The notes beneath the pieces are model-generated. The model did no database searches. It saw nothing but the letters and a program-made list of their open reading frames with translations, and was not told the origin of the DNA. Of a stretch of 36,861 bases of DNA, positions 1 to 36,861 are shown one piece after another (position 1 is the stretch's first letter; every line of letters begins with the position of its first letter). Source of the DNA: a virus; IMG/VR virus record IMGVR_UViG_3300025108_000167, positions 1-36,861 of that record. One strand, 5' to 3'. The translations under genes were made by a program, and so were the position numbers.

Positions 1-541
1 ACAGCCTTTGTGCGAGTCCAGCATTAAAGGACAATTTGTCATTAACTTTATATCTATATCTTTCTGACGTTTCAACATATTTAATATCAGCAAAACCATC
101 TTCTAAGTATTCACCTTTTAATATATACTTATCATCTACAAATCTTATAAAGTGATGCTGGTCTAAATATTCATTACCTTGTTGTCTTTTATAATCTACT
201 TCAAATAAAAATTCTAAGCCACGTACTTTACCTACGTTAGCACCATCTGACCATGATTCTTCTGTGCCATCGTAAAATGTACTAGCTCTGTTTTCATAAC
301 CAAACCTTGCGATCTTACGTATACCTAAAGCTAAATTGTAATCGTATGGTGTTTCTACAGTTACAGTTTCTAAACCATTAGTCACAGAAAACACATCTAC
401 ATCTGATATAGAATTACCACCATTTGCTGCCGCGTAAAACGTAGCAAATTTAAAATACTTTTTTAAGTTTTGCGAACAACAATCTTTTGGCGCAGCACAT
501 GCAACCAATGCTATACATATAATTATTATTAATTTTTTCAT
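1..541 (-). CDS. Putative phage-encoded secreted or lipoprotein-like envelope protein (partial, 3' end cut by window)
   Basis: An open frame starts at ATG 541-539, 11 bases after the stop of the giant gene, and stays open to base 1, giving 180 residues without a stop. The N-terminus is a clear signal peptide: MKK, a hydrophobic Ile/Leu core, then LVAC at residues 12-15, a good lipobox with Cys15 as the candidate lipidated residue. Alternatively, signal peptidase I could cut after the SQ near residue 25. The mature part alternates polar and hydrophobic/aromatic residues (YDYNLALGIRKIARFGYE around residues 67-84, a similar strand pattern near the cut end), which suggests beta strands, perhaps an outer-membrane or periplasmic beta protein. 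I recall similar proteins in uncultured marine phages but know no established function. Surface exclusion, host-envelope modification or a virion role are all possible. Reading frame and signal are seen; function is unknown. Confidence 0.75.
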   Translation of the reverse strand, partial: MKKLIIIICIALVACAAPKDCCSQNLKKYFKFATFYAAANGGNSISDVDVFSVTNGLETVTVETPYDYNLALGIRKIARFGYENRASTFYDGTEESWSDGANVGKVRGLEFLFEVDYKRQQGNEYLDQHHFIRFVDDKYILKGEYLEDGFADIKYVETSERYRYKVNDKLSFNAGLAQRL

Positions 542-552
542 TATTTGCTTTG

Positions 553-3500
553 TTAATATGAGAATTTTCTAGTTACTTTTTTCTTTTTACGTCTTTTAGA
601 TGTTTTAGAGTTTTCAATACCTAAGTTCCACTTTGTCCAACCAGCCATTAAACCAACTCTTTGCCAAGCAGCTAAATCTTCGCCAAAAGCATCTGAAACG
701 TTTACAACTTTTTGATGTAATCTTGACAACGGTATGTTAGTTGCTGTTTGAGTAAACGCAGCGGCAGCTTCCCAAACAGGGTTCTTTAAATTATAGTAAG
801 GAAGTTCTTCTATAAGATCTTTGTTCCATTGTATAGCTCTTTCTCCAGTTCTTATTTGTCTAAATTTAATACCTATTGGTGGAGACAAGTTTGCTAATTC
901 CATTATCACAGCAGATTCATCTTTATTATATGTTTTTTCTTGTTCTTTATAAAAAGCTATAGTCATGTTTTTTATAGTAGATACAACAGCACCACCAATA
1001 CCCATACCTCTAAGTAAACTGTCTATACTACCATTTAATATTCTTTCTTGTTTTTTATCAAAAAACTCTTCATCTTCCTCATCATCACTAAACATCATGG
1101 CAAACAAAGCTGTTTGTAAAGCGTAAAATATTGCGTTTTGCACAGCACCATAGTAAACTATTCTAGAAACGTTTGCTCTTGCGCTACCTCTTCTATTTAT
1201 TAAATCTAAAGCTGCTTTTTTTGTTAAACGCGCATACTGCATAGGAGTGTTTTGAAAAGCTAATATAATTCTACCTAAAACAGAGGCTTGTTGTTGAGAA
1301 ATCATATCAGGTCTAGAAGACTGTTGTGTTTCTTCTGCTATAGCTTGAAAATCATTAAAGGCTTTTTTCTTAGCTTCAGGAACACTCATGCCTTCAGCAA
1401 TATACTTGTTTAGTCTGTTTCTGTAAAACGTAGCACCACCCGCTGCTATAGCAAAACTATCTGCAATTTGCGTGGGTAAAAAACCTTTTGTAAGTATGTA
1501 ATTTACGGCGGCTTTGTACTTGTCAATCATACTACCAGAGTTTGCAACGTAATCAGCTAGTTCATTGGCGTTTACATCCATAGAAAGACCACTACGCCTT
1601 TGCTTTAACATATCAGAGTTAAATATCATAGTAAAGTCAGCCCAGAATTGTTTTTGATTAGCAAAAGCTTTAGCAGCAGCTATAATGTTGTTGTCTTCCC
1701 AATTTATAAAGTTAACAGTAGAAAGAGTTTGTAGTAAAGCAGATCTTACGTTTACAAACATTGTTGTACCAATAGCTCCATTTATCCAGTTCATAAACCT
1801 ATTTACAATTCTATTGTCTCCAAAACTTCTGTTAGTACCGTTTTCTATTCTATACAACATGTCTTCTAAAGCTTCCCTATAGTTTCTACCATAAATAGCC
1901 TCTATCTTATTCATGTTTTCTGGAGAGAATATTATACTTACATTTTCTAAAAACTCAGCAAAAAACTGTTTTCTGTTTATTTTAGATACAGCGTTTTGTA
2001 AGTCTACTTTAATATCTTCAGTCAACCAATGATCTCCCGGTCTAAGATAACCATCTTCTTGTTTAGAAAGAATACCTAAAAGATCCGCAAAAGCTTTTAA
2101 CTCTACATCAGACGATATTATTTTTACTAAATTAGCTTGATCTGTATCTGTAAGCCCTGGTATTTTAAAACCAAACTTATCCCACAAATAAACTCTAATA
2201 GCATCTCCATAAGTATAATCTGAGTTAGGTATTTTTTTATACAATTTTTTAGAAACAACAGGCATCTTTTTTAACAAAGCTTTATAATCATTTGCTATAG
2301 CCTGTTTAGCGTTGTTTAAGGCTTGGTAACCTCTATTTAGTGGTTTTATTAAATTTTCTTTAAACCATTCAAATTGTTGCTCTCCTTTTTTACCTGGGCT
2401 TAAAAAAGAATATATTAAGCCTACAAAGTCTTCTGCAGAAGGTGGTATTAATAATTTAAACTTATTTTTTTCTTCACCTCTTCTTCTAGCTTTAGCTTTA
2501 GAAAATCTTTTCTTAGCTTCTACACCAGATTGTTCTTCAAGTATTTCGTTGAATTCTCTGTCGTACTTAGAGCTTTTGTTAGATATAGCTATTTGTACTT
2601 TAGATTTAATATCTAGCTGCTCTAAAACATTTTTAACAGCTTCTACATTTGGCAAGGCGTCATCAACAAAATACATGTCGTTATATCCTTCTGCAAACTT
2701 GTTAAGCATCCACAATGCTTTTGCCTCACCAGTACTGTTGCCTAAGCCAGTAATGTTTTCAATAGGTATTTTTATACCCTCACTTTCTAAATAAGCATGT
2801 ATTGCTGCTTGACTTTCCGGAGCTCTTGCTGTTAATATAAAAACGTTTTTAGGACCAAACTTTTTAATTTGGTTTTTCATTTTTTCCATTAACGGACCTG
2901 GTTTACCGTTAGTAACTTTGTTAAAATCACTAAAATCCATTTTCCAACCTTCTTTCACAAGTTGATCACCAACCATAGGCCACTCATCAGAAGCTATACG
3001 TTTTGTTTCACCATCTTTAGTAGCTATTACAAAGTTATCGCTAATACCAACTGTCTCATCAAAATCAAAAGCGCTCATACCTCTAGGTTTTCTGTTGTAC
3101 TTAACAGAGTTTGCTGATTGAGTTAGTTTGCTAATTTTCATGTCTTGTTCTACCTCAACCATAGGCTTGTTCATTAACTCTGCAGCTATACTGTGATCTA
3201 GACCAAACACTAAACCTTTTACGCCGTTTACAACATCTTTTATAAGTCTTATTGCTTTAACGTTTTTATCACCTCTATTTATAGGGTTAAACATTCTAAC
3301 CATAGAACCAAACTCTTTACCAGCTTCGTAAACTAAGCCCATCATGTTTTTTAAACCGGTTTTGTCTAGTGTTTTGTCTGCTTCTTTAGTAATTATAGCT
3401 ACGTTGTAGTCCACGAGCTCTTTATCAAAAAGTTTCTTGTAATCACTAGGCTTTGTATTTTTATCTAAAACAATATCTATCATTTTCATTAAAAGATAAG

Positions 3501-6500
3501 AGGCTGGTTTTTGATGTTCAAACCTTATGTTTTCATTGCTGACTTTATCTCCTAATAAAAAGTTACCATTTTCATCTAGTATACCGTCCATTATACCAAC
3601 AACCTTACCAGCTCTTCTTAGTGTAGTGCTAGGGTTGCTCATAAGAGTCATCATCTGAACAACAAAGTCTTGCTCTGTAAATGAAGAATCGTTTTCAAGT
3701 TTGTCAACTAAAAATATAATTTTATTTACTAAAGCTTTACGAGCTAATTCAGCTTCTGCGTCTTTCTTTTCTTGACTATATTTGTTAGCACCTTTACGTG
3801 TAACCTTTTTCATCAAGTTAATCATTTGTGTCACAACTCCTTTTCCATCTTGTGGCTCAAACTTTATTTCAATAAAATTATCTGATTTACCATCTCTAAA
3901 TATAGCTGTGCTTCCCGGGTACTCTTTTTCCATTGCATCAAGAAAATCTTGATCCATACTATAAGAGTATATGTACTTTCTAAAATCTGCTTTTGGACCT
4001 TCTTCAGAGTGAAATAGTTGAAACCTAGGTGTTCCGCTTTCTTTGTATTTAGGGTTTTTTACAAATTTATCCGTACCAGCTATAGATATATACTCACCAT
4101 CACCTTGTTTGTAAGCTGTAATATGATTTTGTTCTTCCATCATAATCTCTTCCAAAACCTCTTGCATGGTTGCCTCACCCTTTTTAAACTTGTCTATTAT
4201 GCTTTTTACCTGCTCAGCAACAACTTTTCTACCTTTAGTTATAGCTTTTCTATTAAATATTTGTTTTCCTGTTGGTGTATCACCATCTTTGGTTTTTAAA
4301 CCCATTTTTTCAGCAAGCCCTACATAAAATTCTACTAACATGTATTTTTCAGCAAACTCCTCAAAAGGTTCTATTTTAATACCTTGAGATTCTAAATTTG
4401 CTTTTTGATACATAAACTGCTTAACTATTCCAGACTCTTTAAACATGTCACCAACAAGCGCTCTAGCTTCTTTGTTTGATAAAAAACCATCTTTAGAAAA
4501 CACTTTAGATACTTTAGTTATCATAGCGCTTTGCTTGGTGTTTTCATGGTCTATTTCTTGAAGAACAAGAGCAACTTCTGGCATACGCTCTTTTATTCCT
4601 GCGTCCATATCAGCTCCATACTTAGCTATAAGCTCTCTAGCTTTTTTAGACTGTGCAGAAGCTGCTAAACCATCTTCTAAAGAGTTTTTAAGTCTTTCGT
4701 TTAAATCACCAGTTAATTCTAAGCTTCTTCTTAAGCTTTGGTTTGTTATAGTTCTGTCTAGCAAAGACAACACAGCGGTTATTTTTGCACTAGTGTTTCT
4801 ATCAACTTTAAACTCAAAACCTTTTTTACCATCTTTAGTTACTCTAAATATTCCTAAATATTCGGCAAAATCTTTTTCACTTAAGTTAGGTTTTTTATAT
4901 TGAGGAAAGTTATTTTTTATTCGCTTGGAACCTTTGTTGTAACCAAATTTTAATAATACATTTGGCATGTTAGTAGATTTAAAAGCTTTTGTGTGACCTT
5001 CGTTAAATATAGTAGACAATATAAGCTGAGCGTGTTTAGCTATAAATCTTTGTCCTGACCTAACCTCGTTGCTACCTGCTTTTCCTTCTCTTTTTCTTAA
5101 ATTAGCTAAAAACTTTGTGCTTCTTGGATTTAGCTTGTCAACATCAACACCTGATAATCTAGCTATAGTTTTGTAAGTTAACCCTTCAACGCTACTTAAC
5201 TCCATAGTGTCTAAGTCAAGATCAAGCATATGTTTTTCTTTTAAACTTTGTTTTAACTGCTCTATGGTTTCGCCACTTTCACTTTCTTCGTTAATAAGTT
5301 TTTTAAGTTGTTTCAACTCATCTAAGCCTTCTGCTATTTCTTTTTCTACTTCTTCTTGAACACCTATTTCTTTAGCCGCGTTATATTTTGGCGCAACAAA
5401 CCTTGGCGCATCATCAAAATCAGCTGGTGTTGAATCGTCCGCAATTTCACCAGTGTTTTCGTTCTCTATGCTTACAACACCTTCCATCGCGCCTTTTTGC
5501 TCAGCTTTTAAAACATCACCATACCTAAGAGGTAAAAGCCTGTTTAAATAAGCTCCAAAAGGTATCAACGCTGGATCATAACTTTGTGAAAGACTTATTA
5601 ATTCTTTTGAAAAGCCTGATTGGAATTGATCAAACCCTATTTTTTTACTTTCTTCTAACCCCATTATTTTAGGGTTTTTAGCCGCAAAGTCAGACAAAGC
5701 AGTGACCAAAGCCATGTTGTTTAAAACTAAATCGTTTCTTAAATCTTCATCATATATAAACTCACCAAACTCATCTTGCTCTCTTGTATTTAAAAGTTCT
5801 TGTCTTATTCTGTCGTTTTCATCTACAATTTTTTGAGTATTTTCTGAAAGTTGTATGTCTTGTTTTACATCATTTCTTTCATAAATATTTTTTTGTCTCA
5901 TACGACCACCTCTAGTAGAAGCACTAGAAAAAGACTTTGCCATCCACTCAGGTAGTTTTTCTTCTTTTTCAAAAGCTTCAGCGTCATCAATAGCTTGTCT
6001 GATTTCTTTACTGTCTATTTTTAAACCATTTTTTATAACTTTTCTCATACCTCTAGAAAACTCTTTGTTGCCTTCTAGCTCAGCGTTATAATCTCTTATA
6101 AAATTAACAATACCTTTAGTACCTTTTATTTTAAGGTTGATACCAGCTTTTCTTAATGTTCTTCTTATAACATCTCCAACTCCACTTAAAAATGTTGAGT
6201 TAAATTTAATATCACCTTGAACTAAAGCTTCAGATATAATAGTAAACATTTCGTCCCACTCCATACCGTTTACTTTATCCTCATACGTTTTAAACTTACC
6301 ACCAACATAATTTGCCTTGTCAGAAAACATATACTTCCTTTTATTTTTACCTAAAAGTTCTTGCCTCATTAAAAAAGCTAAGCCTTTAACTGCCTTAGGG
6401 TTTTTAAGCACTGTTTGTCTAAACACAAGGTGAAACACCTCGTGAAAACCAACACCAAAGTTATCGTCTGTTTCTACCGCGTTTTTACCATCTTTATCTT

Positions 6501-9500
6501 TAGTGTTTATAAAAATTATTGGCTTGTTACCAATGTCATCGTATATAACTACACCAACAGAGTTTTCATCGTACTTATGAAAAGGTAAAGGTTTTAAACC
6601 TTTCTTTTTTCTTTCTTCGTTTTTAATTTTAATTTCTTGGTTTTTTGCTGCTACAGCTTTTGCAAAATCTTTTTTACCGCCTTCCACAATAGCTACGTCA
6701 ATACCAAACATTTTTAACATGCTTTTACCTTTCTTCAAGCTCATGTTGTAAAGACTTTTTTTCCATTCAGTGTTATCTAAACTTTCTAACTTAACGTCTA
6801 AACTAGCTATTTGCTCGTTTAATTTGTTAACTTGTTTTTTAACACCTACTTTGTCTTTTTGTTTTAACAACTCTTGTTTTTCCTTAACAAGATCGTTCTT
6901 TTTCATTATAGTATCTATCTGATCTATTGTAGCATATTTTGGAGCTGCATTTATAGCTTGTGCTATATTTCTAACGTTTTGCTCTATTTTCTTTTCTTCT
7001 TCAAGTCTTTTCTCTAAAGCTTTAATTTTACGTTTGTTGTACTGCTTGTTTCCAGATTTTTTATTTTTAAACTCGTTTAATTTCTTTTCTATTTCTTTTT
7101 GTTCCATTCTAGAAAAGTTCATTAACTCAAGGTTTTTATCTTGAATCTCGTTGTATATTAATTGCTTTGTATTTCTTACTGTTGATATAGCTTGTCTACC
7201 ACCTAAACCACCTGTAAGTAAAGTTGTTCCAACAAGTATTTCTCTTTGAGCCCTAACGTCAGATATTTCAAAAGAATAATCAGCCAAAAAGTTTGACTTA
7301 ACAATATCGTTTAAAATAACATCTAACTGTTCTTCAGCATGCTCTTTAAAAAAGTTTTTAGAAAAAGTTTTCATAGCAGCTCTTATTGCCTGGCTATTAA
7401 GAGCTTTCATTGCTTCTTCTGTACCTACTTTCTTAATGTTTGAAACAAACTGTTTAACCAAGTTTCTTCCCTGTAAAGTGTTTTTTAAGAATTGAACATC
7501 AGGCATGACCATTTGACTAATACCTGTTGCTAGCGTTGTTGCGTTTGCATAAAACACCGCTTTGTCTCCAGACAAACCTTGAGCTCTAGCATCTGAAAGA
7601 TTATCAAAAAATAACATTCTATGGTTAATGTCTACCATTTTTAAACCACCCATTAATCTGTCTCTAGCTGCAGGCGAGGCATTTTTAAAGCTTTTGTGAA
7701 GAGATGATATTATTTTATCACCCATTTTACCCATAGAAATGTTAACACCTGCAAAAGGAGTTAAGTTGTTCATAACCTTGTTAAAGGTAGTAGACTTTCT
7801 AGACATAGACCTTAGAGCAGCAGCTGATCTAACGTTAGCCTTTAACCCAGCGGATGCAATGTTTAAAGTGTATGGTAGTAATTCTGAAACTGTTTTTGAT
7901 ATAGTATATAACGAAGGGTTATAAGCTTTAGGATTAAAAAGACCAGCCAAAAACCCATCACCATCTTCATCTGTTGGATTTATAAGCTTGTCTATTTTGT
8001 TTGTAGGAACTATTTTTTGAGTTGCAGCGCCTGCTAAAAAATCAAGATACTGATCGTTGTATGAATAACCATCTCCACCCCAGCTAGTTGCTTTCATACC
8101 ACCGCCTTGGTCTCCAATTTTATACAAACTATTATCTGCTACTTTAGATATATTGTAACCTGCGCCCATAGCAAGTATTGACGTGGGGTTTACTGCTTTT
8201 TTTAATAGCTTTAATCTACCCATTTCTTCAGCAAAGTTTAAACCAATCTCTCCAGCTGCTCCAAAAAAGTTTTGAGTTAGTTTGTCAAGGCCTATGTCAA
8301 AACCTTTACTAGCTGATAACATGCCAAAAGCATTTTTCTGTTGTTCAATAGGCTTGGCCATATCAAAAGCTAAAGCTTTCCAAGATCCTTCTATATTTTT
8401 TTGCCACTCACCTACTTTTTTGTTTAAATTGTCTCTACTAGCTTTTAACTCGCTACCTTCAATTTCTAAACTTTTTCTATCCTCTTCAAGAGTCAATAAG
8501 TACTCGTTAATTTCTTTTATTCTTTTAGTATCTCTAGGATCTACAGGGATTTTAATAGTGTCAGGTAAATAAACCTCCGCTCCTCTTCTATCCCATATAA
8601 AGCTACCGTATTTTTCTTTTATAGATCTTAACTCTGCGTCTATATTTTTGTAAGAATTAACTAAGTCGTCTTTTGCTTGAAAAAACAATTTTTCTCTTTT
8701 ATTTTGCTCAGCGTTTAACCCAACATATATCTCTCCTTGTTTATTTAAAACTAAGTTTTCATTACCTAAAACCTCTAACTTAGCAGCTGTTACAACTGAA
8801 TTTTTCCATGTAGCGTTGTATCTTGGATCTCCTTGAGCTATAGCTTTGTATTCTCCTGGTTTTACTATGTTTAGTATAGCTATCTTCATTTGATCGTTAA
8901 ACTTACCAAAGTCTAATCTTTCAGAGTTTGGTAAATCTAAAAAAACATCTTTAATAAGAGCGTTGTCAAGATCTCCTTTTTTTAAAGTTGTTATATTTTT
9001 ATAAGCAACGTCTGCAACAGCAATGTCTGTTACGTTTTGAAGATATGTTTCGTCGTATTGTTGTTTTGGGTCTCTAAGGTTAGTAGTGTTTGCAAACTCA
9101 CCTGTATAAAGAGCAACTCTATTTCTAAAGTTAACCTGCGGTGAGGTTGAAGCAGAGTTTTTTGGTCTAATTACATTATCACCGCTTTTAAAAAGCTCTT
9201 CCTTTGTAGCGTAATTAGTGCCGTTTTCTTTGTTTACTTGTTTTAAAACTTCATTTTCATAAACCTGTATTCTTTCTTTGTTGAATTTTACTTTTTTGCT
9301 ATACGTATCACCACCAAGAGGAACAAACTTATTAACAGCTTTTTCTCCCGTCGTTGCTTTTTTAAAGTCTTCCATGTTATCGTACACAATCTCGGTAGGA
9401 ACTAATTTACCATCGCGCATTTCAAACTGAGGTGCAATACCTTTTACTCTAGGTATATCGTATTTGTTGGTTTCAGGATTAAAAACATAGTTGCTTTCTG

Positions 9501-11415
9501 TAAAACTAAATTCATCTCGTTGAGAATTCAATGAATTAGTTAAGTTTGGGTTAAGCAATCTTCTTTGAAATTTTGAAACTTTTTCAACATTAATACCATA
9601 AGGATTTCCAGCTAAAACAGCGTCTTCAGATTCAAACTTACCTGCTATTTCTTTTGATAATTTATCTGGATCAACATTAGTAACTGTAGCTGCAAAAGCT
9701 TTTTCGTCTGCTAATTTTTTTGCTTTTTTCTTTTTTTCTCTTGCATCAGTATCACTTATCGTTCCATTGTTCAGTGCATTACTTACATAACCAGCAGGCA
9801 TATTAGCCAAAGCGGTTTCTTTTAGATCTATTTTGTTGTCATCTTTTTTATCGGTAAAAATAAAATCTTCATCGTTTACTCCAGCCGTTATTTTTGTGAT
9901 ACTAGACCTGTAGTTTTCTTCAACTTTTTCAGCACCAGTAGCAGTGGCTAACTTATCTTCTGCTGGTTTAATTTTTATTAGCTCAATATCTTTTTTAGGA
10001 ATTTCAATTAATTTTTCTTTTTTCCTAACATTAGAGTTATTATCTTGCTGGCCAACCACAACTTCGTTACCATCCATATCAGTCATATAAGTTGTTCCAG
10101 CTGTAGTATTATTGTTTTGTGGTGCTACATAGTCTGCGCCTCCTGGAAAATCATCCGGATCGTCTTTTTCTACCTCGTTTATTTCTTCTGTAGGGGTTTC
10201 TATTTTGCTTTCAACTTTGCTTTCAACGCCCATAGAAAAAATCGGTGGAGCTGGTGCGTCGCCTAAATTTTTTTCTAATTGTGATTTTTTACTTATTTCA
10301 TTTAAAGTTCCTTGTGGATCTTTTAAATACTGCTCAACAGTGTAACCTTGTTTTTCTAAAGCTTTTACATACTTTTTATTTTTAGAGTTTTCTAAAGCTT
10401 GTTTAGCTGATGGTAGAACAAAAGGTGTTTGCGTAACAGCATTGTTAGTAGAGGTTTCAGAAGCGTTATTGGTAGTGGCTGCAGAAGCGGCGTTAGCCCC
10501 AGCAACTGCTCCGCCAGTTTTATTAGCTATAAATTGATCTTTACTAGGAATACCTTCAGGGCCTTTTTTTTGTTCAGTAGCAAATATATTTGGCTTAAAA
10601 AGGTTATCACCTTCTTGAGTAGAGCTAGCTTGTACATCTGTTGAGGAAGTTGTAGTTGTTTCTGTTGGAAATCTTGCGGCTGTTAAACTGTCAGTAGTCA
10701 TTGCCTCTGTATCAGTTAACTTTGTAGAGTCTACTTTGTTTTTTGTTCTATGCTCATTAAGCCTTTTCATCCAACCTCTGTTGAATGTGTAGTTTGTATC
10801 TTTTTCGCTTGTTTTTATATAACTTTGCTCTCTTCTATTAGCATAAGCATTTAAAACTTTATCTCCACCAACATTTTCGTCTGCAATAGCTAAATTAACA
10901 TGTTTAATAGCGTCGTCAAGATCAGTAAACTTACCTCCTGGAACAGTGTAACCAGCATTTTTTAACGTTGTAAGAATTGTTTCGTTTTTTGTACCTGAAT
11001 CACCAAATGTAAAGTTTTGGTTAATCATAGCGTCGTATATACTAGCGCCTACTTTTTTATCTGTTATTTCACCAAGCTTATGCTTATCCCAAATATTTTT
11101 TTTAAAATAAGATTCTACTTTAGCTTTACCAGCGTTTTGTATTTCTTCTGAAGATGTTTTTGTAGCATTTGAAAACTCTTTATTGTACTCGTCGTTTAAT
11201 TTTTTAAAGTTTTTAGTGTCCCATTTGCTAGGTACTTTTTTATTATTCCAACTCATCCAAGCAGACAAAGTAATACCATAATAAGTTTTAGAATAAGCTA
11301 TTGTACCGTCTGCAAGCTCAGTTCTATTACCATTATCGTTTTTCATTACGTTTACGCCAGCCTCTGAATCAGCGGATAATCCATGAGCGTAAGAAAAGTT
11401 TGTTTCTTCAGCCAT
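553..11415 (-). CDS. Giant multidomain internal virion (ejection) protein, 3620 aa, with muramidase, metallopeptidase and HAD domains
   Basis: It is last in a series of three genes resembling T7 gp14-gp15-gp16 and starts 3 bases after the previous stop. Visible parts in order: GH108-type muramidase (about 10-225); a Thr/Ser/Asn/Ala-rich linker (225-600); helical, low-recognition sequence to about 1415, including a Gly/Ala-rich hydrophobic stretch near residues 1065-1090; Lys/Glu coiled coil (1415-1540); zinc-metallopeptidase-like domain with HEVFH at 1658-1662; sigma-70-like stretch (about 1895-2112, weak); HAD-type phosphatase (2780-2945); and a C-terminal segment with a QQQAS...AFQNTPMQY motif (about 3370), a hydrophobic helix at about 3418-3441, an AGWTKWNLG motif and a polybasic tail. 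T7 gp16 has 1318 residues with an N-terminal transglycosylase, so this is nearly three times larger. The mix of enzymes resembles 'polyvalent' phage proteins thought to enter the host with DNA. Ejection is inferred from gene order and the muramidase. Confidence 0.8.
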   Translation of the reverse strand: MAEETNFSYAHGLSADSEAGVNVMKNDNGNRTELADGTIAYSKTYYGITLSAWMSWNNKKVPSKWDTKNFKKLNDEYNKEFSNATKTSSEEIQNAGKAKVESYFKKNIWDKHKLGEITDKKVGASIYDAMINQNFTFGDSGTKNETILTTLKNAGYTVPGGKFTDLDDAIKHVNLAIADENVGGDKVLNAYANRREQSYIKTSEKDTNYTFNRGWMKRLNEHRTKNKVDSTKLTDTEAMTTDSLTAARFPTETTTTSSTDVQASSTQEGDNLFKPNIFATEQKKGPEGIPSKDQFIANKTGGAVAGANAASAATTNNASETSTNNAVTQTPFVLPSAKQALENSKNKKYVKALEKQGYTVEQYLKDPQGTLNEISKKSQLEKNLGDAPAPPIFSMGVESKVESKIETPTEEINEVEKDDPDDFPGGADYVAPQNNNTTAGTTYMTDMDGNEVVVGQQDNNSNVRKKEKLIEIPKKDIELIKIKPAEDKLATATGAEKVEENYRSSITKITAGVNDEDFIFTDKKDDNKIDLKETALANMPAGYVSNALNNGTISDTDAREKKKKAKKLADEKAFAATVTNVDPDKLSKEIAGKFESEDAVLAGNPYGINVEKVSKFQRRLLNPNLTNSLNSQRDEFSFTESNYVFNPETNKYDIPRVKGIAPQFEMRDGKLVPTEIVYDNMEDFKKATTGEKAVNKFVPLGGDTYSKKVKFNKERIQVYENEVLKQVNKENGTNYATKEELFKSGDNVIRPKNSASTSPQVNFRNRVALYTGEFANTTNLRDPKQQYDETYLQNVTDIAVADVAYKNITTLKKGDLDNALIKDVFLDLPNSERLDFGKFNDQMKIAILNIVKPGEYKAIAQGDPRYNATWKNSVVTAAKLEVLGNENLVLNKQGEIYVGLNAEQNKREKLFFQAKDDLVNSYKNIDAELRSIKEKYGSFIWDRRGAEVYLPDTIKIPVDPRDTKRIKEINEYLLTLEEDRKSLEIEGSELKASRDNLNKKVGEWQKNIEGSWKALAFDMAKPIEQQKNAFGMLSASKGFDIGLDKLTQNFFGAAGEIGLNFAEEMGRLKLLKKAVNPTSILAMGAGYNISKVADNSLYKIGDQGGGMKATSWGGDGYSYNDQYLDFLAGAATQKIVPTNKIDKLINPTDEDGDGFLAGLFNPKAYNPSLYTISKTVSELLPYTLNIASAGLKANVRSAAALRSMSRKSTTFNKVMNNLTPFAGVNISMGKMGDKIISSLHKSFKNASPAARDRLMGGLKMVDINHRMLFFDNLSDARAQGLSGDKAVFYANATTLATGISQMVMPDVQFLKNTLQGRNLVKQFVSNIKKVGTEEAMKALNSQAIRAAMKTFSKNFFKEHAEEQLDVILNDIVKSNFLADYSFEISDVRAQREILVGTTLLTGGLGGRQAISTVRNTKQLIYNEIQDKNLELMNFSRMEQKEIEKKLNEFKNKKSGNKQYNKRKIKALEKRLEEEKKIEQNVRNIAQAINAAPKYATIDQIDTIMKKNDLVKEKQELLKQKDKVGVKKQVNKLNEQIASLDVKLESLDNTEWKKSLYNMSLKKGKSMLKMFGIDVAIVEGGKKDFAKAVAAKNQEIKIKNEERKKKGLKPLPFHKYDENSVGVVIYDDIGNKPIIFINTKDKDGKNAVETDDNFGVGFHEVFHLVFRQTVLKNPKAVKGLAFLMRQELLGKNKRKYMFSDKANYVGGKFKTYEDKVNGMEWDEMFTIISEALVQGDIKFNSTFLSGVGDVIRRTLRKAGINLKIKGTKGIVNFIRDYNAELEGNKEFSRGMRKVIKNGLKIDSKEIRQAIDDAEAFEKEEKLPEWMAKSFSSASTRGGRMRQKNIYERNDVKQDIQLSENTQKIVDENDRIRQELLNTREQDEFGEFIYDEDLRNDLVLNNMALVTALSDFAAKNPKIMGLEESKKIGFDQFQSGFSKELISLSQSYDPALIPFGAYLNRLLPLRYGDVLKAEQKGAMEGVVSIENENTGEIADDSTPADFDDAPRFVAPKYNAAKEIGVQEEVEKEIAEGLDELKQLKKLINEESESGETIEQLKQSLKEKHMLDLDLDTMELSSVEGLTYKTIARLSGVDVDKLNPRSTKFLANLRKREGKAGSNEVRSGQRFIAKHAQLILSTIFNEGHTKAFKSTNMPNVLLKFGYNKGSKRIKNNFPQYKKPNLSEKDFAEYLGIFRVTKDGKKGFEFKVDRNTSAKITAVLSLLDRTITNQSLRRSLELTGDLNERLKNSLEDGLAASAQSKKARELIAKYGADMDAGIKERMPEVALVLQEIDHENTKQSAMITKVSKVFSKDGFLSNKEARALVGDMFKESGIVKQFMYQKANLESQGIKIEPFEEFAEKYMLVEFYVGLAEKMGLKTKDGDTPTGKQIFNRKAITKGRKVVAEQVKSIIDKFKKGEATMQEVLEEIMMEEQNHITAYKQGDGEYISIAGTDKFVKNPKYKESGTPRFQLFHSEEGPKADFRKYIYSYSMDQDFLDAMEKEYPGSTAIFRDGKSDNFIEIKFEPQDGKGVVTQMINLMKKVTRKGANKYSQEKKDAEAELARKALVNKIIFLVDKLENDSSFTEQDFVVQMMTLMSNPSTTLRRAGKVVGIMDGILDENGNFLLGDKVSNENIRFEHQKPASYLLMKMIDIVLDKNTKPSDYKKLFDKELVDYNVAIITKEADKTLDKTGLKNMMGLVYEAGKEFGSMVRMFNPINRGDKNVKAIRLIKDVVNGVKGLVFGLDHSIAAELMNKPMVEVEQDMKISKLTQSANSVKYNRKPRGMSAFDFDETVGISDNFVIATKDGETKRIASDEWPMVGDQLVKEGWKMDFSDFNKVTNGKPGPLMEKMKNQIKKFGPKNVFILTARAPESQAAIHAYLESEGIKIPIENITGLGNSTGEAKALWMLNKFAEGYNDMYFVDDALPNVEAVKNVLEQLDIKSKVQIAISNKSSKYDREFNEILEEQSGVEAKKRFSKAKARRRGEEKNKFKLLIPPSAEDFVGLIYSFLSPGKKGEQQFEWFKENLIKPLNRGYQALNNAKQAIANDYKALLKKMPVVSKKLYKKIPNSDYTYGDAIRVYLWDKFGFKIPGLTDTDQANLVKIISSDVELKAFADLLGILSKQEDGYLRPGDHWLTEDIKVDLQNAVSKINRKQFFAEFLENVSIIFSPENMNKIEAIYGRNYREALEDMLYRIENGTNRSFGDNRIVNRFMNWINGAIGTTMFVNVRSALLQTLSTVNFINWEDNNIIAAAKAFANQKQFWADFTMIFNSDMLKQRRSGLSMDVNANELADYVANSGSMIDKYKAAVNYILTKGFLPTQIADSFAIAAGGATFYRNRLNKYIAEGMSVPEAKKKAFNDFQAIAEETQQSSRPDMISQQQASVLGRIILAFQNTPMQYARLTKKAALDLINRRGSARANVSRIVYYGAVQNAIFYALQTALFAMMFSDDEEDEEFFDKKQERILNGSIDSLLRGMGIGGAVVSTIKNMTIAFYKEQEKTYNKDESAVIMELANLSPPIGIKFRQIRTGERAIQWNKDLIEELPYYNLKNPVWEAAAAFTQTATNIPLSRLHQKVVNVSDAFGEDLAAWQRVGLMAGWTKWNLGIENSKTSKRRKKKKVTRKFSY
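2581..3078 (-). other. Domain: HAD-superfamily phosphohydrolase within the giant protein
   Basis: All four HAD motifs are present in order: motif I AFDFDETV with nucleophile D2784 and acid/base D2786; motif II FILTAR with T2862; motif III lysine K2899 in STGEAKALW; and motif IV YFVDDALPN with D2918 and D2919. This is a complete, apparently active set. HAD enzymes with this spacing include polynucleotide 3'-phosphatases, nucleotidases and protein phosphatases. The substrate here is unknown. Confidence 0.85.
5080..5733 (-). other. Weak sigma-70-like stretch within the giant protein
   Basis: Residues about 1895-1970 read like sigma-70 region 2: NNMALVTALSDF, then GFDQFQSGF..ELISLSQSYDP and PFGAYLNRLLPLRYGDVL, paralleling 'NLRLV..IA', 'DLIQEG..GL..AV..FDP' and 'FSTYA...IR'. 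Further on, residues about 2078-2111 (GLTYKTIARLSGVDVDKL followed by a KFLANLRKR segment) resemble the region 4 helix-turn-helix with its LRK tail. This is pattern matching by eye. Neither segment is close enough to call a sigma factor, and the second could be coincidence. Confidence 0.3.
6196..6723 (-). other. Domain: HExxH metallopeptidase-like domain within the giant protein
   Basis: Residues about 1565-1740 contain GVGFHEVFHLVFRQ, giving zinc ligands H1658 and H1662 and catalytic E1659. Upstream is a beta-strand region, VGVVIYDD and KPIIFIN, typical of the sheet before the active-site helix of zincins. About 60-70 residues downstream, MEWDEMFTIISEALVQGD offers E1722 or E1729 as the third, gluzincin-like ligand. 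Metallopeptidase domains of this kind occur in phage polyvalent proteins. Possible roles are self-processing of the 3620-residue chain or cleavage of a host target; the sequence does not distinguish these. Confidence 0.75.
10741..11388 (-). other. Domain: GH108-type N-acetylmuramidase with peptidoglycan-binding C-half, N-terminus of the giant protein
   Basis: Residues about 10-225 follow the GH108 (zliS-like) pattern. An E-[AG]-G motif carries the candidate catalytic Glu18 and is followed by TYYGIT at residues 44-49, matching the usual GGATNYGIT region. The helical peptidoglycan-binding half then has IYDAMINQ, a divergent LQxxL-type repeat (TILTTLKNAGY), a YANRREQSY segment and NRGWMKRL near residue 213-220. 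The family hydrolyses the beta-1,4 bond of peptidoglycan. Here it would open the cell wall during DNA entry rather than at lysis, because it is fused to a virion protein. The spacing between Glu18 and YGIT is longer than in the canonical motif, so activity is probable but not certain. Confidence 0.8.
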
Positions 11416-11418
11416 ATA

Positions 11419-13038
11419 CTAGTTTGGGTTTGTCTCTATTCTATTGTTGTTTTTATTTAACTGCTCGTACCAAGTGCTAGCATCGTTACCTAGCTCATCG
11501 GCACCAAAACCTGTGCTAAACTTAGCAAAATTAAGTTTTGTTTTAAGACGTTCCATAGTCTCATTTTGATCACCTGTAGTAAAATCAAAAGTAAACTCAG
11601 TCAAACCACCATCATCACCAGGCATTTTAAAAGTTAAAACTCCATCTTTAGCAGATATTGATTCAACGTCAGAGCCTTTGTATTGTGTTTGTATGTTTTT
11701 AAGTAAACTTCCATCTTTATCTAATTGATTTCCAAAATCAAATTCAGTCCAATTTGTAACTCTTTCAAGTTCAGCACCACCTGCGCCGCGGTTATCAGCT
11801 CCAGTACCTATATATGCCGTTGTAGCAGCGTCAAAACGCATACTGTTGTTGACTTCATTTTTTCTTGTTGTAACATCACCTACTTTAGGCTCAACACCTT
11901 TAGTTGTAAAAAACGTTGAAAAAGAACCATCACTGTTTGGTTCGTTAAAATAAGTTTGGTTTTTTATCATCAAATCTTTTTGCTGCTTTTCATACTCTGT
12001 GTTAGTTACATCACCCATAAACTTAGAATATTTATCAACAATAAAACCTACATGATTATTCCTATTTTCACCTTCAACTTTACCTTTACTGTTTTTATTT
12101 CTTAAAAAATCCTCTAGGTCTTGTTCTGTTAAACCGCCTCTTGGGTCTTTTACTCCCTGCCTTAGTATTGCATCAGGATTGTAAGTTTTGCCATTAACCT
12201 GAATATAATCGCCGTTTTCAAAGGTATAAAACGAAGGATCTAGCGCACCTGACTTAAAAGAACCCATAAAAGGGTTTTCAACACCGTCATTACTATGATC
12301 TTGAGTTATAATGTCCATTGCTTGCTGAAGGGTTGGAGGACCACCGTTGTTAGACACCATCAATTTATTTTTGTAGTCTTTTTCAACCGCAGTGTTGTTT
12401 TGTTTTTTACTGTAGTCAATAGCTGTCCCGTGATTAGTGTCCCACACACCTAAAATAGCGGTGCTTCCTTCGTTAAATTGACTAAAACCTACTGGTAAAT
12501 TATTTTTGTCAAAAAAAGTTTCTCCCTTGCCATCTTTATTTTTTATCGTAATACCGTGAACACCGTTTTGATTTACTATTTTGAATTCTTCTCCACCAAA
12601 CATTCGAGCAAAATACTTATCGTCTTCACTCATTCCAGGTGAAAAAACACCTCTGTTTTCTATTGTTTGAACTAAAGCGTCATTTAGCTCTAGACCAAAA
12701 GTAATATCTTTTTTAGCGCTATTTATAGCTTTAGATCTACCAACTTGATCACCAGCTTTTGCGTGGTCACCCTTAAGCGTTGTAGTTGATTCCGTCATCC
12801 AAGACTCAATACTTGGCTTAAGACTATCGTCTCCAGTATAGTGTGATGCAATAGATTTATCAAAAGCGTTGTTTGCATTAGCTACAAATTTTCTTGTAGC
12901 ATCAGCTTGTGCCGCGGCTGCCTGCTTCATGCCACCTAGCATTTTGTCAACAGCCATACCATAACCTAAGTTAGGATCTATTTTTTGTGCTGCTCTATCC
13001 GCTTGTATTAAACCTACATCTGCTTTTCCAAATGCCAT
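11419..13038 (-). CDS. Putative internal virion / ejection protein, 539 aa (T7 gp15 position)
   Basis: No enzymatic motif is recognised. The N-terminal about 130 residues are Ala/Gln/Lys-rich and likely helical (KMLGGMKQAAAAQADATRKF). The remainder is charged, Asn/Gly/Asp-rich and probably mixed alpha/beta, ending in a polar ETNPN tail. It sits between the 250-residue gp14-like protein and the giant protein with gaps of 4 and 3 bases, so the three are likely translated together. T7 gp15 occupies the same place and builds the middle of the trans-envelope ejection channel. The assignment rests on synteny and composition only. Confidence 0.55.
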   Translation of the reverse strand: MAFGKADVGLIQADRAAQKIDPNLGYGMAVDKMLGGMKQAAAAQADATRKFVANANNAFDKSIASHYTGDDSLKPSIESWMTESTTTLKGDHAKAGDQVGRSKAINSAKKDITFGLELNDALVQTIENRGVFSPGMSEDDKYFARMFGGEEFKIVNQNGVHGITIKNKDGKGETFFDKNNLPVGFSQFNEGSTAILGVWDTNHGTAIDYSKKQNNTAVEKDYKNKLMVSNNGGPPTLQQAMDIITQDHSNDGVENPFMGSFKSGALDPSFYTFENGDYIQVNGKTYNPDAILRQGVKDPRGGLTEQDLEDFLRNKNSKGKVEGENRNNHVGFIVDKYSKFMGDVTNTEYEKQQKDLMIKNQTYFNEPNSDGSFSTFFTTKGVEPKVGDVTTRKNEVNNSMRFDAATTAYIGTGADNRGAGGAELERVTNWTEFDFGNQLDKDGSLLKNIQTQYKGSDVESISAKDGVLTFKMPGDDGGLTEFTFDFTTGDQNETMERLKTKLNFAKFSTGFGADELGNDASTWYEQLNKNNNRIETNPN

Positions 13039-13042
13039 ATCT

Positions 13043-13795
13043 TTATTGTTTATATGTTAAACCACCTATTAAATTACCAATACCACCAACCATCTGTTGC
13101 TGTGCCATCATCTGAGCTTGGTTTGCGGCTGCCACTCTATTAGCATCCATACCAAGTATAGTACCTTGTTTACTCTGTTCCATTTGCATAGATGCTAGTT
13201 CTCCTTTAGCTACAGACTGATCAACCATAGTAGCACCTTTAGCTTGCATTAGTTGGTTTTTAGAATCTTCTTGCGCTGTTAACATGTTTATTTTAGCTTG
13301 GTTTTGTTGGGCTAGCATGTTGTTTTTAGCTTCTTGAGCACCTATAGAAGCGGCTGATTGCCTAGCAAATTTAGCGCTTGAGTTTGCCATAGCTTGTGCT
13401 AAACTAGCAACACCACTACCTCCGGCAGCTCCTTGCATGCTTTGCATTATATTAGCTTGACTTTGTTGAAACTGATCACCCATAAACTCTGCTTGTTGTG
13501 TGTTTACTTGTAAATCAGTCATTGGATTATCCATGCCAGCAAATTTATTTTCCATACCAGAGTATCTGTTTTTCATGTTAGCGTAAGGATTGCTAGTGTC
13601 TAAACCTTTGTACACAGCTAGCTGTTTGTCGTATGCCGCTCTAGCAGCTTCTCTTTCTTTTCTTCTTTTACCACCAAAATCAACAGCTGACAAAATTTGT
13701 GCTGCACCGCCTAAGCCCATCATTAAACCTAAAGGTAAGGCCGCGTAGTTAGCGTTTGCTTGGTAAGTAAAAATTTCTGAAATTAAATCTATCAT
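13043..13795 (-). CDS. Putative internal virion / ejection protein, 250 aa (T7 gp14-like)
   Basis: An N-terminal hydrophobic Gly/Ala/Met segment (about residues 18-38, LPLGLMMGLGGAAQILSAV) is followed by a basic KRRKERE stretch and then a Gln/Ala/Met/Ser-rich helical body (QQAEFMGDQFQQSQANIMQ, QQQMVGGIGNLIGGLTYKQ at the end). This composition, one membrane-prone helix plus long Gln/Ala helices, is typical of small podovirus ejection proteins such as T7 gp14, which inserts in the outer membrane. It precedes the 539- and 3620-residue genes. An alternative internal start at the MM near residue 25 would delete part of the hydrophobic segment, so the upstream ATG is preferred. Confidence 0.65.
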   Translation of the reverse strand: MIDLISEIFTYQANANYAALPLGLMMGLGGAAQILSAVDFGGKRRKEREAARAAYDKQLAVYKGLDTSNPYANMKNRYSGMENKFAGMDNPMTDLQVNTQQAEFMGDQFQQSQANIMQSMQGAAGGSGVASLAQAMANSSAKFARQSAASIGAQEAKNNMLAQQNQAKINMLTAQEDSKNQLMQAKGATMVDQSVAKGELASMQMEQSKQGTILGMDANRVAAANQAQMMAQQQMVGGIGNLIGGLTYKQ

Positions 13796-13836
13796 AATAT
13801 ATTGTATTGTTTATTTATAATTACACCTTATATGTA

Positions 13837-14199
13837 TTATTTACTACTTAATGCTACTTCTGAGCCAACTGCAAACAACTCTGCTTTATCAGTAGAATCA
13901 TTTACCATTTCTACCTCAGCATAGTAACCTGTTAAGCTTGCGTTAGAAACATCTGCTTTTTTAACAAAAAACACGTAGTCACTACTTGGGCTGCCATCAG
14001 CCGGTATTTGCGGGTTATCGTTAGGCACTATAGTTATAGTAACTGTTTTTCTGTCTGCAGACAAATTTGTTACATCACCTATATAATGCACACTGCCATC
14101 TGCTGATTTCATAAAAGCAGAATCGTATGCATCAGCGTTGTGATTTGCTTGTAAAGATACGTTTACTGGGTTATCAAAAGCTAAGCTTATTGTTGACAT
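13837..14199 (-). CDS. Small beta-rich virion protein of unknown function, 120 aa
   Basis: Not recognised. The sequence alternates short hydrophobic strands with Asp/Asn/Ser turns (TVTITIVPNDNPQIPADG, DYVFFVKKADV, YYAEVEMVND) and lacks Cys, suggesting a small beta-sandwich such as a decoration or cement protein. Its leader carries the 13-base string TTAACAATTAAAA close to the ATG, also found at nearly the same distance before the major capsid gene, which hints at high expression. It lies 18 bases after the 439-residue gene. Virion location is inferred from its neighbours. Confidence 0.5.
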   Translation of the reverse strand: MSTISLAFDNPVNVSLQANHNADAYDSAFMKSADGSVHYIGDVTNLSADRKTVTITIVPNDNPQIPADGSPSSDYVFFVKKADVSNASLTGYYAEVEMVNDSTDKAELFAVGSEVALSSK

Positions 14200-14217
14200 A
14201 TTTTTTTATTTTAATTG

Positions 14218-15537
14218 TTAAACAGCGCCTAACCCGCCATCAGTTTGAAAGCCTTGATTTAAAATTATAGCACCAGATCCAGAAGCAGCATTACTAGTAG
14301 AAGCAAAGTTTTCACTTGCTTTTGTTCTAGTGTCTTTTGTTACTAAAACCTCATTAACAGCTTGTTGTGAGCTTAAACTTAAAACATTAATAGTTGAAGG
14401 TGTTGCAAATTCAACAAAAGTGTCTGTAACGTTTTCAGTTATTGTAATAGTAAAGGTTATATTTGCTGAACTATTGTTTTTTGGAAACTCTAAGTAAGTA
14501 TAGTACACACCATTGCTACCTATAGTCTTAACAGTGTTATCCGCTACTAATACATGTGCAAACCCGATCAATTCTGCAGAGGCAGCGCTTTGACCTACGT
14601 TTAAAGTAACAGTATCTGGCGAAGCGTCTGTCTTGCTAACAACTTTAACACCTTCTGTTACACCTGTTCCACCACCCATGGAAACTATAGTCATGTCTTT
14701 GTTTATAGGGCCAGCATTTGCTGCATTGGCTAAATTTAATGTGGTTTGATTACTAACGGCTGAAGACTCGTGATTTACTGTAATAGTGTTTGACTTTACG
14801 CCAAGCTTAAATGTAGAGTTAGGATCTCCATAAACTACTAAAAGTCTTTTTTCAGCTTTTTTGTTTATATATCTGTTAGAAGGAAAACTAAAACTACTCA
14901 AATTTTTAAAAGTAGAAGCTTTATTGTTAACTATATCTTCTATAGACCTACCTTGTGGTTTTACAAGAAGTTCATAGCCATATATTTTAGCAGAAGTAGT
15001 TTCTTTGCTAACAACTGTTAAGGCTTTTACGTGTATTTCCTCTAACCCAATTTGTTTTTTAAGTGGAACAATATGTGTTATTGTGTAAGCTCTTTTTGTT
15101 AAAGAAGTTCCAGACATTGTATCAGAAAAGCTAACCTTATAATCAGACATGCTATACACACCGTTAAAGCCAATAGAAGGATCAGGGCTTAACACTCTAC
15201 CTTCTAGTCTTTCTACAGTAATATAAAAAACACTAGACTGTCCAACCCTACCAGTGTTTGTAAACTTATTGTCTGTGCTTTCAAAAGTAACAGTTGCTCC
15301 ACTACCAAAAGTTATAGATGTTGAGGTTGTTATTTTAGTTTTTCTAGATCCAGTTGTTAAATCATCTTCTACAGCGGAAACAGTAGCTGTTGTTCCCTGT
15401 ATTTTTTGACCAACTCTTATTTGGCTGTTATAAGTAGTCATTAAATGTTGTGTGCCAGTAACTGTTGCTGATGCTACAGCTGTCGACGTAACAACTATAC
15501 TACAACCTTGTTTATATCCTTGTACTATTCCTGCCAT
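14218..15537 (-). CDS. Putative tail-associated virion protein, beta-rich, 439 aa
   Basis: Thr/Ser/Val/Asn-rich and almost entirely predicted beta. Two small repeats of a phage virion beta unit are visible: residues about 22-90 (SQIRVGQKIQGTTATVSAV with a following TVTFES strand) and about 265-335 (KDMTIVSMGGGTGVTEGVKV with LNVGQSAAS). The same kind of unit occurs in the adjacent 2470-residue nozzle protein. A central segment (about 165-240) contains IHVKALTVVSKETTSAKIYGYE and basic KKAEKRLLVVYGDP. It starts one base after the nozzle gene stops, so the two are probably co-translated and may form one tail complex. No enzymatic motif is seen; specific role unknown. Confidence 0.5.
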   Translation of the reverse strand: MAGIVQGYKQGCSIVVTSTAVASATVTGTQHLMTTYNSQIRVGQKIQGTTATVSAVEDDLTTGSRKTKITTSTSITFGSGATVTFESTDNKFTNTGRVGQSSVFYITVERLEGRVLSPDPSIGFNGVYSMSDYKVSFSDTMSGTSLTKRAYTITHIVPLKKQIGLEEIHVKALTVVSKETTSAKIYGYELLVKPQGRSIEDIVNNKASTFKNLSSFSFPSNRYINKKAEKRLLVVYGDPNSTFKLGVKSNTITVNHESSAVSNQTTLNLANAANAGPINKDMTIVSMGGGTGVTEGVKVVSKTDASPDTVTLNVGQSAASAELIGFAHVLVADNTVKTIGSNGVYYTYLEFPKNNSSANITFTITITENVTDTFVEFATPSTINVLSLSSQQAVNEVLVTKDTRTKASENFASTSNAASGSGAIILNQGFQTDGGLGAV

Positions 15538-15538
15538 A

Positions 15539-18500
15539 TTATATTTGTTCTTGGTAAGCTGATCCAGCCGTTACTGTTAATATTGTCTTTGTATTTGCAG
15601 ATGGAAATGGATTACTAACGTATGTTATTGTAACTTTTACAGAACCGTTGTTTTGTAAAGTAGCAGCAACTGTTCCAGCAAAATTATTTATAGCATCAGG
15701 CTCTGTTAATGAAAAAGTAAAGTCTTCAGCGGCTAATTTCCACGCGATACCTCTTGATGTTTGAGGGTGTATATAAAAATCTACTGTTTTACCCGTAACG
15801 TTTGATGCTGCTTTTTCGTTAAATTTAATAACCTTACTTGTTGCAGTTGAATCTGCAGAGTTATTGATTATCCATTTTTTAGGCTCAACATTGCTAGCTA
15901 TATCTACAGCGGTTACAGTATGTGTGAAGCTTCTAACGTTAGAGTTTAAACTTATTGTAGATGGTTTTCCAACACCCTGAACATTTAATCCCTGCGTTTT
16001 TAGTAAATCAACATCGTTATTTATTTTAGCGCCTTTTATAAAGTTAAAATATTTACCTTCTTTTTCTACAAAAGTTAAAATGCTACCGTTTTCTTTGTCT
16101 GTAGTTATTGTATTTGCAGTCCAACCACTATCACCTTCATAACTTATAGTTTTAAAATCTTTAACCGTATCTGGTTCACCATTAAATACTAGTTTAATTT
16201 TAGAATCATATTGAGTTGAGTAAAAATTATTTCTAGTTAAACTTTCATTATGTAACCACATTTCACCATCTTTAAACGTGTAATAAGAGTTGTTGCAAGA
16301 TATTCCATTTTCAGGTAAAAATGATTTAAAACTTACCCAACCATTTACTTTTTCAGTAAAACTTAATGTGTTATTGTTTAGAGTTACATTGTAATTAGAT
16401 TTTAAAACATCATAAGAACCTACAACGCTTAAACTGTTATCTAAATTTTCTCTAAAATATTTAGACATACCTTTTTCAGATATATTTGTAATACCGTCCA
16501 TTGAAAGTCTAAGCATGGCACCTCGTTTTCTATCTGAAAAATAACATCTATAACCGTGTGAAGCAAAAGACTCTGGGTTTTTAGATATGCCATATTCACC
16601 TGCAAAAGGTACTGATTGTCCTAAAACTTTGTTTGTAGCCGTAAGCTGTGGGTTTCCATCAGCATTAAATAAAGCGTCTTTATTAGCTAAAACTTTTAAA
16701 ATTTTATCTTCACATAAAACAACAATGTTTGTATCTCTTGTGTGAAGTTTTTGTATTGGCCCGTAGTCAGGATTTAAATCTTTTGTTATTTTTTCACCTT
16801 GAATAAATTGATTTGTACTATTGAAACTAGAGCTTGAGTTGTATATACCAGAATATATTAAACCGTTTGATTTAACTTCTTCAGCATAATCTTGATCTAG
16901 TATTGTAGATACTCTAGGGCCTTTATCTATAGTAACCGCGTTATAATCATCAAAAATTCTGTTAGACTCTACGCCGTTTCCAAAAGCAAAACAATTGAAA
17001 TAATTTAATGTTGACCAGTTAGAATCAACAATATTAATAATAGAACTGTTTAGCGTTGGTAATCCAGATCCACTAGCGCTAACACTACCACCACCTGCCA
17101 CTACTAAATTATCTTTAAGAACTATATCTTCGGAGTATATTTCATCTCCATTAATATCTTTTTTGTAAACAATAACAGTTTCTCCTTTAGGTACAGTATG
17201 GTTAACGTGGTTTGGGCTTACAACAAATCTATTTAACGATGAGTTAGGTAGTAAATTTATAACAGCGTTTGTGTCTAGTGGGTTTTCGTCATTTGCTGTT
17301 CTATAATCAGTTTTAATACTCATACCGTCTTTTAGTATCATTTTGGTAGAAGGTGTCTCATAAAAAATATTTAAGTCTACTTTGTCTTTAGGCAGCACTT
17401 CAAAAACAGCTGGTGATTTAACGCTTATGTCAACTTCTCCAAAATCTACTTCACAAGCAGAAAAACTTCTAGCGTTTGATCCTATGTACTTTTTACGATT
17501 AGCTATAGACTCAGCACTGCTAAAAATTTTAGCTCTAGTATATATGTTAGAGCTTAACTCTAAGTGGTCTACTGCAGCATTACCTCTTTTGTCAGCTTCT
17601 TCCATAGGTGACCAGTATATAGCTTTATCTAGCTGAATATTAATTCCTAAAAATATTTCACTAAACTTAGCTTTTTCTTCCTTAGCACCGTAACTCCAAG
17701 ATGTATGTAACCTATCAATAGAGCCGTTACTATCTCTAGCGTCTGTGTTGTAGCCAAAGAAACTTTCTGCTCTTACTATTTTATAAACAGTATTTGTAGG
17801 ATCTGATGGAAATCTAAAGTTTTGCCCTGGTGTTATAAGGTACTTATAAAGGTTGTATAGTTGACCTAAATTACCTTTTCCTTTTCCTGCACCGTTAATA
17901 CCTGTTATTTTAAAAGAACAAAATGTATTACCGACAACCCAACCGTCTCCAACATAAGGTTCTGGTCGAGCAAAGCCGTAAGAACTAGTGCCTCTAAAAC
18001 CTACTGTTTGGTCAATAACAAGTTTAGGTGTTTTGCTACCTCCAGAAAGACTAGGAGTGTCGTAGTTTAAAAACTGCATGTTAAAACCGGTTATAGAGTT
18101 TTGAGCGTATTGATTAGATTTTATAATACCTCTTGTAGTACCGCCAAATTTTAATCTTATTTTACTGCCATTAAACAAGCCCGTAGCTGCCCAAGCAACA
18201 GGAGAGTAGCCGTTTGTAAAGTCAACACCATTTTTAGTTGCTGTAAAATCATTAGCTTGTACAGACTCTGGATTTAAATTAAAGCCGTTGCCATTTAACG
18301 TTCTACTTTGTCCAGAAGCAAAAACATCAGCGTAAGTTTCTTGCCCAGCAATATCTGGATCCATTGAAATACTTTTACCAAATTTAGATCTTGCAGTATT
18401 AAAGTGATCATAAGAGCCATTAATTAATTGATAATCGCTATTTGGTGGTATTGATAGTATAGACCTTATTAAAGGTGAAGAATCAAAATCATTAGTGCCT

Positions 18501-21500
18501 TCTAATATAGCATCGCTGTTAGCTTGGTCTAATAACCATGTTTTTGCAGAAAAAACTTTTGCAGAGTCTCTACTAATCCAGGTGTTTGTTGATACTATTG
18601 TTCTAGTAATAAAATCGTTTAAATAACTATCTCTTTTTATTTTTACAAAAAACTTACCTTTAAACTCTTCACCAAAATCTTCAGTTGTTTGTTTGAAAAA
18701 AGTAGCTTTTAAATCTAAATCTTGAGGGTTTGGAAGAACAGTGTTTACAGCATCAAAACTGCTATTTGCAATATTAATTAAATCTATTCTAGCTGATTGA
18801 GGTGAAGAGCCTACAAACTCAATATCAAAACCAAAAGGCCTTTTAAGTCTAAATAAAAAAGACTCTTTGTTATCTCTAAAGAAAATCTCTTGCTCATCAG
18901 TAACTTCTATTGCTTGACTAAGTTTTACTGTTTGGCTAGTGATACTCACAACAAAAACGTCCTTTCCATCAAAGTCAGTACCGTCTTTAGTTTTTACCAC
19001 TCTCATACCAATCTCTATAAGGCTAAGGTTAGTAACATTATTACTATCAGAATGTGTAGTTGTAGTATTGTTTAATAAAGTTATAGAGGTGTTGTTTTGC
19101 CCGCCGTCAGTTTTAAAACACAAAGCTTTAAAGCCAGGAATTATTCCTTTTATACGGTCAGACTGGTCTGGAGTTGTTTGTGTTCCATCTGGATTTATAC
19201 CAAAATAGTCTGATTTTTTGTATATCTGATCAATTTCATATTTTTCAGACAAAGTACCATCTCCATCGCCAATCTGTACAAATCTATTAGGTGCGTCATA
19301 CCAAACACCAGTGTTTGTAATAAAAGAATCTAATTCATCTATAAACTCCGGGTCGTCTCTTAAATCGTAAACACTCAATAAAAAAGTATTAGAACCTTTT
19401 GTAGGGTATCTAGTTGTTTGTTGGCTATATTTTTCGTTTTTAACAGTGTTACTATCACTTGAGCTAACAATATCTCCTATTGAAAAAGTAGTTTTTTCAC
19501 TAGACGCACCGACCTCTGCCATTGTAAATTTTATATGGTTTGGTGGTTCTGTTTGCTTGTCTAAAACTTTATATTTTACAGTTTCGCCTGGCGCTACCGT
19601 CGCTGCGTTTTCAGTACCATGCTCTTTTTTAATAGCAACGTAGTCGTTTTCATTTACTTTGTTTATTTCTGAAGAAGGAAAAGAAATCCAAACGTTTTCG
19701 TCTTCTAAGTCTGGATAAAACCTATCCATTGCTAAATTATAATACTCATTAGAAGAGTCTTTAACAAAGTATTTGTAGTGAGTAGCCCAAGTTGGTGGCG
19801 GTGAGTTTAATGAAACTTCTAAAGAATTAGAAGTTGCTGATTTTGATTGATCTATTTTAACAACTCCAGATTCGTGTGTAAAAACTGGTGATTGTCTACC
19901 AAACTCATCTAAAAATGATACTCCAATTTGATAATCTCTTATAGACTTTAAAGATTTTAATGGTTTTTCTGTTATTTCAGTGCTATTAATTTTTGTTTTA
20001 AACTTAGAAGGCGTGCTAAAATAATCGTATTGTTGAGTGTAATTTCCATAAACAACTCTATTGCCAGTAATTTCTTGAGCCAAAGCTTTTCTAGGTACAT
20101 TGTCATAAGGCCTTAGCATTTGGTTTTCTGGAAGTAAAGATTTAATTTCTTCAAGCGTTATAACTACTGAATCGTTATTTTTAATATTTTCAAAATCACT
20201 ATGCTCTATTGTTTTTACAATGTACACATTTGTAGCATTAGATTTTTTGTACAATATGTCAATACTTTTTGCGTCTTTTGGAGGTTTGGCAAATCCTGAT
20301 AAAGTAATTCTTCTAACGTCGTTTATCATAGACTTGTTATAACCATCTTTAGAATCATAACTATAACCTTTTTCTGACAAAGGTAAAAAAGCAACTTCTG
20401 TAAAAGGTGATATTGCAGAGTATTCGTTGTCTATATATTTCCATCTAAAGCTAAACCTTGCAAACTCTTTTTCATATATAGCCTCTGGCTGTACTCTTTT
20501 AGACTTAAATTTAGTTTGATCTAAATTTGACAATATAGTGTTATCAATAGAAACTATTTCACAGTCAAACAACTGTTTACCATCATCAGTACCAATAGTA
20601 CCACAAGAAGTTGTTGATGTGCCAGTTACTTTCTTTAAAACGACATTGTCAATTCTAGCGTCCCAATCATGGTCATTATAAAATAATAGCTCACTAAGAC
20701 TTAGAGCTCCTCTTGCTACAGATTTTTGTTTAAAATATACTGTTTTACCACCTGTGGTAGAAGTGTCTAATAATATATGGTTTGTATGGCCAAAATCGAC
20801 GTCATCACCTACATACACGTTGTTTGTTGATAAAACTAATTTTAAATAACCAGCGTCACTACTACCAGACGTAGCTACAGCAACATCGTAAGTTAGTTTG
20901 TAAACTTCATCAGCAACTAAGCTTTCGCTCAATACATTTCTAACATAACCATCACTAGTACCATTAGATGACAAACCTCCAGATGTTACATAAAAACCAG
21001 CTGCAGATGTACCTACGTCTGTTGTACCTGATAATCCAGTATGCCAAGTGGTTAAACTATTAAAATCACCATTTGAGATTTTATCGTTACCAGTTACACC
21101 GCTACCTACCGCGTTAGCATGAGATGTAGGTATTGAATTTGTATTTTTTACAGTAATTTTATCAATAAGTCTAACTTTTATATCAACAAAAGCGTCATCA
21201 TCAACACTTAACGCGCCTGAGTCTTCTGCTTGTAAAGAAATTATATCATTAACCTCGTAATTAGTTCCGTAAAATTGTAAAGGTTGTATTTTTACTGGCC
21301 TTGGTTTTGTTAAACATTCTATAGAGTTTATTTTAATAGAACCTACCATTTCGTCAGAAGCTACTAAACATAATTGGCCATCTGCACCGTCTTGAAGCTG
21401 CTTCCAAATAATATCTATTTCATATGTACCGTTGTAATATCTGTAAGTTTCTAAAGCGTTAAGACCATTTATAGCTGTTGCTATGTTGGTGTTTGCTTTT

Positions 21501-22951
21501 CCATGAAAACCTATAAAAGCTGGTGATGAAGGTGTAGATATATCTTGAGTAGTTACTGTAACAGTTGCTTTTAAATTGTAAGTATGCCCTTTTAATAAGT
21601 CAGTCGTAGTTGTTATTAAAGGATAATGTTTTGTCCCTGTAGCACCACTTCCACCCGCAAAATGATATGTTTTTGTGCCAGAATTATAAGACCAACCTTG
21701 ACCAAAAGCAGTGCTACCCACAGCTGGGCCGGTTGCAATGCTTGGAAATAATGTAACATCTTTACCAGATCCGTCATTTAATACCCCACCATCTGCTATA
21801 AGTCTACCGTCTAAGTCAAAACTATTTTCACTTGTAGTTCCTATTTGTTTTTTTACTAAACTACCTGTGTTATCAATATATCCCCAAAAATTACTATTAT
21901 TAAATGGTTCTGACCAATGCTGTATTCTTACTTTAGTGTTATTTGCTACTGGAGGTAAAGACCTGTCAACAAAAGAAACCGTGTGGTTTAACCAGTCTAC
22001 AGTTTCTATAGTATAGTATATGTCTGGCTCTGTCCAAGTACCTGATCCGTTAGAACTAATAGCAACTCTCATACCTGGTTCTATAGCTCTCCATTTTTTA
22101 TAATCATTTCCAGTTGAAAAGTTAGAAGAATTTACAGCTAGTGTATTAGCATTGCTATCAGAAGCGTTGTTTACTACTGTTGTTTGTAAGTAACTAACAT
22201 CAGTTGCTTTGTAAATATTAGAACTACCAGAAGTGTTTGCGTGAGTAATATTAGTGTTAAAATCTTGAGAGTCTACAGTGCTAGTAGAAAAAGTGTTTGA
22301 TTTTGTAAAAGAAGTGTTAGTTTGGTTGTATGACATACCGTTAACATTACCATCTCTAATAACATTTGACAAGCTTATTTTAGGCGCTTGAAGAGGATAT
22401 TTTTTTATAACTGTTATGAGCTCAGTATAAACACTTTTTGTATATGTGCCATCTGAGTTTTGATACTTTGTAGTTGTTGAAAAATTTGTAGAACCATTTT
22501 TCATTCTACCCATGTGTATTTTTTTAGGCTCTGTAGTGTTGTCTGTAAAAAACAAAAAGTCATCTAATATGTTTATACCTGTTATGAGGTAACTACTACT
22601 AAAACTTAAAAAAGCGTTATCAGTACCTTTGTTTGTGTCTACTAATATTGGTGTTATAGAGCCTGTAGAAGGATCATATTCTGCAATAGCATCTACACTA
22701 GTCCCACAAATAAACCAAATTATAGTATCGTTTTCTTCGTTTACAATAGAGCCTATACATTTAGCACCAGCAATATTATGGTCAGACATCTGCGTATTTC
22801 CATATGCGTTTTGTGCAGAACCAGCATCGCTAGATTCTGAAAATGAAATATCTACGTTTAAAGCGTCTCTGTACTGTCCATTTGGTATTAATCTCTCGTC
22901 AAGATCTTTGTTCATTTTACCAGCGTGGAACACATTTTTTAATTCCGGCAT
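15539..22951 (-). CDS. Large tail nozzle / tubular protein B-like structural protein, 2470 aa
   Basis: The N-terminus FHAGKMNKDLDERLIPNGQY followed by DALNV...GSAQN is the hallmark opening of podovirus nozzle or 'stabilization/muzzle' proteins of Bacteroidota phages, functional analogues of T7 gp12. Typical internal segments follow: INILDDFLFFTDNTTEPKKI (about 126-145), RFSFRWKYIDNEYSAISPF (about 832-850) and, towards the C-terminus, HGYRCYFSDRKRGAMLRLS, consistent with a beta-propeller platform. Two galactose-binding-like beta modules are inserted near residues 395-550 and 622-776, and virion beta repeats near 255-346 and 1290-1360. The last about 120 residues look like Ig-like beta domains. 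T7 gp12 has under 800 residues, so this is about three times larger, with the excess in surface modules. It starts 3 bases after the 373-residue ring protein. Confidence 0.75.
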   Translation of the reverse strand: MPELKNVFHAGKMNKDLDERLIPNGQYRDALNVDISFSESSDAGSAQNAYGNTQMSDHNIAGAKCIGSIVNEENDTIIWFICGTSVDAIAEYDPSTGSITPILVDTNKGTDNAFLSFSSSYLITGINILDDFLFFTDNTTEPKKIHMGRMKNGSTNFSTTTKYQNSDGTYTKSVYTELITVIKKYPLQAPKISLSNVIRDGNVNGMSYNQTNTSFTKSNTFSTSTVDSQDFNTNITHANTSGSSNIYKATDVSYLQTTVVNNASDSNANTLAVNSSNFSTGNDYKKWRAIEPGMRVAISSNGSGTWTEPDIYYTIETVDWLNHTVSFVDRSLPPVANNTKVRIQHWSEPFNNSNFWGYIDNTGSLVKKQIGTTSENSFDLDGRLIADGGVLNDGSGKDVTLFPSIATGPAVGSTAFGQGWSYNSGTKTYHFAGGSGATGTKHYPLITTTTDLLKGHTYNLKATVTVTTQDISTPSSPAFIGFHGKANTNIATAINGLNALETYRYYNGTYEIDIIWKQLQDGADGQLCLVASDEMVGSIKINSIECLTKPRPVKIQPLQFYGTNYEVNDIISLQAEDSGALSVDDDAFVDIKVRLIDKITVKNTNSIPTSHANAVGSGVTGNDKISNGDFNSLTTWHTGLSGTTDVGTSAAGFYVTSGGLSSNGTSDGYVRNVLSESLVADEVYKLTYDVAVATSGSSDAGYLKLVLSTNNVYVGDDVDFGHTNHILLDTSTTGGKTVYFKQKSVARGALSLSELLFYNDHDWDARIDNVVLKKVTGTSTTSCGTIGTDDGKQLFDCEIVSIDNTILSNLDQTKFKSKRVQPEAIYEKEFARFSFRWKYIDNEYSAISPFTEVAFLPLSEKGYSYDSKDGYNKSMINDVRRITLSGFAKPPKDAKSIDILYKKSNATNVYIVKTIEHSDFENIKNNDSVVITLEEIKSLLPENQMLRPYDNVPRKALAQEITGNRVVYGNYTQQYDYFSTPSKFKTKINSTEITEKPLKSLKSIRDYQIGVSFLDEFGRQSPVFTHESGVVKIDQSKSATSNSLEVSLNSPPPTWATHYKYFVKDSSNEYYNLAMDRFYPDLEDENVWISFPSSEINKVNENDYVAIKKEHGTENAATVAPGETVKYKVLDKQTEPPNHIKFTMAEVGASSEKTTFSIGDIVSSSDSNTVKNEKYSQQTTRYPTKGSNTFLLSVYDLRDDPEFIDELDSFITNTGVWYDAPNRFVQIGDGDGTLSEKYEIDQIYKKSDYFGINPDGTQTTPDQSDRIKGIIPGFKALCFKTDGGQNNTSITLLNNTTTTHSDSNNVTNLSLIEIGMRVVKTKDGTDFDGKDVFVVSITSQTVKLSQAIEVTDEQEIFFRDNKESFLFRLKRPFGFDIEFVGSSPQSARIDLINIANSSFDAVNTVLPNPQDLDLKATFFKQTTEDFGEEFKGKFFVKIKRDSYLNDFITRTIVSTNTWISRDSAKVFSAKTWLLDQANSDAILEGTNDFDSSPLIRSILSIPPNSDYQLINGSYDHFNTARSKFGKSISMDPDIAGQETYADVFASGQSRTLNGNGFNLNPESVQANDFTATKNGVDFTNGYSPVAWAATGLFNGSKIRLKFGGTTRGIIKSNQYAQNSITGFNMQFLNYDTPSLSGGSKTPKLVIDQTVGFRGTSSYGFARPEPYVGDGWVVGNTFCSFKITGINGAGKGKGNLGQLYNLYKYLITPGQNFRFPSDPTNTVYKIVRAESFFGYNTDARDSNGSIDRLHTSWSYGAKEEKAKFSEIFLGINIQLDKAIYWSPMEEADKRGNAAVDHLELSSNIYTRAKIFSSAESIANRKKYIGSNARSFSACEVDFGEVDISVKSPAVFEVLPKDKVDLNIFYETPSTKMILKDGMSIKTDYRTANDENPLDTNAVINLLPNSSLNRFVVSPNHVNHTVPKGETVIVYKKDINGDEIYSEDIVLKDNLVVAGGGSVSASGSGLPTLNSSIINIVDSNWSTLNYFNCFAFGNGVESNRIFDDYNAVTIDKGPRVSTILDQDYAEEVKSNGLIYSGIYNSSSSFNSTNQFIQGEKITKDLNPDYGPIQKLHTRDTNIVVLCEDKILKVLANKDALFNADGNPQLTATNKVLGQSVPFAGEYGISKNPESFASHGYRCYFSDRKRGAMLRLSMDGITNISEKGMSKYFRENLDNSLSVVGSYDVLKSNYNVTLNNNTLSFTEKVNGWVSFKSFLPENGISCNNSYYTFKDGEMWLHNESLTRNNFYSTQYDSKIKLVFNGEPDTVKDFKTISYEGDSGWTANTITTDKENGSILTFVEKEGKYFNFIKGAKINNDVDLLKTQGLNVQGVGKPSTISLNSNVRSFTHTVTAVDIASNVEPKKWIINNSADSTATSKVIKFNEKAASNVTGKTVDFYIHPQTSRGIAWKLAAEDFTFSLTEPDAINNFAGTVAATLQNNGSVKVTITYVSNPFPSANTKTILTVTAGSAYQEQI
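20624..21088 (-). other. Insert module 2 in the nozzle protein: CBM4/9-like carbohydrate-binding beta sandwich
   Basis: Residues about 622-776 start ISNGDFNSLTTWHTG, contain ADEVYKLTYDVAVATSG in the middle and end DWDARIDNVVLKKV. The 'NGDF...W' opening, 'Y.L.YDV' strand and 'IDNV.L' ending are characteristic of CBM4/9-type modules. It interrupts the body of the nozzle protein just before the conserved RFSFRWKYIDNEYSA segment. Confidence 0.55.
21302..21769 (-). other. Insert module 1 in the nozzle protein: galactose-binding-like beta sandwich
   Basis: Residues about 395-550 contain GWSYNSGTKTYHFAGGSG, then a strand DLLKGHTYNLKATVTV, and end with GSIKINSIECLTKP. This is the order seen in carbohydrate-binding jelly rolls: a 'W...g' opening, a 'hxxGhtYxhxhxh' middle strand and a final 'hxhhxhxxh' strand. 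Fold assignment is by eye. Confidence 0.4.
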
Positions 22952-22954
22952 ATG

Positions 22955-24076
22955 TTAGTGTTTTATTTGCTTAGACTTTCCTCTCATTGTTTGTTGTAGC
23001 TCTTCAGACTTGTAGTTAGATAATCTTAACTTAGCTGTTCTCAAAGCCGCTCTTCTTTCTTTTTTATATCTTGCTACTAAATACTCAGGTGTATTCATTT
23101 TTGTTGCTAAAATAGCATGTGCTATACACTTGTACACAGCTTCCTCAGCAAACTTATGTACTATCATTTCGCTATCAGTACCTAACCCATCACTTATGTA
23201 TTGTAAAACAACTAACTCACCACTAACATTAGAAGAGAAGTTTATAACACCTTGAACATTATCTATGTAATAATCTCCATTAAGACCACTTAGCTCAGGG
23301 TTTAGTCCAAAACGCTCTCCAAAATGAAGCTCATGAAAATCAGCATCGTAATCTGGGTTTGTGTGCTTAGTTTCATATGGATCAGAAGCTTTTCTTCTTG
23401 TTTTAGTTGTAGACTCTGGATTTGTTAATAATGTACCATCATCATTAAATATATATTCAAAAGTGCTATCTTGAGAAATTGCAATTGGGTTACCAGTGTG
23501 TCTTGTTGGTGTTAAAGGTCTGTAATTACCTGCTTTGTCAGTCCACATAATTTTTACGTAGTTAACGTAATCGTGAGGTAAATTCATAACTAAAGAAGGT
23601 GGAACTTCTATTTCTTGAGATTTTGTAGACTTAAAAGTATCATAACTAAATTCTTGCATGGCTCTTTTAGCGTGAAAAACTATATCAGTTCTTTTAGCTC
23701 TGTTTATTATTTTGTCTTCGCCAGTATAACCAACCATAAAGTTATTTACTAAATCTTCTAGTTTTATATATTGATAGTTTCCAAAGTCAGGAGTTATTAA
23801 TATAACCTCAACAATTGTTCCTATAGGTATCTGCGTATTTAAAACTAAAACGCCGGTAGAAGCAGTGTAACTTGTTACCGCTACGCTGTACGCGGTTATT
23901 AAAGTTCTACTAGTGTTAGTAACACCGTTTACCGTACCAGTTAAGTATACGTTAAAAGCACCTGAGTTTGCTGGTAGCGTTGGGTAATCTAAAGTAAATG
24001 AATTTGTTGTAGAACCAGTTACTTTAAAACTGTTAAAACCATAATACTGTTCTTGTGTACCTTTAAATAATCCCAT
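22955..24076 (-). CDS. Head-tail ring / adaptor protein, 373 aa (gp11-like position)
   Basis: Residues about 100-350 hold a conserved adaptor-like core: YIKLEDLVNNFMVGYTGEDK, then RTDIVFHAKRAMQEFSYDTF, the strand QEIEVPPSLVMNLPHDYVNY and the helix HKFAEEAVYKCIAHAILATK. This order of helical bundle, beta insertion and helix matches ring proteins under the portal in podoviruses of Bacteroidota, and the position before the nozzle gene agrees. Residues about 5-98 form an extra beta domain ending VEVILITPDFGNYQY. The C-terminus is strongly basic (KKERRAALRTAKLR and a final RGKSKQIKH). Ring role is inferred from synteny and remembered family similarity. Confidence 0.65.
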   Translation of the reverse strand: MGLFKGTQEQYYGFNSFKVTGSTTNSFTLDYPTLPANSGAFNVYLTGTVNGVTNTSRTLITAYSVAVTSYTASTGVLVLNTQIPIGTIVEVILITPDFGNYQYIKLEDLVNNFMVGYTGEDKIINRAKRTDIVFHAKRAMQEFSYDTFKSTKSQEIEVPPSLVMNLPHDYVNYVKIMWTDKAGNYRPLTPTRHTGNPIAISQDSTFEYIFNDDGTLLTNPESTTKTRRKASDPYETKHTNPDYDADFHELHFGERFGLNPELSGLNGDYYIDNVQGVINFSSNVSGELVVLQYISDGLGTDSEMIVHKFAEEAVYKCIAHAILATKMNTPEYLVARYKKERRAALRTAKLRLSNYKSEELQQTMRGKSKQIKH

Positions 24077-24079
24077 ATC

Positions 24080-24802
24080 TTATTGTTTTTCTTGTTGAAC
24101 TTGTTTAACTTCTTCTTGTGTTGCTATTTGGTACAACTGTGGATCTTCTATAGATATACCAGCTAATGCTAGTATTTTTAAAACTAATAAAGTTTCTTCT
24201 GACTCGTGTAGCTGAGGGTTTGTTGAAACATTAACGTTATACAAGGCAGAGCCAGCTACAGTTTCATAACCCCAAACAATATCTGTTGGTCTAGCAACAT
24301 AGTTGCACGTTACATTGCTAACAGAATATGTTGTTGGTGGAGTTGATGGAAAAACTTTTATAGTTGTGTTTGTTTTTCTTGTGTATACAGGGTAGTCACC
24401 AGATGGTTGTGCTAGTGGTGATCTTTCCATATATACTAATTCTTTTTTGTTTATCTGCTCTACTTCAACGTCATACGCTCCTGTTGGTGCATAAAACACT
24501 GTTCCTAGTCTATAAACGTCTGTTGGTAGTGTTAAAGTGTTTCCACTAACAGCTGACATAGCTACTCTGTACTTTTCAAAAGCACTTATTTTTTCTTCTA
24601 ACAAACTAACCATATTAGAATACTCTGTATCATTTGCATTTCTCCTGTCAAATTGACCAATATCATAAAAATATTGTTCAAATATATCCATTTGCGCTTG
24701 ATTAGCAAATAAATTAAATTCTTGAGGTGTTATATAACCTCTTTGTTCTTTATTAGCTATTGCTAATACTCTTTGATATACTGTGTCTACGCTTATTGCC
24801 AT
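24080..24802 (-). CDS. Head-tail connector / ring protein, 240 aa
   Basis: The N-terminus VDTVYQRVLAIANKEQRGYI with TPQEFNLFANQAQMDIFEQY after it is a helical opening typical of podovirus adaptor-type proteins. It is followed by beta strands (GNTLTLPTDVYRLGTVFY, TIKVFPSTPPTTYSVSNVTC) and a C-terminal helix with the polar tail EEVKQVQQEKQ. The arrangement resembles T7 gp11-type adaptors and it lies directly before the second ring gene (3-base gap). Start ATG 24802 follows the A-rich AACAAACAAT leader, downstream of a terminator and a hairpin, so it is the first gene of the tail block. Confidence 0.6.
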   Translation of the reverse strand: MAISVDTVYQRVLAIANKEQRGYITPQEFNLFANQAQMDIFEQYFYDIGQFDRRNANDTEYSNMVSLLEEKISAFEKYRVAMSAVSGNTLTLPTDVYRLGTVFYAPTGAYDVEVEQINKKELVYMERSPLAQPSGDYPVYTRKTNTTIKVFPSTPPTTYSVSNVTCNYVARPTDIVWGYETVAGSALYNVNVSTNPQLHESEETLLVLKILALAGISIEDPQLYQIATQEEVKQVQQEKQ

Positions 24803-24820
24803 ATTGTTTGTTTGTAACTA

Positions 24821-24842
24821 GTAGTATAATCACTGATACTAC
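24821..24842 (-). promoter_or_regulatory. Inverted repeat in the leader of the tail gene block
   Basis: On the minus strand GTAGTAT, an 8-base loop, then ATACTAC form a perfect 7-bp inverted repeat, 18 bases before the ATG of the 240-residue gene and 9 bases after the terminator stem. It could be an operator, an RNA processing site or a 5' stabilising hairpin. No U tract follows it, so it is not a terminator. No clear TAnnTTTG promoter element is seen nearby. Confidence 0.45.
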
Positions 24843-24851
24843 CAATAAGTT

Positions 24852-24882
24852 AAAAAAATAGCCACCCTAAAAAGAGTGGCTA
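24852..24882 (-). terminator. Rho-independent terminator after the 260-aa gene
   Basis: On the minus strand TAGCCACTCT, loop TTTT, AGGGTGGCTA gives a 10-bp stem (one G-T wobble) directly followed by seven T. It starts 12 bases after the TAG stop (24896-24894). Confidence 0.9.
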
Positions 24883-24893
24883 CTTATTAGGGT

Positions 24894-25676
24894 CTAGCTT
24901 AATTGTTTTTCAATGTTTGAGTATATTTCCATACCTTCATCTGTTTTAAACCAAGAGGCTAAAGCAGAGTACGGATGCTCATCAAAAGGAATGTTTAATA
25001 ATTTTCTATTGTTAGACTTCCAAAAAAAAGTTCTTTGATCTGGAGATAATTTTAAAATACCAGCCTCTGTAGCTCTTATACCAAAGTTTCTAAGCTGGAT
25101 ATTATCATCTTTAGCCAACTCTAAGAACAATTCAGGGTTTTTCTTAGCATATAATAGTAAATCTCTTTTAAGCTCCTTAGAACTCATCTTAGTTACTTCA
25201 GAACCAATCTCAACACGCATAATCGCTTCAGCCATGTCAACATCTAGGTTTTTAGCTGCCATTAACGCTTCAATTTCTAATTCAAGATCATGTACTTCAT
25301 CTTTTGCTATTTTAACTCTATCAAACTCTTCAAATACTATGTTGTTTTGAGGGTGAGCCTCCATAAATCTTTGTAAAATTTGATCTTCTTTTGGAATATT
25401 TAAAACACCGTCTAAAAAAGTTATATGAGATAATGATTGCGGACCAGTCATTTCGTCAACATAAATAGTTTGTTGGTTTTTGCAATATTTTATTTCTCTA
25501 TTAACACCTTTTTCTTCGTCAAAAATAAAAATACCTCTAGACTTTATTGTGTATGTTAAAGGCGATGTGCCATCTGCTAGTAAATAAGTTTTGTGAGTAT
25601 AATTTTTAATTTTCTCAGGAGCATAATCAAAAGGTGTTTGAATTTCCTTTATAGTTGTTTCTTGTTTTTTTGCCAT
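24894..25676 (-). CDS. Unknown conserved-position protein after the capsid gene, 260 aa, flanked by two terminators
   Basis: No family with a known function is recognised. The N-terminal about 120 residues look beta-rich (YLLADGTSPLTYTIKSRG, IKYCKNQQTIYVDEMTG, SHITFLDGVLNIPKED). The rest is helical and acidic (HDLELEIEALMAAKNLDVDM, SKELKRDLLLYAKKNPELFL), ending in a FKTDEGMEIYSNIEKQLS helix. I recall similar proteins beside the capsid gene of marine phages, without a role. The gene stands alone between a terminator 14 bases after the capsid gene and another 12 bases after its own stop, so it may have its own expression level. A head completion, head-binding or non-structural regulatory role is possible. 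Confidence 0.6.
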   Translation of the reverse strand: MAKKQETTIKEIQTPFDYAPEKIKNYTHKTYLLADGTSPLTYTIKSRGIFIFDEEKGVNREIKYCKNQQTIYVDEMTGPQSLSHITFLDGVLNIPKEDQILQRFMEAHPQNNIVFEEFDRVKIAKDEVHDLELEIEALMAAKNLDVDMAEAIMRVEIGSEVTKMSSKELKRDLLLYAKKNPELFLELAKDDNIQLRNFGIRATEAGILKLSPDQRTFFWKSNNRKLLNIPFDEHPYSALASWFKTDEGMEIYSNIEKQLS

Positions 25677-25700
25677 AATATAATATAATATAAGTTAATA

Positions 25701-25734
25701 AAAAATAAAAGGACCGAGGCCGAAGCCCCGGTTC
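25701..25734 (-). terminator. Rho-independent terminator after the major capsid gene
   Basis: On the minus strand GAACCGGGGC, loop TTCG, GCCTCGGTCC pairs over 10 positions (eight Watson-Crick, one G-T wobble, one mismatch) closed by a C(TTCG)G tetraloop, then TTTTATTTTTTA. It begins 14 bases after the capsid TAA and is the most GC-rich spot in the intergenic DNA of the window. Confidence 0.9.
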
Positions 25735-25747
25735 TTTTAAAGTGTTG

Positions 25748-27229
25748 TTATCTAACTAACTTCATAAAGTTGTTAGCCGCTTGAACTACTAAACATCTTT
25801 CTGATAAGTAGTTAACTGTCATTGCGTCAAGATCAGATGTGATGTTTCCACCAACAGAACCTGTAACCCAAGTTTTTAGTCTTCTATTATCAGTTTGTGA
25901 TGCTCTGTAACGTACGTGTAAGAAAGGTCTCTTCATGTTTTTACCCATAGTTTCATCATAAACAGATGAAGTACCAGCTGGACATAAAACTCCAGATAAT
26001 TTTCCTGTGTTAGCTACAGCTGAAGCAGGTAATGCACCTACAGCTCCTGCATCGTTTAAGTATTTCCAGTCAGTTTTGTAGAAATCGTAAGATCCACGTC
26101 TGAAACCAGAGAAACCTAAGTTTAACGCCATGTCAGAAGAGTTATCGAATAAACCAAAACCTGCCGCTGCAGCATATCCTGCACCAATGTTACCTAACAT
26201 ATCATCTATGTTTATAGATGTAGTTCTGTCTAAGTAAAGCATGTTTTCTTCAATAGCACCTTGTGCGTCTAGTTTAACTAAGATGTTGTCAAAAGTTCCC
26301 ATGTTATCTACAAATGAGTTACTAACAGAGTTAGCAACAAAACCATCAGCTAAAACGTGACCTCTTGTTTCAATAGCTTCCATTAAACCTTCTGTACCAC
26401 CTAAATCTGCAGTTGCTACACCAGAACCTGATTTTGCAGTTCTTGATTCAATCATACTCATTTCTAAGTAATCGTTGAAACGTGCTCTAGTATCGCCTTC
26501 AGCTTTTAGGTACCATAGGTAACCATTTTGTCCTTCTTCACCAGTTACTTCAACCCAACCGATTTGAGCAGTGTCAGATCCAGAAATTTGGAATCTATCT
26601 CTCAAAATAATTGGCTTGTTAGTAAATGATTTAAAGCTAGGAGTTAAAGATCCTCTACTCATAGTTGATCCTTTTTTGTATTCAGAACCATAGATCATTA
26701 CTGTGAATACTGAATCGTCAGCTAAAGTTACGTTACCTGTTGCGTTTGACGTCATAAGTTCTTGGTCATAACAAACGATTGTTGCTGCTCTTTTGTCATT
26801 TGTACCTGTAGCGTCTGAGTCAACATCTACTGCTGTAACTAAAACTTTTAGATTTTTTCCAGCACCTGTACCAGCTGTTACATAAAGGTGTAAAGTGTCG
26901 TTTAATCTAACTAAGTTAGCTTCTGCTGCATCTGCAAAAATTAATTGTGCATCTGAAACATCACAAGTAACACCTGTCATAACAGTGTGTAATCTTCCTT
27001 GCTCAGACCAAACAACTTGGTCAGATTGCATTGCTTCTTCTGCTCCTACTTTTGATAAAAATCCAGATATAGTTCTATTACCATATCTTTCTACCTCTGC
27101 TTCGTAAAGCTCTGGTAGGTATTGTTGTGCCCAACCTGTGCTAAAATCCAAATATGAACTTTGTAACACTTGCTGAACTGGCGCTGGAACTGGACTTAAT
27201 TGTCCACCAGCTACTGGTTGTACTGCCAT
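25748..27229 (-). CDS. Major capsid protein, 493 aa
   Basis: It follows portal and scaffold genes and is followed by a strong terminator, the classic capsid position. The sequence has the features of an HK97-fold capsid protein of Bacteroidota podoviruses: an N-terminal helix region (YLDFSTGWAQQYLPELYEAE), strands and turns (KPIILRDRFQISGSDTAQIG, WVEVTGEEGQNGYLWYLKAE), and a long C-terminal domain with GNIGAGYAAAAGFGLFDNSS and a closing CLVVQAANNFMKLVR. Codons here look less AT-rich than in neighbouring genes, as expected for the most abundant protein. The leader carries TTAACAATTAAAA before the ATG. No protease gene is nearby, so N-terminal maturation is not evident. The fold itself cannot be proved from primary sequence. 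Confidence 0.75.
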   Translation of the reverse strand: MAVQPVAGGQLSPVPAPVQQVLQSSYLDFSTGWAQQYLPELYEAEVERYGNRTISGFLSKVGAEEAMQSDQVVWSEQGRLHTVMTGVTCDVSDAQLIFADAAEANLVRLNDTLHLYVTAGTGAGKNLKVLVTAVDVDSDATGTNDKRAATIVCYDQELMTSNATGNVTLADDSVFTVMIYGSEYKKGSTMSRGSLTPSFKSFTNKPIILRDRFQISGSDTAQIGWVEVTGEEGQNGYLWYLKAEGDTRARFNDYLEMSMIESRTAKSGSGVATADLGGTEGLMEAIETRGHVLADGFVANSVSNSFVDNMGTFDNILVKLDAQGAIEENMLYLDRTTSINIDDMLGNIGAGYAAAAGFGLFDNSSDMALNLGFSGFRRGSYDFYKTDWKYLNDAGAVGALPASAVANTGKLSGVLCPAGTSSVYDETMGKNMKRPFLHVRYRASQTDNRRLKTWVTGSVGGNITSDLDAMTVNYLSERCLVVQAANNFMKLVR

Positions 27230-27253
27230 AATTTATTTATTTTTAATTGTTAA

Positions 27254-28432
27254 TTACTTTTTTAGTTTAAATTTAAAATCCGATGAACTATCACCTATTA
27301 CTTTGTATTTAAAACCAGATTTAGACTCTTCACCAAAAGATTGTCTAGGGCTCATATCCACGTTTTTCGCTTTACTCACACTATCTTTTAATGCGTCAAC
27401 TCTACCTTGTTCGTAAAAGTGTTGCGCGATTGCGTCTGAATTCATTGCTGTAAACAGAGACTTGTGATAACCTTTAGCATCTGACATTTCATTTTTTTCG
27501 TTCAAGAACTTCTTGACAAAATTATTAATGTCGCTTTGTGTGTTTTTCACTTTGTCAGCATCTTTAACATTATACCTATAAACTTTTTCTCCAACTTTAT
27601 ATTCAAATCCTTTGAATTCACTGTTAAACAGTTTATTGGTTCCTGCGTCAAATACTTCTTTTTGCAGCTTCTGAATTTTTTCGCTTTGTTCAGAATTTTT
27701 GTTGTATTTATCATAAAAATTAATGGCTTCTTTTTGTTCAGGAGTCAACTTGCTCCCAGCCTTAATCTCGTCGTAATACGAGGACTTTAGCCCGTCCATG
27801 TGGCTTCTAGCGTTGGCAACTTGCTCTTTAAACGCTAATTTTTTTCTTTTTATTTCTCTATCACTAGCCTCTTCTTCATCATAAGAGAACGTATCTTCGA
27901 TAAGAAAATTTATTTCTTCATTATTTAAATGACTTTTAGTTTGCTTGTAATATTCTTTTAAAACTAAACTGTCATCTAATTTACTGTAATCTTGATTTAG
28001 CTTTACATAATCTTGTAAATCACCACCAGTTTTTTCCATGAAATCAAGAAGTTTTTCTACGTTTTCAGGTAAAGGCTTGCCAGTTTCTTCAGCAACTTTT
28101 ATTGCTTCTTTAACTTCCTCTTTAACTTCCTCTACTTTTTCCTCTGTAGTTTCTTCTACTACAACCTCTTCTAATGTTGGAGCTTCTTGTGCTTCAACTT
28201 CCGGTTGTACTTCTTCTTGTTTTTCTGTGGCGTCGGCATTATTAAGCTCTGTAACCACTCCCTCGTTGACAGGGTTATCTTCTTTAATTTCATCTTGTTT
28301 TGGTTTTTCTACTGGTTCTTCAGTTGGTTTGCTAAGATCAAGCTTTACGTTTTCTGCTTGTTGACTATACTTTTTTAACGATTTTATTTTTATTTTACCT
28401 GTTTCTTGAGGTATTTCTTTATTTTCTTCCAT
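27254..28432 (-). CDS. Putative scaffolding protein, 392 aa
   Basis: Located between portal and major capsid genes. The N-terminal about 125 residues are Glu/Lys/Pro/Val-rich and probably disordered (repeats such as EEVVVEETTEEKVEEVKEEV). Residues about 125-320 are charged and helical. The C-terminus is short, Lys/Phe-rich and positively charged (SGFKYKVIGD, FKFKLKK). A helical acidic rod ending in a small basic tail is the usual design of phage scaffolds, where the tail docks on the coat protein. No protease motif is seen. The ATG follows TATTATATTATATC with no Shine-Dalgarno sequence. Confidence 0.65.
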   Translation of the reverse strand: MEENKEIPQETGKIKIKSLKKYSQQAENVKLDLSKPTEEPVEKPKQDEIKEDNPVNEGVVTELNNADATEKQEEVQPEVEAQEAPTLEEVVVEETTEEKVEEVKEEVKEAIKVAEETGKPLPENVEKLLDFMEKTGGDLQDYVKLNQDYSKLDDSLVLKEYYKQTKSHLNNEEINFLIEDTFSYDEEEASDREIKRKKLAFKEQVANARSHMDGLKSSYYDEIKAGSKLTPEQKEAINFYDKYNKNSEQSEKIQKLQKEVFDAGTNKLFNSEFKGFEYKVGEKVYRYNVKDADKVKNTQSDINNFVKKFLNEKNEMSDAKGYHKSLFTAMNSDAIAQHFYEQGRVDALKDSVSKAKNVDMSPRQSFGEESKSGFKYKVIGDSSSDFKFKLKK

Positions 28433-28459
28433 GATATAATATAATAATTAATAAATTTT

Positions 28460-30886
28460 TTAACTAGGCTCAAATTGAGCTAGGTCAAAATTTCCGCTTA
28501 AATTGTCATTTCCAGACGATTCAAAATCTACGGGTTGACCACCACCGTTTCTTTGCTCTATAAGCTTACTTTGTTGAGAAGCTTGCATTTTAGTTCTGTC
28601 ATCTTTTCTGTTTTCTCTACTAGACTCTCTATCACTTAAACTTTTAGATTCTTTTTCCTTTATTTGCATGTTATAATGAAACTCTAACTGCATTAATTGT
28701 TTTTTCAAATCAGCCTCACTCAACATTTCTTGTTTTCTTAGTTCTGATTTTTGAGCTTCTAGCTGCATCTCTGTTTGTGCTAACATTTGAGATTTTTGAA
28801 CTTCAGCTTGCGCAGCAGCGGCTGCAGACTGCTGATTTGCTTGAGCTTGAGCTTGAATATTTTGTTGTTGCATTTTTTGATCTTGCTCTTGCTTTTTCTT
28901 TCTACGCACTTTTAATAGTTGGTTTGCAAGTTTTAAATTTTTAACTTCTCTAACGTCTATAGCGTCTTCTAAATTTATACTTTGCTGTTGCAGTGCCATT
29001 TGTATATTATTTTCTAACAACTGTTTTTGCTCTTCATCTGGCTGTAGCTTTATAAATATACCAAAGTCATGTAAATGTACATCTTTTAGTTCTTTTAGTA
29101 TAGCCACGTTAAATGCTCCAATTTTTTGTATAAAAGCATCTTTTGTTGGTGAATACTCTATAACGTCAGAAACTCTTAATGATAAATTTTCAGCTGTTTG
29201 CAAAGTTAAAAATAAACCAGCATCTAATATGTGTCTAGTTGCTACGTTTGAATTAGCCGCCGCTATTTTTTGTATACCTACTAAAGCATCTTTATCTGGC
29301 ATACTACCGTCTCTTGCTTCGTTAAGACCGGTCGTATCTCTTATCATTTGTAAATAATAATTATATGTGCCGATTAAGCTTTGCATTTTAGCACCACCGT
29401 TACCAGACTGTATTTCTTGTATAGGTACTTTACCTGGGTTCATATCGCCATCAGCGGTCATTGATCTACCAATAACACTACCTGTTTGGAAGAACATATT
29501 TAAAGCTTCTTGTGGATTATAGTTTGTGCCGTTACCTAAATCTATCTCGGCTAAACCATCAGCATCTAAATATATACCGTCAGGTATCATACGTGACATA
29601 ACTTGTTGTAGCTTTAAATGAGTTAGCTGTATCATGTCAGCAAAACCTGTTATTCTACCTACTAAACTTTCTATTTTACCATCGTACATCCTTGGCGCAA
29701 CTATAGAATAATTCATGTTAACTTTAGTATAATCGCTTTTTGGCCTTACCATATTTTTAGCTAATCCCCAATGTAACAATTTGCTTGTTCCAAGTATAAT
29801 AGCTCCTTCATATAAAACCTCTATGGATTTTGATAGTTTTTGAAATTGATTTGCTATTTCTTTTGGTGGGTCAAACTTGTCAGATTTAAGTATTGCTTTA
29901 ACACCACCGCTACCAGTTTCTTTTACTTTATAAACCTCGTTGTTATAAGTTTTATAATTAAAATATAAAACCTGAACTTTATTGCTATCGTATTTACCTT
30001 GTGTGGCATAACTTTGATTATAAGCTAATTCGTTATAAGGCTTTGTTTGGTGTACTTCTTCTAGTTCTTCTAAAGTTAGATCAGGAAATTCTTTTACTAA
30101 TTCATTAATAGGTATGGTTTTAACTTCGCCAACATAATATAAATCATCAAAATAAGGAGAGTCTGTGTAAGAATAAACCATTTTAGCAGGATCGACATAA
30201 TCAACCGTAATACCCTTTGATTTGTTGTAGCAAGTTTTAACAGCACCTATTCCTAAAACAGCTAAATCATAATAAAATCTTTTTTGAGTTAAATCATAAT
30301 TGTTACCATCTAACACACAGTTTATAGCTTCTTCTTGCGCTATTTCAACACCCTGCTTATAGTTAAGCTGCATGTGTAAAGAAAGCTCTTCTTCGTTTGC
30401 CGGTAACTCTTCAGTCTCCATTTCACTAGACCTAATATCTATTCCTTGTTGAGCAGCCATTTGAGTCATCTCAAGACTTTTCATATCTTCAAGTATATCT
30501 TCCATATACTTAGTTCTTTTTTCTACACCAAAAGGATCTTGAGAGTATGTAGTTATATCGTACATTCTTTCTGACATACCATTTACAACTATATCTACAA
30601 ACTTAGGTATAATAGGTACTGGTTTCCAGTCTAAATTTAAATAAGACAAATCACCATTAATAGACAGTTCGTCTTTGTATTTTTGCACTGATTGCTCTCC
30701 TCTAGCGTAAGATCTTAGCTTGTGATAGTTATCTTTACCTTTTTTAAACTTACTATTCATACCTCCGTTTTCAAACCACTCAGCTTCAATAGCTCTACCA
30801 ACTTTCAAACCGTACTCGGCAGAGTGTTTGTACTCGTCGTTTACGTTTTGTTTAGGAAAATAATCTTTAATAATTGGATCTGCCAT
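28460..30886 (-). CDS. Portal protein, 808 aa
   Basis: It directly follows the large terminase gene with a one-base gap. The N-terminal half contains a portal-like region: VPIIPKFVDIVVNGMSERMY (about 88-107), CVLDGNNYDLTQKRFYYDLA, then VLGIGAVKTCYNKSKGITVD and VDYVDPAKMVYSYTDSPYFD, typical of clip/wing regions of long podovirus portals. A helix near MIQLTHLKLQQVMSRMIPDG and MIRDTTGLNEARDGSMPDKD marks the crown/stem region. From about residue 610 the chain is Gln/Ala/Lys/Glu-rich (QMQQQNIQAQAQANQQSAA), predicting a long helical barrel like those projecting into podovirus heads. The C-terminal about 60 residues are polar and flexible. Length and layout agree with crAss-like-type portals rather than the about 535-residue T7 portal. 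Confidence 0.85.
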   Translation of the reverse strand: MADPIIKDYFPKQNVNDEYKHSAEYGLKVGRAIEAEWFENGGMNSKFKKGKDNYHKLRSYARGEQSVQKYKDELSINGDLSYLNLDWKPVPIIPKFVDIVVNGMSERMYDITTYSQDPFGVEKRTKYMEDILEDMKSLEMTQMAAQQGIDIRSSEMETEELPANEEELSLHMQLNYKQGVEIAQEEAINCVLDGNNYDLTQKRFYYDLAVLGIGAVKTCYNKSKGITVDYVDPAKMVYSYTDSPYFDDLYYVGEVKTIPINELVKEFPDLTLEELEEVHQTKPYNELAYNQSYATQGKYDSNKVQVLYFNYKTYNNEVYKVKETGSGGVKAILKSDKFDPPKEIANQFQKLSKSIEVLYEGAIILGTSKLLHWGLAKNMVRPKSDYTKVNMNYSIVAPRMYDGKIESLVGRITGFADMIQLTHLKLQQVMSRMIPDGIYLDADGLAEIDLGNGTNYNPQEALNMFFQTGSVIGRSMTADGDMNPGKVPIQEIQSGNGGAKMQSLIGTYNYYLQMIRDTTGLNEARDGSMPDKDALVGIQKIAAANSNVATRHILDAGLFLTLQTAENLSLRVSDVIEYSPTKDAFIQKIGAFNVAILKELKDVHLHDFGIFIKLQPDEEQKQLLENNIQMALQQQSINLEDAIDVREVKNLKLANQLLKVRRKKKQEQDQKMQQQNIQAQAQANQQSAAAAAQAEVQKSQMLAQTEMQLEAQKSELRKQEMLSEADLKKQLMQLEFHYNMQIKEKESKSLSDRESSRENRKDDRTKMQASQQSKLIEQRNGGGQPVDFESSGNDNLSGNFDLAQFEPS

Positions 30887-30887
30887 G

Positions 30888-33101
30888 TTAATTTTCTATT
30901 ATTTTTGAAGTAAAGCCATCGTTGTTAAATCTAGCTATACTTATATTTAATTGTTCTCTTTTAATTGTTGCGTTTGGTTTGTACAAGTGCCTGTTGTTTG
31001 CCATTATAGCAAGTCCAGAACTAATAGACGCATCATGTTTTGTTCTTTTGTTTATATCAAATTTAGCCCAGTCATTTAGCAACTCGTTAAAATAACAGTT
31101 ACCAAACGAACCATCTTGTTTCATACCTACGTGATCTTGTATATACATTTCAATTGCAGCGGCATGTGCTTGCTTTATATCTTCACTTGAATTAGGTATG
31201 CCACCTACTTCTTTTTCTGCTACAGATAGTTTGTTCCATATTTTATCAGGTCTGTTCATGCTAAAACCTCTATAACCACGTCTTCGTAAATAATACAATA
31301 GACGAGGTTTGTTGTTCTCTGCGAGTATAGGCATCCCGTAAAATACTAATGCCATTAGAACGTCTTCAAAGAACATCTCTGCTGTTTGTGGTCTAGCTAA
31401 ATACTCTAAGAAAAATGTGTTAGCTGGCGCGTCTTCCATACTAAACTTAGTTAATCCATGCAAAGCGCCTTTAGAACCTACACCATCTACAGTTCCTGAT
31501 ATGTCATAACTATCACAACCAAAAGCACCCATATGTTCGTTACCAGGCCATTTAACACCGTTTTTAGTTATAACGTTGTTTTGTAAGTTTTGCTTTGGTG
31601 TCCAACTAACTTTAAACCTACCTTTTTTATCTGGGTAAAATATTACCTTAGAATCTTTAACGCCGTTAACCCATTGAAAATTACCTTGAGTAAGGCCTAG
31701 TGATCTACCTAGTTCTTCGTTAAAATCTATTTGCTCATATAATTTAACTAAATTAAATATACTATTTTTTGTTTCATCTCTAAACGCGTGCTCAGTAGTT
31801 CTTGGAAACTGTCTGTAAAACTCGTTTAATGCATCTTGATCGTTTTTTAAACCGTCAGCTTCATTTTGCCAACTGTCTATAACACCTATATCTATTAACT
31901 CCCCATGTGGATCGAATACTTCATGATCCGGAGTATTGAAGACTGGGCTTCCGTGCTCATCAATAAATCCTTCGTAGTTCCACTCCATTGGGATAAAAAG
32001 AGAATATAATCCAGACGCTGTTTGTCCATTTCTGTTTCGCTTAGTAACATCCGATGAGTTGTATAATCTTTTGAAGTTTTCTCCACCTTTATCTAATGCG
32101 TTTGATGTTGAGCCCATCATACATTTACCTATTATTCTACTACCTAATCGTAAACATGTCTTTGTAACTCTCCAGTTATTTAATATATTATCGGGTCTTT
32201 CCCACTTACCACTTTCGTCATGTACTAACAGTTGAAGTTTTTCTCCGTCATAACTGTTATCACCTGTATTTTTCCAATCAATAGTAGTATCAAGTCCAGC
32301 CAAGTCTTCCTGCTTTTCATTAGCAGTAATTTTTTTACGCGTGAACTTACTTGCAGGAACCCTATAAGCAAGTTCAGACTTAGGCCTGTCCATACCGTCT
32401 TGAATCGGTTTAAAAAAGAACGGGTAGTTAATACTAATTGGAACCACTTTGTCTGTAAACATTTTTTTAGCATCTGCTCCTGTTTTAGATAATATACCAA
32501 ACCTACTGTCACTTGATATTGTAGCTTGATTAACTGTTTCAGCTGATGACATAAAAGAAAAACCAGATCGTCTGTTTTTAAGGTAACACATACCATAACA
32601 TCTTTTATCTGCTTTGCAAGCTTCCCAGAATATGTAGAATAATCTATTAGCTTCTCTAAAATCTGGTGCACCTACATCAATCTTACTCCACTGTAAGTAC
32701 ATGTAATGTGTACCTGTTATATATGTTGGTGTTCCAGCATTGTTAAACCAAAAGCCTTCTTCTCTACGTTTAAACTCTTCGTCTATGTAATCAAACCACT
32801 GTGCTTTTTTTTCTTCAGGGTAGTTACGCCAATCAAATATATTTTTAAGCCTAACTAGTTCTTTTGGGTATTCAAACTGTTTCCACTTTTTTTCCTCGTT
32901 GCTATACACACTACGCTCTTTAGGCAATGCTATTTGAAAGTTTTGTATCTCTATTATATCTCCTATCTCTCCAGTCTTAGATATAACAACAATATCTTGT
33001 TCTTTGTTATAACCATACTTCCATTTTTTACCTTTGTTAAGTCTATTTATAGTAGTTTTTTTTATAGGTTCTACTATCTTAACTAAATTTTGCTCGTACA
33101 T
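30888..33101 (-). CDS. terL: Terminase large subunit, 737 aa
   Basis: Powers genome packaging and cuts concatemers. ATPase domain: TPTYITGTHYMYLQWSKIDV (about 124-143) resembles the adenine-binding region; the P-loop position is LKNRRSGFSF (174-183); Walker B is LLVHDE with D295 and E296; the coupling motif is MGSTSN at 329-334. Nuclease domain: GCDSYD with D530 and D533, and a late acid D690 in HDASISSGLAI, giving an RNase H-like acidic set. The Walker A lacks the standard GKT lysine-threonine, which is usual for Bacteroidota-phage terminases as I recall them. The gene shares TAATG with the preceding putative small subunit, indicating coupled translation. Two other minus-strand frames inside it are out-of-frame shadows. 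Confidence 0.95.
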   Translation of the reverse strand: MYEQNLVKIVEPIKKTTINRLNKGKKWKYGYNKEQDIVVISKTGEIGDIIEIQNFQIALPKERSVYSNEEKKWKQFEYPKELVRLKNIFDWRNYPEEKKAQWFDYIDEEFKRREEGFWFNNAGTPTYITGTHYMYLQWSKIDVGAPDFREANRLFYIFWEACKADKRCYGMCYLKNRRSGFSFMSSAETVNQATISSDSRFGILSKTGADAKKMFTDKVVPISINYPFFFKPIQDGMDRPKSELAYRVPASKFTRKKITANEKQEDLAGLDTTIDWKNTGDNSYDGEKLQLLVHDESGKWERPDNILNNWRVTKTCLRLGSRIIGKCMMGSTSNALDKGGENFKRLYNSSDVTKRNRNGQTASGLYSLFIPMEWNYEGFIDEHGSPVFNTPDHEVFDPHGELIDIGVIDSWQNEADGLKNDQDALNEFYRQFPRTTEHAFRDETKNSIFNLVKLYEQIDFNEELGRSLGLTQGNFQWVNGVKDSKVIFYPDKKGRFKVSWTPKQNLQNNVITKNGVKWPGNEHMGAFGCDSYDISGTVDGVGSKGALHGLTKFSMEDAPANTFFLEYLARPQTAEMFFEDVLMALVFYGMPILAENNKPRLLYYLRRRGYRGFSMNRPDKIWNKLSVAEKEVGGIPNSSEDIKQAHAAAIEMYIQDHVGMKQDGSFGNCYFNELLNDWAKFDINKRTKHDASISSGLAIMANNRHLYKPNATIKREQLNISIARFNNDGFTSKIIEN

Positions 33102-33376
33102 TACTTAGATCTGCCTTCTGCGAATCCTCTAAAGATTTTTTCCTTTTTCTCTTCAGGTGTTTTTCCCTCAAGCAAGTTTTCTTCTTCTTGTATTCTGTTA
33201 AGTATTTCAAATGCGTCAAATATAGCTAGTTTTTTAGTAGCTGCAGCATTTTTTAATCTATCAGCTGATATATCGTCATCGCTATCAACAATATCTTCTT
33301 TAGCAACTTTGATCAACTCTTCAACCGCTCTGTGCCCAGCTAGGATTATATTCTTTTTCGTTTCCTTTATATCCAT
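33101..33376 (-). CDS. Putative terminase small subunit, 91 aa
   Basis: A short acidic/helical protein directly before terL whose TAA overlaps the terL ATG (TAATG). Residues ADRLKNAAATKKLAIFDAFE form an amphipathic helix, followed by acidic EILNRIQEEENL and a basic tail FRGFAEGRSK. Small size, helical content and adjacency fit a DNA-recognition subunit. I also recall this type of sequence before terminase genes in uncultured marine phages. An ATG at 33424 would add 16 residues, but the start at 33376 has the A/T-rich leader ATTAAAT and reduces the overlap with the upstream gene from 104 to 56 bases, so it is preferred. The function rests mainly on position. Confidence 0.55.
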   Translation of the reverse strand: MDIKETKKNIILAGHRAVEELIKVAKEDIVDSDDDISADRLKNAAATKKLAIFDAFEILNRIQEEENLLEGKTPEEKKEKIFRGFAEGRSK

Positions 33377-33932
33377 ATTTAATTGTAATATAATTAGATT
33401 TAACTCTGTAAAGTCTTTCACCATCTACTACGAACTCAAACTTTGAATCAGGGTGAAAACCTATTATTTCATTTTCTTGCACTGTACCATCGGTATACTT
33501 AACAACTCCTTTTAAATTTTCTTCTTTTTCAACGTTAAATTTATCTTTGTTAATTATAGGTTTTACAAAACAATAACCTTCCATACATTGCCAACGTTGA
33601 GAATAAACTTCTTTGTCGTGTTTTTTGTATAAATAAACTTGATCTAAATTAACAAAATATTCATTATCTTTGTACCAAGATCTACTATTTTGTTCTTCAC
33701 CCCTAATGTTGTGAAAACGTCTAAATATATTATGATGCACTAACACAGTGTCACCTATATCTATAGGTGTTGTAAATGCTAAAGGCACCGCTTTTACAAT
33801 TGCCTCGCGATTAACATGCTGGTGGTTAAATATTTCTGTATTTACAATAAGTTCTTTATCACCTACTTTTTTAACGTTATTATATCTACTGTTGTTTTTA
33901 GGTGACACTAAAAAATCGTATACAGTATTCAT
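33321..33932 (-). CDS. Putative tandem GroES-like co-chaperonin, 203 aa
   Basis: Both halves can be laid on the Cpn10/GroES pattern. First half: YDFLVSP (5-11) for the opening strand, KELIVNTEIFNHQHV around 27-40 where the mobile loop should be, REAIVKAVP (42-50), IDIGDTVLVHHN (57-68) for the 'VGDxVhh' signature and EYFVNLDQVYLY (91-102) for the closing strand. Second half: YCFVKPI (120-126), LKGVVKY (140-146), NEIIGF (154-159), then ERLYRVKSNYITIKY (172-186). GroES assists the host GroEL in folding, often of capsid proteins, as T4 gp31 does. The gene shares TAATG with the 73-residue gene before it and its 3' end overlaps the putative small terminase subunit by 56 bases. The assignment is by eye; a different beta-barrel is possible. 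Confidence 0.55.
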   Translation of the reverse strand: MNTVYDFLVSPKNNSRYNNVKKVGDKELIVNTEIFNHQHVNREAIVKAVPLAFTTPIDIGDTVLVHHNIFRRFHNIRGEEQNSRSWYKDNEYFVNLDQVYLYKKHDKEVYSQRWQCMEGYCFVKPIINKDKFNVEKEENLKGVVKYTDGTVQENEIIGFHPDSKFEFVVDGERLYRVKSNYITIKYGYKGNEKEYNPSWAQSG

Positions 33933-34153
33933 TAATATTCTAAATTATACTCTATAGACACAGCCATGTTTTTATTAAAATCTTTCCATGGTAAAACTTC
34001 TTTACCTTTTTTAATATAAATACTAAACTTATCTTTTTCTTCTAGTATGTTGCATATAGTATGACCACCATACACTTCTTGCCCAACGGCATAGTGCATG
34101 GCATCATTTTTATAGTTTGATCCTATACTAATCTTCCTTATTAACTTCGACAT
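33932..34153 (-). CDS. Unknown small protein, 73 aa
   Basis: Not recognised. The N-terminus is basic (SKLIRKISIGSNYKN), followed by YAVGQEVYGGHTICNILEEK and a strand/turn pattern DKFSIYIKKGKEVLPW, suggesting a small beta-barrel (SH3- or OB-like). The start lies 26 bases inside the previous gene and its stop shares TAATG with the GroES-like gene, so it is translationally coupled on both sides. It sits between fibre and terminase genes. No function is proposed. Confidence 0.6.
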   Translation of the reverse strand: MSKLIRKISIGSNYKNDAMHYAVGQEVYGGHTICNILEEKDKFSIYIKKGKEVLPWKDFNKNMAVSIEYNLEY

Positions 34154-34415
34154 CTTCTGGGTATGTTATACTACCATCTTCAATATTAATGTTAACTTCT
34201 CCGTATTCTTGTTTCAACGCCGTTTGTTCTTCACGCATTAAATCTTGAATTTTAGTATATTCATGGTTTATCATATGCTTACGAGTTTCTATTCTACCTA
34301 TCTCTAATTGCATACTATTCATTTGCTTTATTAAGCCTTGAATACCATCTAATTGTTCCTTGCTTATACTTGTTGGTCTAAGGTCCTTAACCTTAGGTGT
34401 TTTTCTTTTTGCCAT
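34128..34415 (-). CDS. Unknown small coiled-coil protein, 95 aa
   Basis: Not recognised. A basic N-terminus (MAKRKTPKVKDLRPTSISKE) leads into a long helix (residues about 17-70: GIQGLIKQMNSMQLEIGRIE, TKIQDLMREEQTALKQEY) with heptad-like hydrophobic spacing, and then a short beta/acidic tail. The leader TTAACTTAAATTAAATAAA gives an A-rich, Shine-Dalgarno-free start. A DNA-binding or scaffold-like role is conceivable but not supported by any motif. Confidence 0.6.
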   Translation of the reverse strand: MAKRKTPKVKDLRPTSISKEQLDGIQGLIKQMNSMQLEIGRIETRKHMINHEYTKIQDLMREEQTALKQEYGEVNINIEDGSITYPEDVEVNKED

Positions 34416-34487
34416 TTTATTTAATTTAAGTTAATTTTGTTATTTATATTATTACACGCTTTATTTTTGTTTTAAGGTGCTATTGTC
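34416..34487 (-). other. 72-base A/T-rich intergenic spacer
   Basis: This is the largest gap in the right half apart from the terminator regions. It is very A/T-rich. No TAnnTTTG promoter element, convincing hairpin or repeat is visible. Its last 25 bases serve as the leader of the 95-residue gene. Confidence 0.4.
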
Positions 34488-34748
34488 CTAGTCATCTATT
34501 GTAGGAATATATCCTCCTTCTTCTAATTCTTCTATTTCTATACCAGTTTTATCACCAACCCAATCACTATGGTTTGTAAATGTGTAGTTAGAACATGTTT
34601 CTATTGTTTGAAAAGATCTTACTCTATCACTAATTAAATCAGTTGTAGCAACTAATCTTTCTGTACGATCTATACTTTTACGCATAAAGTGTACATTATT
34701 CTTGTTTATTGTTTCAAATACTTCTTCTGTTAATATATAGTAATTCAT
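34488..34748 (-). CDS. Unknown small acidic protein, 86 aa
   Basis: Not recognised. Contains helices (ILTEEVFETINKNNVHFMRK, LISDRVRSFQTIE) and a strongly acidic C-terminus (EIEELEEGGYIPTIDD). The ATG lies one base after the TAA of the LamG-like gene, so it is in the fibre transcription unit. A fibre-assembly chaperone is one guess from position only; there is no motif evidence. Confidence 0.55.
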   Translation of the reverse strand: MNYYILTEEVFETINKNNVHFMRKSIDRTERLVATTDLISDRVRSFQTIETCSNYTFTNHSDWVGDKTGIEIEELEEGGYIPTIDD

Positions 34749-34749
34749 A

Positions 34750-35841
34750 TTATTTATTTACAATTTCTGATTGACCATTTATATTAAAGTCGTCATTAGA
34801 AACTGTAGCATTACCATTACCTTCCCATTTCCAATATCCTTTTAATTTATTAGCAGCACTGTGAGTTGTCACGTCCATTGGCGTTCCACTGTTATACAAC
34901 TCTGTAACTTCTGTGGCACTTAGTTCTTTTTGAAATATTGATAAATCATTATAAACTGTTGCCGAGCTATTACCAGTTTTTACCTCACCTTGTGAAACAC
35001 CGTTAGACCCTAAACTCCAAGTTCTATTGTTAGTAGTGCTCATTGCTGGACTACCACTACCAAAGTTTGTTTGTATTGGTGCTGCCCCAGCAGCATTAGC
35101 ATTCCAGTATAGTTTCATTGCACTAGCAGCGTTTGTTCCTGATTTTGTAAAAGTAATCATAGTGTAGTCATCACTGTTCACATAACCTCTATTACTAGCA
35201 CTCCAATACGTACTACCTAAACCAGCTGCAGCATAACCAGCTGCATAAGCACCTGAGTTTGAGTGAAACAACCATTCAGCAAGCTTGTACCAAGCATCTG
35301 ACGCTGTTGTTTTATTACCGTATTGTATACGTAATCTATTGTTACTTTCGTTGTACATAATTTTAATCATATCTGACAACTGATATGAAGCAAATTCTTT
35401 TTGACCAATTAACATATGTATGTTAGTGTTTAAACTACTACTCCAACCTGCTTTAACCCAAAATGATATTGTATACGCTGTAGTACCAGTAAAATTAAAC
35501 GTGTCATCAGTGTCAACAAAGTTAATACTATGGGTAGCGGAAGTTGTTAATGTTTTTGAAACTGCTTTATCATTTACAAATGCTACTGTAGCATCATGGT
35601 CGTAACCAAAATAATCAGACATTTTTATTTCAGCACCTTCTTCATAAACACCGTTGTCCCAGCTGTCAGTATTAGGCCTTGTAGTAGAGTTTTGATTTAT
35701 ATCATTTTCTAAAGCCAATGTAAGAAAGCTAATTTCAGTGTTATATGTTTCAGGAATAACAGCTACGTAAGCATTGTTTTCAAGCTCTTCCTTTAGCCCA
35801 TATAGACTAAGTCCATTAGTGCCATCAGTTGGTATTGCCAT
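34750..35841 (-). CDS. Putative receptor-binding virion protein with LamG/concanavalin-like domain, 363 aa
   Basis: Residues 1-80 resemble a short N-terminal module of marine phage structural proteins ending in SDYFGY, probably for attachment to the virion. Residues about 100-345 follow the LamG/ConA-like lectin pattern: HSINFVDTDDTFNFTGTTAY with TISFWVKAGW, later WSLGSNGVSQGEVKTG, then YNDLSIFQKELSATEVTELY and a closing KLKGYWKWEGNGN. That pattern binds sugars in many proteins. The ATG lies 17 bases inside the 3' end of the fibre gene, so translation is coupled, which suggests the two proteins act together at the host surface. Receptor binding is inferred. Confidence 0.7.
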   Translation of the reverse strand: MAIPTDGTNGLSLYGLKEELENNAYVAVIPETYNTEISFLTLALENDINQNSTTRPNTDSWDNGVYEEGAEIKMSDYFGYDHDATVAFVNDKAVSKTLTTSATHSINFVDTDDTFNFTGTTAYTISFWVKAGWSSSLNTNIHMLIGQKEFASYQLSDMIKIMYNESNNRLRIQYGNKTTASDAWYKLAEWLFHSNSGAYAAGYAAAGLGSTYWSASNRGYVNSDDYTMITFTKSGTNAASAMKLYWNANAAGAAPIQTNFGSGSPAMSTTNNRTWSLGSNGVSQGEVKTGNSSATVYNDLSIFQKELSATEVTELYNSGTPMDVTTHSAANKLKGYWKWEGNGNATVSNDDFNINGQSEIVNK

Positions 35842-36861
35842 TTACTAATTTTTTTAGTTCTTCAATTTGTTTTTGTTGTTCTTGTATAGCGTTTGTTAAT
35901 ACAGCTATCATTTTGTTGTATTCAACCCCTAGTTTTGTTTCTCCTTCCTCACCGTTAAGCAAAACTGATTCACCAACTAATTCTGGTATTACTTCTTGAA
36001 CGTCTTGAGCTATAAAACCTATATTGTTATTACCTCTTAGTTCATCTTTCCAGTCATACATAACTGGTTTTAACTTTAAAACTTCTTTTAAACCATATTG
36101 ATCTAAAGTTCTAATATTTTTCTTAAGCTTTCTGTCTGAGGTTATCGTGGTTGAGTATGCCTTTACATCACCGGCAGCGTGAAAAGTTCCTTCATATTGA
36201 AATCTAAATCTTTCATTGGTTCCATCAAACATTTTTACGCTACCACTTCCAGTTCCAGGTGAAAAATCTAAATGCATATCACTAGATCCATAACCAACAT
36301 GTAAAGCCGCATTATACAATGTATCAATAGCTGTTATATCGCCATTTAGTGTTAATGCATCTGCCGCGTCAACAGCTATTCCACCATTTGTAGCAACTTT
36401 AACACTCAAACCGGCTGTTTGATCAAGTTGTAAACCGGTGTTTGTTGGATTTAAAAGAACTTTAACTTTGTTAGAGTCAATTGATATTCCAGCACCAGTA
36501 TTGACTTTAATAATACCAGATGAAGTTGTTAAACCACCTGTAGTGTCTGTTAGCGCTGCAGCTAAATCACCAACACCTCCTCTATGACCTTTTCCACCGT
36601 CAGCGTCTAAAAATATTAATTCATCATCAGCTACTATTGTTGCTGAGGTAGCTTCTGTTAAATCAACTTCTAAATCTCCACTACCATCTACATCTAGCAT
36701 AGCACCCGCGCCTCTTTCACTATTTGACCAAGGCACATTAACACCCATTTGATTAGATGAGTTTAACTGAACTGGATATACTCTATTACTTGTACCTGCA
36801 CCTCCAGCATTATAAGATTGTGTTAACTGTGTATCACTACCTAGCTTTACACCACCTAAAG
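35825..36861 (-). CDS. Tail fibre / tailspike with C-terminal S74 intramolecular chaperone (5' end cut by window)
   Basis: The frame is open through the right edge: 37 more codons precede the Met at 36748, reading GGVKLGSD, then RVYPVQLNSSNQ, a typical fibre repeat ending. The true start is therefore outside the window. After a beta-rich fibre stretch (Gly/Ser/Thr/Val repeats, such as TGLQLDQTAGLSVKV), the last about 110 residues are a Peptidase_S74 chaperone: TITSDRKLKKNI with the candidate self-cleavage Ser204 and Lys209 (numbered from the Met at 36748), IGFIAQDVQEVIPELV, then a C-terminal coiled coil (AIQEQQKQIEELKKLVNG). In endosialidase-type spikes this domain trimerises the fibre and then cuts itself off at the Ser-Asp bond. 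The stop is TGA, overlapping the LamG-like gene. Confidence 0.85.
   Translation of the reverse strand, partial: LGGVKLGSDTQLTQSYNAGGAGTSNRVYPVQLNSSNQMGVNVPWSNSERGAGAMLDVDGSGDLEVDLTEATSATIVADDELIFLDADGGKGHRGGVGDLAAALTDTTGGLTTSSGIIKVNTGAGISIDSNKVKVLLNPTNTGLQLDQTAGLSVKVATNGGIAVDAADALTLNGDITAIDTLYNAALHVGYGSSDMHLDFSPGTGSGSVKMFDGTNERFRFQYEGTFHAAGDVKAYSTTITSDRKLKKNIRTLDQYGLKEVLKLKPVMYDWKDELRGNNNIGFIAQDVQEVIPELVGESVLLNGEEGETKLGVEYNKMIAVLTNAIQEQQKQIEELKKLVNGNTN

Follow-up and report, generated by a model that had tools for sequence, protein, structure and literature searches.

A giant, probably ejected polyvalent protein with an exchangeable wall-cutting head and a constant HAD phosphatase domain in uncultured phages

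Introduction

In phage T7, gp16 is the product of the largest and last of three internal-protein genes (gp14-15-16), and its endolysin-type domain is N-terminal. In phage N4, the small-mid-giant gene order gp52-gp51-gp50 ends in the virion RNA polymerase gp50, a protein of about 3,500 aa in which an HExxH domain is followed by a large helical C-terminal domain (PMC12633501). N4 gp50 is packaged unprocessed, and the N4 ejection proteins are reported without a wall-cutting head. In more general terms, phage polyvalent proteins join unrelated enzymes in one huge chain: according to the main text of the survey that describes them, they contain zincins (HExxH plus a glutamate) and lysozyme domains and are encoded beside virion genes, their zincins being proposed to process the chains and their lysozymes to help entry; profile evidence in the same text connects the zincin of N4 with lethal factor (PMC5512222).

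The DNA analyzed here, hereafter the window, is a linear IMG/VR virus fragment of 36,861 bases, and it encodes a protein of 3,620 aa with several unrelated enzymatic domains in one polypeptide: (i) a GH108 muramidase; (ii) a zincin; and (iii) a HAD phosphatase. Together with a C-terminal fold common to annotated polyvalent proteins, this composition upholds the kinship with polyvalent proteins which had been proposed in the initial annotation. The kind of protein at issue, the polyvalent ejection protein, is already known; the HAD phosphatase, in contrast, goes unmentioned in that survey's main text (PMC5512222). Like T7 gp16, the giant has an endolysin-type domain and is the last and largest of three genes, but it is nearly three times longer. 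It differs from the N4 ejection proteins in having a wall-cutting head, and from N4 gp50 in that an RNA polymerase domain was not detected in it by Pfam, whose sequence profiles may miss one.

The giant gene and its neighborhood

The giant gene lies at 553-11415. These coordinates had previously been given without a strand; the plus-strand reading is rejected, as it has stops throughout, while the minus strand holds a single uninterrupted ORF (ATG at 11415, stop at 553), which bears out the claim of one 3620-residue gene. All feature coordinates given below for the window are likewise on the minus strand. One homologue (L002) is 86% identical to the protein along the alignment, and another five full-length homologues share the gene context. 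Measured against L002, dN/dS is 0.18 in the GH108 region, 0.41 in the linker behind it, 0.055 in the zincin, 0.007 in the HAD domain and 0.073 in the C-terminal domain. Given these homologues in the same context, and a dN/dS well below 1 in every region, the ORF is not a chance one.

The gene sits downstream of the virion genes in a minus-strand array of podovirus type, which comprises terminase (PHROG 6681), portal (PHROG 6547), capsid-type and tail genes. Directly upstream of it are a gene of 539 aa (11419-13038), in the position of T7 gp15 and N4 gp51, and one of 250 aa (13043-13795), in the position of T7 gp14 and N4 gp52. The giant thus closes a small-mid-giant trio (250-539-3620 aa) after the virion genes, which agrees with the gp16-like position assigned to it initially. 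Among the matches listed, the median length in the relatives is 463 aa for the gene that precedes the giant (n = 89) and 249 aa for the next one (n = 88). The small gene is conserved, with homologues in nearly all relatives (83 matches, including the window's own entry), and it is distantly similar to elemo gp20 and phi38:1 gp99, both annotated as virion structural proteins. Comparison of the trio members with T7 gp14/15/16 and with N4 gp51/52 gave no sequence signal.

The terminase of the window is 33-63% identical to those of MW202828 (an uncultured podovirus) and of flavobacterial phages (Elemovirus, Pervagoviridae, Pachyviridae). Thirteen loci of the family fall in MAG bins of Flavobacteriaceae, Sphingobacteriales, Cryomorphaceae and Saprospiraceae, but also of Maricaulis, Aliivibrio, Woesearchaeota and others. 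Since MAG binning is unreliable, it is mainly the terminase relatives that suggest a host, which is probably a marine member of the Bacteroidota.

Cultured phages with a related terminase have giant virion proteins at the same gene position (elemoF gp18, phi38:1 gp101, phi13:2 gp127), and these positional counterparts are annotated as structural proteins. The zincin profile matches elemoF gp18 (E 3.5e-10), and part of the C-terminal domain is found in Gundel gp74 (E 1.1e-11), from another phage with a related terminase. A HAD domain was sought in all four of these giants and not detected. In MW202828, the positional counterpart (L001:741-12320) has 3859 aa and two HExxH motifs; it was deposited as a 'reticulocyte binding/rhoptry protein', evidently a misannotation.

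Other genes of the window are also of note. A second very large gene (15539-22951, 2470 aa) has four stretches matching the virion protein PHROG 14478 (1474 positions) and far exceeds both this profile and its isolate counterparts in length. An ORF at 33321-33932 matches a PHROG named co-chaperonin GroES (E 2.5e-14) and overlaps the next ORF, at 33101-33424, by about 100 bases. Many tail fibre proteins, from 41 PHROGs, have ends similar to the C-terminal part of the product of 35825-36748, which resembles an intramolecular chaperone domain. Five relatives have an ORF downstream of the giant that is in every case exactly 349 aa long (L003:17977-19026, L004:17268-18317, L005:15980-17029, L006:16307-17356, L008:17062-18111); the window ends before that site.

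Extent and constant core of the family

A search with the single sequence found seven loci. With profiles, 409 IMG/VR stretches match the C-terminal domain and 269 the HAD domain; the best 80 of each set were taken on and, once duplicates had been removed, 140 proteins were left, all of them uncultured homologues. Among the matches listed (these 140 proteins), complete members have about 2,200-4,300 aa. In one relative (L008), the giant is split into two ORFs in different frames (4000-8577 and 8696-13843; 1525 and 1715 aa), while it is intact in the close relative L007; the split is either a sequencing error or a real disruption.

With the window protein (P0001) as tblastn query, 50,697 phage records gave no match, and with two divergent members nothing but one stretch of 162 residues over the HAD domain, 23% identical, in a 462-kb uncultured phage.

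In the full-length alignment of 109 members (among the matches listed), the positions before the C-terminal unit with more than 80% identity are G1621, N1637, H1658, E1659, H1662, E1722, the glycines 1232, 2089 and 2188, and H2634. Together with the invariant motifs described below, this pattern is the trace that would be expected of two active enzymes. The constant core of the family consists of the HExxH motif, the HAD domain and the C-terminal domain.

The zincin domain

A gluzincin-like metallopeptidase domain is assigned to residues 1555-1810 (5986-6753) from the family alignment, the AlphaFold model and the low dN/dS. Its HExxH motif is HEVFH (residues 1658-1662; 6430-6444), and Glu1722 (6250-6252), 63 residues after the glutamate of the motif, is the probable third zinc ligand. 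Searches of this region against Pfam, PHROG, NCBIfam and PDB sequence profiles gave no credible match, and the same is true of the HAD region. Since the peptidase and the phosphatase are invisible to profiles, the reading of their motifs was tested instead by conservation in homologues. Among the matches listed, exactly one HExxH is present in 126/126 full-length members, against 0.011 per protein expected by chance from shuffled sequences, and H1658, E1659, H1662 and E1722 are invariant in 77/77 aligned members. The HExxH peptidase that had been read from the motif is hence sustained, though no sequence profile matches it.

With the family alignment, AlphaFold models the zincin region at pLDDT 84.7 and pTM 0.84. 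Foldseek of this model against the PDB gave no significant match, and in structural re-alignment the best match, anthrax lethal factor, is weak (Z 6.5, rmsd 5.3). Direct homology to N4 gp50 was considered but gained no support: hhalign of the zincin, HAD and C-terminal profiles against gp50 detected no relation.

As regards function, the zincin more likely cuts the giant chain itself than host targets, by analogy with polyvalent zincins. That it is instead a host-directed protease appears doubtful to us; the survey's main text indeed proposes both kinds of action for polyvalent zincins (PMC5512222), but each member has a single zincin whatever other modules its chain carries, as expected of a processing enzyme.

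The HAD phosphatase domain

Residues 2770-2950 (2566-3108) form a HAD phosphatase domain, assigned from complete catalytic motifs, fold and dN/dS. Motifs I-IV are present as D2784xD2786xT2788, T2862-A-R2864, K2899 and D2918-D2919. Among the matches listed, the nine residues D2784, D2786, T2788, T2862, R2864, K2899, D2918, D2919 and N2923 are invariant in 141/141, a count of the sequences holding the HAD part, in which a few extra rows are fragments of the profile match. The nine signature residues and the HAD fold of the model support the complete HAD phosphatase that had been claimed, even though no sequence profile matches it.

The checks proposed in the initial annotation gave a divided outcome. 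Profile searches confirmed GH108 and left the zincin and the HAD domain without a match in Pfam, PHROG and NCBIfam; structure prediction returned a confident HAD fold, and a zincin model which is confident in itself but matches the PDB only weakly.

The AlphaFold model of the HAD domain plus the C-terminal unit has pLDDT 80.6 and pTM 0.67. Foldseek of the HAD model against the PDB gave no significant match. In VIA-align, the six top rows are all Pnkp 3'-phosphatases (Z 12.6-11.3, the next HAD at 10.9), a margin which for the top rows exceeds a 1-unit tie yet is modest, and a fold does not fix the substrate. The best of them is T4 Pnkp 5uj0 (Z 12.6, rmsd 2.5, 128 aligned residues; model residues 6-177), and bacterial Pnkp1 reaches Z 12.2. 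The phosphatase domain of T4 PseT is accordingly the closest solved fold and has the same motif I. In contrast to PseT, the giant has no visible kinase domain, and 20 related contigs, most of them incomplete, yielded no RNA ligase partner. Direct homology to PseT gained no support beyond motif I, to which the hhalign signal is limited (probability 6.9%).

A role in tRNA repair was considered in view of PF09414 (RNA_ligase) matches in 9/20 related contigs. It lost ground: both ORFs examined are ATP-dependent DNA ligases, and neither RtcB nor an AAA_33 kinase was found in the 20 contigs, most of which are incomplete. These two results reduce the RNA-repair claim to a minority reading. The ORFs at L189:1429-2289 and L190:1435-2280 encode ATP-dependent DNA ligases of about 285 aa (PF01068) that also match the RNA_ligase model, an annotation trap.

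Judging from the modelled fold, a 3'-phosphate at a nucleic-acid end may be the substrate of the HAD domain; this is our best single guess, and a tentative one. It is less likely that the domain is a protein phosphatase (for instance, of phosphotyrosine) acting as an effector that resets host signalling. The single-domain PDB match to which Foldseek gives the highest probability is Ceg4, a HAD effector of Legionella (prob 0.99, E 0.16), and Lem4 reaches Z 9.8 with its HAD domains; the Pnkp rows nevertheless stand higher in structural re-alignment (12.6-11.3 vs 9.8) and have a lower rmsd, the difference being modest.

A search of the literature for HAD proteins in phage virions turned up nothing relevant. 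Neither 'phosphatase' nor 'haloacid' occurs in the survey's main text (PMC5512222), and its three matches to 'HAD' could not be connected with the fold. As an invariant cargo, the HAD domain is new relative to that main text and to the cultured phages searched.

The C-terminal domain and the regions between

The C-terminal domain (residues 2951-3620; 556-2565) is constant, nearly all-helical and similar in fold to phage polyvalent proteins; nowhere else is the chain as conserved as in the C-terminal unit. Against a viral structure library, this unit first finds four public homologues at 32-53% identity; dozens of further matches are phage proteins that are 10-16% identical, with E as low as 2e-13. 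Matches named PolyVal ADP-ribosyltransferase, MuF-C or large polyvalent protein-associated have E of about 1e-6 to 1e-9 and TMq of 0.27-0.48. No credible match to PDB sequence profiles was obtained for this domain, and Pfam found none of its polyvalent-associated domains in the giant by sequence.

Between the head and the zincin there are a fast-evolving linker of low conservation (residues 221-700; 9316-10755) and a poorly conserved region (residues 701-1554; 6754-9315). The coiled coil noted earlier is recovered as a K/E-rich, coiled-coil-like stretch around residues 1423-1570. The region between the zincin and the HAD domain (residues 1811-2769; 3109-5985) is moderately conserved in the family alignment. 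The membrane-prone helix that had been described finds no support: the most hydrophobic 19-residue window (3424-3442) has a Kyte-Doolittle value of 1.32, below the usual transmembrane threshold.

The wall-cutting head and its exchange

The head (residues 1-220; 10756-11415) matches the GH108 family PF05838 at residues 17-132, with 28.7 bits in the whole protein and 32.2 on a slice, above the curated Pfam cut-off of 21.2 bits; a weak PG_binding_3 match follows at 182-219. Glu18, which we take to be the catalytic Glu of GH108, is conserved in the four GH108-bearing relatives (P0001, L002, L004, L011). The muramidase claimed beforehand is therefore present, but it does not belong to the core: it is an exchangeable head, recognisable in a minority of the family. 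Among the matches listed, a Pfam wall-lytic domain was found in 8/127 N-termini, and most members are without a recognisable wall-cutting head.

The clearest exchange is that between L011 and L012, which have unrelated beginnings and, starting at residue 260/222, are 93.6% identical through to the C-terminus. Their flanking genes are homologous, and their upstream DNA can be matched at 80-87%. The head is GH108 in L011 and one and the same SLT (lytic transglycosylase) in L012 and L013. An assembly chimera could mimic one such case; the head common to the separate contigs L012 and L013 speaks against it there. The window protein is itself 61% identical to L012 from residue ~700 on, with unrelated heads. 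Elsewhere, L032 has a glucosaminidase head and L025 an SLT head. The head of L003 is probably of M15 type, as suggested by its SxHxxGxAxD...HxH motif; a 200-aa slice of it gave no match in Pfam and PHROG scans. Searches by phmmer with the GH108 head and with the M15-like head found no matches.

A second break point is seen in L016 (3587-12061) and L018 (3716-12076), where 94% identity extends only over the last ~880 residues, that is, the HAD domain and the C-terminal unit, which places the apparent recombination point just before the HAD unit. From such pairs we conclude that the front parts of the chain are exchangeable in this family and its C-terminal unit constant. The occurrence of unrelated wall-cutting folds at one place argues that this place serves wall cutting.

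Proposed mode of action

The best explanation, which we regard as probable, is that the giant is a polyvalent ejection protein: it would breach the wall and bring in a HAD phosphatase, and its zincin would probably process the chain. Together with the products of the two genes upstream, the chain would be packaged in the capsid, to exit through the tail; packaging in virions is most likely, given the gene position and the structural-protein annotation of the isolates' positional counterparts. The N-terminal head, here a GH108 muramidase, would then cut the host peptidoglycan, a step supported by head exchange and by the analogy with T7. Either before packaging or after entry, the zincin would most likely cut the giant chain, allowing its parts to act separately. 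Every member would deliver the C-terminal unit, in which the HAD phosphatase is followed by the helical domain of ~650 aa, which probably has a role in packaging or docking. Inside the cell, the HAD domain would most likely dephosphorylate a conserved substrate, of either the host or the phage: its active site is strictly kept while nearly all else in the chain changes, which points to a conserved target there. The sequence of cutting, entering and acting which had been deduced from the N-to-C order of the domains is plausible from that order.

A purely structural internal virion protein, in which the zincin (as a maturation protease) and the HAD domain (as a scaffold) serve assembly only or are relics, would fit the high conservation of the C-terminal unit as well as the proposal, made in the survey's main text (PMC5512222), that the zincin of P1 DdrB acts before packaging. 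We nonetheless consider it improbable: the catalytic residues of both domains are invariant in all members which, with the HAD dN/dS quoted above, argues for active enzymes. That the giant is an unpackaged lysis or assembly protein with its GH108 head as endolysin is most improbable since, while relatives do have GH108 endolysins (e.g., phi13:2 gp092), here the muramidase is joined to 3,400 aa of further chain and encoded where the virion genes end, after the two conserved genes of the trio, and positional counterparts in isolates are annotated as virion structural proteins.

Implications

If the giant is an ejection protein, the exchange of heads amounts to a natural experiment, in which entry proteins that are ~94% identical carry either a muramidase or a lytic transglycosylase; this pair would be useful for understanding how phage entry adapts to host walls. 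A more far-reaching proposal, to which we give a rather low chance, is that a large uncultured marine phage group packs a 3'-end-healing phosphatase fused to its ejection protein, countering host nuclease defences that leave 3'-phosphates or cyclic phosphates before these phages express their genes. If the main reading of the giant as an ejection protein is right, entry proteins would always carry a HAD phosphatase as cargo in a large and widespread group of uncultured phages, whose C-terminal unit is encoded by 409 IMG/VR stretches, and it would be delivered before phage gene expression.
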